From contig JAAOMT010000436.1 of the NCBI GenBank assembly GCA_016748015.1, positions 120,091-184,090 on the forward strand: a stretch of 64,000 bases of DNA, written 5' to 3'. Every line of letters starts with the position of its first letter. The stretch's first letter is position 1. Source of the stretch: Geosiphon pyriformis (taxonomy: Eukaryota; Glomeromycota; Glomeromycetes; Archaeosporales; Geosiphonaceae). The position numbers and the translations under genes are program-made. The notes beneath the pieces are model-generated. The model was not told where the DNA came from, did no database searches, and saw only the letters and a program-made list of their open reading frames with translations. This document shows, piece after piece, positions 1 through 64,000 of this stretch.

Positions 1-378
1 TTTATCCTTTATTGCATTATGAAAAATATTAAAAATCTCGCTTTTTCTCTATAATTTTTTAAAATTTATGAGAAAATTACGAAAATCACCGCTTTCACTA
101 AAATATCTAACGAAATTCTTTTATTCATTCATATTTCTACTGGTTTATTCCTAAATATCTTATCAAAATTCCAAAGGCTTATAATAATTTCATAGATTAA
201 TTTATTCATAGATTTTAGAAATGCTCTATGATTCAGGTAATTTTTTTTTTGACCATTCTTTATAAACATCTTGTGATATTTCTATTATTATTACTACTTT
301 TTACAAAAAATTTTTTGTCCAGCTAAGCTTCAATCAATCCTCAGCTCTCCTTTTATTGAAAATTTTATCACCCAAGAA
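1..378. other. AT-rich upstream region, no gene
   Basis: No ORF with coding character is visible here. The stretch is AT-rich with homopolymer T runs and presumably holds the promoter and 5' UTR of the gene starting at 379. I cannot place a transcription start or a convincing TATA element. Confidence 0.5.
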
Positions 379-2849
379 ATGTCACCAGAAGATTCAAATT
401 CATCACCAGAATCTTCCCCATTTGTGGCGAACAGAAACATTTCCACTATACCATCAAATATCCCAAACTTTCCTAATCACGTCTATCACCATGATAGTTC
501 AACATCATTTTTTCATACAGTTCATAACCTTCAAGGAAACACCAAAGAACTTTATTTTACTAACCGTACCTCCTTCTCCGATAATCAAACTTCGAATTCG
601 CAACACTCTACTTTCCTTGACCAACAGCCTCAAGAAAATAATTCTTACAATAAATCGGAATTCGAACAAAATGCTAAAGTATCCGAGATTCAAAAGGATG
701 ATTTCTCTGCATCCTCGGATACCTTTGTTAGAGATATGAATAATCAACCAATAGGTAAAATTCCAAGGTTTTCTTTATTTCTTCAACCAATTAATATATA
801 TATATATATCTCTCCTCTCTCACTCTCTCTCTCTCTCTCTTTCTCTCTTTCTCTCTTTCTCTCTCATATTGATTAATCATATTTACATTAAAACCAGACC
901 CCCAAGGTCAGGAAAAAAAATCGCACAGCTCTAATCAATATTTTGATAATTTGGGTTTTAAAGAAGACGAACATTTATTCGACAACGAAAATAATTTTCT
1001 TTTAGAAAACATATCACAAGAAAAAGATGATAAACAAATCTCTTTGCAACAAAACTCCTTAACCCCAAAAGATGATAATATGGGTTTATCAAAGACATTA
1101 GGACCTACTATATCATTTAACTCTCCGAATACACCTACAATTCAACCTGAAGACCGGTATGCCTCTTACTTCGTTTACGACATTGATGGCTCTTTAACTT
1201 TAACCAACCCTTTCGACCAAGAGCCATCCACTTATACTCTACCGAATGGTCCTCTATTTCTCTCTAATTTCGATAGCAACGTATGTCCCAATCCTTCTCA
1301 ACAATCGCATAATCTCCTTCCCAATGAAATTGCCGATGAACGAGATCATTCCCAAGTCTTGGAGTGGCAACAAATAACACCTCAAGCCTCGGAATATACG
1401 TCCCAAAACTCATCAGATCTTTCACAAGACGACAAATTTTCAGGAATTCCTGAGGATGGTTGTTATGAACCTGACAAAAATCTTGGTATTAATTCAAACC
1501 TTTCTTTTTTAACTCCATATGCCAAATTTTTTTCTTCAAACTTTTACCTTAACCATTTCCTTCATAGCTGAAACTCTTTCATCTTTGCCATCGGTACTCG
1601 AGCCAGCTAATCCGTATTTCCTTCCCATAAAAAATCAAAATCCTTCCTTTGTCGAGGAAAATCATGTCTTCAAAGAAAAAATCTCGCAACATATCACAAG
1701 AATGGCCACCGAGCAAATTTCAGTTCCTTGGCCATTAAATATGGCCGATAACTATTCTGCTTTTTGGCGATCGATTCAACCCCAAAATCCACGACAGGAA
1801 TCCCCGTTTATCAACGAATCCTTACCAGAAGTTCCATTATATTTCTGGAATAATCATCCCAATTTGTCTTCTTTAAGAACACTGACACCCTCGCCAAAAC
1901 AATTGCGGAAACATTCTATGCCAATTGACCCTAGTCTAAATCCAAAAAGCCCTTTAGCCAGTCCAATGCTTTCTCGTTCATTCCATTTTTCAAAAAATCA
2001 CGAACAAGATGTTACTCCTCATACTCTAGAAGGTCCTTTACCTAAACGTACAAAGTCATCAAAAATTCATCAAAAATCTACGCTGAACGGCTATGAATTT
2101 CCATCGCCTATAGCGTTTCAGAATCAATTTGTCCCTTCGATACCTCCAGGGCATTCACTTCATTCTCCGATTGCATATCCTACGACAACCATACAAAACT
2201 CACAACATTATCATTATCACCAAAACTTTGAACACCCATTGGTCCCAAAAGAATATGCCAAAGCTTTCGAAGAAGAAGAGTCTCTGGATACTCCTGAACC
2301 ACCTTTTGACGCTAATGATACTAGGCCTGAGGCTCGACCACGTCGACAAAGAACGAGATATTCAGGTGATTTATATACTCCCAAGTGGGTCCGTTTAGAC
2401 GGTCAAGCGAAGGAAGGATATTGTGAACAATGTGAACCTGGAAAATGGTTGCAGCTCAAGAATAGCGCGTATTGGTAAGAGAGAGAAGATGCAATATCCA
2501 AGGTTCTTTTTCTTTTTTTTTTTAACAAAATTAGTAAATTCTTTTATTTCATAGGTATCATAAGCAATTCTACCATGGTATCTCTTCGGTCTCTGGCAAA
2601 TTCTTTGTGCCACCACTTAATACACGTTCAGCCTCACCTAATTCCTCCTTTGGCATGTTTTCTAATAATTCAACTTCGAATTCGAATTCAAATCCTTCAA
2701 CTGAAGGTCTCTGTCATCAGTGTCATCAATGGGTCCCTCTAACAAGCGCCAAGAAAAAAACGACTGCCTCTTCGGTTTTATGGTTTCGTCATGCTCACAA
2801 ATGCCACGTTTACATAAAACCAAAGAATCCGCCCACTAGAAGAAAGTAA
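379..2849 (+). CDS. Transcription regulator with Rua1-type C-terminal zinc domain
   Basis: Four exons (379-754, 898-1485, 1568-2474, 2555-2849) join in frame into 721 residues; all three introns are GT-AG. The first about 585 residues are low complexity, rich in Ser, Asn, Pro and Gln, with no fold I recognise. From about residue 589 (DLYTPKWVR) to about 715 lies the Rua1 C-terminal domain (Pfam Rua1_C, formerly DUF4451): a first CxxC (YCEQC), KNSAYWYHKQF, GISSVSGK, a second CxxC (LCHQC) and the closing WFRHAHKCH. The two CxxC pairs and the His/Cys cluster suggest zinc binding. The family includes Ustilago Rua1, regulator of a glycolipid cluster, and fission yeast Meu26; this protein's target is unknown. 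The third intron cuts the Trp codon in the domain's conserved YWYH motif. The upstream TTG at 356 is in another frame and is not the start. Confidence 0.85.
793..866. repeat. TA/TC microsatellite inside intron 1
   Basis: About 75 bp of (TA)n followed by (TC)n with TTTC interruptions lies between donor 755 and acceptor 897 of the Rua1-type gene. It supplies an unusually long pyrimidine tract. The continuation of exon 1 into it gives only low-complexity Ser/Leu sequence and is not coding. Confidence 0.85.
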
Positions 2850-3926
2850 AATACAAAAATTGATAACAAGGTATAACTAAAATATCAAGTTGATATTGTT
2901 ACCAAGAACTTTTGCAAAAATGGGAACATTGGCCTTGCTGGAGACTTCAACAAAATTCATTATCCATAAAATATGTGATAAATATCTTCTTTCAAGAAAC
3001 GCGTTCCCTCTGTAAAAATTAGCTCCTAATAACATCTTGAATAAAAACGGTTCAATTATATTTTTGCGTTATTAGAAAAAAGCTCACTTAATTTTCTCGT
3101 TATCGTGAAGTGAAATTCCGAACCCAAATTCATCACAAAACGAATTTTTCCTTTATCGCTGCAAAAACTAGACACTCATTTTATTGTTCATGATGACTTT
3201 AAAAGTGATGGTGGGAGGAAGAACTTTATATTTCATTATCGACCTATCCTTTGTTCAAGCATCGTGATTCGATGAAGAAAACAATATTTTATAACGGATG
3301 TTAAAATCCTTTTTTAGGCTTTTGTTGCAACGAATACCAAAATCAAGAAAATTGACATCAAATTGATCCAGTAATTAGGCAAGAAGCTTAAACCTGAAAA
3401 ATGGTCAAGTAATAAAAAGTAACAGTATAAAAAAATTGATAAACTCCTACAAAAGGTTTAAAATATTGTATTTCTCTCAAAGTTAAAAGATTTTTAAGTT
3501 ATATTTCTGAATTGATATAATGTTTTTTAGTTAATTACCACTTATTTAAATTCTTATCCCAGAACACAAAAACTGTTATTCTTCTTTCTTTTTTTTCCGA
3601 AATAAAATTTCTCAAAAATAAAAGAAAGAATAATAAAAGAAAGAATAATAAAAGTTTATACATTAAAAATAAATGAATATATATATTAAAAAAGCAAAAT
3701 ATAGATTTTATCAATACTTATAAAATTGATTATATATATAAATACAATTTAAGGATTTTTTTTGATTTTTTTTTGATAATTTTAATGATAAAAACATACT
3801 TTTTATTAATTAATTAATTAATTTATTTATTTGAAACTTTTGAATTACTATATTATATGAAAAGAATTCAAATTATCATTTTTTTTTTGGTCACAAATTC
3901 AAGACGAATTGTTGCGGCTTTTAATC

Positions 3927-3963
<37 letters not shown>

Positions 3964-4259
3964 TAATTGTTGTAACTCGTTCCTCGGCATTTTTATATTT
4001 TTTTCAGTACAATTTTTTATTTCATTTTTTTTTTATAATCTTATTACAAATCATAATTAAATAACAATATTGTCTATTTCTCATAATTACAGCTTACTTT
4101 TCAAAGCATTACAATAATTTTATATTGTCGAGATAAAAAATTTAAAAAAAAGTAAAAAAAGAACATCTGGGCAATTTTTTCAATGTAAAATAAAGCTTAA
4201 ATATTAGCTTTCATAATAGAGTTAAAATAAATTAGTTTCATATATATATATATATGTAT
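2850..4259. other. Intergenic, AT-rich, with microsatellites
   Basis: This gap holds no supportable gene. It contains (TTAA)n near 3807-3822, an AAT trinucleotide run near 3926-3962 and a TA run near 4239-4254. The 67-codon ORF over the AAT run encodes only a poly-Asn stretch and is not a gene. Confidence 0.6.
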
Positions 4260-5347
4260 ATTTTATCAGAATAGAATGATATTAGGACTTGGATCGTGGA
4301 AAAATCTTACATCCAAATTGTTGTCTTGGGGTTTTGGGGAGATCACTGACTCATCCCAGAATGATGCAATATATGCAAATGGTTTTCCCGCAAATTTACA
4401 GAACAGTGACGGAAGTGAAAGGGTTCGACAAGAGAGCTAGCCTAGAGTGAGTGTAAATTGAGAGAGATATAGCAAAGTAAAAAAGTGGAATCCCAAAATT
4501 CTATTCTCCTCCCCTCGCTCCTCTTCATCATACTTAAAAGGACATCTTATCATAACATAAGTCCTTCCGACTGCTAACGTTCAATATATAGCATCGTTTG
4601 CGTTCATCCCTTAGATTAAAGAGCGGAACCTTGATACAAATTATGAACTATCAATTTACCCAGTGGTTTTCTCGGTGATTCTCCCTCCCCCACTGCAAAA
4701 CCAGGATCTGCGTCGCCCTGATCTTTCATGATGTCATTAACCACTGCCGTCATCTCCCAAAGACTTTTCCAATTAACCACGGAAAGGCTAAGAGCGACCA
4801 TAATATTAAAAAGGCACACCAATACGAATCCATACAGAATTTTCCAGGCACAACAACAGTTAGTGTTAGTTGGAAGGATTATGAAAAGAAGAAATTCTTA
4901 TGCCCACCTTGGTTTCATTGACAGCTAAGTGGGATTTTCACAATTACGAGTTGCTTGTCAAGAAGGCAAAAAATTCAGCATGATATTAAGACTGTCAAGC
5001 GGCAAGAACCGATGAGACCCCACTGAACATATTCGGCGGCGGCAGCCACTACGGGGGGGGCAGACAGTTTCCTTAACTCCCAAAAGGGCATGGGCAGGTA
5101 GAGATCCTCGAGGGCGATTTTCATCCCTGTCTATTGCAGTCCCGCAATTCCGGGAGTTATACATTTCGGACCTTCCGCTTTCTATGTTACCATTACCGGC
5201 TACAAGTCTTGGATGTATAAGCCTCATTTTGGGTGACAACACCGCTCAACTCCTCGGCCTTGGCGATCAGAAGTTGACGGAAACGATATTGTCCCCAGAG
5301 CATTTTCTAGAGTCTTTTGCGTAGTTTTCCTCCCCTTATGATTTGTC
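4260..5347. other. GC-normal stretch, unresolved
   Basis: Base composition rises clearly above the flanks. Open stretches exist on both strands. On minus, about 4616-4905 is open for roughly 96 codons and includes a hydrophobic segment (FVLVCLFNIMVALSLSVV) like a membrane helix. On plus, about 4281-4440 is open for some 55 codons. None shows a domain I recognise and I could not join them into a gene model. It may be exons of an unknown gene or a worn mobile element. Confidence 0.3.
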
Positions 5348-5626
5348 ATGTCTGACACCTCAAACGACAAGATGACGATTACGTCAAGCTCGAGTGAAGA
5401 ACATGATCGCCTTTCACTCTGCAGATGCACAATCCTTCGAGACTGCTTTGTGTTTCTTACGTTTTGAAGCAGAGATAGCCACTTTAACTATTTCCGAACT
5501 GAGATCATCCATATAATTGCACAGGCGAACAATTCGTCCAATGTCACCGGAGCCTATTTTATCCAGGCCTTCAGAGGGAAACATCAAGTGGAGAGTATGC
5601 GAATGCCAGGATTAATAGAGACTTGA
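5348..5626 (+). pseudogene. Possible small gene or exon pair with one in-frame TGA
   Basis: An ATG at 5348 opens 39 codons (MSDTSNDKMTITSSSSEE...), ends at TGA 5465-5467, and the same frame then stays open another 52 codons to TGA 5624-5626. The second part contains AYFIQAFRGKHQVESMRM. No family is recognised. Either an intron removes the first TGA, it is a broken gene, or the frame is open by chance; composition is more gene-like than the surroundings. Confidence 0.25.
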
Positions 5627-6100
5627 ATGTGGCTTCCGCTTGGGTTTTGGGGATTTGTCTTAACGTTTCATAGATGTTCATTCGTTGGTTTTTCGAGAAT
5701 ATTTAAGTTTGCCCTCACATCTAATCTTGTGCGGAAAAGCTCACTTATTGTTTCTGCGCTTAGCTTCGAAGTGTAAAGGCTATACCACACGTTTATACTT
5801 ATTATAGAAAAAATTTAAATTAAAAAATGTAGGCCTAGAAATTATTTTTGTGTGAAACTAAAATCTTTACCTTGTGTCGATATGCATAGGCATGCATTGA
5901 CGAAGTGTGAAGATACGAGACATAAAAACGATTCCACAACAATTCTGATGGAATTACTTATGTGACTGAAACGAACGATTATGTGTTGACACACCTTGTC
6001 GCCTAATAATTTCGACGCTTTTTTTAAACGTCATAGGCTTCAGGCATTTCTTCTCCGTAATGCCATTTTGCTTCTTTAACACAATACAATGCCATTTGTT
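5627..6100. other. Spacer without supportable gene
   Basis: Mixed composition, short ORFs only, nothing recognised. Confidence 0.4.
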
Positions 6101-6667
6101 TTATCCCACTACATTGCTAAAGGCAAATCTCGCCAAGCGCATCCACCCCTTCAATAACTGCTTCTGAGGGCGGTTGGGATACACCTTGACCAGCAGCCTG
6201 CGGTTGAGAGTTTCTTCCAAGCGTCGTCGCTTGTTGCATGCTGCTATTGTCATGACTTCGTATTGCTTGTTCTGCGACTCTCTTGTGTATCTAGCTGCTC
6301 GTCGTCTTTGTATTCTGCAGATGAAGACAGTGTTGATGGAAAGAATATCCTCGGAGATTTTGTACTCGTCGAAGGGAACCACGAGTTTTGCATAATGCAG
6401 GGAGAAAAGGTATTGCAGGAGGTCAAGAGAGAGATGGCCGCGATGGGTAACCACAAATTCTGACTCCGCAGCTTGTCCGTTCCAATAGGACCTTAAGTCC
6501 CTGTCGTTTGGAGTTGGCCCCTGAGCCGATATCACTGAGAAGTTCGTAGGTTGAAACTTGAGAGAGGAGCCTTTTGTCGCCTGGGATCCTTTTTGCTTAG
6601 TGCTAGAGACATGGGGTAGAGAGAATTTTTTTGGTACTGGGGTTATGGCTGCCTTTTGGTAGTTCAA
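6101..6667 (-). CDS. Unrecognised 188-codon open frame, possibly an exon
   Basis: The frame is open for 188 codons on the minus strand and ends at TAA 6101-6103. Composition is normal for coding sequence in this window: basic C-terminal half (CRIQRRRAARYTRE, CNKRRRLEETLNRR) and a hydrophobic middle (LSLDLLQYLFSLHYAKLVVPF). It has no ATG near its 5' end: it opens on TTG, and the first internal Met lies in the last third. It is therefore more likely an internal or last exon, or a remnant, than a one-exon gene. I recognise no domain. Weaker open stretches on the same strand at 4616-5430 could be further pieces, but I could not join them. Confidence 0.35.
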   Translation of the reverse strand: MNYQKAAITPVPKKFSLPHVSSTKQKGSQATKGSSLKFQPTNFSVISAQGPTPNDRDLRSYWNGQAAESEFVVTHRGHLSLDLLQYLFSLHYAKLVVPFDEYKISEDILSINTVFICRIQRRRAARYTRESQNKQYEVMTIAACNKRRRLEETLNRRLLVKVYPNRPQKQLLKGWMRLARFAFSNVVG

Positions 6668-6826
6668 GAATGTGTAGACAAATACATGTTAAGAGAAAAA
6701 GGTGAGATAGCAAAAAGGAGGAGGGTTTATTTACTGTCACGAGTTTGGAACCTGATATGCATTACTAAGTACATTTAAGTACATTATTCTACAAAAATAT
6801 TTGACAGTTTCATTTTATGCTTTAAA

Positions 6827-9195
6827 ATGTCAATAACTATATTACAAAACTTTATTGGTGGCAAATTTGTGGGCACAAATGGGTCTGATGCCTTCATTGA
6901 TAGCTTTAATCCCGCAACTGGTAAAGTGGGTATCAATTTCCCATTTAAAATACTTTCTTGGGCAGGAAAAAGATCGCCATGTGACCATTTTATTGCACTC
7001 ATACATCCAACATTAGGTTCACGCCCACATCCCTGATTCAGGTCCCGAAGACATAAATGATGCTGTAACAGCGGCTCAAACCGCATTTGGCTCTTGGTCG
7101 AAAACGTCTCGTACCAAGCGCTCTGAAATCTTGAACCGAATTGCTGACATTCTTGAATCTCGACTGGTAGAATTTGCCGAAGCCGAAGTTCGTGATCAAG
7201 GAAAGTCTATTACCTTTGCGACTAATGTTGATATTAGTAGATCAGTTTACAATTTCCGTTATTTCGCTGGTCATATTTTACACGCACAGGAGAAGGCTGG
7301 CCAATTGGATGGTCTAGCTATGAGTTATGTACAGCGATGGCCTGTTGGTGTTGTTGGATTGATTTCCCCGGTAAGTGGGGTAATTGTGAATTCTTCGGCT
7401 TGATTTGCTTTATTTTAATCGCATATCTGACTACCTTTTGTCCTAAATTCAATTTCCAGTGGAATCTGTAAGTATTCAAAATTTTCATTAAAAGTTTGAA
7501 AAAACGTAATTTTACCTTTCCAAGGTCTTTAAAATTTTTAATTTATTAGCCCTTTATACCTCTTAACCTGGAAGATAGCTCCATGCATCGCAAGTAAATA
7601 AAGGGTTTTAATTAATAAGCTTCGTTGGAGTATCATCATTAATAATTTCGATATCATTTTACATAATAGGTGGGAATACTTGTGTCTGCAAACCAAGCGA
7701 ATTTACGAGTCTTACCGCTTATAGTGAGTTAAAATTTAACTCTCAATAATATCAATTTTAAGATTACTAAATTATTGCCTATCTCCTCAGTGCTCTGCTC
7801 GATTTTGAATGAAGCTGGACTTCCAAAGGGAGTAGTCAACATGATCTTCGGGACGGGTTTGTTTCATTATCCCATGTTTGCTCAGTGACATTAATCGTGA
7901 ATTTATCTCGCTAACCACTTTTTAACTTATTTTTCAGGCCCCAAAGTTGGCGAGGCTCTTGTGACCCACCCGAAAGTTCCTTTGATATCTTTTACTGGAG
8001 GTTAGGAAGATTTAATTGTAATATATAGTTAGCTTTCTAACATATATCTAAATTAGGAACGGTTACTGGTCAAAAGATAATCACAAATAGCGCTTTGTAT
8101 TACAAGAAGTTGTCTTTAGAACTTGGTTTGTATGTTAATCTCGTCTGCTAAATTATCAAGGATTTTATTTTTAACCACAAGTTTCTGTTTTTATTTAGGT
8201 GGAAAGAATGCCAACATTATCTTTGAAGATTGCAATTTTGATCAAGCAGTTGATACAAGTATTAGATCGTCGTTTGCAAATCAAGGGGAGGTAATTATTT
8301 TAGCTGGGGAGGTTTTTTACTCCTACGCTAACAACGTATTTTCTTTTAATAATGCGATTGCCACACTAGATATGTCTTTGTGGTTCCCGTATTTTCGTAC
8401 AAGAAGGAATTTATGAAAAATTCCTTCAAGAATTTATCAAGAAAACGCGTGCATTAATAGTCGGGGATCCGCGTAATCCAGAGACCAATGTTGGAGCATT
8501 GATTAGCAAAGACCATATGAAAAAGGTTCTAGGCTATATAGAGTTAGCACGTCAAGAGGGAGGCGTAATTGAGTGCGGTGGAGATCGAAAGGTATTAGAT
8601 GGTGATCTTAGTGAAGGGTATTTTGTTGAGCCGACAATTATAACTCGGTAACGACTTGTTTTTTGATCTTGTCACAAAAAAGACTGAAGGATGTCATCTC
8701 AAGATTTATTTCATTTTTTTCTTAAAATTAAGACTTCCGCCTACGTCACGCGTTGCACAAGAGGAGATTTTTGGACCGGTACATTTACTTATATTTTTCT
8801 CAGGTTTATTTCCTCTCTAATATACTCGATTTACTACAAAGGTAGTGACAATTCATCCATTCACCACTGAAAGTCAAGCGATTGATTTGGCAAATGATAA
8901 TCAATATGGTTTGAGCTGTTCAGTGTGGACAGAGAATGGGCGTAGAGGTCGTCGCGTTGCCGAATCGATACAAGTTGGAACCGTATGGGTCAATTGTTGG
9001 ATGGTGCGTGATCTCAGGATGCCATTTGGCGGAACAAAAACCAGTGGTAAGAGCTTGTTCTTTAATTTTAAGTGCTCTTGTAAAAAGTAACACCAAATTT
9101 TTTTATTAAAACATCTTCAAGGATTGGGTCGTGAAGGTGGTGATTATAGCTTGGATTTCTTCACAGAACAAAAGACGATTTGTCTAGCAGATTGA
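6827..9195 (+). CDS. ALDH8-type aldehyde dehydrogenase (2-aminomuconic semialdehyde dehydrogenase-like)
   Basis: Thirteen exons (6827-6925, 7017-7370, 7460-7467, 7550-7593, 7670-7723, 7791-7856, 7938-8000, 8057-8125, 8199-8290, 8370-8647, 8733-8778, 8842-9046, 9122-9195) join into 483 residues, the usual family length. Every intron is GT-AG and 56-91 bp long. Visible landmarks are SPWNLP with oxyanion Asn153, LELGGK with catalytic Glu251, GEICLCGSR with catalytic Cys285, EEIFGP, and PFGGTKTSGLGREG near the end. The sequence FANQGEICLC matches the ALDH8A1 group, which oxidises 2-aminomuconate semialdehyde in tryptophan (kynurenine) breakdown using NAD+; the substrate here is inferred. There is no obvious targeting peptide, so a cytosolic location is likely. 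Exon 3 is only 8 nt. The stop is TGA, so the nuclear code reads TGA as stop. The gene is convergent with the LYR gene 100 bp downstream. Confidence 0.92.
7460..7467 (+). other. 8-nt micro-exon of the ALDH gene
   Basis: TGGAATCT is flanked by AG before (7458-7459) and GTAAGT after (7468 on). It supplies Trp-Asn and the first two bases of Leu in the invariant SPWNLP motif. Exon 2 ends exactly at the Pro codon and exon 4 starts with the last base of Leu, so skipping it would shift the frame and remove the oxyanion Asn. Confidence 0.85.
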
Positions 9196-9295
9196 AAAGC
9201 TATGCCTAATTAATTCCATTCCCCCTAGTTTTTGTGATTTAATGTAGAATATTTATGATATTGGGTAAACCTGAACTAGTTTAATTATTGAAGAG

Positions 9296-9628
9296 TTAAA
9301 TTTGTTGATTTTCTTCCTCAAGTTCCCGATTTTCTTTGCCCAATTCAGCTAAGGGTATAGTTGGTTCCCCAAATCCCCTAAATATTTTTTTAATAACATT
9401 TGGCTCAACAAACATCCAAGCCTTTAGAGTTTCTAAATCTTGATAGCCACGTTCGATCAACAATTTTACTTTTTCTTCATCTTTTTCATCCCGATAAATA
9501 TCATACAAGTCACGTATATTATATTTCATCTTCCTTTGCATGTATCTGAAAGGAAATTCTTTGGAACAGACAAATCGCATTGCATTTCTGTAAAGGTGAA
9601 GAGCAGATGCGTTGGAAGGTGCAGTCAT
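9296..9628 (-). CDS. LYR-motif mitochondrial-type small protein
   Basis: A single-exon 110-residue protein starting at ATG 9628. Leu12-Tyr13-Arg14 (HLYRNAMRF) is followed by the downstream Phe typical of the Complex1_LYR superfamily, then a basic helical stretch and an acidic Gln-rich C terminus (ELEEENQQ). LYR proteins are short helical factors in mitochondria that bind acyl carrier protein and act as respiratory-complex subunits or assembly and Fe-S transfer adaptors. Which member this is cannot be told from the sequence. The gene is convergent with the ALDH gene and divergent from the PAP2 gene, sharing a spacer of under 400 bp with it. Confidence 0.7.
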   Translation of the reverse strand: MTAPSNASALHLYRNAMRFVCSKEFPFRYMQRKMKYNIRDLYDIYRDEKDEEKVKLLIERGYQDLETLKAWMFVEPNVIKKIFRGFGEPTIPLAELGKENRELEEENQQI

Positions 9629-10002
9629 GTCCTAGTGTCTACGAAAATTTTTAAAGTTTAAGTTTTGCGCAATGCAGAAAAATTTAATTAGTAGATACCC
9701 AATCAACGACGCATCCGACAGTGTTACAATTTTAACGAGAAATTTTTCAATTCAATATTTTATCACCCAAAATTGTTGATTGAAATCCAACATTTTCAAA
9801 TGTACATACGATTTGATTAAAAAAATGGTCTTCTTAATATTGTTGGACCATGTGAGTTTGATGGCTCAGTTTTTTTGAAGAAACTCCTTGTTTTCAATTC
9901 TGGAAGTTAACTAACCTCAAAACGTTTTGTAACAAATATCACTTTACCTTAGACGAAAATATGGCTATCTATCGTGACGGCCTTAACGTTTTCTTATTTT
10001 AG
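9629..10002. promoter_or_regulatory. Divergent spacer between LYR and PAP2 genes
   Basis: The short AT-rich spacer probably contains both promoters and the unresolved 5' exon(s) of the PAP2 gene. An ATG at 9825 followed by nine codons and GTGAGT at 9852 is one possible first exon. An ATG at 9961 runs into a TAG at 10000-10002 in its own frame. I cannot choose between models. Confidence 0.35.
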
Positions 10003-10540
10003 AGACCTTCACGTCGTGTACACTATTCTTGGGGCGATAACTACAACCCTTATTGGTATGTTTCCTGCGAAATCGATTTAATTTTGAGGCAAGGATATAT
10101 GATTACAGTTATTACTAATATTGATACTCCGCCACTGATTGATGCCATAACCATTAGCCAAAACGTTAAAGCGTGTGATACGTCAGCCACGTCCCTCTGA
10201 AACGCCTACCAAAACCAAAAATTCCAATTATGGAATGCCTTCTACACATTCTTCGTGCATAATGTTCTTTGCTAGCTATATATCGCTTCACATATTTGCA
10301 AATCATCTCGATCTTCCTGCCGTACTTTTACTACTTTTGATCCTTTTAACTACCGCACTCTCAGTTGTTTGGTCACGTGTAGAATTAGGACATCATACAA
10401 AAGCACAAGTTATTGCTGGAATGCTTTTGGGATGCTTTTGGGGTTGGAGTTGGGATGCAGGTTGGCGGATTTGGTGGTCACCATGGTTGGCTTCGAGGGA
10501 TTTACATGAAGGATTGAATGGTGAAAGTTTGTTAATTTAA
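10003..10540 (+). CDS. PAP2-family lipid phosphatase (5' end unresolved)
   Basis: Two exons are clear: 10003-10055 (DLHVVYTILGAITTTLI, a membrane helix) and 10158-10540, joined across a GT-AG intron. The second exon carries the full PAP2 signature: KRVIRQPRP (KxxxxxxRP), GMPSTHSS in place of PSGH, and SRVELGHHTKAQ (SRxxxxxHxxxQ), with hydrophobic helices between and after (VLLLLLILLTTALSVVW). Such enzymes dephosphorylate phosphatidate, isoprenoid or sphingoid phosphates in ER or similar membranes, with the two His and an Arg in catalysis. The STH form is also found in dolichyl-diphosphatase relatives, so the substrate is open. At least one upstream exon supplying the start codon and first helix is missing from my model. 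Confidence 0.75.
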
Positions 10541-11199
10541 AATAAAATATTTTTAAACCATTCAAAATTTTCGTATTAATCAATTGAAAACAGAAAATAA
10601 TAAGATCATGCTCCATTTTAGCTATTTCATGCATAATATTTTTAAAATACTTTATTTGATTTATTTAAAATAGATATTTTTTTACATCAAAAAATTATAG
10701 TACAAATCATTTTTAATTTTTAAAATTATTTAAAATTTTGATTTTTTATAATATAAATTACAAATTTTATCACAACTTTTAAATAAAAAAAGTTTTTATT
10801 ATTTTAATAACAATTAAGTTTAATTTAAAATTATAGATTATATAAAAAGCTTTTTTTTATATTTTTATAATTATAACCAAAGCAAAAAGTAAAAAAAAAA
10901 CCAATTACTATTTGTTTTTAATTAATAAAAACATAACAATATAAAAAATCTTTTTAATAATAAAAACAGTTAAACAATATTTTATAAGTGTTTTTTAAAT
11001 AAAATAACAAAACAGTATTTATATACTAAAAAAACATCTTTTTTTTAATTGTTTAAGATTTTTTAAAAATATATTAAAATAATTTTAATATTATTACTAT
11101 TATAAAAAGCTTTAAAAATTAATAATTAAGTTATTATTTTTTAAAACTTTTATTATTATTATTGTTTAAATAACAAAAAAAATCAAAATCAAAATTATA
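10541..11199. other. AT-rich spacer
   Basis: About 0.65 kb of strongly AT-rich sequence between the PAP2 gene and LINE A. No ORF, no recognisable element remnant. Confidence 0.5.
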
Positions 11200-14100
11200 T
11201 TTCTTTTTTTCTTATATTTAAAATTTTCCAAAAAGCATATTTTATAAGAAGTTTTTTAGTTTTTAGTTTTTATATTTCACAATTTTCCAAAAAACAAATT
11301 TTTTTATTGTTAAATTGGCTGCTATTATGAGTAATATTGTATCTAAGAGAAAACCAGCCCAAGTTTTGGCTTTAAATTCAGTTAATAAAAGCTTAATTCA
11401 GAAGCAAAAAGCTTTCTTTAGCTAAGTAAAACATTTAAATAATAAGACAGATTTAGGTTTTGGTAGACCAGAACATATTGTTAGTCAGTTTGTTAAAATA
11501 AACACAAATGAAGATGCTCCTAAAGTAGTATTTTTTAAAGATAATAATAATTATAAGATAAGTATTAAAGAAGAAAAATAGTTTAATTCTAGAACTAATA
11601 CCTCTAAAGCCAAATAAATTAATATTAGTACTGCTTTTGGCTTTTTGATTGGTTTTCTTAATTATAAAATAGATAATAATAAGGTTTTTCTTTCTTTTTA
11701 TTTATTTATCTCTCTAAACAAAAAATAAATCAACCCAAAAATAACCAAAACTTAAGTAAAAGTACTTGTTAAAAAGTCTTTCACCTTAAACATTAATATT
11801 TTAATAATTAAGAGCAAATTAGTAACAGTTAAGACTTAATACATCAAAAAACTTTTTTCAATAATTAATAATTTTGGAAAGAGTAATACTTCCTTAAAAT
11901 TTAAAGAAATAATTAGATCGACATTTATATTTAAAAATAGTATAAAAAAATGATAATATTGAATAAAAAAAAGGGAGTAAAAATAAAAAATAATATTAAG
12001 AAACAAAAATTCTGTTTAGATTAATCTATGGTAATTAAAAAAATTTTCATAAATATGTTAAAAAAAATAATTGTTATTGCAATAACCAAATATAATAGAA
12101 TAATGTTAATTTAATTACAACTCATTAGACTATAACAAAAAACTGTGGTAAAATTTACTAAATTGAGTTAAGTTGATCTGTTGGCATTAAAATAATTATT
12201 CTTAATTGGAAAAAATTCAATATGTATAGCCAAAACTATATAATATTTGGATGTTAAAAAATAATTTTAGGGCACCTTTGTTTACTTTGTCAATAAGAAC
12301 AACAGCTTATGATCTTGATGCTCTTTTAGATAAAGTTAATAGAAAAATTTGCATAATTAATTAATCATTTGAAACTGGTAATAGAATTTATTGTGTTATG
12401 ATTGGCTTCAAGTTAAATAAGAAACTTGAATCTGCTTTTTATACAAAGCCAATTTTGAGTGATATTGGGCTAAAATAAATTTGATTTATTGTATAAAATG
12501 TGGACTTTTTGAACATTTTTTTTTTGAGTATAATAGTTTTAGCTTCTTAGCTTTAGTTTTAAAAAAGATTTATAAAAGATTTATTTCAAATCAAAATTAT
12601 CTTTAGCTTGCTTATTTTTATGTAAAAAAAAATGTGCATATTTCTTAATCTGCTGTCTTTAATAGCATGTTTTAGGTCTAAATAGTGTTTTCAATATCTG
12701 CTTTTGAGCTCTTTCTTTCTGGTGCTTTTTTTTTTGATAATAAAGTTCTTGATTTTTAAGATGCTTTTATAATTGGTAACTATTTGGCTTTTTTGGAGCT
12801 TTTATCTGACCAGGTGTCTAGTATTGTATACAAATTTAGTTGTATAAATTTGGTGCTTTTGGTTTTTTTTCTACCTGATCTCATTTCAACTATTATTAAG
12901 TTTGAATATGATTTTAAATATCTTACAAACATTATTTTTACTTCTTTCTCTAGCAAAAACTGAAGCTTTAATAATAGATCCAAACAGTTCCAAAGTTTTA
13001 ACCACCAAAATGAGCAGTCTAGAATTTAAAATAATAGCCTTTAAAATTTTTGTTAATTCAGTTTTAATAAAGTTGAATTAGTTGTGTTTTAATACAGATT
13101 CTATATTGCTTCTTTTGTCTTAATAACTGACTACATTTGGAAAGTTGCAATATGTAATATCAAAAAAATAAACAATTTGGCAAAACAGGATGATATTATT
13201 AAATAGCATAAAGATTCTGGAAATTTGATTTTAATATTCACTAAGACAAAATTAAAAAAGTAAATCAGACTTTGGATTAAAGACAAATTTGTTGACTTAA
13301 AAATTTTTGTATCTGGTTTAAATGTTAGTTATCTAAATTCAAAAATAATAATAGTAATAAACAAGTGTTTTGCTTGGCATGTATATAAAATCTCTAAAAT
13401 TTTCAGTCATTTTTTCTCACTTTATTTGTTGTTTAGCAAAAAGCAGTTAGTAATTATTCTGGATTTATATACAAATACTTCTCTAAAAATATGATTTAAT
13501 TAAGCTAATAAAGTAAATTTGTGTATTGTCAAGGCAATTAATACAAGTTCTTATATAGTATTAGATAATAACTTCAATAAAAATGGAGTAAAGCAATATG
13601 TAAGTTTAAAAAAATGTCTTGATTTGAGTTTGTGCAATTCTATATTAAGTAATATGATTGCTAAGCTCCCAACTTAAAATAATTCTAGAGAAGTTAAAAA
13701 AACTATTAATTATATTTTAGTTAGTAAACATTTTTTAATGATAATAATCAAATGTAAAGTTGGTAGTATTTCTGATTTTTTTAATATTAATTATTTAGCT
13801 GTTGTGGTTTTTTTTGGTTTAAGTGGTTTTTTGAATATGAATTTAAATACTGTTCAAAAACATGTCAATAAAAATTAATAGAAGTTTGGTTTTAAGAATG
13901 CCAATACTTCAAAATAGGTTTAATTTCAAAAAAAAATTTCAATTAAAATGTCTTAGTTATATAATGAGTTTTAGGTTGCTAAAGAGAAAAGTAATTTGAA
14001 TATAATATGAAATCTCATAAGATTATTTATAATTAAGTTAGTAAACAAAGTATTCTTCAAAAATTGGTTCAAAAATTTTAATAATTTTAAGAATAAGCAA

Positions 14101-17100
14101 TCTTCTAGATACTATAAGTTGGAAGTTTTAATTTTAAAAATAGTTAAAGTATTTTTTTCCAGAAATATTGTTGAATTTGATTGTTTTAAACAAGTTTGGT
14201 TAAGATTGGATGCTAATAATTCGATTGGTTTGTCTTCTCTGGTTAAAAACAAGACTAAGGCTAAAGTGGTCTTTTTTTATTTGTTAAGATTAAAGAAAAA
14301 ATATTAGGAATCTAAGTATCAAAAATTTAAGACTAATAAGACAGCTGTAATTAAAAGCACAATCAATAAGAGAATGGAAAATTTTAGTTTAAATAAAAGC
14401 AGTATGATCAGAAATGTTTTGAAATAACTATTTTGGAAGATAGTTCTAAATTATCTGATAATTGAAGAAAAGCTAGTTTTGGAACTAGATAAAATTAAAC
14501 ATAAGATTGGTGTAATTATAAAAAATTGAACAAAAAGCATAAGGTTTCTTTAGTTCTGTTTAATTTATAGGCTTGTCAATATGCATTTTTGACATATATG
14601 GATAAAAATATCTTTTTTGACATAATAAGTGCTATTAGTAAAATAGATTTGATTTTGGTAATTGGTAGCCTGTTTAATGACAAAGCTGCTAATTTGTTTG
14701 ATATAACTAATAAACTTTGAAAACATTGTGATAATATGATAATAAATTGTCTCTTAGTTTTGTTAAATGTTTATCTAACTTTTGGAGATATCTCAGTTCT
14801 TTGAAAAAAAGTGTGAATTTCAATAATCTCTAAGCCATATAATTGAAATAGTATTTTAATTAACATATAATTTATAGTACTAATTGAGACTGCCAAAAAA
14901 ATTTTGTTCAAAATTTTATTAGATCATATTTTATCTGTTTGTGATAAGTTTAATATTTTTTATGATAACAATTTTTCAGTCTTAAAAGATACTTCAATTC
15001 AATTCTCAGTATTTGTTATTAGTTCTATTGTGGAGAATACTTTAGAAAAAGGGTAAAAGCTTTGGTTAGTTCTATAGAACATGTGTAAAACTTATGATTT
15101 AGTTGGGTGACATCATTTAGAAACTAGTTTAAAGTAAATTAAAATATGTAACAAGTTTATTAACTTCTTTAAAAGCATACACAAGAACAGAGTCAACAAA
15201 ATAATGACTGATTTTGGTCTTTTAAATAATTACAGAATACATAATGAGCAAGATTAAAGTAAAGGCTTCTTATTACTTCTTTGAAAAAATTTTTATAATT
15301 TCTTATTGTGTAAAGTTAAGTATTAGAAGCATTTATGTAAATACTGAATTAATACTAATTTTGTGGTTAAAACAGATAGAATAAAAGTTAATAAGAGAAA
15401 AACTTTTTTTTTTGCAGCAAATGTTTTTATAGATAACACAATTTGGGTAGAAAATAATTAAGCTTTGACACAGTATATTTTGAATTTGGCTGATTAGTTT
15501 TTTAAAATTAACAATATTTGTATTAACAATAAAAAAAACAGTTGTAATTTTCATAAACTAAGAAGTTATATTTGCTTTATTATATATTAATAATCAACTT
15601 ATTTCTATTGTCAAGTATAAAAAATCTTACAAATATCTTGGGATTTTTTTGTTAACAGAGGGTATGTTTAAGCTGAATCTTACCAAGACATATTTAGACA
15701 TCAAATTTTTTTCAAACATGATACTCAGAAAACTTTGTTAAATAAACAATTTTTATACTTAATTTTAACAATTTTACAATTATTATCAATTACTGAATAC
15801 AATTTAGTTTTACGTCTAAAATGTATATCAAAAGTGAGATATTATAATTAAAAAAAAGCTCAAATCAAAGACTAATTTGCCAAAAAAAATTTTCAATAAG
15901 GCTTTACATTATCTATTATTGTATAAGCTAAAAATATTTGAGCAGTTTCAGACAAAAAGCAAGATGACTTTATTAATTTAGTTTTCTAATACAGAAAAAA
16001 TTCTTGGCTATTTGTTTGTGCACTATTTTTTGGATTTACAAATTATAAATTGAATGCCAAGGAACCCAATACAATTTTCTGTTAAACTAAGAATCAGTCT
16101 TGTAAATAATTTTCTAACAGACATAATAAAAATTTTTTTGAATAACAATATTTCTTTGGCAAATAAATTATTATGTGCTTTTGTTTTTCAGATTGCTTTT
16201 TTATGTCAAAAATTCTGGGTGGTTTATGTTACTTTGATGTAGTTCATCTTTTAAAGTAACTTAATATTGCTTTTAGTAATAGATTATTAAACAAATATGG
16301 CTTAATTATGAATTAAAAAACCTTTTGTTATTAAAAGAAACTGAATTTAAAGAGCTCAGTACTGGCATAATTTGTAAAAGCTACTACTTATATAAGCAAT
16401 CTTTTTGTTAAACTTATTAAGTATAGCTCAAATTCTGGCAGTTCAGATTTTTATAACTTAAGTAAATTTTTAGATATTTATAAACATTTACATAAACTTT
16501 AAACAGAAAAAGTTAATGTTTACACTGATAGTTCTTTATGTAATTTGAGTATTATTAATGTGATAAGTAAAACAGCAGCATATTTTTTTGAGATTGGAGT
16601 AAATTTAGACATAAAAGTTTCCAGCTTATTGTTTTCAATTTTATTAGAATTACAGGCCATTATTTTGGTTTTAAAATATGTTCTCTCTTTTTTTTTAATA
16701 GTTTTGTACACAAACAGTCAAGTTGTTATTGATGTATATATATTAGAACTCATATTGTTCATGTCTAATTTTTAAAATAAATGCTAAATTAAAAAATAAT
16801 ATATAGTTAACTTAGTTAAATTCAAAGATATTTCTATTAAGTAAATAAAGATTAAAAGACATTCAGAGAATACTAACAATAACAAAGTTAATATTTTTGT
16901 AAATGTTATAGTACAGTCCTGTTTTTTTTATCTATTAATATACATAAAAAGTTTATTTCAACAGATTGTTTAGTTATTTTAGATAATACTTGGTATTTTG
17001 TTCACAATATATATTAGACAATTAATTATGCTTAATAAAAAGTGGATCCAAATATGAAAATTTTGTAGAATTTTTTTATTTGAATTATTAATTGGCACTG

Positions 17101-17915
17101 TATTGTTTTGGTATAGCACTTTAATTCTTATATATTTTTTGGTTATACTAATAGTCTTCTATACATATTTAATAAAAGTAATTCATAAGAAATTGCCAAC
17201 TGCAGTCAGAAAAAAACTTTATAATAAAAAATATTTAAATATGTTGTGTCTTTTTTGTGATAATATTAAACTGTCTGATTATGTTTTTATCTGTTCAAAA
17301 AATGCTTCAATATACTCTGAAATTTAGTTAAATTACTCCAAATTGTATGTATCTTTGGTAAAATTTTGTTTTTTATTAACTTCTTTAGTATTATATACTT
17401 TCTTATTAGGAGTGTTAAATATCAGTATTTATAAAATTTTGTATAAAGAATTTGTTTTCAAAAATTGGGTTTGTAAGACAGCTTTTAGATTTGAGAATAT
17501 AAAAAAAACTTTAATAGTAATATCTAATTTTATTTGCATTTAACTAATGCATATTATAATAGATTAAAGAATTTTAAATCAAAATATAAAATTAATATAA
17601 AAGAAAATAGTTTGGTAAAAGACATGGAGATTTTGCCTAAGATATACAATGATTTGTTTAGCTTTTTCTCAATAAAAGTAATTTATCTGCTTAGAATTAT
17701 TGAATTATTTGCTATTAGTTTTGGATTGTATAAAGCTTGTCTATTTTTTTTAGGTTTAAATAATAGATAAAGAATTAATATAAATATGTAGTATAGTCTT
17801 GATTAGTTCAAGTAGCTGGTCATATATAGTAAGTACATAAGTCATATTTAGTTTGATTAACTTAGTTTAATTCTGTATATTAAATAATAGTTAGGCTATA
17901 CTCATTAAATAAATA
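11200..17915 (+). mobile_element. LINE copy A, full length, AT-saturated
   Basis: This is a decayed full-length relative of LINE D. The 5' leader ends TTGGCTGCTATTATGAG with the old ORF1 start at 11327, matching CCAGCTGCCACTATGAG in D. The ORF1/ORF2 junction near 13121 reads TAATAACTGAC where D and E read CAATGAGTGAC. The endonuclease, RT (NTIW beside the old FVDD near 15430), RNase H and 3' tail follow in order, and the end near 17905 reads ACTCATTAAAT. Almost every C and G has become T or A, giving stops throughout, but large stretches (16545-17530) still read in one frame. It lies head to head with LINE C, whose 3' end abuts it. Exact ends are approximate and no clean target-site duplication was found. 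Confidence 0.85.
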
Positions 17916-17996
17916 AATAAAATTAAAACAACAAAAATATTTTTATTTTATTTTTTAACAATATTACAATTAATTTTTTTAAAATATTAAAAAACA
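17916..17996. other. AT-rich junction between LINE A and LINE C
   Basis: Short A/T-rich stretch; nothing else visible. Confidence 0.5.
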
Positions 17997-18149
17997 GTAT
18001 TTTTTTTTTTTTTTTTTATTAACATTTAACGAATGAAGTCCAAACACTACTTAAAACTATACATCAAAGAAATAATCTAAACTAAGTGCAAATCATGCAC
18101 TTTCTACATATAACCAGCCACTCAAGCCAGTCAAAATAACACTATGTAA

Positions 18150-21100
18150 TTATATTAACAGAAACCAGGTTACCAATACCTGAGAAAAAAAACAAATTTT
18201 GCGAAAGCCAAAACGGACATCAAAAGCTTCAGCAATACCAAGCAATTTAACCACACCATCTGAAAACCTCGAAACCAAACCAGAAACCAAGATGGAAATC
18301 GAGCCATCCACTGGGATCAGGCCATTCTTTTCCATATATGCACAATACTTGGCATGAACCAACCAAATGTCATTCCTAAAAGCGACACAAAGAGAATGCA
18401 CAAAATCAGCAATCTTGATGCTAGCAACTTTGGAATTATGGAAGATGGAAACAGCCTCCTGAATCTATCCTTTGAAAACAAAACCCTTGTAAAGAGCTAA
18501 GAAAACCAGGAAATCTGAAGCACAGGTTGACAGCAGCTGTAATACACTTGAAAAAGAGAGGGAAAGACCAGAAAGCATCTTTCAAAAAGACATACAGGAT
18601 TCCAAAACCCAATGACAAGCTGAATCATCAATTACACAAGAAAATACATGATCAGACACCTTCACCTCACCACAATACAGACACAGAACACTAGGGTAAC
18701 ATCTATCATAAATGCATTTTTGAACAGCCATGGGAAGCCAATAGTACAAAGCCTTCATAAAGTAAGTATAAGTGTTGGCAATATGCCTGCTGGTGAAACC
18801 TGTTGCCATATGCGAATCAGGATGCCAAACTCTGGAAAAACCAGGCCAATCAACATCCAAGTGCAAATCCCCAGGTAGAAACCCAGAACTGGAACCAACC
18901 TCCCAATGCGTCCAACAAATAGCATAAAAAACATCTCGAACAAAGTGTCTAGAATTACCAGAGATAATACTATCATCCACCAACAAAAAATGTTCATCAA
19001 CACAAGGAGGAAGAAACCAATCAGAGAGAGTTGCAGCATCAGCGATGCTATCAGCTCGATTATTTCCCAACACACCAAAGTAATCCTTAATCTTGTGCCA
19101 GCTAACTCTTAAATTTTTACTGCGAATAACATTCTTAATATGCTGGCACTCGACCCAATACTGATTGCAAAAGTCAGGATACACCAAGTTAATTTCCGAC
19201 ATGCAAGCATCTAAGGCCACCTGACTATCTGAAAACAGACAAACAGAATGAGCTGCAGGTACACACTTTAGAACCAATGCTATAGCCTGCAATTCTGCCA
19301 AAGTAGATGACACCAAACCCCGAACACTAATACCCAAACCCAAGTTAACATCTTCAAAAAAGACAGCAGTCCCGGCCCTACAACCAGTCATGCCCAAATT
19401 TTTCAATAACCCATCTGTATACACAGACAAACTATCAGCACTAATCCAAGAAAGATAATCACATACAAACACAAAATCATCAGAACCACAAATATCAACA
19501 GAACCAACACCAACTGAGACTAAGGGAGAAGAATGGAAAGTCACAAGGAACTTGACTGAATGTTTGAACCACTCAGGGACTGGACCACAAGGATCTAGTC
19601 TCTTCCACCACTTAAAGATGAGCCAGCTAAAGACATCACCATGACAATCCTGAAGCTGATCCATGAAGACAACACCATAATGCCAAAGGGACGGCAAAAA
19701 CTTGAAAAACAAAGAATCACCAAGAACAATAGACATAGGAATCCCACCGCGAAACCAGAAAACACTGGCCAAAAAACCACCCAAAGACAGCCTGTAGTCA
19801 AGAAGGATGGAAACCACATCAGCCAAGAAATTATTAGAAATACTGACATGAATATGAGTAGAAGAGATCAATAAATGGATCGGCCACCAACACAGAACTT
19901 GCAAGTCATGAGACCTGTGACTGAACAAACGTCCCAAAATCCTGCTAGAGTTTGCAAAACTAACAAGTGAAGCAACCTTACATTCTGACTGACACTGTAA
20001 AAAGGACTTTAAACCATAAAAAGAAGGATGGTGAATCATATTACTAGGAAAATCCAGTGGGAGACCAGATTTAAGTTTCAAGTCTTTGCGAATCAGAGCA
20101 TCCCATTTGGTGCACATACCAACAGGAACAAAGCTGAACTACATTCTATAGCTGATTATAGGATGGAGGACTGTTGACACCAGATACAAAAATTGCTTAT
20201 CCAAAACCACCTTTCTCAGGACCAGATTAGTGAAAAAATGAACATCTGAATTCACCTTAGCCAAATTAGGCTTTGAAAGACCCTCAGTTGAGAGAAAAAT
20301 ATCCAAGTACTAATGAGATTCACTTTTTTTGGCAATGGAAATTGGCGAGCCACTAATGGAGAGAAAAAGAACACTAACTCTGCCATTGATAGGAATGGCC
20401 ACTGTCTTGTCATTATTAATTGAAATGTTATTAATTTGAAAAAATTCACTAGCTACATTGAAAATATGCTGAGTAGCATTTTGACTGCTACCAATTCAGA
20501 TTGTATTATCAACAAAAGCACCAGCAGCAAAAAAAGAAGAGAGCCTAGCCTGAGATTTGGTACAACCACTTTTGGAAACAAAATGAGAATTCAATCTATA
20601 CCTATACACACTTTTCTGATGCTTGACTTCACACAACAGAGGATCATAAAAAATACGTCACAAAAGGGGGAAAAAAACCTCTTCTTGGTCCAGGCCATCA
20701 TGCACATGATAGCCTTCTGTCAAACCAAAATCTGTCATTACATGGTTGGTGCAATTCTTATGAATACTACCAAAAAACCGAATAAATTTGCTGCACATCT
20801 TAATCCTGACCAAACTTTTCTCAAGGTGCTCTCAGCCAACCAAATCATAAGCTTTTCATATGTTCTATAAAACCAACCAAAGCTCTCAGTTTTTTTCCAG
20901 AGTGTCTTTAATAACTGAACCAATAGCAAAAATAGGTGACTGAACCATCATACCCTTTAAGACAGAAAAATTGTCACCACATAAGACATCATGAGAGCTG
21001 CAAGCCAGTGAAATCCTATCTGAAAGAATCTTAAAGAGAATTTTGCAAGCTGTTTTGATCAAAGCAATAGGACAAGTATTTATGAGAACACTTTCCCACT

Positions 21101-22820
21101 CATAGGGCTTGGGAATCATTGAAACCCAAGCCTTTTTTCAAGGACTAGGTACCAATTCACAAAACAGACAAGAATTCAACAGGACCAGAAGGAAACCCAA
21201 AACTGACTCATCACAATGTTTTCATAGCTCATTAGAGATACCTGAAAGACCAGCGGCTTTGCCATTAGGCAGATTGGAGACCACATGATGCAACTCATCA
21301 AAATCAATAGCACACATTACCCCAGAGAAGGTCTTATCAAAAACATAGTCCAAAAATCAATACTAATGAGACCAAGTATCAAAAACATTATCGACCACTA
21401 CGCGTTTCCTGGTCCATCCTTTCATAATATTATCCACTTTGGATTTTACTAAGTCAGGCTCAAAAACCAACTCATTACTTATGACCAAATAATCCAAAAC
21501 CACCTTGTGAAAGGGTTGTTCCAGCATGCTTCTAATTATGTGACCTTTATCCATGTCAAAACTCTCTATCCTCTTATCTATAGCAGACTTGATGTCTGCT
21601 TCCTTAGCTCTCAAAGACTCAGCAAGCTTGGATGCGTGATAAAACCTCCTAGCACTAAAGAGAGCAGAATGAACACCATCAGCGCCAGCACCAGAGTCCA
21701 CCACATCTTGCACAAATGAAGCCTTATCATTATCCAAAGAAATCCAATGTCCCATAAGAGACTCAAAATTTACTACACATTCCTCATGTGAGATTTTGAC
21801 AATTTTGGAAACCAAAAGCTCCAATTTGTGAAATCTTGAAGATTCCTTGGTGAAAACATAATCAAAACCCTTGAACCACTTCCTCTTAAACACTTTACTA
21901 GCTGAGAGAACCATTATCTTGTGAACAATGTCCCACATTGCATCCAAGTCCGAAAACTTCACAGAGATGACAAACTCATCTGAGAACATTGTAGTGTTGG
22001 CCAACATGGCACCTTTAAAATTGTTCTATCTAATCTCATCAGCACCCTTAAAATCAAACTTCTAACAATCCTTATTTGCCTGTTTGCAAAGAGAGTTCAG
22101 CTGCGCATCCAAAAGCCCACCCAAGCCTATGGACACAGAGACAACCCAGTAATCTGTATCATAATGTTTGCCAACCTCCAAAACATTATGGTGTACAATT
22201 GCACTGACCAGACTTAAAGAAACAAACACATAATCAATTGTCTTCTTCGCACCTTTTGAATTTTTTCAAGTAGGACTTTTCGCAACTGGACTACCTGACA
22301 GAGAGTTGATTAGCCCCAAATCAAGACACTTCCTAAAACTCGCACTTTTATGCAAACTATCTTCATTGAAATCACCCCCAAAAACAATGAAAGAAGATTC
22401 ATTAACAGTCTTAGTGATAAAAAAGTTAACCTCACCAGCCTGAAAGAACTGAACCACCAAAGAAGCACCTGTATAGAGCCCTAAAATTGATACTGAAAGT
22501 TTATTCTTGAACAGCAACTTGATAAACAAGAGCCAACCAGGCATCTCAGAAACCTTGCACACATGTTTCGCCAAAGAAGAATTCACGACAATCACAACAC
22601 CAGCACCCAGATAACCAGAATCCAAGCCAAAGATAAACACCCTTACACCATCAAATTTGTTGACAATCCAGAGACGAACTCTTCCTTTTAACTTTGTTTC
22701 TGTAAAAATTGAAATCAAATTGTTTATGTCATTGTGCCAACAAATGATGTCATCCTGTTTTGTAGGATTGTTTATGCCCCTGACATTGCAAATAGCAATT
22801 TTCCAAACCAAACCACTTAT
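18150..22820 (-). pseudogene. LINE C ORF2: endonuclease / reverse transcriptase / RNase H
   Basis: The segments starting at 22859, 22007, 21119 and 20117 all lie in one frame, so about 4.2 kb is free of frameshifts; indels appear only near 18430-18560 and at the very end. The endonuclease begins GLVWKIAICNVRG and contains FGGDFNEDS. The RT motif C reads FVDNTI (Asp to Asn), followed by a TGA at 20496-20498 in place of Trp. RNase H shows VYTDG, LAELQA and FSDSQ, and the C-terminal motif is CLYCGEVKVSDHVFSC. The start codon at the ORF1/ORF2 overlap is ATA, where D and E have ATG. A TGA at 22266-22268 replaces an endonuclease Trp, as in copy D. It cannot make a full product as it stands. Confidence 0.85.
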
Positions 22821-24765
22821 TGAGATGAAAGGACAGATGACAAACCCAACCCAGAGCACAAAAGATCCAATCTAGCCAAAACTGTACCAACTGTTGTATC
22901 TAAAGCCATCATTTTCAATTTCAAACCACCAACTTTGGTGGTCAGGATTTTTGAACTACTAGAACCAAAATCAGAAGCTGTATTGTCAACGACTGTGATG
23001 GGAGGAAAAGAAGAAACCTGTGGAGCATCCAACACTATGTTCAAGTTTGCACTCAAATCCAGAGGAGCAGAGATGACAGAAGGAGAAGCTAGTAAAACAA
23101 AAAGCAAAGGCACCAATTCAGCAGAGCTCAATCTTTTCAAGATGCCAGAAACCTGGTCAGCCAAGAATTCCAAAGAGCATTCCAAGGACATCAAGCAATT
23201 ATTCAGACTTGCGACCACAAGAGAATCAGAATCCATTGAGAGACTTTTGACATTTGAAAACAACTTTGCACCAGAAACAACCAAGAGAACCACACGAGAA
23301 AGAGACCCACCAGTCACTTGAGTCTAAGTTTTACCACCAAAAAGAAACTGGATAAGCAATTGGCACCTGCCTCTTTTTATAAATGTCAGCCAAACAGGCC
23401 TGATTCTGAGGAGTAACCACATGTCTACCACATCTCCCAGAATTCCCACTCACAGAACACATATCCGAAACATGACCAAAATGTTTACACATAGCACAAC
23501 AGGCCAAAAAAAGACCAGCCCAATGCAAACTCACACTCTTAAAGATCAGAACTGAACTAATTGCAGCCAACTTGGAAGCTTAATCCACAAAACAAATAAC
23601 AGCGCATCTATCTCAAACATACGTAACCAGATTACAGCCAACTATGCAGGTTTTTCCACCATAAGAATTCAACAAATTAGAAAGATCATGGGTGGTGGTG
23701 CCAACTGGAAGAGTATAAAGTAATGCCTAATGCTGATTCCTTGATATTCATGTTTGTTTATTACCAATTGCCAAAGCTACATGCACTGAATCCTTTCCCA
23801 TAAGAACCAACCACTTGAATGCAACCAGGCTGGCTATTTCAGATGATTTAAATTCAACTAAGGTCTTTTGCCAAAAACCAATCAGCTGCATTTTGATGAA
23901 CACAATCTCACCGAATTTAGAAAAAACTGATTCCATTGCCGATCTGAGAAGATCTACTGGAATCTTCTTGACAATCACCTCCTGATCTGAACAGCTGTTT
24001 GCTTTTTTAACATCATTATTAACCAAAATTTTCTTACTGATTGCCATCTCCCTTGTCTTTATTAAGCTATTTTCAGAAATAAATGAAGATTTGATAATCC
24101 CAAGAAATTTTGAGGGAGTTAACACTCCTCCCAAAACCATCAATTTGATAGAAAATTTTTTTTACTGCAATTAACTTGTTACTAACTAATTTTTCAGACA
24201 CCACAGAAAGCTCAATATCAAGTGCAAAAAACTTTGTTGAATCAAAACTTCGCATTTCTGAGGCATGTGACATGAGTGGCAGCAATAGATTGGAACCACT
24301 AAGCATACAAGAAAGGAGCTCCAGCACACTATCGTCATCACTCACATTGTTGAAAAGGGGTTGCTTCATCAGGTTGCTTAGAGTGTACGTCCTGGTGTGT
24401 GTTTTCCTCAGCATAGCTTTGTCTATGTTGTCATCCTCACCAGATTCTACGTAACTTGTTTCTTTGGCTACCAAGTTCATCATATTTTCCACATCCGAAA
24501 GACTGCTCATATTGTTCACTACACTACTGACATTGCTACCCCAGGACACCACATATTTGGTACTAGCTTCACCCAAATCTTCCAAGCTAAGAAGACCAAC
24601 AGACGTATTGATTACACCACTAACAGCAGCAGGCTTCTTAGGTTTCTTGTAGAATGTACCACATGAGTGAACACTTGCCAAACGTTTAGATTTAACACCA
24701 GAATGGGTCCCCAAACTCGTCAAAACAGAATCTGAACTACCAGCAGAAGAGTCTGTTGGTTCTAT
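22817..24765 (-). pseudogene. LINE C ORF1: nucleic-acid-binding protein
   Basis: ORF1 runs in at least three frames: pieces starting at 24723, 24143/23570 and 23317. It therefore carries frameshifts as well as stops, more than ORF2 of the same copy. The zinc knuckle is CAMCKHFGHVSDMC (CX2CX4HX4C) near 23480. The start probably lies at ATA 24763-24765, which would be ATG before a G-to-A change. The ORF1 stop TAA (22817-22819) overlaps the ORF2 start. ORF1 proteins of LINEs coat the element RNA in the ribonucleoprotein. Confidence 0.75.
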
Positions 24766-24916
24766 ATTAACAAAAAGGGGTATATCAAAAGAAATAACTT
24801 TAAGATAAAAGGGGAAAAAGGAAGAAAAAGAAGGCTATTTTATCAATTTACTTCTTGCTTTTGCTATGATCAGAGGATTGACAAGAGAAAAAAAAATCCT
24901 ACAATTGTATTTTTTT

Positions 24917-25405
24917 AATATATTTAAAACAAATTTATTATTTTAAAGCTTGTTTTTTTTAAAAAATAGTAAAAATATTATAAAAAACAAAAAAAATATT
25001 TAATTTTATTAATTTATAAAAAAATACAATTTAATAATATATTTTAAGATAACTTAATATATGTCTTAATAATTAATTATATATTAAAATACATAATTTA
25101 TATTTATAATTATGTAATTTACAATTTATATAAATATTAAATAGATTATATTTATTAAAACAATAAAAAATTATATTATTTTAATATAATGTTTTTATAT
25201 ATATTATAAATAAAAAACATTTTTATAAAAATAAAATCAATTATTTTAATAAAAATTATTAAAAAATACTTTAAAAAATATTAATAAATTAAATATTAAC
25301 AATATGTAAATAATATAATTTTATTATTAAAAGCATTTTTTGTTTTTAAAAATTTTTATTTATTTATTTAAATAAATATTATACAATTCTTTTTTTTTCT
25401 TGTTT
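24917..25405. other. AT-rich spacer
   Basis: Nearly pure A/T sequence right of the LINE C duplication. No homology to the LINE or LTR sequences here could be seen by eye. Confidence 0.45.
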
Positions 25406-26665
25406 TTATAATATTACCAACAGAAAATTGAATTATTAATTAGAATAAAGTTATTTTTATAATTGCTATTATTAATTAACATATATTATTATTTTAATTT
25501 ATTATTTATTATCTTATTAAATTATTTGAATTATTATTTAATTAATATTTCAATTTTATTTTTTTTATTAACCCATTTAATGAGTGCAGCCCAATCGCTA
25601 TCTAGTACATAGAACCAAACTAAGAGACTCAGACTAAATGCGACTCACGCACTTTCTACATGTGGCTCACTCAGGCCAGACAAGACAACACTACACATCT
25701 ATAACTACCCGCACACTACCACTCAGACCAGAAAAGAAACAATAAGGCTTCCGACGACCAAAGCTAACAGCAAAGAAATCGGCCAAACCAAGCAACCTCA
25801 CAACACCATCAGACAAAACCAAAGACACACCACACGGGAGCCCAGAAACAACACCAACGTCACAGACCAGACCAGTCTTCTCCATCACCACCTGGTGGCT
25901 GGCTCTAGCCAACCATACTTTAGCACAATGTAATTCAACAACAAACCTGACATAATCAACAATCCGAGCCGTGGCCAATATTTCAATTTGTACTAAAAAT
26001 AAATATATCTAAATTGTAATAATTAGATTATACAATATATTAAACTATATAATATTTAAAATTTGTCAAAAAATATAGAAATTTAATAAAACATTTAACA
26101 ATTTACTAAAATAATCTATAATTTGTAAAAATAATTTGTAATTTAATAAAATATATCTTTAATTCATCAAAAAAATCAGAAAAAAAAGTGCTAAATTATA
26201 GAATAATACTATAACAAATTGTATAAAAAAAGAATTTTTTTTTTCATAAAAATATATTATAGTTCATAATATTTTTTTTTAGAATAAATAAATAGTTCTT
26301 ATAAATCAATTTAATAAAATTACTTTAAACCCCAAAATTTTTAATTATTAATACTTGAAATTAACTCTTTAAAATTAATATTTTTGAAATTAATTAGCTA
26401 TTAATTTTAGTAACTATTAATAACTTTTAAGTTTGGATTTAAACCAATTTTTGTAAAACATATTTTTTCTTTAATTTATTTTTTTTATATTATTAAGTAG
26501 TCTACAGTCGAAATTTCTTGTAAAAAAATTGACTTTTACAGCAAAATAACTATATATTAATTAAAGAGCTTACAAACAAAATTTTTTTGTAAAAAAGTTG
26601 ATTTTTATTGCAAAATAATTATTTAAATAATTGGCACAAAATTGGTTATTTTATTATAAATTTAA
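25406..26665 (+). repeat. LTR-like repeat R2, copy 1 (split by LINE fragment H)
   Basis: Without the H insertion this is about 0.83 kb and lines up along its length with 29749-30523. Matching blocks include TAATTGCTATTATTAATTAA against TAATTCTTATTATTAATTAA, and the right ends TTTAACAGT against TCTAACAGT. Copy 2 starts TGTTATTA and ends TAACA, like an LTR with short inverted ends. I call it a solo LTR of an unidentified family with reserve. LINE B sequence begins directly at its right edge. Confidence 0.5.
25557..25976 (-). mobile_element. LINE fragment H, 5'-truncated, 13-bp TSD
   Basis: A 420-bp minus-strand insertion flanked by perfect AATATTTCAATTT at 25544-25556 and 25977-25989. It contains the last about 90 codons of a LINE ORF2 (VVRLLGLADFFAVSFGRR, matching the D and E C terminus), still open, then the shared 3' tail and a short A-rich end. 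5' truncation with a target duplication is the normal outcome of target-primed reverse transcription. GC-normal sequence inside an AT-decayed host repeat shows it is young. Confidence 0.9.
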
Positions 26666-27811
26666 CAGTATATATTATTTAAAAAGTAGTATTTACAATA
26701 ATAGAATTAATTATATTATAACAAATTTTGATTTAACTAATGATTATTATGTATATAATAATTTAGATTAAAATAAATTTTTTTTTTACTTTTTTAGTGA
26801 AATTTTTATGACTTTTTTTTATGTAAAATTAAGAATTAGAAAGGTTTGTGTAATTATTAGATTGATATTAAGTTTGTTATTAAAATAAAACATTAAAAAT
26901 TAAGCCAGTTTACTCTTTTTTTTTGTTATTAAAGAATTTATTAATAATACAATCTAAATAGAAAGCAATAAACTGCTATTTAATATATTTTAAATATTAT
27001 AAATAAGTTTTTTCAAGTTAATAATATTTTAATTAATAATAAAAAAACAATGATTATTTTTATCAATTACAAAGTATATGTTTTTTATTGTTAATTAGTA
27101 ATTTATTAATTTTAATTGTCAAAAAAAGCTAATTTTATAAATATCTAAATATTTTTTTATTGATAGATAAATTATTTAAGTTTAGTTTAACCAAAACATA
27201 TTTAAATATCAAATTTTTTATGAATTTAGTCTTAAAAAAAACTATATTAAATAAACAATTTCTTTATTTAGTTTTAATTGTTTTGTAATTTATAATTGAT
27301 TACAAAACACAATTTAGTTTTATTTTTAAAAACACATATAATAAATAAGACTTGTTAATTAAAAAAATCTTAAGTTAAAGTTTTATTTGCCAAAAAATTT
27401 CTCAAATAAAGCAGTATATTATTTATTTTTATATAATTTAAAAATATTTAAACAAATACAAATTAAAAATAAGATTACAAATATAATAAACTTATTTAAT
27501 ACTAATAAAATTCTTGGCAAATTGTTTAAATATTAATTTTTAAATTTACAAATTTTGAACTAGTTTTTATATTATCTATTACAATTTTTTATTAAGTTAA
27601 TTATTAGTTCAATAAACAATTTTTTGGCTAATTTAGTAAATATATTTTGAAATTCTGACTTTTTTTTTAATAAATAATTTGTTTTTTGTATTTTGTTTTA
27701 TTGTTAATACTTTAATGTTATTAATATTAGAAGAATAAACTTTTTTTAATGTGTTTTGCTCTTTTAAAAAATTTGATATGATTTTTATTAAGCAACTTTA
27801 TATTAAAACAA
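26666..27811 (+). mobile_element. LINE copy B, left part (RT to connection region), AT-decayed
   Basis: This reads as the LINE RT downstream of motif A: NNRINYIITNFDLTN corresponds to the NRVITDFGLTN stretch of copy E, followed by NTI with TAA (26955-26957) where Trp is expected. It breaks at 27811 where the gypsy element is inserted and resumes at 38606 in the same reading frame. No LINE sequence is seen left of 26666, so B is 5'-truncated or cut by repeat R2. Confidence 0.75.
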
Positions 27812-28816
27812 TATTACTTAAATAGAAAAACCAATTCAAAATTATTGAAAAGATGTAATTAATATGTAATAACATAAAAAAACATGATAACATAAAATAA
27901 TACAAAATAATATATAATAACTTAAAATAATACAAAATAATACACAATAATATAAAATAGCACAGAATAACTAGTTATAATATAAGATAACTAGTTATAA
28001 TATAAATAAAACAATAACAGAAATAGTAAATAATAGTTAATAATAATAAATAATCAAAAGCAATCTTATAAAACTAAAAAATATGTATAAAAACAAGTAA
28101 TTTTAGCAAATAAAAAAAACAAACAGAAAACAAGAACCTATTTTTTTTAATATATCTTAGTTTTAACTTGATAAAAATTTTTTATTTTATTTTTTTTATA
28201 TTCTTTTATTTATTATTAAATAAAATATTACTCAATTTACTTGTACATAATTTTAGAATTTGTGTTGTTAAAATCAAATTAATCATTTCTTTTATCTTTA
28301 TTTTAAGTTAAATATTATTAATATAAACAGCTTTAAAATCTTAATGACTTAAACCAATTATTCTTAATTATAATAATTAATAATACTAATTTCTTTTCTC
28401 TTTTTATTTTATTTTATTTTTTGGTTTTTTTTTTGTAAAATAATAACATTAAAAATTAACTATTTAAAAATAAATTTTATAATAATCTAGTAAAAAAAAA
28501 GCTTTTTTTAAGTTTGAATATTAATTTTATCTTATTAGCTTATCAAAAAAACAAAAAAACAATACTAAATTTTAATAATTATGCTTGACTAGTTCAAAAA
28601 AAATAGCTTATATTCACAATTGTGAACTGCCAAAAACACATTTCTGTGTTTTATAACCAAAAAACTTTATAGATAAATTTATATATAGAAAAAACTTTTA
28701 AAAACTAATAAACTTTAGCATATTTCCTAAATAATTAAAAAAAACTTTATAGCTTACTTACTCAAATTTAGAGCACTAAATATTATTACAATATTCTACT
28801 AAGTTTATTCATAATA
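27812..28816 (+). repeat. 5' LTR of gypsy element Y
   Basis: 1005 bp, alignable throughout with 37615-38605. It begins TATTAC (TGTTAT in the 3' LTR) and ends ATAATA, probably from ATAACA. The intact ends would be TGTTAT...ATAACA, a 6-bp inverted pair, each TG or CA lost by one transition. Confidence 0.8.
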
Positions 28817-29748
28817 TTTGGTGCTTTTTGTAAAATTATAAAATTCACAAAGACAGAACACTCTAAAAATTTACAAAATTAGTAATTATTAAGACTATAA
28901 AAAAAGATTATTTGTTATTTAAAAGAACATTATATTACTATTTTAAAAAAAACTTAAAAATATCAACAAAGACTGTTATCATCAAAAGCAATTTTATTTA
29001 TTATATATATGTTAAAATTAACTACTTATTAGGCCAAACAACAAATATGAAAAAACTCAAAAAGCAAATTTACCAAAATTATTAGCATATTTAATTTTAA
29101 TTATCACAAAAGCTATAACTAAAATTCTTTTTTAATTAATAAAGAGATTAAGTTATATACTCAAAAGCAATGCTTTTAGTTAAAAAAAAAACAAATATTG
29201 AAATCTGATTCCAAAAAATCCGAGTTTAACTCTGATAATAATATATAAATTACACAAAAAAGAGTTTTTTTTATGGTTAATAAAAAATTAAAATTTTTTT
29301 ACTAATAATTTTTTTCTATTATCAAACCCAGAAAACAGAAATTTTATTTAATCAACTTACTAAATTATAATTAAAAACTTTAAAAACTTCTGAAAATCTG
29401 TACTCTTAGGACTCTAACCAAAATTTTTGAACTAAATCTTTAAAAAATATGAATTTTTGTTTGAAAGTCTTATCTTAGCAATTAGTAACTTAAACAAAAA
29501 CACTTTTTTTTAAGTATTATTTCTAGTTTAATTATTAATTAAATTAACTATTATTTTCTTAGAAAGAATATTTATATTATAATTTATTGAAATAATTAAC
29601 AAAAATAACAACTAGTTTTAAGGTTAATAAAGCAACTAAATATATTTTTGTTAATATTTTTTTGTCTACACTTAAACAAACTTTTATTACTTAGATTATA
29701 ACTTATAAAAACATCATTAAACTAGAAAAATTTTCCAGTAAAAAAAAC

Positions 29749-30523
29749 AATACTGTTATTAGTAAAATTTTAGCCATTAATTAATATAAAATTATTTTTA
29801 TAATTCTTATTATTAATTAATATATATTATTATCATTTTATTATTACTTATTATTTAATTAAACTATCAAATATTACTATCTAATTAATAAATTAATTTG
29901 TATAATACACAATTGTGATAATCAAATTATACAATATATCATACTCTGTAATATTCAAAAATTTACAAAAATTTGTAGAATTTTATAAAATAATTCAATA
30001 GTTTACTAAAATAATTTATAGTTTGTAAAAACAACTTGAAATTTGCTAAAATGTATTTATTAAAACTATAACAAAAAAAAATGCAAGTTTAAAAATTAGT
30101 ACTACAATAAATTGTATAAAAAAAGACTTTTTTCTTCAAAAAATGTATCTTAATCAGAATTTTTTATTTTATCTTAAAAATACTTTAAAAACAAAATCAT
30201 TAAATATTTGCACTTAAAACTCTCTAAAATCCAATTAATATTTTGAAATTAATTAACTACTAATTTCAGTAATTCATTAATAATTTTAGACATAAACAAA
30301 AAACAATTATTTTAACAAAATTTTTTTTTTATATTTTATTTTTTTATTATAATTATTAAAGTAGTCTACAAATAAGATTTTTGTAAAAAAGTTAACTTTT
30401 ACAGCAAAGTAATTACACATTTTTAATAAGCTTTCAGATAAGCAATTTTTGGAAAAAAATTAACTTTTATTGTAAAGTAATTATATAAATAACTGATACA
30501 GAATTGGTTATTCTACTTATAAG
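29749..30523 (+). repeat. LTR-like repeat R2, copy 2, inside gypsy element Y
   Basis: About 0.78 kb similar to 25406-26665, lying between the 5' LTR of Y and its gag region. It starts TGTTATTAG and ends TAACAG. No matching 4- or 5-bp duplication was found at its edges, so whether it inserted as a solo LTR or belongs to Y is undecided. Confidence 0.45.
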
Positions 30524-30539
30524 TCTAACAGTTTAAATT

Positions 30540-31350
30540 ATAGAAAATAATTTAAAAATAAATTCAGTTATTAAAGATTCACTTTTAGTAATAGCAAATT
30601 TACAAAATAACATTAAAAATATTCAAGAAAAAAAACCAAAATTTTTTGATAATAATATATATACATAAATTGCAAAAGCTAAAAAACAATTAAAGTCAAT
30701 AATTAAAATAAAACCAAAACAATCTAAGTCTTATTCTTTTTTTTAATTGGAACTGCAGACTTATAATATCAAAGTCTTAATAAAAAACTGTCTAACTTTG
30801 CTATCTTTAAACTTGTCTTTTTATAGTATTTTTGTGATTTAAATATATTCATTAAACTACAAAATCAATTTAATATAATAAAACAAAAAGATTATAAAGT
30901 TGTAATCACTTATTTCGAAATATTTAATCAAACTTACTACAATTAAAAGAGACTATTACACTTTAGATCAAATTTTTAACCAATTTATTAAGAAATTAAA
31001 GAACAATATTTTTTAATTTATTAGATCTTAACATTCCAACAACTTACAAAAAGCAGTAATACTTGCTCATAATTTCAAATTAGCAAAACAAGAAGCCAAT
31101 TATACCCAAGCTATTAATTTAACCATAAATAAAACCTTTAATATTGATACAAAGCTTATTCAATTAAGTGAAAAATTGACTCAGAAAATTAAAATTTTTT
31201 TTTCAGAAGTATAAAAACTTATTAGCTATTATAATATAGAGAAAATACCAACAAATACTAATAACAACAACAATCTTAAAAACAAAATTTTCATAATTTT
31301 TATTATTGTCAAAAACCTAATTATATTGCAAAAAATTGTTACAAAAAACC
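30540..31350 (+). pseudogene. Gypsy Y gag remnant
   Basis: Many stops, but one frame keeps readable capsid-like sequence near 31035-31200 (FKLAKQEANYTQAINL, IQLSEKLTQKI) and a zinc knuckle near 31295-31345 reading YYCQKPNYIAKNC. The expected His is Tyr (CAT to TAT) and the first Cys is missing. This matches the gag pattern I associate with gypsy elements of arbuscular mycorrhizal fungi. Confidence 0.65.
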
Positions 31351-31899
31351 ATTAAATCAGAATTATAAAAACCAATATCAGCAATAATTCAAATATTTAC
31401 AATTCACAAAATTTTAATAATTCTTGTTTCTATATTAATAATCTTAATACTTTCTTCAATCATTATAGAATTATTATTAATACTTACAAGTAATATTACA
31501 AATAATACTTTAGTATTAAACTTTGTTATATAGTAACCTAAAATTTTAAATTATTAACTTTAATTAAAAATAATAAAACAATAGTAAAAATCAAACTTAA
31601 TCTATTATAGTGTTGTTCCAAACTATAAATTATAACAACCTATTACTTTGAACATTCTCAACAGAATATTCAAACCAAATTTTATATTTTGGTCTTATAA
31701 AAACTCTGAATTTTAGTAATGTCATATTTTTAGAAAAAAAACTGTAATTAAAATTATCAATTTTTTTTTAACAATAATTAAGTCACTTTCTAATATAATT
31801 TTTCTTACTGCAATTATTGAAAATAATACACTTGCAGCCATATTTTTATTTAATATTAACAGCCAAAATTTTGCTAACTTTTTTAACAAAGCTGTTATT

Positions 31900-34800
31900 A
31901 ACCAGAACAAACTAATTATAGCAATATATACTGATGCCAAAATAAAACAAATAAATATTAAATTAATATTTAACAATAGATTAGCAAACAATATAATTAT
32001 AAAACAACTTATGAATTAATTAAATATTAAATAAATTATATAACTACTATTAAAATAATCATTGTGGATAAAAATACCAAAACATTAATAAAAAAAATTG
32101 ACTATTTCTCTTTAAAATTAATAAAATCAAAATTTTAACTAAGGTATTTATTATAAAAGCTACTTAATATTAAGTTTTTATAAGAAATAATTGGTTAATT
32201 AAAGCCTATATTATATTTAATTAAAATACCCAAGAATTTTAAATCATTTTTAATAAACAATACACTAAAATACTTATCACATATAGATATTTTAAAACAA
32301 TAATTTTAAAACAATCTCTAATCAAATTTAAATAACTTATTCTTCAGCCAACTTTGAAAACTTATTAAGTTTTTTGGGCTAATAATTTCAAAATAAAACT
32401 ATTACTACCTTTTACATAAGAAAAAAAAGTCAAAAAAAAACTGATAAAAAACTACAGACATTAATATTAATTTACTTAGCTTTAAATCAAAAAAATCAAC
32501 CATATTAATTCCCAAAATTAATCTGTATTAATTGTAAAAAAAAGTTAATCTCAATAGGTATATGTATTAAAAACAATGAAATATAATTAATTGCTACCAA
32601 ATATTATTGCTGTCTTTGTATATTAAAATAATTTGAATAATCAAAATAACAAGATAAATAAAACAATATATTATGCTTTACATATAGTGAAATTTTATTA
32701 AATAAAAAACTATAAAATAATGTTTTTAGCAAAAAAAAAACATGTAACAAATTTTATTAATACACTATTTTAATTAATAACTGGACCAGAAAAAAAACTC
32801 TATTTATTACAGCTTATAGTTGAGCAATAAACTGACTAAATTCATATTTTTATAATAAAGAAAAAATTTGGAAAATGGCTATCATGAAATAAGAAAACAC
32901 TATAATCAATAAAATACATATTATAAAAATGTCTTAATAATTATAAAAAAATAGATAATCTATTTACTAATAATCCTAAAGCATTTTAAAACTAGTATTA
33001 AGAGCTTGCTTCTATTCAAAAAAAACAGAAACAAAAACTGATTAATCTTAATACAAAATTGTGTAATTATTATTTGATTTCTTGTTATTTTTAATGCTGT
33101 AATGAGTGCACTCTCTTGTTTAATTCACTTTTATGAACACTTTATCTCATTTTTAAATTCAAAAAACTCGAAAAAAAATATGTATTAGCAATAAAAAACA
33201 TAATATTTCAAAAGTTAAGTATGGCTACTAAAATAAAACAATATCTTATCTATTTTAATTTTTTCAAAAAATTAGAACTAAAGTGATACAATAACAATAA
33301 TAAAAAAATATGCTCCAAAAAAGCACATATAAATAATATTAAATTCAATTTAAGATACTCTAAACAATTTTTTATAGTTATAACACCTTATTTTTTTTAT
33401 AAAAATAGATCTAAAATTAGCTTTAGAAATTTCTATTAGTATTATAGTTCAAATTGTATCTTATTTTAGTTTTGTAAACAAAAAAATCAAAGTTAAAAGA
33501 AGAATAATTAATGTTAAATATATTGAGAATATAATTATAATACTTTAAAACAATTCTAATAAGTCCTATATAATCAAATTCCAAAAAAAATTGCACAAAT
33601 TATTTTTTTACTTCTTATAAAAAATTTTTATTTGATTTTAATAACTACATAAAAAAAATTAGATTTTACTACTCAAAAAATCCAAAAATTTGGCTTAAGT
33701 AGAAAAGGAAATATACAAGTTAGTTTTATAAAAGATGTCAGTAACAAGATAGAATTTATCTATATTAATATTGTTATTTCTATTTTTTTTATTAACAGTA
33801 TATTCTAAAAATTAATTAGAAAATTCAGAATAAGCTCTATTATTTAAAACAACTCTGAAAATTTGTTCTTTAGCCAATATTGTAAATTTGTATATATTTG
33901 TTAAAGCTTATAAATATTTCAAAATTTTTATTTACTATTTTACTGAAAATATTAAGATTTCCAAAGAAACTTTTATTGGTTCTATTTTTTTAGATATTCA
34001 AAATCTTAAAAAATTTTAATCTATTTTTAATTTTGCACAACTGTTTTATTTTACAATATTACTTTGCAAGTATAAAACCTACTAAAAGAAAGCTATTTAT
34101 TTATAACAAAAAAAATTAATAAACTAAACTTGAGAAATTTAAGTATCTTATAGCAAATATAATTCAAAATTTTTTTAAACCAATATGCTAATATCTTTAC
34201 TAGTAAAAACAAATTCGGACATACTAATATTATGAAACATAAAATTGATATAAGAAATATTAAATTTATTAAATAATAAGTCTATTAAGTGATCTCAACT
34301 AACAATAACTTGATTAAAAAAGAAGTACAATAGATGTTAAATAATGAATTAATCAAAAAATTACTAAGTTTTTAATCTTTATCTGTTATGTTAATTACCA
34401 AAAAAAATAAGAAAATTCGTTTTTGCATAAATTATTAAAAACTTAATAATATCACTAAAGAAAATGGTTATCTGACTCTTTTTATTCAAAAAAATTTAAA
34501 TAATCTAAAAAATAAAAAATAGTTCTTATTTTTAGATTTAGTTAGTAGATATTAACAAGTTAAAATAAATCTTTTAGACCAAAAAAAATGGCATTTACTA
34601 TCCAAGATAAAAATTTTGAATTTAATATAATGTTTTTTAAATTCTATAATATTACAGCTATTATTCAATATCTTATGAATATTATGTACAAGAAAATTTT
34701 TAAAAAATTAGTTATAGTATATCTAAATAATATAAATGTATTTTTTGAAATCTTTAATAATTATTTGCACTACTTTTAACAAGTATTTAATTATCTTTGG

Positions 34801-36860
34801 AATTTAAAACTAAAACTTAATTTTAATAATGTTTTTTTGAAAAAATTAAGCTAAAATTTTTGAAACACATTATTGACAAAAATAATGTAAACCAAATCTT
34901 AACAAAATTCAAAAGATTAAGAATTTTTTTGCTTTAACCAACTTACAAAAACTAAAAAAATTTTTAAGACTGGTTAAATACTATTATTGATTTGTCAAAA
35001 ACTTCTTTAATATTGTTAAATCTCTTTATTACTTATTGTTAAAACATGTTTCAATACTTATAAAGAGCTAGTTAACAAAAAGCTTTTAATTATTTTAAAT
35101 AACAACTTATAAAAACATTAATTTTAATTTATTTGAACTTTAATAAATGCTTTATTGTTATTATAGATGTTTTAAAAAATGCATTAGAAGTTATTTTATC
35201 ACAAATTAAACCTAATAATTAAAAACACCTAATTGTTTATATTAGCTATAGCACCAGTACTATTAAAAAAAATATATTGCTACTAATTTAGAATGTTTTA
35301 CTATTTATTGAGCTGTACAAAATTGAAGATACTATCTTTATTAATTATTTAATCTATATACTAATCACAAAAAACTTATTTAGTTACTTAGCAAACCACA
35401 ACTTAAAGAAAAGTATACAAGATAAAATACTTATTTGTAACAATTTTTATACAAAGTACATTATAAAAAAAAAGTTAAAAACATCAATGCTAACAGTTTG
35501 TTAAAAATAACTTAAATTTAATCTTAAATCAATAAATATAACCACCTATTAATAATTATATTAATATCTGTCAACATTTTAGTTTAAAGAGAAACTATTT
35601 CAACAGAAACAAAGTACTATATAAAAACAAGTTTAAAACTATTTTTTGTAGAATGACCAATTATATTGCCAAAAATACTAAAACTATATTATATTACAAC
35701 AAATTATAAAAAACAATAAAAAAAATTGTTTTATTTAACATATACTCTAATTTGACAACAAAATACTTCAACAAAGATACTATCTTAAAGAGAACAATTA
35801 ATTTATATTATTAACTAACAATATATAAAAATATTTTTAAATACATTTTTAATTGTAACTTTTGTCAAAAAAAAAGAGCCAAAATAACAGAACTATTTTA
35901 TTTCATTTTAATTAGAAATTTATTTGATAAAATTATAATTAATTTGGTTGAATTTTTTTTAATTATTTTCAAAAAAATTACTATATTATTATAACTATAG
36001 ATTATTTTATTAAATAGTTTAAAGTTAAAGCTATTTAAATAGTAAATACTAAAATAGTAGTCAAATTTGTATATTAAAATTTGATCTGTTAACATAAATA
36101 TCCAAAAAAATTATTATTTAACCAAAAAACTTATTTTGTCAATAGTATACTTACCAAACTAAACCAATAATTTAGAATAAAATAACCATTATTATTACTA
36201 TATTACTCTTAAACAAATAAACTAGTAAACAATTCAATTAAATATTATGTGAAATATTAATAAAAATAAATTATAAAAATATACAAGCATAGAACTTATT
36301 TATATTCTTAGTATTATTTACATATTAAACATTAAAGCAAAATATTACTCAATTTACACTATTTAAATTAGTTTATAAAAAAAACCACATTACTTATTGA
36401 ACAAAAAATATTTTTTCTTCTAATAAAAACAATTACCAAGAAAAATTTTGAAGTTATTTTGCACCAAAAAACATATTAGCTCATAAAAACATTAAAAACA
36501 ATTGTAAAACAGCAGCTAACAATATTAATAATATTTAAAAATAACAGAAAAAAAGATATAATAATTGTCTATCAGACCAACCAATTGAATTCAAGATTGA
36601 AAACCAAGTGTTATTATATTGTATTAAAACTAAAAAACAGTAAAGTGAAAAGTTTGATCTAAAGTGAGATAAATTATTTTATATACATAAAGTTTTAGAC
36701 AATAGAGCTTATAAATTATGATTAAAAAACAAAATTTTAAAGAAAACCATACATACAAATTATATTACATAATATAAAAATTGTTATTATTTGTATCTTA
36801 ACTAAAAACACAAATTCTATTAATTAAACCAGAAAATATATTATAAAATCTAAAACCAAT
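31900..36860 (+). pseudogene. Gypsy Y pol remnant: protease, RT, RNase H, integrase
   Basis: Protease is near 31920-32030 (IIIKQLMN); the catalytic Asp-Ser-Gly is changed to Asn-Asn-Arg. RT is at about 34330-34800, with FCIN/LNNITKEN, FLDLVSRY and the open piece 34588-34779; its YxDD at 34720-34731 reads YLNN (Asp to Asn twice). RNase H is about 35130-35500 (VLKNALEVILSQIKPNN). Integrase has an HHCC finger near 35790-35890 (CNFCQKKRAK), a core near 35900 where a catalytic Asp reads Asn (INLVEF), and a C-terminal part near 36570-36740 (LSDQPIEFKI, VLDNRAYKL). Nearly all losses are G-to-A or C-to-T. Confidence 0.75.
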
Positions 36861-37614
36861 TATTATTATTGAATACAATCTATATATAATAATTTAAATT
36901 ACATAAAATAAATATATAAATACTAAAAAAACAAAAAAAAAAGTTATTAATACTCTTAATGTAGATTTCTTAGACAAAATCTTAAAACAATTTAACAATT
37001 TATAATACCAATAAAAATCACAATTAATAAAAAAAGATACAATACAAAAATACAAATAAAAAAAAGATGAGCAAAAGTTTAATTAAAACTGAACATTTTT
37101 ATTTTTATGAATAATTAAGAGAAAAAAAAAGACATATAGTTTTATATACTAAAGAAAATAAAAAAAGTCTTAAACTAGTTAGTCATAAAACTAAACACAG
37201 GAAATTAAATATTAAAAATCTTCAAAACTTAAAAAAAAAAACTTTTATTAGTCTACTGGTTTTTTAAAATTGGTAAAAGATTAAACTTATAAATACTATA
37301 TTTAAACATTAACAAATAAATATTTAACAGAAAAACTTTTAAACAAATGAAAAAATTTATTAAAAAAAACAATTTAATGCTATATTATATGACAATATAT
37401 TAACTGTATTCAGCATTTAAATACTGTTTACTTATACTATTAGACAATTTATTAAAAACTATTACAGTTAACAACATAAAACAAATAACAAATTTATAGT
37501 TTAAAGACTTACAAAAAGCAATACTCAACACAATAATTAAATATTATATCAAAAAAACAATCTTTACAGATACATATAATTTTGTAAAAGCTTAATTCTA
37601 AAAGAAAAAAATAA

Positions 37615-38605
37615 TGTTATCTGAATAGAAAAACCAATTCAAAGTTATTAAAAAATATAATTAATATATAATAACATAAAAAAAATATAATAATACAAAA
37701 TAATACAAAATAATATATAACAATTTAAAATAACACAAAATAATACACAATAATGTAAAATAGTACAAAATAACTAATTATAATATAAAATAATTAGTTA
37801 TAATATAAAAAAACAAAGCAATAATAAAAATAATAAACAATAACTAATAATAACAAACAATCAAAAGCAACCTTATAAAATTAAAGAATATGTATAAAAA
37901 TAAATAGTTTTAGTAAATAAAAAAAGACAAACAAAAAACAAAAACTTATTTTTTTAACATATCTTGACTTTAACTTGATAAAACTTTTTTATCTTATTTT
38001 TTTTATATTTTTATATTTATTATTAATTTAATTTACTTGTATATAATTTCAGAATTTATGTTATTAAAATCAAATTGATTATTTCTCTTATTTTTATTCT
38101 AAGCCAGATATTATTAGCATAAATAGCTTTAAAACTCTAACAACTTGAACTAATTACTCTTAATTATAACAATTAATAATATGAATTTTTTTTTCTTTTT
38201 TATTTTTTCTTGTTTTCTTGTAAAATAACAACATTAAAAATTAATTGTCAGAAAATAAACTTCATAATAGTTTGATTAAAAAAAAAAGTTTTTATTAGAT
38301 TTTTGAATATTAATTTTATTTTATTAATTTACCAAAAGAGTAAAAAGACAATACTAAACATTAATAACTTTATTTAACTAACTCAAAAAAAATAGCTTAT
38401 ATTTACAATTACAAACCACTAAAAATGCATTTCTGTGCTTTATAACCAAAGAACTTTACAGATAAATTTATATATAATAGAAACTATTAAAGATTAATAA
38501 ATTTTAGTATATTTTTTATGTAATTAAAAGAAATCTCACAGCTTTTTTACTCAAATTCAGAGTATTAAACATTATTACAATACTTTACCAAGTTTATCTA
38601 TAATA
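37615..38605 (+). repeat. 3' LTR of gypsy element Y
   Basis: 991 bp, starting TGTTAT directly after the polypurine run and ending ATAATA before the ACAA duplication. Differences from the 5' LTR are mostly T/C and A/G. Confidence 0.8.
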
Positions 38606-39068
38606 ACAAGATTAATTTTTGATTAAAAAAGCTTTTGGCATTAGAAAAGACTTGATCTTAAAAGTTTTGTTCTTAATTAATTTAAAAAAACAATTGAAGT
38701 TTTAAATAAAAACTTCTTTTTTTTTGTGTTTAGCTAATTAAAACTAGTTTTGTTTTTATTAATATTTATAGTTTAAATATATTTACAATAATATAAAAGA
38801 GTTTTTTAATAGCTAATTTGAAAATTAAGTATTAATATTAAGATATATAAATTTGTTTTTTCTATATTAATAGAATTATAAATAATTATATTAGTTCTAA
38901 AATGTATTTTTAATTGTAATTCTGTTGTAATATATTTAAACAGTTAAACTGTATTAGATATATATTTATTTAAACAAGATCTAATACTATTTGACTTTTA
39001 TAATTTCTGTTAAATAGAAAAATACTACATAAAAAATATTATTAAAAATAAAAATATTTAAATTATTT
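38606..39068 (+). mobile_element. LINE copy B, middle part (RNase H), AT-decayed
   Basis: Continues LINE B after the gypsy element: KRLDL near 38645, then ISSKMYF / YLNS near 38890-38945 where LINE RNase H has VLKC and YLDSQ, ending in KNKNI where element G is inserted at 39068. Confidence 0.75.
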
Positions 39069-41363
39069 TTTTTTTATTTGCTTAACAAGTGCAGTCCAAA
39101 AACAATTTAGTACTATACACCAAAGAAATGATCTAAACTAGATGTTAATCATGCACTTTCTACATGTGACTAGTTATTTGGACCAATCAAGAACACACTA
39201 CACTGAAACAATAGGAGATGGAAATAATCCCAACCCACGAATTTTTTCAATAACACTATTCAGATTCTTAAAATCAAAAATAAACTCACTAAGAAATAAT
39301 CTAGTAGATTCAACACTACTCTTAATCTCAGCACCCAATATCCACCACAAAGTTATAATATGCTCAATAGTGTCTTTACTTAAGAGAGAAGATTTGGTGG
39401 CCTGCATATTATTATAGTCTATGCCACCAAAGTCAATTTCAGATCTAAGACAAGCAATGTCCTTAAACACACTAACCAAAAAATTGGCAAAATTGTTAGA
39501 AGCATATTTCATAGAAAAGAGATTTTTCTTAATCTAAACAGCTTTAACAGTATTATCATCAAGGAAACAAAATACCAAGGCAACCAAAGAGCCAACAGGC
39601 TCAACAATAGACTTTACCAAAGCAGCCAAATCCGAAATTTGCTTTTCCAAAGAGTTCAATCTAAACCCAACAGCAGGATCAACAATAGTCACAGGAGGGG
39701 CGGAAGCCACCAAAGGAAGAAATTCAGACATAACAGAGGAAACAAACACCTTAGCATAAAACAAAGAACCAACAAAACATAGTTTAAACATCTTGGGAGT
39801 CTTAAGAAAGGGAGATAAAGCAACTTCACAGTCTACAGCCAAGTAACCTATTTCTTGACACCAAAAACAATGCCGACAATTAGAAGTCTTCCACCAGATA
39901 CAGCACTTTCTAAGTGTACCAGTTTTGGCAACAGCAAGATCCAAATCAGCTTGGAAGCCAAATGTAACTAGAGCAAAGTGAAGATGATGACCAGAATCAG
40001 AAAACTGAGGAATGAAACAAGTCTGGCCACCAATCTGAGAAATCATATCACTGATTTTAAAGACAGTACAGCCAGGAGAAAGATTGACCAACTTGGCCTT
40101 AAATTTATCACAAGACAAAATAGTCTCATTTTGATTCACCAAAGAAAGAATTCTAACACTATTCTTGCTCACTAATACTGACCAATAATTTAAAGCAGAT
40201 ATGGCAGAATCTAACTTCTCAAAATGAATTACCACATATTGCCAAATGCTAATAGGCTTCAGCACAACATGAGTAATTATACCAAAAACATTAAGAGCTA
40301 TCTTAATGTCAGTAGCAGATACACCCAAAGGCACATCATGTAGTGTAATAGCAGCAAAAAGAGAACCAGACTCAGAAATCACCAAAAACTTGGCAATTTT
40401 GAGGGTGGCCAAATGTACAGAGCTTGTAAGCTCAACCAAAAATGCAGCTTTCAAAAACACTTGAGAAGTAAACTCCACACAAAACAGCTTCACATTGTTC
40501 TTTAATACTGACTTTGCACCCAGAAAACCATGTACTAACTGAAAAACAGCCTTAACATGAGCCAATTTGATCTTAAAAGTAACACCAGACACCAGAGTGG
40601 AGACCACTTACTCAGTAAATCTTTGACAATTAGTAATAGTTTCCTAAGCACCACCAGAAATAGCACCAGAAACTAGAGGAGGAGATGATTCAGTTTCCAT
40701 TTGATCAGCCCAGTTCCCAAAAACAGGTAACCCAATAGAAAGAGATTGCTTTGCTTCTAAAACCAGTAATGATCTGCCAGAAGACATCATATTTGACAAC
40801 ACAACTAGTGGTTGATCTTGGCCCATCTTGGATAATGTGCTAGATGATACTATAAAAATTTCATCTAAGATCTCATTGGAAACCACAAAGGGGTTTAGTG
40901 TAACAATAGCAGAGGCAAGCAACTGCTTCCACTTTTCTGAACTTTTGGTTTTTTTGACCATTTTTTTGAAGAAGTGGTGTTAGAAGCACCAGGTGTTGAA
41001 TCTATAGAAAGGAAGACCAGCTTATTTACTGGTTTATTATTAAAAACTTTAGAGTTCTTAGTCGGAGTAGAAGCAATACTGGGACTAACCCAAGTGTGTC
41101 TCTTTGAAAAAACTTTGACTGGTGAGAAACCAGCCAAAGATGAGGAAGTTGCTTCAGTAGTCACCAAAGGCAGCTTATCATGATTATTGGGTAAAAAGAA
41201 GGCTTTTAAAACATTTTGCCTAGTTGTTTCTACAACAGAGAGCTCCTCTGATTGAAATTTTATTAGATATCTTAGGACAAATATTAGATGCAGCTTTTTT
41301 ACTCTTTGTTCTGATCATGATTATAAAATTAAGGAGACAAAGAGTTTTATAAATAGTTATTGC
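39069..41363 (-). mobile_element. Element G: ORF1-only LINE-derived retroposon with 12-bp TSD
   Basis: A 2295-bp minus-strand element flanked by perfect TTTAAATTATTT at 39057-39068 and 41364-41375, inserted in LINE B. It has a 44-nt leader, one ORF1-type coding region and then directly the 3' tail shared with LINEs A, C, D, E, F and H (GTGCA...CATGCACTTTCTACATGTGA on the plus strand). There is no endonuclease, RT or RNase H sequence at all. The intact duplication and normal composition argue for insertion at this size rather than later internal deletion, though the source copy may itself be a deletion product. It would need another LINE's ORF2 to move. The layout resembles mammalian half-LINEs. 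Confidence 0.82.
39198..41319 (-). pseudogene. Element G ORF1-like protein (about 700 codons, broken)
   Basis: Starts at ATG 41319. One frame runs from 40961 to 39198 through three internal stops (TAA 40608-40610, TAG 40644-40646, TAG 39534-39536), each explained by C-to-T in CAA or CAG. Two single-base shifts lie in A-runs, near 41250 and near 40965. It carries a Cys/His motif (CRHCFWCQEIGYLAVDC) about where LINE ORF1 has its knuckle, and a coiled segment (LEKQISDLAALVKSIVE). Its last about 105 residues (FSMKYASNNFANFLVSVFK... to IVSV) have no counterpart in the ORF1 of C, D or E. The rest is only distantly similar to those ORF1s, so G derives from another LINE family. Confidence 0.7.
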
Positions 41364-41640
41364 TTTAAATTATTTAGTCTATAATAAAGAATTATTTAAA
41401 TATTTTGGATAATATAAAAGCCAATATATTAGCTAATATTACTTTATTTTTAAGTTTAATGTTTTTTATTTGAATAAAAAAATAGTTTCTAAAAACTAAT
41501 AATATAGTGTTTTTGAAAAATATTTTTTGTGTTTATTAGAAAATAGGATTTAAAACTGGTGTTTTTGATAATAATTTGTTTAAAATATTAATTAGAATCA
41601 GATTTTTTTGATTTAATATTCTAATTTATATATGATTTTT
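41364..41640 (+). mobile_element. LINE copy B, right part (RNase H end), AT-decayed
   Basis: Continues LINE B in frame after element G. NILDNIKANILANIT corresponds to VLGN..AD..A of the RNase H last motif in copies C and D, and TNNIVF to the following block. Recognisable to about 41570; the end is approximate. The tail was not found. Confidence 0.6.
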
Positions 41641-43279
41641 AATTTTATAAATATACTTATAATTAATTTATATTTTTATTTTATAAAAACTTTATATTAA
41701 TATTTGCTTATTATTATTTATAAATAATTATATAATAAAAAATAATTTAGTATTTTATGTTTCTATTGCAATAAAATTGAATTACTTAACCACTTTTTTA
41801 TGTATAAAATAAACTTTAATGTCTATTTATAATTATTAAATTTGCTTTTTGTTTTATAATACTCTGTATTAAAATTAACTTAATTGTTATTATATGTTTT
41901 GCAGATGCTTTTTTCTTGTGTTTTTAGTTATATACTATATATTATATTTAACAAGAAATATATTTTTAAAAACTAATATTTAAAATTTTTCTTTATTTTT
42001 AAAAACTTTAAGATTATTGTCAATAAAATTATAAATTTTATATATAATTTAAATATAGCTTATTATAATAAAATATAATTAATTTAATTAAAATACAAAG
42101 TTATTATAAAAAAAATAGTTTAATATTTGAGAATAGCTTCTTAGTTTTTGTTATTAGTAATTTTTTATTATAGTTTTTTTTTGATATTGTTAAATTGTTA
42201 AATATAGTTGTTAAATTGTTAAATATAGTTATTAAATTAAAAATTAATTTAAATTACATAAGTTATATTTGTTTTTTGTAAATATAGATAATATTGTTTT
42301 TGTTAAAATAAATACATAATATTGTTATGAATATACTTAAATAACTAGTTATATATAAATAATACATAATATATATTTAGTTTAAATTATGTAATTTAAT
42401 GTATTTTCTTAGATTATATATAAACTTTACTTATTAAATTTAATAAAAAATAACAATAATATTTTATAGCAAAAAAATATAGTTTATTTGCAAAAATTAT
42501 TTTAAAAAACTTAATATTTTTATTATTATTTAACATATTAATCCAAATTATTATTTAAAAAAACTTATAAAATTATATTATTTATTTTTGCTAAATTAAT
42601 AGCTATAAAAAAAATATTATTAAAATTAATAGTTAAACTATTTTAAACATAATTAATTTAAAATTAAAACCATATAAAATAAATTTATCTAATATATATT
42701 AAATAAAAAAACAAAAAAACAGTTAAATAAAGATTAAAAATTGGTTTAATATACCAAAAATAAATAAATAAATAGACTTTATAATTAAAGTAAAAATGTT
42801 TTTTAAACAAAATTAATATTATAATATTATATAAATATATATTTGTTTTAACAAAATATAATTTAATTATTATTTAGTATAATAAAATTATAATCTTAAA
42901 TTAAATATATATTTTTATATATATTAATTATGTAAATTAATTAAAGCTAAATTATATTAAATTTATAAAAACAAATTTATTTAAAACAGTTATTTTTATA
43001 CAATAATAATTAAATTATTGTTATTAAAAATCAAATTAATTAATTATATAGCAATTATATTTATATTAATTTTAATACTAAAAATTTAAAATTTTTAAAA
43101 AATTATTATTTTAAAAAATTTTTTTTATTAACAAAAAATTTTAAAATTTATTTTTTTACTTAAATTATTAATAATTTTTAAAAATGCCAATATTTTTTTT
43201 AATTATAAAAATTTTTATATTTATTAACTTTATAATTAAAATAAATAAATAAATAAATTTAATTATAACTTTAATTAAA
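41641..43279. other. AT desert
   Basis: About 1.6 kb of almost pure A/T with short tandem A/T patterns (for example TTGTTAAATATAG repeated near 42190-42230). No gene or recognisable element. Confidence 0.5.
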
Positions 43280-43410
43280 CTTCTTTCTCTCCTTCGTCCC
43301 AAATTCCTAAAAAAGAGTCAAATTTTGAAAGAAATTTTTTCTGTTTTTGCATACTGTCTTCCACTATTTCACAAGAAACAAATTCTTTTGTTGTTGGACC
43401 AGCTGCCACT

Positions 43411-45237
43411 ATGAGTGGTCTTAGTATTAAGAAAAGATCAGCCAGAGTCTCATCCGCTAGTTCAGTTGGTGGAGGTTCAACTCAGAATGTCAAAAAGTCT
43501 CTCAGTAATATCAAACTCTTAAGTGCGAATAAGAATCTCAAAGATAGTAGGTCTGTTTGTATGGATGGACAGTTTGTTAACATGAATACGGATGGAGAAA
43601 CCTCTAATGGTAGCAGCACATCTGACTCCTAAATGAATACGCCCAATGCGAAGTGTTTCAATACTGGTACGGCTATCAGTTTCCCTATTGGCTCTATTAG
43701 TTATAACATGGATGATGAGAAGAAAGTTTCTTTTCCTTTCTGTTTGTCTTTCTCTTTAGAAAAGGTGTGGGTGGACCCCAAAATTGTCAAGTCTCAGGTG
43801 AAAGTCACTGTGAAGAAGTCATTTGCTTTGGACATCAATCTATCTGCTGTGGAAGGAAAGTCGGCTACGGCCAAGACTCAGGTTATCAGAAAGTTATTTT
43901 CAATAATCAATGGTTTTGGGGGGACCACCACTTCCTCAAAATTTGAGGAGATTATCCGATCAACGTTTACTTCATCTGAAAGCATGGAAAAGGCCACATC
44001 ATTGGCTGGAGAAAATAACATTATAGTAAACAGTAATCTTAAGAGACAAGGGCTTCATTCAGATCGAGCTGTGGTAATCAAAGAAATTCTCATGAATATG
44101 CCTAAAGACATGATCATTACTGTAGTCTCCGAATTTGGGCAAATTGTGTCAATCAAAATCCAGTTGGTTGGTATATGGCAGAAGACTGTGGTAGAATTCA
44201 CCGATTCAGACCAGACTGTACAATTGGCTTCAAGATGGTCATTTCTAATTGAGAAAAATTCGGTTCATGTGGCTATGGCAATAGAAGATCATGATACATG
44301 GGCTTCCAGGAATCAGTTTAGAGTGCTGTTGTTTATTTTGCTGGTGAGTACAACTGCGCACAATCTTGGCACTCTTTTAGAAAAGGCTGGTGGAAAAACT
44401 TGCATCATCAATTGTTCATTGGAAACTGGCAATAGATTTCATTGTGCTGTGGTTGGCTTTGAATCTATTGAGAAGTTGGAATCTGCTTTTCTCACTGAGC
44501 CTATTTTTGGTGGAGTGCATCTCTCATGGGCTAGGCTGAATTTGATTTGGTGTGGGAAGTGTGGGCATTTTGGTCATTCTATTCTGGAGTGTGATGCATC
44601 AGTTGAGTTATCTTCTGGCCTCCCAAATACATTTAAGAAGTTTGCTTTTAGTTTTGATCATATCCAGTTAGCCAGGTTGTATGTGAAAAAAAATGTTCCT
44701 ATCTCTTGCCCTGCTGCCTTTGGCAGAAAATCTTGGGCACAAATGATGTCTTTTGCCTCTTCTTCTGGTGGCTTCTCTTCTGGTTCTGGTTTGCTCTCTG
44801 GTGGTAAGCCTCTTTTTTTTGGTTCTTTTGGTTCTCAGGTCGATGGTTTGGGTGATTGTTTGGCAGTGCTGGAGCATTCTTTGGAAATTTTTTCAGATCA
44901 GGTTTCTGTTATTCTCAAAAAATTGAGTTTTGTTGATCTGGTGCCTTTGGCATCCACTTCTTGTGCTCCTCCTGCGGCTGGTTCAGTGCCTTCAGCTCTG
45001 GTTGTGGATTCAGGTATGGCTCTGGATGATGTGTTGGCTCTGCCAGTCTCCTCTTCTTCTGGTAGTGATGAGCCTGCTGCTGGTTTTAGTTCAAGTGGTA
45101 CTAAAGTGCTTACCTCCAAGATGGGTGGTTTGGAGTCCAAATTGTCTGCTCTGGAAGCTTTGTTTGGCTCAATTCTGGTGAGATTGGATCTATTGTGTTC
45201 TGGTTCAGGCTTGTCCTTACCCTTTTTATTCCAATGA
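43411..45237 (+). pseudogene. LINE D ORF1
   Basis: A 608-residue frame from ATG 43411 broken only by TAA 43630-43632, explained by CAA to TAA. It contains an RRM-like stretch near residues 225-290 (MPKDMIITVVSEFGQIVSIK), a zinc knuckle CGKCGHFGHSILEC starting at residue 381 (CX2CX4HX4C), a Ser/Gly-rich linker and a C-terminal coiled segment (MGGLESKLSALEALFGSILV). It ends CAATGA, where the TGA overlaps the ATG of ORF2 (ATGA), implying coupled translation. It should bind the LINE RNA. This is the least damaged ORF1 here. Confidence 0.85.
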
Positions 45238-48200
45238 GTGACCTGGTTTGGAAATTCACTATGTGTAATGTATGGGGTCTCAATGTTTCTGCTAAACAAG
45301 TGGATGTTCTCTGTTGGCACATGGATTCTGGCTCTACAATTTCTTTTTTAACTGAAACAAAATTAAGATTATCTGTTGGTCTGTGGATCAAGGATAAATA
45401 TAGAGAGGTCTGTATCTTCACTTTTAAGTTGGATATTAGTTTTCTCAGTGCTGGTGTTGCCATTATTATGAATGATTCTTTGGCTCGTCATGTCTCTAAG
45501 GTTGAGGAAGTTCCTGGCCATGTTGTCACTGTGCAGCTTTTGTTTAAGAATAAATTTTTGGTTTCTGTTATTAGATTGTATGCTGGTGTTTCCACTGGTG
45601 TTCATTTTGGTCAGACTTCTGAGGTAAATTCTCTTATTGCTAAGACTGTTAACTCCAGCACCTTTGTTGTTTTGGGTGGGGACTTCAACAAAAATGGGTC
45701 TAGAAGAAGTGCAAGCTTCAGATTCTGCTCGAGTTTAGGTTTGGTCAATTCGTTTTCTGATTATCCTTTAGTCGGAGCTACTACATGAGACAATTCTAAA
45801 GGGGTCAAAAAAACTATTGATTTCATTTTTGTTAGTGAGAATTTGGCTTCAGCTGTGGCTGGCCATAAGATTGGCCTAGTTTTGGACTTTTTTAACACAG
45901 ATTACAGTACTGTTATGGTCTTTGTTAAATTGGGCGGACTCTTGAATGTCAGTTTGAATAGCTTGCACAAGCAGGCTAACAGAAATCACTGGAAGTTTAA
46001 TATCAAGAACGTGGATGTTACTAGATGGTCTCATTTCAGGGACTGCTTCTCTGTCATGGTTTTGGGTATGAAGGATAATTTTCTTGCCACTGCTGCTGAG
46101 CAAAATCTGGATGCTATGTGGTTTTTGCTGGAAAAAATATTAGTGGATTCTGCAGATGAAATCTTTTTTTGGCATTGGTTCAGTGAATTTTAATGTTTGA
46201 AAAATAGACTTTCCTCTAGGTTTTTGGGCTTGGAGTTGCTGATCGTCAAAATTGTCAAAAAGTTTGGCTTGGCTGATGTCTTTGGTTTTAATTATCTTGT
46301 GAAGAAATGGTCTATATTGGATGCTGACAAAGCTCTAGTGTTGATGGATATGGTTCAATTGGGTCAGGGGAAGGTTGCCATTCTTAAGTTCTTGTCAGTC
46401 ATCAAAAAAAAGTACAGAAAGTCCAAATTGTATGAATCAATTTTGGCACAGGAGACTTATATCAGGGAAGCTATTGAAAGATGCATGGAGAAGTTTTGTT
46501 CTGACAAGGGTAGCATGATCAGGAGTGTCTTGAATCAGCCCTTTCAAAAAGTTGTGTTAGATCATTTAGTCGTTAACGATAAGCTTGTTTTGGAGCCTGA
46601 AAAGGTCAAATTGAAGGTTGACAGTATTATGGAGGATTGGACAAGGAGGTGGATGGTGCCTTCAGTGCTGCCTGATATCTGGGCTCATCAGTATGCCCCT
46701 TTGGCTCATGTTAAGGATAATGCTTTTTCTGGTGTTATGAGTGCTATCACTTTGGATGAATTGCTTTTGGTTGTTGGTGGTTTGCCTGATGGCAAGACTG
46801 CTGGTTTGTCTGACATTCCTAATGAACTTTGGAAGTGGGGTGGTGAGGAAGTAATGGAGTGTTTCTTGGTTTTGTTGAATATGTGTTTGTCTGTTGGTTC
46901 AGTACCTGCTTTATGGAAGAGAGCCTGGATCTCAATAATTCCAAAGCCTTATAATTGGGATGGAATCCTAACAAACACTTGCCCCATCGCATTGATAGAA
47001 ATGGCCAGAAAGATTCTCTCCAAGATTCTCTCAGATAGGATTTCTTTTGTATGCAGTAGGTTTGGCATTTTCTATGGTAACAACTTCTCAGTGTTAAAGG
47101 GTACATCAACACAATCTCTTGTGTTTGCTATTGGATCGGTGGTTAAGGATGCTCTTGAGAAAAATAGAGAACTTTGGTTAGTTTTACAGGATATGTGCAA
47201 GGCATATAATTCTGTTGATTGGCACCACCTAAGAGCTAGTCTGCGGCATATCAAAATGTGTGGCAGGTTTATTGACTTTTTTGATAGCATTCATGAAGAC
47301 AGAGTTAATAGGGTTATGACTGATTTTGGTCTTTCGAATGGTTATAAGGTGCATAATGGCCTTGATCAGAGTGAAGTCTTCTCACCTCTCCTTTGGAGAA
47401 TCTTTTATGACCCGCTTTTGTGTGAAGTTAAAAGGCATGAACATTTGTGTAGTTATCGTATTGATACTAAGTTTGTGGCAAAGACTGACAGAATTGAGAA
47501 TAGTGGTAGGATGACTTCATTCTTTGCTGCTGGCGCTTTTGTGGATGATACAATTTGAGTTGAAGATTGTTAAGCTTCCATGCAATATGCTTTAAATATT
47601 GCTAGTGAGTTCTTTTGTATCAATAATATTTCCATAAACAATGAGAAAACAGTGACTATACCTATTAATCAAGGTGTCAAGGTTGCTGCATTGAATATAA
47701 GTGGTTGGCCGATTTCTGTTGTCAGAAAGGACAAAGCTCACAGATATTTGGGGATTTTTTTGTCAACTGAAGAGTTGTCTAAACTGAGTTTGGCTAAGGC
47801 TTACTCAGACATTCATTTTTTTGTTAATAGGGTGCTCAGGAAGGCAATCACAGATAAGCAGTTTTCATATTTGGTGTTAGCTATTCTACAGCCCATTGTT
47901 AGTTATTGTACTCAGTTTAGTTTTGTTTCATCCAGTGTTTACTGCAGGTGAAATGTTTTAGTTAAGAAGGGCTTCAGATCTAAGGCACATCTACCTCATG
48001 ATTTTCCTGATGCTGTTCTGCATCATTCTTTTCTTTATGGTCTAAAATCCTTTAAGCAGATGCAGTCTAAAGAGAAGATGGCTTCTTTGGTCTCATTTGC
48101 TAATACATCTGGTATTCTTGGCCACTTGTTTGAGCATAGATTTTTGGATTTACAGGTTCTAGGTTGGGCCTCTTTGAATCTGTTTCAGTACCCTGTCAAG

Positions 48201-49925
48201 TTGTGTGTTAGTCTGTTAAACAATTTTTTAGCAGGTGTGATGAAGCTTTTTATGAATATTGATCTTTTTTTGGTGAACAACCTCCCCAATGCTTTCCATC
48301 ATCCTGGTCATTTCCTGATGTTTTCAATTCTTGGGAAGTCTTTGTACTTTGATTCTGTTCATTCTCTTAAGCGTTTTGGTGTTGCTTTTGGTGATCGGCT
48401 TTTCAATAAAAAAGGGTTGTTGTTGGATTGGAAGATGTTTCGTCATTGGAAGCGTTTAGATTCACAGGGCCCTGTGCCTCTTTGGTTCATGGTTGCTTCT
48501 AAGTACTTTTTGGATCAGGGTCTTTTTTCTTCTCGCCCATCTGTTGCTGTCCAATCTGGAGATTTGACTATTTTGGAGTCTGATGTGTTTTCTTCCGTGC
48601 AGGATGGTTTACATGAGATTTGGTTTGGCTGTTTTGAGGTGTATACAGATGGGTCTTTGAAGGGGGCTGGGTCTGCTGATGTGTTAAGTGGTACGGCTGC
48701 ATATTTTCCAGCTCTGGAATTGGGTGTTGGAGTCAAAGTTTGTGGCCTTTTGTTCTCTACTATGGTGGAGTTGCAGGCCGTTGCTCTGGTTTTGAAATGT
48801 GTTCCATTATCTAGTTCTGTGGTATTGTATCTTGACAGCCAAGCTGCTATTGATGCGTGCATTTCTGAAATATTACTTGAGATTCCAGATTTCCGCAGTT
48901 GCTGCTGGGTCGAAAGGAGGCATATTTTTAACTTAATTAGGGATAAGGATCTTGAAGTGAGTTGGGTCAAAATCAAAGGTCATGCTGAAGTTCTTGGCAA
49001 TGTGGAAGCTGATAAATTTGCTGGTGAGGCTGTCTGCTCCTCTTTTGTTTTGCCAATGAGAGTACGGGAGCATTTTTTGGTGGCTGATGACATGGTGGTA
49101 TCGGACAATGCCCATCACTTTGTTAAAGATGTGTTTAAGTCTGTTTGTCGTGCTCGTTGGGAGGCTGGTCCTGGTCGGGATGTGGTTTCAGCTAACATGT
49201 TGGGGGAATTTGATTGGGCTGCTTCTGCAAAAGTCTGGCATCCTGACTTATACATGCTTGCTGGGTTTACTAGCTGCAAGTTGGTGGATCTTCATACATA
49301 TTTGATGAAAGTGTTACATAAAAGATTGCTGGTAGCAGTCAGAAAAAGACTGTATAACAGATGTTATTCAAGTGTTCAGTGTTTGTTGTGTGGTGAAGTG
49401 GAGCTGCCAGACCATGTTTTCACTTGTTCACAGGATATTCATATCCGGGAGGAGATTTTGCTAGAGGCTTCTACGTGATGGGTTTCTTTGGTTGGCATTC
49501 GTGATCTGTTCTCTTCTTCAGTTCTTCGGGTCCTTGATTCTTGTCATTCGGACATTAACAGATATTCAGTCTTATGTAAGGATTTTGTGATGAAGGTTTG
49601 ATGTGCTGAGACGGCAAGTGTTTTCGACAATGTTAAAAAGACTTCCCATATTGTGGTTGACTTTGTGAGGTTTTTGGCTGAGTTGCATCGATCTAGGGTC
49701 TGGTTGATTAGGTCTAGGTTCAGGGCAAACATGGAAAAGGCTGGTTTGGTCAGTAACAATGGTTTGGTGTCGGGTCTGTTCCATTGTGTGTCTTCTGTGC
49801 TTTCTGATGGTGTGGTAAGGATGCTTGACATTGCTGAGTCTTTTGCTGTCAGTTTTGGCCGTCTTAGGCCTAGCCTTTTTTTTTTGGGTCTGGATGGTAG
49901 ACTTCGTGTTAATATTAATGTGTAG
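45234..49925 (+). pseudogene. LINE D ORF2: endonuclease / reverse transcriptase / RNase H
   Basis: One frame of 1563 codons without a frameshift but with seven stops: TGA 45786, TAA 46191, TGA 47556, TAA 47571, TGA 47949, TGA 49476 and TGA 49599. Most replace Trp; the two TAA may be former Gln. Domains: apurinic-type endonuclease (residues about 1-230; WKFTMCNVWGLN, GGDFNKNG), RT (about 550-780; MCKAYNSV, GLDQSEVFSPLLWRIF, FVDDTI), RNase H (about 1135-1280; VYTDGSL, MVELQA, LDSQAA, GNVEAD) and a C-terminal CLLCGEVELPDHVFTC from about residue 1383. RT motif A has Asn (AYNSV) where the second position is usually Asp. The enzyme would nick target DNA and copy the LINE RNA onto it. Confidence 0.88.
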
Positions 49926-50042
49926 TGTTGCCTTGATTGGCTTGAGTGGCTAGTTACATGTTGTTGATGCGTGAATCACATTTAGTTTGGGCCACTTAGT
50001 TTGGTTCTATGTATTAGATAGCAGTTGGGCTTCACTCATTAA

Positions 50043-50500
50043 ATACTTAATAATAATTAATATAATTTTAAATTTGGACAGTTAAACAGTTATTGATACA
50101 TGTGTTTTAAAACTTAGTTTATTTGACCTAAATTTTCACAACCAATATTGAATAGAATAGTATTTGGTTAACAATCTGATAAAGAACAAAGATTTGACAA
50201 TTGTTTGGTCAAAAATTAAAGAATATTCTGGTATTTTTAACAATGATTGTGTTGATAAGTTGGCTAATACAGCTATATATTTTTCTATGTCCCTTCTAAT
50301 TAATATTTTTGAATGTTATTTAATGACAAATAGTTTGGCAGTTTCTGATAATACTTATTATTTTATTTAGAACATTTATAGGACAGTTAATAATATGTAT
50401 TAGAAAGTAAATTCTAATGCCAAAATTATTGATAAATTATTTGTTTGTATTGTTGATTGAATTCAGATAGTTGAGATTTGACATCTTAATTCATATATGC
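50043..50500 (+). mobile_element. LINE copy F, left part, AT-decayed
   Basis: Starts in RNase H (GACAGTTAAACAG, the DSQ motif with CAA or CAG now TAA), then VNNLIKNKDLTIVWSKIKEYSG and ANTAIYF in the piece 50164-50370. Its upstream half is missing because LINE D inserted here. It is interrupted at 50500 by a solo LTR and resumes in frame at 51359. Confidence 0.75.
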
Positions 50501-51358
50501 TGTTACAAGTGATTATTTGGAGTGTTAATACAAATAACAAACTTATAACTTGGTGCTTAATAACTAATCTAAATAGTAATATCTAAAGGTTTTTATGGTT
50601 TAAAGGTTTTGGTTTGAGTCTTTTATATAATAGACAAAAATTCAAGAGCTGTTTAGTAGCCTTTCAAAATCATAATTTTGTCTAATTTCTGTTTTCAGCA
50701 TGATGGCCAGTTTATTTTGGCAGTCATGTTCTTCTGGTAAGCTATCTGTAAATTCTTTAAATTTTATACCTTTCCTTTGGGGTCTTTTACCAGGCTATTT
50801 TTGACATTAATTAATTAATGCTTAATCCTTCAAATTAAATAATAAACAATAAACAACAAAAAAATAAATGAAAATAAAGAAATAAGCCAAGGCAAAAAAA
50901 AATTAGTATTCTATTAATAGTCATGATCAAGAGTTATTGGTTTAGTGTAATTAAGTATTGGCAATTATTAACATGAATTATTAATAATAAAAAGATAAAT
51001 TGTAATATTTGAGAAGTTTTTTATTGATATTTGATATCTCTGAAATTGAAGATTCTAAACTAAGAATTCTCTTTTCTTTAATTTTAATACTATTATTATA
51101 TATACATAAATTTTATTGTATAAAATTTCTTGAATTTCTCAATTCTCTAGCCAGAAATCCTGGAATTTCTGGAATCATATAATTTTTCAAAAAGAATCCT
51201 GGAATTCTAGAATCCTGCAATTTCTTACATGAGAATTTTATAATTCTGGAATCTTGCAATTCCTCTAAGAGAAATTCTGGAATTCCACTTTTTATTATAT
51301 TTATTTTGATTGGCTAATTTATATACTAATATATAATTCCTATATTTTATGAGTAATA
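50501..51358 (+). mobile_element. Solo LTR with 4-bp TSD
   Basis: 858 bp starting TGTTAC and ending GTAATA (probably GTAACA before a C-to-T change), flanked by ATGC at 50497-50500 and 51359-51362. Removing it rejoins the LINE F frame (HLNSYML-TNMTD). It differs from the gypsy Y LTR and from R2, so it is a third LTR family. A tandem array near 51135-51285 lies inside. Confidence 0.75.
51130..51287 (+). repeat. Short tandem array with GGAATTCTGGAAT core in the solo LTR
   Basis: About four degenerate units of 35-40 bp, each with AATTTCT followed by GAATCCTGGAATTCTGGAATC-like sequence. Less AT-rich than the rest of the LTR. Confidence 0.6.
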
Positions 51359-52153
51359 ATGCTTACTAATATGACTGATGTGTTTATTGCCAACTTAAAA
51401 ACTTATATAATAAAAGCTGTTTATAAGAGACTTTCTGTAGCTGTATACAAAAAACTGTATAACAGATCTTATTCAGGAGTTTTGTGTATGTTTTATAAGA
51501 AGGTAGAAATTTCGGACTATTTGTTTATATATTTAGACAATGTGGACCAGCAAAAGAATTTAATTCTTGATTATATTGAATTTTAGTTATTACTAATTGA
51601 TAAAAAAACATCTATATCTTTTTTGATTATACAATTTCTGTTCTTATATATGTCTGATATTAGATTGTATATGATTCTTTGCAAAGAGTTTGTTTTTAAG
51701 AATTGGGTCAAAAATGTTTTAAAATTATATAATAATAAAAAGAAGGCTGTTTTTGTTTTGGTAAATTTTTTTCATCAACTAGTTAATTTTTATTGTCATA
51801 AAATATAGTGTATTAGAACAAAGCACAAATTAGATTTAGAAAAAGCTAAGTTGGTAAGTAATAATGGTATGATTTTCATATTAACTGGTCAATTAGGTAT
51901 GAATTTGTTAGATAAAGTGATTTATATGCTTGGAGTAGTTAAGTTTGTTGTAATAAGTTTTAGAAAACATATGTTTTATGTTTTTTTTTTTGGTGTTGAT
52001 AGTAATCTGGTGGTTTATATAGATATATAGTGTTGTCTAAATTGGCTTGAATAGCTAATTACATATAGTAAGTATATAAGTTGCATTTAGTTAGAATTAC
52101 TTTGATTAATTTTATATACTAGATAATAACTAGACTATATTTATTAAATAAAA
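51359..52153 (+). mobile_element. LINE copy F, right part with 3' tail, AT-decayed
   Basis: Reads KTYIIKAVYKRLSVAVYKK and a decayed C-terminal motif (MFYKKVEISDYLFIY, with Cys to Tyr and His to Tyr against CLFCGNVEISDHVFSC in copy E). The final domain and the shared tail (GTTGTCTAAATTGGCTTGAA to about 52150) follow. Both Cys-to-Tyr and His-to-Tyr are single transitions. Confidence 0.75.
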
Positions 52154-52430
52154 TAATATAAAAAAATTAACTAACAAAGTTAATTTAATCAATTTAAATT
52201 TTAAAAAAACCAATTTAAAATTAATTACAAAATTAACAACAATAATAAAAAACTAATAAAATAGCAGTTTTAAAATAAGTTGTATTAATAATAATTTTAA
52301 AACTGATTATAAATTTTAATAAAAGCTTTAAAAAAATTTTATAATTAAAAATATTAATAATTAAGCATTTTTTATCAAATATAATTTTTTTTAAAATATT
52401 AAAATTAAAAAACTAAAAAATAAAACAAAT
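52154..52430. other. AT-rich spacer
   Basis: Short A/T sequence between LINE F and the target duplication of LINE E. Nothing recognised. Confidence 0.5.
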
Positions 52431-52557
52431 ATAATTACACAAAAAACTTCTTTTTCTTTTACTTCCTAAAATCCTCAAAAAGACGCATTTCTGAAAAAGA
52501 AGTTTTCTGTTTTTTCTTGTCAAATCTTTCAACATTTCTTTAAATAATCCTTTCGTC

Positions 52558-54432
52558 ATGGATTTGAAGACTGCTTCGAGCAGTGATATGTCCAAAAAAA
52601 AGGTCCCCAAAGGTGCTTTCCATGGTCCTACTGGTGGTTTTTTTGCTCAGAAAAAAAAGGTGGTTCTTAGGAATGTTAAACACTCTGGTAATGAGAAGGA
52701 TATCTCTTTGAGTAAATCTGGGCCTGGTAATAGTGTGTATTCTGATGTGGATAGTATATCTGGTGATGATGAGGATGTTGGCATGTCTGGTATAAATGAG
52801 AGATCTCCGTTGGGCTCGGCTGCCACTACTCCCAAAGCAAAACGTGTTAATACTGGTATATTGTTCGGCTCTCCACTTGGTTCTCCTAATTTTGCTATGG
52901 ATGATGATGAAATTGTGCTTCCTCCTTGCTTGCCTATCTCTCTGGAAAAAAAGTGGATTGATCCAAAAATTATTAAGACTCTTGTGAAAGTATCAATCAA
53001 AAAATTCTTTGCATTGGATATTGATCTCTCAGCTGTAGAGAGTAATTCAGCAACAGTAAAGATCCGGCTAATTAGGAAAATTTTTTCTTCAGTCAATGGT
53101 TTTGGGGGGGCCACTACCCCCTCAAAATTTGAAGGGATTATCAGATCTACCTTCACATCAGAGGAAAGCATGAAAAAGGCCATGTCATTAGCCAGGAAAA
53201 AAGAGATCATTGTAAACACTGATTTCATGAAATCAAGAGTACGTTCAGATTGAGCCGTGGTGATTAAAGAAATTCCCATGGATACCCCGAAGGAAATGAT
53301 TGTTGCTGCAGTTGCCAAGTTTGGAGAAATCAAGTTGATCAAGATTCAGTTAATTGGCATGTGACAGAAAGCTGTGGTAGAGTTTGCCAAATCGAGTCAA
53401 GCAGATTAGTTAGTGTCAAGATAGTCATTCTTAATCAGGAAAGATTTAGTGCATGTGGCCAAAGCCGTGGGAGATTGTGATATCTGGGCCTCTAAAGATC
53501 ATTTTAGGGTGCTTCTGTTTACATTGCCAGTGGGAACAATGGCACATGATCTTAGTAATCTTTTGAATAGGGCTGGTGACAAAACTTGCATCATTAATTA
53601 ATCACTAGACACTGGTAATAAAATTCGTTGTGCTGTGGTTGGCTTCAAATTTGAGAATAATCTGAATTCTGCTTTTCTCACTGAGTCTGTTTTTGGTGGT
53701 GTTCGACTCTCATGGGCTAGATTTGATGTGATTTGGTGTGGGAAATGTGGGCGTCTTGGTCATTCAGCTCTTGAGTGTGATGCTTCGAATGTATTGTCTC
53801 TTGTGCCCTTATCTTCATTTAAAAAGCCTGCCTCCAGTGTCAATCGCCTCCAGCTGGCCAAACTGTACACAAGGAAAAATGTTCCTATCTCTTGCCCTGC
53901 TGCTTTTGGTGACAAGTCATGGGCCCAAGTGGTGTTTTTTGCTCCCTCTTCTGGTGGTTTCTCTTTTGGTTTTGGTTTTGATTCTAGTGCCTTCTCTCTT
54001 GGTGTCCCTGGTTTAAGTGGTGGTGGTCCTCTACTTCCAAATGACGATTATTCATTGAGTGCTCGTTTGGCATCTTTGAAACGTTTCTTGGGACTCCTAC
54101 ATGATCAGGTTTCTCGTATTGTGCGCAAACTTAGTGGCATGAATTTGGTGCCTTTGGTCCCCTCTCCTTCTTCTTCTGGTGTTTTGGCTGTCCCAGCGGC
54201 TGCCGATATTGATATGATTTTGAATGCTACTCCGACTGTTCCTGTGGTGACATCTTCACTTCCTTCTGTTGGTTCAAATTTGGGTTCAAGTAGTTCAAAA
54301 GTTTTGACCTCTAAGGTGGGTTTTTTAGAATCCAAGCTGGTGGCTCTCGATGCCTCTGTTGGTACAATTCTAAGGAAGTTTGATCAGTTGTGTGCTAGCT
54401 CGGGGTCTCAGGTGTTCTCCTATTCCCAATGA
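52558..54432 (+). pseudogene. LINE E ORF1
   Basis: A single frame of 624 codons from ATG 52558 to TGA 54430-54432, with five internal stops at 53251 (TGA), 53362 (TGA), 53407 (TAG), 53422 (TAG) and 53599 (TAA). At the first, copy D has CGA; at the second and fourth, TGG; at the third, CAA or CAG is the likely source. The zinc knuckle CGKCGRLGHSALEC starts at residue 394 and the C-terminal coiled segment (LESKLVALDASVGTILRKF) is present. The last stop overlaps the ORF2 start as ATGA (54429-54432), as in D. Confidence 0.85.
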
Positions 54433-57400
54433 GTGACCTGGTTTGGAAGGTGGCTACGTGTAATGTAAGAGAAATGAACAATTCTGCGAAACAGGACGAT
54501 ATCATTTGTTGACATAAGGATATGAACAATTTAGTTTCTATTTTCACGGAATCAAAATTAAAGGGAAAGGTTCGCCCCTGGATTGTCAACAAATTTGATG
54601 ATGTACGGATGTTTATCTCTGGTTTGGAATCTGGTTATCTAGGTGCAGGTGTGGTGATTGTCATGGATTCTTCGTTGGCGTAACATGTTTGTAAGATTTT
54701 GGAAATGCCTAGTCGGCTCCTGTCCATCAGGTTGCTTTTCAGGAATAAACTGTCTGTGTCAATTTTGGGACTGTACATTGGTGCCTCTTCGGTGGCTCAG
54801 TTTTCTCAAGCTGGTGACATCAACTCTCTTATTGCAAAGGCTGTTAATAAATCTTCTTTCATTATTCTTAGTGGTGATTTTAATGAAGACGGCTCTCGTA
54901 AGTGTGCAAGTTTTAGGAAATGCCTGGACATGGGTTTGGTTAATGCCCTGAGTGGGAACTCCTGTAGGAAATTGCCAACTTGGTCTAATTCTTGGGGCAT
55001 TGCTAAGACAATTGATTATGTGCTCATTTCTTCAAATCTAGTCAATACAGTGGTGAGTTGCAATGTGGTTAGTGTTGGGGAATACTTTGATACTGATCAT
55101 CAGGCTGTCTCAGTGTGAGTGGGTTTAGGCGGTTTGCTAGATGTCCAGTTGAATTCTGTCCACAAGCAGGCAAATAAGGATTGCTGGAAGTACAATTGCA
55201 AAGGTGTGGATGATATTAAATAGGCCAAATTTGAGAAAGATATTGCGACAAATGCTGCTATGTTTTATGATAATTTTTTTGCAGCCAGGATTCGCTTGGA
55301 CTTAGATTCGATGTGAGTTGCTCTTCGTAAAGTGATGTGTCTGTCTGCTGAGGCAGTTTTTAAGAGGAAGTGGTTTAAGGACTTTGATAAAATTTTTAGC
55401 AAGGAATCATCCAAGTTTCACAGGCTAGAGCTCTTGGTGTCTAAGTTAGTTAAAGCATCTTGTCTGGATTCTGCTGAGGAGTTTACATCCTTGCTCAACA
55501 GGTGGGAAGGTGTGGATTCAGTCAATGCCTCTATGGTGAGGTCTCTCTTCCTGTCAGGTTCCCACTTCGATGCTATTCGGTCAGTTTTGTCCAAAGTCAA
55601 AAAGTCTTATTGCTCCTTCAAGATGTCTGAAGCAGAGCGGGTTAGAGAATCTCAGATCAGGTCAGCAATAGATAAAAGAATGAAAAGTTTTGAATTGGAC
55701 AAGAGTCATACTATTAGGAGTGTGTTGGAACGTCCTTTTCGCAAGGTAACTTTGGATCATCTGGTTGTTGATGATGCGTTGGTGTTGAAGCCTGATTTGG
55801 TTAAGACCAAAGTAGATGCGGTCATAGAGGGTTGAACTAGGAAGCGCAGTGTATTTTCTGATGTTACTGGTGTCTGGAGTTGCCAATACCAGCCTTTGGA
55901 GTATGTTTTTGATGATGCTTTTTCTGGTATAATGTGCCCGATTGATTTTGATGAGATGTCTAGTGTCATTTCAAGTCTGCCTGATAGAAAAGCAGCTGGT
56001 CTCTCTGGTATCTCGAATGAGTTGTGAAAACATTGCGACAAATCAGTTCTGGATATGCTTTTAGTGCTTTTGAATGTTTGCTTGGTGTGTGAATCTGTTC
56101 TTGGACCTTGAAAGGAGGCTTGGGTGTTGATGATCCCTAAATTATATGAGTGGGAGGGTGTTTTCACGAATACCCGTCCTATTGCTTTGATTGAGACGGC
56201 TTGCAAAGTCCTTTCTAAAGTGCTTTTGGACAGAATTTCTTTGGCTTGTAGTGTTTTTGATGTTCTGAGGGGGGATAATTTTTCTGTCTTAAAAGGTATG
56301 ACAACGCAATCTCCTATTTTCGCTATTAGATCAGTCATAGAAGATGCTTTAGAAAAGAACCGAAAGCTGTGGCTGGTCTTACAGAACATGTGAAAGGCTT
56401 ATGACTCTGTTGGTTGAGAACATCTGAGGAAAAGCTTGGTTAGAATAAAGATGTATGACAAATTCATTCGGTTTTTTGGTAGCATTTACAATGATTGGGT
56501 CAACAGAGTTATAACGGATTTTGGGTTGACCAATGGATATCAGGTACATAATGGCTTGGACCAAGGGGAGGTGTTTTCTCCTCTTCTCTGGCGCATATTT
56601 TATGATCCTCTTTTGTGTGAAGTTAAGAGACAAGAAAGTGTATGTGGATACAGATTAGACTCTCGTTTTGTTGCCAACACTGGTCGTGCTGAATTTCGGG
56701 CTGGTTTGACTTCTTTTCTTGCAGTTGGTGCTTTCGTTGATGATACAATTTAGATTGGTAGCAGCCAGGCTGCCACCCAACATATTCTCAATGTTGCTAG
56801 TGATTTCTTTCAAGTCAATGACATCTCAATTAATAATGACAAGACAGTGGCCATTTCCATTAATTGCAAAGTTTCCAATTCTTATTTGTTGATCAGTGGT
56901 TTGCTTATTTTGATAGCCAAAAGGGGAGAGTCTCATCGATATCTGGGTATCTTTCTGTCTATTGAAGGTTTGTCTAAGCCTAGCTTGGCTAAGGCACACT
57001 TGGATGTCCAGTTTTTCATCAACATTGTTCTAAGAAAAGCTATCTCTGATAAGCAGTTCTCATATTTGGTCTCAGCAGTTCTTCACCCCATTATTGCCTA
57101 CAGGACTCAGTTTAGTTTTGTTTCTATTAGTGTGTGTGCAAAATGGGACACTATGATTTGTAAAGTTTTGAAGTCCAAATCTGGCCTGCCATTCGACTTT
57201 CCCAATGATGCTGTTTATCATCCTTCTTTGTACAGGTTGAAATCTTTTGAACAGGTCCAGGCAGAAAGCAAGTCAGCTGCTATTGTTTGCTTCACTAATT
57301 CTGTGGGTATCTTGGGCTGCTTGTTCGCACATAGGTCTCATGACTTACAAGTTCTCAGCTGGCGCCCTCGCCACTTCCTGCTTTTCCCTTTTCGTATTAG

Positions 57401-59117
57401 TGTCAGTCCTTTGAATAATTTTTTGGCTGGTGTTGTCTGAATTTTTTTGGGTTGCGACCTTTCTCTGGGTGGTCTCATGACCAAAGCTTTTCGTTTTCAA
57501 AAAGAAATTCCAATGTCTATTGTTCTTGGCAAGCCAGCTTTTTATAAATGTGTCTCTTCACTTCGGCGATATGGAATTGCCTTCGTTGAGCAGTTTCGCA
57601 ATCGAACTGGTTCTGCTTTCGAATGGAGGACTTTCAAACGGTGGAAGAGACTGGACCCTCGGGGCCCGGTTCCTGATTGGTTCAATGTTGCTGTTCACTT
57701 TTTGTCTGGTTTCAGGTCTTTTCCCGTTCGCTCCCTTTCACTACTGAATGTTGCCTCGTCTGACATCCTCAAGTCTTGTGAGTTTGATGTTGTCTGCAAT
57801 CATTTGTTGGAGGTTGATTCTGATTGCCTTTCTTTGTTTACGGATGGTTCTCTGTGTGGGCTGGGTACTCTTGGTATGAAGGCTGGCGCCACTGCTTTTT
57901 TTGGGGACATTGATTTGGGTTTAGATGTGGAAGTTTCTGGTTTGGTTTCTTCTACCATGGTGGAGTTACAGGCCATTGCTTTGGCTCTCAAGTGTGTTCC
58001 TCCTTCTCGTTCGGTCAATCTGTTTTCAAACAGCCAGGCTGCATTGGATGCTTGCAAGTCAGAGTTAATGTTGGGTCGTCCAGATTTCAGAAATCGGTGT
58101 TGGGTCAAACACCGCCATATTTCTAATATCATTTGTCGCAAGAATTTGGATGTTAATTGGATTAAAGTTAGAGGTCACTCAGGGGTCTTGGGCAATGAGC
58201 ATGCTGACACTTTGGCTAGGGCTGCTGTGTCTTTTGGTGTGCATCTTCTTTACAGGATTGATGAACATTTTCTCAGGGCTGGTGGTGCTATGGTTTCTGG
58301 TAATTCTAGACATTTTGTTTGTGGTGTTTTCTGCTCTATTCACCATGCATATTGGGAGGTTGGTTCTGGTTCTCGGGTTTTGGTGAACAGCCTGCATGCT
58401 GATGTTGATTGGTCCAGATCATGTTCAGTGTGACATCCAGACTTTCATTTGGCCGCTGGTTTCACTAGTACTTGTACTGCTAGTTCTCGGACATATTTTA
58501 TGAAGGCGTTGCATTATTGTTTTTCTGTTGCTGTGCATAAGTGACTGTACAGTAAGGGGTACTCCAGTGTGATGTGTTTGTTCTGCGGTAATGTTGAGAT
58601 TTCAGATCATGTTTTTTCTTGCCCTTTTGATGCTGGCGATCGTGCTCAGTTAATAAACGCTCATGCATCTGTTTGGAAAACATGCTCGGGTTTGTCTTGC
58701 TCAACTTTACGTGTTTTGCAGTCACTTTCTGATTGTGCTTTCAATGCTGTTGTTAGTACAGCTATAAGTAAGGGCTTTGTTTTCAATGAGTGGTATCGTG
58801 AATCTCTTTCTGTTTTCAAGGACTCTAAAACAGCGGCTCAAAATATTGTGGCTTTTGTTCGCGAATTCTGTCTTGTATTCTGTGATGATATTTGGCTGGT
58901 GCATGTAAAACACAGAGCTGTTATGGAGAAAGGTGGCTTGATCCCATGTGATGGCTCTATTTCTATCTCGGTTTCTGGTCTTCTTTCGATGCTCTCGTCC
59001 GGTGTGGTTAGATTGTTGGATATTACTAATGCACTTGGTGTTAGTTTTGGGTTTCGTAAATCTAGTTTATTCTTTTCAGGTGTAGATAATTTGGTCTCGG
59101 TGCATATAGGTGCCTAG
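54429..59117 (+). pseudogene. LINE E ORF2: endonuclease / reverse transcriptase / RNase H
   Basis: One frame of 1562 codons with 14 internal stops and no frameshift: 54510, 54681, 55116, 55221, 55314, 55833, 56025, 56109, 56391, 56415, 56751, 57438, 58431 and 58542. At eight of these copy D has a TGG Trp codon at the same place, and at 56751 LINE A does; D itself has a stop there. Domains as in D: endonuclease (SGDFNEDG), RT (HNGLDQGEVFSPLLWRIFYD, FVDDTI), RNase H (LFTDGSL, MVELQA, FSNSQAA with Asp to Asn, GNEHADTLA) and C-terminal CLFCGNVEISDHVFSC from about residue 1383. It cannot be translated in full under the standard code. Its near-perfect collinearity with D makes the pair ideal for scoring mutations. 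Confidence 0.88.
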
Positions 59118-59246
59118 TGTTGTCCTGACTAGTCTGAATGACTGGTCATGTGTAGAAAAAGCATGATTCATGCCTAGTTTAGATCACTTGTATAATGTAT
59201 TGTACTAGGTAGTGTTTGGATCTCACTTGTTAAAAAAAAAAAAAAA
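59118..59246 (+). other. Conserved LINE 3' tail (best-preserved example)
   Basis: About 115 nt plus poly(A) after ORF2. The same tail in diverged form follows A, C, D, F, G and H. It contains a short self-complementary segment: GCATGATTCATGC here, GTGCATGATTTGCAC in C, GTGCGTGAGTCGCAT in H. It probably serves as the RT recognition site; that role is inferred. Confidence 0.7.
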
Positions 59247-59255
59247 ATAATTACA

Positions 59256-60682
59256 TACTTAAAAAACCAATTTATTAATTTTAAAGATAATACAACCAAA
59301 GAAAAAATTTATTAATTTAAATTTAAAAATATTTTTTAAAATAATAACTTTTGATTTAAAAGAAAAAAATTTTAATATTGTTTTTTTTAATCTGTTTAAT
59401 TTTTAAAATTAAATAATTTAATAAATAAATAAATTTGTTTTGTTTTTATAATTGATAATAATTAAATAAAATTTTATAAATTAAAGAATAAAATTAAATA
59501 TTATAATACAAATCTAATAAATGTGTTTTTATTGTTATTATTTAAAACAAACAATTAATTATTGTTTATAACTATAAAAACCAAGTATTATAATTGGTAT
59601 TAGTATTATAAAATTAATAAAAAAGCCAAAAAAATTAGTTTTAATATAACAAAAATATTATTGGAAACATCTGTTTTGGTTTTTTTATTATTTAAATAAC
59701 TAAAACAAAGTTTGCAAAAAAAATATAAATTTAGTTATTAACTTATAATTAAAAACTTTAAAACTTTTTAAAATAATAATAATTATATTAAAATTATTTT
59801 TAATGTATTATTTTAATGAAACTTATAAAAAAACTCATATTTAAAACCAAAAAAAATGGTTTAAACCAATAAAAAACTGATTTATTACAATATTATTTAA
59901 AAACCACTTTATAAAATATTATTAAGCAGTTTCTACAGTTATAAATATATTTTTAATAAAGATATTATCAGTAATTTTAGGTATTATAGTGTTTGCAACT
60001 TTTTTAATTCTTTGTTTTAAATATAATCATAAAATAAAAAATAATTAAAAATATAGTTTTATATTAAAAAATTAAATATATATAAAAAGAGTATAATTTA
60101 TTTTATAATAATACTTAAGTGTTATAAAGCATTAAAAAAAATTTATTTATTTTTTAAAAAAATTCTACTTTTTGAACAAAATATAATTTTTTAATTTTTT
60201 TATTATAAATAAATTTAAATTAACAATAATTTTTAGTTATTATTAAAAATACATTAATATTTAAAAGTTTATTATTTGAATAAATTTTAAAACTTTAAAA
60301 TACAATATATTAATTTTTTATATACATTATTTATAAATTATGATTATTTTTTTAACAATAATTCCCAAAATTCAAAGAAAATATATATTAATAAATTACA
60401 TTAAAAATAACATTAAAAAAAAATTAAAAATATAAAAAACCGCCAGATTTTTCTTTTAATAGTATTTTTCATATCAATTATTATCAAGATGAATATAAAG
60501 AAAAAGTTCTTGGTAAAAACGTGCGAAAAATGACGGTAAGATCGAGTGTTTTTATCAAGCTGAAGTTCTAAAGAATATTTTAAATGATAAAATTAATTTC
60601 AGAATAAAATTATCTTCCAATCCATGATAAAGCTACAATTTATCTCGCTATTTAGCCTCGTAATAAAACTTGGGTAACCATT
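59256..60682. other. AT desert with a less AT-rich strip next to RPA135
   Basis: 59256-60440 is almost pure A/T with no ORF. From about 60440 composition rises. A plus-strand stretch near 60466-60590 is open (YYQDEYKEKVLGKNVRKMT) and includes a GTAAG at 60535, but I recognise nothing. The last 100 bp are likely the 3' UTR of RPA135 on the other strand. Confidence 0.4.
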
Positions 60683-63600
60683 TTAAGGCTCTGCCTCCAC
60701 CATCATTTTGATTCCCATACTCATTAATTCGGTCGCAAGATATTTAAAAGCGAAAGGTATTTTGACATGAACAACATGCTCAGCTGTGTTGCAAAGGCTA
60801 CAAACTACATGGTGCTTCCTTCGTTGTCGTTCACGATCCCGAGGTGCCAATGAAAGCGCAGAGAAAATAGAGCCACACTTTCGACAGACTAGGCACTGAT
60901 GGGATATTGAAAAAGGTTGAGAAAGGGAAGGATCAATTTATGCATCGAAATATAATATCAAATCACCTGAGAGTAATCAGAGCAATTCATTAATCGGTCT
61001 TGCAAGCAAAAACTCATCCCGTGTGCCAGCATAGAATCCCGTTCCATTTCTCCAAAACGTACCCCACCATGCCGAGCACGGCCACCAATTGGTTGCATTG
61101 TAAGATTGTGCACTGGCCCAGTCGAACGTACTTGCCATTTATCTGATACCATATGACGCAAACGTTGATAAAATACAACACCAATGTAAATATCTGCGTG
61201 AAACTCTTCTCCAGTCACCCCGCTATACAAAGGTTCGTTTCCGTGATAGTTGTAACCCGCACGAAGGAGTTGCTCCCCAAAGTGATCCATTGCAGGGTGT
61301 TTCTCATCGAACCTGAATGGGGTAGCATCTTGTGCAATTCCATGCAATGCACCAGCTTTTCCTGCTAGACTCTCGACAAACATCCCGATTGTCATACGCG
61401 AAGGGAAGGCATGTGGATTGATGATAATATCAGGCTGCATCCCACTCTCAGTAAATGGCATGTCATACTGTGGCCATAATTGCGAGAGTACACCTTTTTG
61501 TCCATGTCTTGAAGAAAATTTATCACCGATAACCGAAGGTCTTGGAATTCTTAGCTTAATATGTGCTCTTTGAGCTTCATATTGTCCTAAATCATCACCG
61601 AGCAATCTTACTTGATCAACATATGCCATTTCAGGCCCCTTGTAGAATTTTACATAGGTGGTTCCCTTTGTATCGTCGAAATAAGCATAGAGTGGATCTC
61701 CTTCAACCAAACGGATTCCAACAAAAGGCATTCCATCTTTGTCCAGTTTTTCTAAAACAGCATCATCTACATCACTGCCTAGCATAAAATGATGCTGTAT
61801 CGGTTCACCTCTTCGACGCATTTCATTCAAGTCTATTACTTCAGATTTATAGATGGTACCGTATGCGAAACCACGATGATGGGATTGCCTGTTGACAATC
61901 ATAGCGTCTTCCATATCATAACCTGCATAGTCAAAATAAAATTAAGAGAAATAGCTTTTTTTGCATCATGAGGCCGGACAAAAATTTACCTGTATAGGCA
62001 AGAACGGCAACAATAGCATTAGTCCCGTTTGGAAATCCATCTAAGCCATATTTATTGTAAATCTCTGGCCTAGCAATGGGGGATTGACCAGATTGTAATC
62101 GATAAAGTTTGTTATCTGTTCGATGTGTTAGAGCTGATCCTGGAGTCCCCATCGTTTGTTTACTCATCTATATTGAGAAAGAGTAAACTACGTTAATATA
62201 GAGGGCGAATAAAAAAAAACATAATTAAGAAGCCAATTCATAGTCCAATACGTGACCTGACATTGATACATGTTTCGAGGACTTTGATTATGATCCGAGA
62301 ATGGTGTTAAATTCGCTAGAATGCTGAGTATATTGGTCGGAGATATTTCCTGATGTGTTGTGATTCCAGGCACAATATCTTCATCCAAACAAGCAATGTT
62401 CATATAGACCTGTTCGAGAGAACAAAATAATATAGACAACGGAAAGGTGAATTTGCCAGATCTTCCATAGCATACCTGTTCAAAAGTGCCGATCAAATCC
62501 GTCTTGCCGTTAGCTAAATATTTGACTGGCCGCATCATACGAGCCATCGAGGTAAACAAATAAAGACCTGGAAATAAGCCACCATTTGATGGGGGCACAT
62601 AAGCAATTTCAAGTTGCATTGGAATCTATTATTTAAAAAAAAATCGACGTGTTAGAGGTGAACAAATAACCTAGATATCAGAGCAAAAAAATTTACCCCT
62701 TTTTCGCCTAGAACCTTCCATAACCTTAAGGTAGTTGCAAGTCTTTGAGCCACCACGGCCGAACACACTCCAATAATTCGCCCATTTAAAAGAACGTGCA
62801 AGATTTTTCGTTCTCGACTATCTCTGCCTGAAAATTCCGGTTCTAATAGACCTAATGGGGCCAGTAAAGACTGGATGGATTCCATGTTAAGATCTGAAGT
62901 GATGATCTTACAACTACAAGAAAGGTGGTTTAATAACCCGCAAGGAGACCCATCTGGAGTATGGACAGGACATATGAAACCTGATTGAAAAGAATTTTCA
63001 TAAATAAGCCTGTGTAAAAATTATGATTGGGAGAAAAAAAATTTAAATATTTTTAAATACCCCAAGCTTCTGGAAGCAGTTTACGGACACTAGTGGTTTT
63101 CAGCTCCGCAAAAAACGAACCACGATGAACGCAACGAAAATGGGAGATATACCGATAAAAATTGAGCTTCTCCGCCACTATAGTATATCCACTTGACTAC
63201 GGAAAACCGACTTGAGTAATTATTGAATATGTTTTTCAAAATGGCAAAAATGTTGGAGTCTTACCTGTGATAAGTCTAACCCTGTGTTAGATATTAGGTT
63301 GCCTGTAGCTAAGAAATAGGAAAGTTTTTGTCCGATTGCTTCGCTCCTTACTTTATTAATGGTTTTCTCTACATAAATTTCTGAAGGAAGTACCGATTCG
63401 AATTGAATATGAAATTTTATTTCTTGAATAAGATCCCCAATCGAAAACTAAAACATACTATTAGTAAAGTCTGGCTTTTGCTCTTTATTTGCGCTATTGC
63501 GAATATCTGCGGCAAATGTAGCTTTGATTTGATTAAGATAATCTTGAAGTTTCTCTTTAATGATCATGCCGTATAGGTGGCCACTCAAAAGGATCTCTTG

Positions 63601-64000
63601 GTTTGCGGGGGAGTCGGAATTATCAGCGCAACATTCACCAGCAACCAACGCATAAAGTTTGCGTATCATGAAGCTTTTGGGAATAGATATTGAGTACCAA
63701 ATATGATATTAACGAAGGAATTACCATTGAACTTACATTAGCAGGTGAAACTTTTGAAGATTATGTTGGAGATGCACAAAAATGACTTTTCTCAGGAGGA
63801 ACGTTCCAACCTTATCCGAAGAAAGATGGGGTGGTAAACCAAGCGCGACGTGAAATTTTTGACCGAGAAAATCCACAAATTCTTGTTGTTTTGAAATTTT
63901 GAGAATCTTGGCAGAGGAAAGCATGAGTTCTAAACGATCTGTTAAAAAAGTGTTTTTATTTTCTCCTTGTAGAATGTGATCAAAAATTTGTTTGTCAGAA
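60683..64000 (-). CDS. RPA135: RNA polymerase I second-largest subunit (RPA135/RPA2), 5' end beyond window
   Basis: Nine exons are visible on minus: 64000(partial)-63737, 63673-63265, 63196-63061, 62980-62697, 62625-62476, 62409-62257, 62167-61990, 61922-60967, 60895-60683; introns are GT-AG and 63-89 bp. It is the beta-like subunit that with RPA190 forms the Pol I active centre transcribing rRNA genes in the nucleolus. Landmarks: [61 protein letters not shown] with [38 protein letters not shown], and a C-terminal finger (CLVCRKCG... CSLC). [23 protein letters not shown] separates it from Pol II and Pol III paralogues. Exon 63673-63265 holds an in-frame TAG, described separately; without it the gene looks intact. 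Confidence 0.93.
63448..63492 (-). other. In-frame TAG in RPA135, possibly within a 45-nt GC-AG intron
   Basis: The frame of exon 63673-63265 is interrupted by TAG at 63448-63450 and continues correctly on both sides. The 45 nt from GCAAAT (63492) to TTTTAG (63448) are a multiple of three, begin with GC, end with AG and contain TACTAAT, a close match to the yeast-type branch site TACTAAC, 14 nt before the AG. No GT donor exists nearby in a suitable phase. A 63-nt version starting at GCAGAT is also possible. Confidence 0.5.

Follow-up and report, generated by a model that had tools for sequence, protein, structure and literature searches.

Structure of a LINE copy with internal stops

Geosiphon pyriformis belongs to the Archaeosporales within Glomeromycotina. 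The window, the whole stretch of 64,000 nucleotides analysed here, sits in contig C330 of a genome of 124.7 Mb and holds the following features:

52440–59246, + strand: full-length, hypermutated LINE copy E, aligned end to end with L009 and L011–L013 at 91%
52431–52439, + strand: left target-site duplication (TSD) of E, ATAATTACA, identical to 59247–59255
59247–59255, + strand: right TSD of E, a perfect 9-bp match to the left one
59232–59246, + strand: poly(A) tail of E, 15 A, read from the sequence
52558–54432, + strand: ORF1 of E, 624 codons plus stop, 5 internal stops
54429–59117, + strand: ORF2 of E, 1562 codons plus stop, 14 internal stops; endonuclease, reverse transcriptase and RNase H
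43638–49500, + strand: LINE copy D of another subfamily, in which the signature recurs on comparison with its own sisters over 1.36 kb; CpG observed/expected (o/e) 0.21
17996–24723, − strand: LINE copy (the A/B region of the earlier note); CpG o/e 0.22
60958–61914, − strand: gene fragment resembling the RNA polymerase I second subunit (by eye), an unmutated comparison; CpG o/e 0.78

E is a non-LTR retrotransposon (LINE) with endonuclease, reverse transcriptase and RNase H domains, a poly(A) tail and a TSD. Its ORF2 matches Pfam RNase_H over the cut-off (1e-13), as well as Exo_endo_phos_2 (2e-5) and RVT_1 (2e-4), both under the curated cut-off. ORF1 contains a CCHC-type motif, CGKCGRLGHSALEC, recognized by eye, and the ATG of ORF2 overlaps the ORF1 stop (ATGA). 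The earlier note had described E as carrying 19 internal stops with an intact TSD, a poly(A) tail and no indel; our count gives the same stops (5 + 14), and relative to the family majority E has 0 insertions and 0 deletions. Its sisters hold 0–2 small indels each, except for deletions in L010, so the scarcity of indels is not peculiar to E.

Family comparison and substitution spectrum

The in-window copy D had been taken as the sister of E. Its identity to E is only 68–71%, rendering it unfit to date or polarise E's changes, and polarisation by D was dropped. The true sisters are five full-length copies elsewhere in the genome (L009–L013, ~91% to E), which form a star with E, all being ~91% identical to each other. 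Two further copies match E at ~90% in ORF2 and 82% in ORF1, and twelve (L016–L027) match it at 86% in ORF2 and carry an unrelated ORF1 (about 53%); ORF1 appears to have been swapped between these LINE subfamilies. LINE fragments were scored for the best 40 candidates. Changes in E were polarised by the family majority and outgroups. At polymorphic transition columns, the outgroups carry the C or G state in nearly all cases, which makes the direction of change secure.

Against the family state, 343 of 361 substitutions in E (95%) are C:G>T:A, comprising 160 C>T and 183 G>A, next to 9 T>C, 0 A>G and 9 transversions (ts:tv about 39:1), with the sisters alike. Aligning E with its family copies and counting substitution types thus revealed a large transition excess and confirmed the suspected hypermutation, a surplus of C-to-T/G-to-A changes unaccompanied by indels, as real and not special to E. 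The sense-strand G-to-A bias proposed alongside it disappeared per site: C>T affects 0.121 of C and G>A 0.101 of G in E, a lean opposite to the proposed one, and the five sisters range over 0.115–0.140 and 0.093–0.119, respectively. Along E, the two kinds of change are scattered among each other as in simulation, with no strand-coordinated runs (p=0.35); in some sisters, hits lying within 30 bp of each other share a strand marginally too often (p 0.02–0.04), at most a weak effect. Mutation density is even along the 6.8 kb of E. Each LINE copy carries C>T hypermutation at about 5% of its sites, and the dose is Poisson-distributed among copies (mean 367, variance 380).

The inferred ancestral ORFs of the family contain 0 internal stops and just the two terminal ones, indicating that the stops were not already in the master copy. 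The 19 stops of E derive from 12 TGG>TGA/TAG, 3 CGA>TGA, 1 CAG>TAG and 3 compound changes, giving a single-hit G>A:C>T ratio of 12:4. A strand-symmetric, context-dependent model at E's dose predicts 13.5±3.4 stops, 9.0±2.8 of them via G>A, where E has 19 and its sisters 8 to 14 (the two terminal stops subtracted). The G>A lean among stops, formerly read as a sign of strand bias, arises from codon ascertainment, because stops are reachable mostly via TGG. The stops are a by-product of C:G>T:A mutation, most of them from TGG and CGA codons. Nonsynonymous fractions of the changes match neutrality, indicating that the changes postdate loss of selection on the copies.

CpG-led context and sequential hits

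Hit rates per strand reach 33% at CpG, 10% at CpC and about 6.5% at CpA and CpT (CpA 0.063). Outside CpG, cytosines are hit at about 5–15%, mainly those preceded by a pyrimidine, which increases hits there 1.5- to 2-fold. CpG accounts for 45% of hits and non-CpG positions for about 55%, and each LINE copy has lost about 64% of its ancestral CpGs. There is no TpCpG preference (TCG 0.318, ACG 0.345), and no CHG-type methylation context was found, the CHG rate lying below CHH.

Double hits (CG>TA) are strongly depleted relative to strand independence, with 38 seen vs 170 expected in the E family and 67 vs 267 in a second group. Those second hits that do occur at CpG come at nearly the non-CpG rate. 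This deficit indicates that CpG hits were sequential, methyl-CpG-like and spread over more than one round; such partner exclusion is an indirect sign of methylated cytosines. Hits per CpG site in the E family fit a binomial distribution. A base-calling artefact at methylated sites is unlikely, given that CpG hits are scattered binomially among copies rather than all-or-none, and is also disfavoured by the absence of indels in E.

By the conventional RIP indices, E scores negative (product 0.65, substrate 1.46). CpA-based indices miss a CpG-led signature because CpG loss raises CpA/TpG.

Transitions against transversions

Across 190 ORF2 pairs, transitions follow 2.96 tv + 7.26%, i.e., ~7.3% transitions at zero transversions. 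ORF2 pairs with tv <0.15% average 7.9% transitions (ratio 67), and the extreme pairs reach 8.4/0.09 and 7.4/0.13 (ts/tv, %); this transversion clock counts few events per pair, and reverse-transcriptase errors add to the transversions. At fourfold sites, 749 C>T/G>A changes vs 60 transversions accumulated within copies, and the ancestral states of the subfamilies differ by 65:30 (ts:tv 2.2). Per site, CpG loss exceeds the transversion level seen between the closest pairs several hundredfold, and non-CpG C>T exceeds it roughly 90-fold. In mammals, methyl-CpG hypermutability is about 25-fold.

Other transposons and non-transposon controls

All 20 of 20 related LINE copies are hypermutated, and the signature recurs in another LINE subfamily, that of D, and in LTR elements of the Gypsy type. 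The D subfamily shows 7–10% transitions at 0.15–0.3% transversions, and truncated LINE copies of only 1.3–1.4 kb carry the full dose. Among Gypsy gag sequences, an older group shows 6–7% transitions at 0.07–0.15% transversions and a young group 1.5–1.9% transitions with ts:tv near 9; the rate relative to transversions therefore differs among elements, LINE and young Gypsy copies being about fivefold apart in dose at similar transversion distance. The young group is 98% identical (C244, C403 and C310), and a first look gave over 3000 Gypsy gag candidates genome-wide, many with open frames.

Controls outside transposons comprised one DNA methyltransferase (DNMT) gene duplicate and the Sel1 genes, a large family in this genome that is under selection. 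The single DNMT pair (1.1 kb, about 94% identity, one copy broken) has ts:tv 50:22 (2.3) and five gap openings. Thirteen Sel1 paralogues have a mean ts:tv of 1.08, with 91 C>T+G>A vs 87 T>C+A>G. Transitions in E thus exceed what genome-wide AT-biased mutation would give, as judged by these controls (2.3 and 1.1).

CpG o/e is 0.8–1.05 in the gene stretches of the window (1–10 kb, 60–64 kb), 0.40 in E, 0.21–0.22 in the older LINEs and about 0–0.15 in most AT-rich blocks. This split, together with the spared controls, indicates that the process is compartmental. The AT-rich blocks at 12001–18000 and 26001–38000 (13–22% GC, CpG o/e about 0–0.15) contrast sharply with the gene stretches at the window ends and are possibly long-eroded transposon sequence. 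GC content is 29% in the window and 29.25% in the published assembly (PMC9453076, Table 1).

Methyltransferase genes

PF00145 searches matched, among others, a DNMT1 at C96 (182 bits to mammalian DNMT1) and two DIM-2/DNMT1-like genes, at C355 and C327, whose BAH match is weak. A further DNMT1-superfamily gene, accompanied by a broken duplicate, lies on C318, and a locus on C346 is DNMT2-like as judged by eye. A predicted DNMT1-class gene is hence present in this genome. The duplicated gene lies at:

G000:C318:788280–789372 and 820713–821336: DNMT gene and its broken partial duplicate, inverted, about 32 kb apart

One weak match to uracil glycosylase was found in the genome. Loss of this enzyme as a genome-wide cause is made less likely by the non-transposon controls.

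Interpretation

The mutation is very probably a post-integration process, restricted to transposons, strand-symmetric and led by CpG. Transposon restriction in the samples tested, strand symmetry, context, sequential CpG loss, dose and the presence of DNMT genes are directly observed. With moderate confidence, we further regard it as actively accelerated, of methylation type and aimed at transposon chromatin. Methylation of the cytosines, the identity of the acting enzyme and acceleration as opposed to passive decay are inferred. In the proposed mechanism, LINE and LTR copies, once integrated, would be mutated from C:G to T:A on both strands, the target being transposon chromatin and neither cDNA nor duplication as such. 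Transposon cytosines would most likely be marked by at least one of the DNMT1/DIM-2-like methyltransferases of this genome, and the resulting 5-methylcytosines would undergo deamination, or escape repair, much more often than ordinary mutation would allow. CpG would be the main target, with the partner strand spared after the first hit and several rounds taking place. New copies would be killed, a RIP-like outcome for which homology alone would not be required.

The most serious alternative, possible though in our view less likely, is passive decay: heavy transposon methylation at CpG and some non-CpG sites (related Rhizophagus methylates its transposon CpGs; PMC8647823), spontaneous deamination of 5-methylcytosine and poor T:G repair in heterochromatin, with LINE families extinct together, copies about equally old and nothing actively mutating them. 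Such decay would account for the CpG-led context, the sequential hits that spare the partner cytosine, the Poisson dose and the binomial site distribution. It fits poorly with the rates relative to transversions, which far exceed the mammalian value, with the majority of hits falling outside CpG and preferring a 5' pyrimidine, and with the fivefold gap between LINE and young Gypsy doses.

Classical RIP, in which any duplicated stretch of sufficient length is recognised premeiotically, and mutated, by a RID-like enzyme, is very unlikely. The Neurospora-type system (RID; DIM-2 pathway) resembles the present case in converting C:G to T:A exclusively and on both strands, in its confinement to repeats, here of both retrotransposon classes, and in killing transposons and leaving AT-rich relics. 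The Geosiphon process is led by CpG, with CpA among the lowest contexts and negative indices, and does not follow duplication as such: the 1.1 kb gene duplicate and the large Sel1 family, albeit a small sample, have ordinary spectra. The RIP-like option of the earlier note therefore stands as to strand symmetry and fails as to the Neurospora type.

Plain neutral decay, with mutation biased towards AT across the whole genome, would suit so AT-rich a genome, yet for the samples tested is scarcely credible given the indel-bearing non-transposon duplicate with its low ts:tv, Sel1 genes in which C>T equals T>C, CpG kept in gene stretches and the modest fourfold ratio between subfamily states. First-strand cDNA deamination by a cytosine deaminase during target-primed reverse transcription (TPRT), favoured in the earlier note, draws on a G>A excess seen among stop codons only, a bias that codon content predicts; we give it practically no credence in view of the symmetric per-site rates in E and all sisters, the absence of strand runs or clusters in E, CpG partner exclusion, the uniform dose and the same signature in LTR elements, which do not use TPRT. 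APOBEC-type editing of retroelement cDNA has C-to-T hypermutation and a 5' pyrimidine preference outside CpG in common with the Geosiphon pattern, which lacks its strand bias and clusters.

A parallel in context is the CpG-type RIP-like mutation of basidiomycete transposons, which is tied to Masc2-class DNMT1 (PMC4352252). The Microbotryum system likewise combines CpG-led C>T in transposons with DNMT1-class genes (PMC4352252), and differs in its TpCpG preference, absent in Geosiphon, where more than half of the hits are non-CpG and the phylum is another. A 2025 kingdom-wide survey found RIP-like signatures only in ascomycetes (PMC12543289), and for Gigaspora margarita PMC8647823 cites work that detected no RIP. 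Negative CpA indices may explain these earlier RIP-negative results. Within the openly accessible literature, we found no report of such mutation in Geosiphon.

Tentatively, Glomeromycotina, a group for which RIP-type mutation has been reported as lacking, may defend themselves against transposons by active mutation that takes its direction from transposon methylation rather than homology, a reading to which we give somewhat less than even weight. If true, this defence would be invisible to CpA-based RIP screens and would have inactivated all sampled LINE copies. Transversion-anchored transition counts combined with the CpG double-hit test offer a way to screen other early-diverging fungi. Transposon ages derived from Kimura distances may come out too high in such genomes, and the process may explain the CpG-free AT-rich blocks between gene islands.

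Additional observations

Two E-related copies each have an opposite-orientation LINE of 66–70% identity, tail to tail, 20–70 bp downstream:

G000:C220:206162–210279: L014
G000:C397:363250–367330: L015

The SSU rRNA was located by exact primer pattern. One unit (L038, 256–2072) lies near the end of contig C320 and is the sole complete SSU rRNA recovered from the assembly. Judged by eye, several of its near-universal positions have undergone C>T/G>A changes; for example, CAGCCGCGG appears as CAGCCACGG. The unit resembles a mutated remnant bordering rDNA that the assembly does not cover, and its changes suggest that non-transposon repeats may be less than fully exempt.
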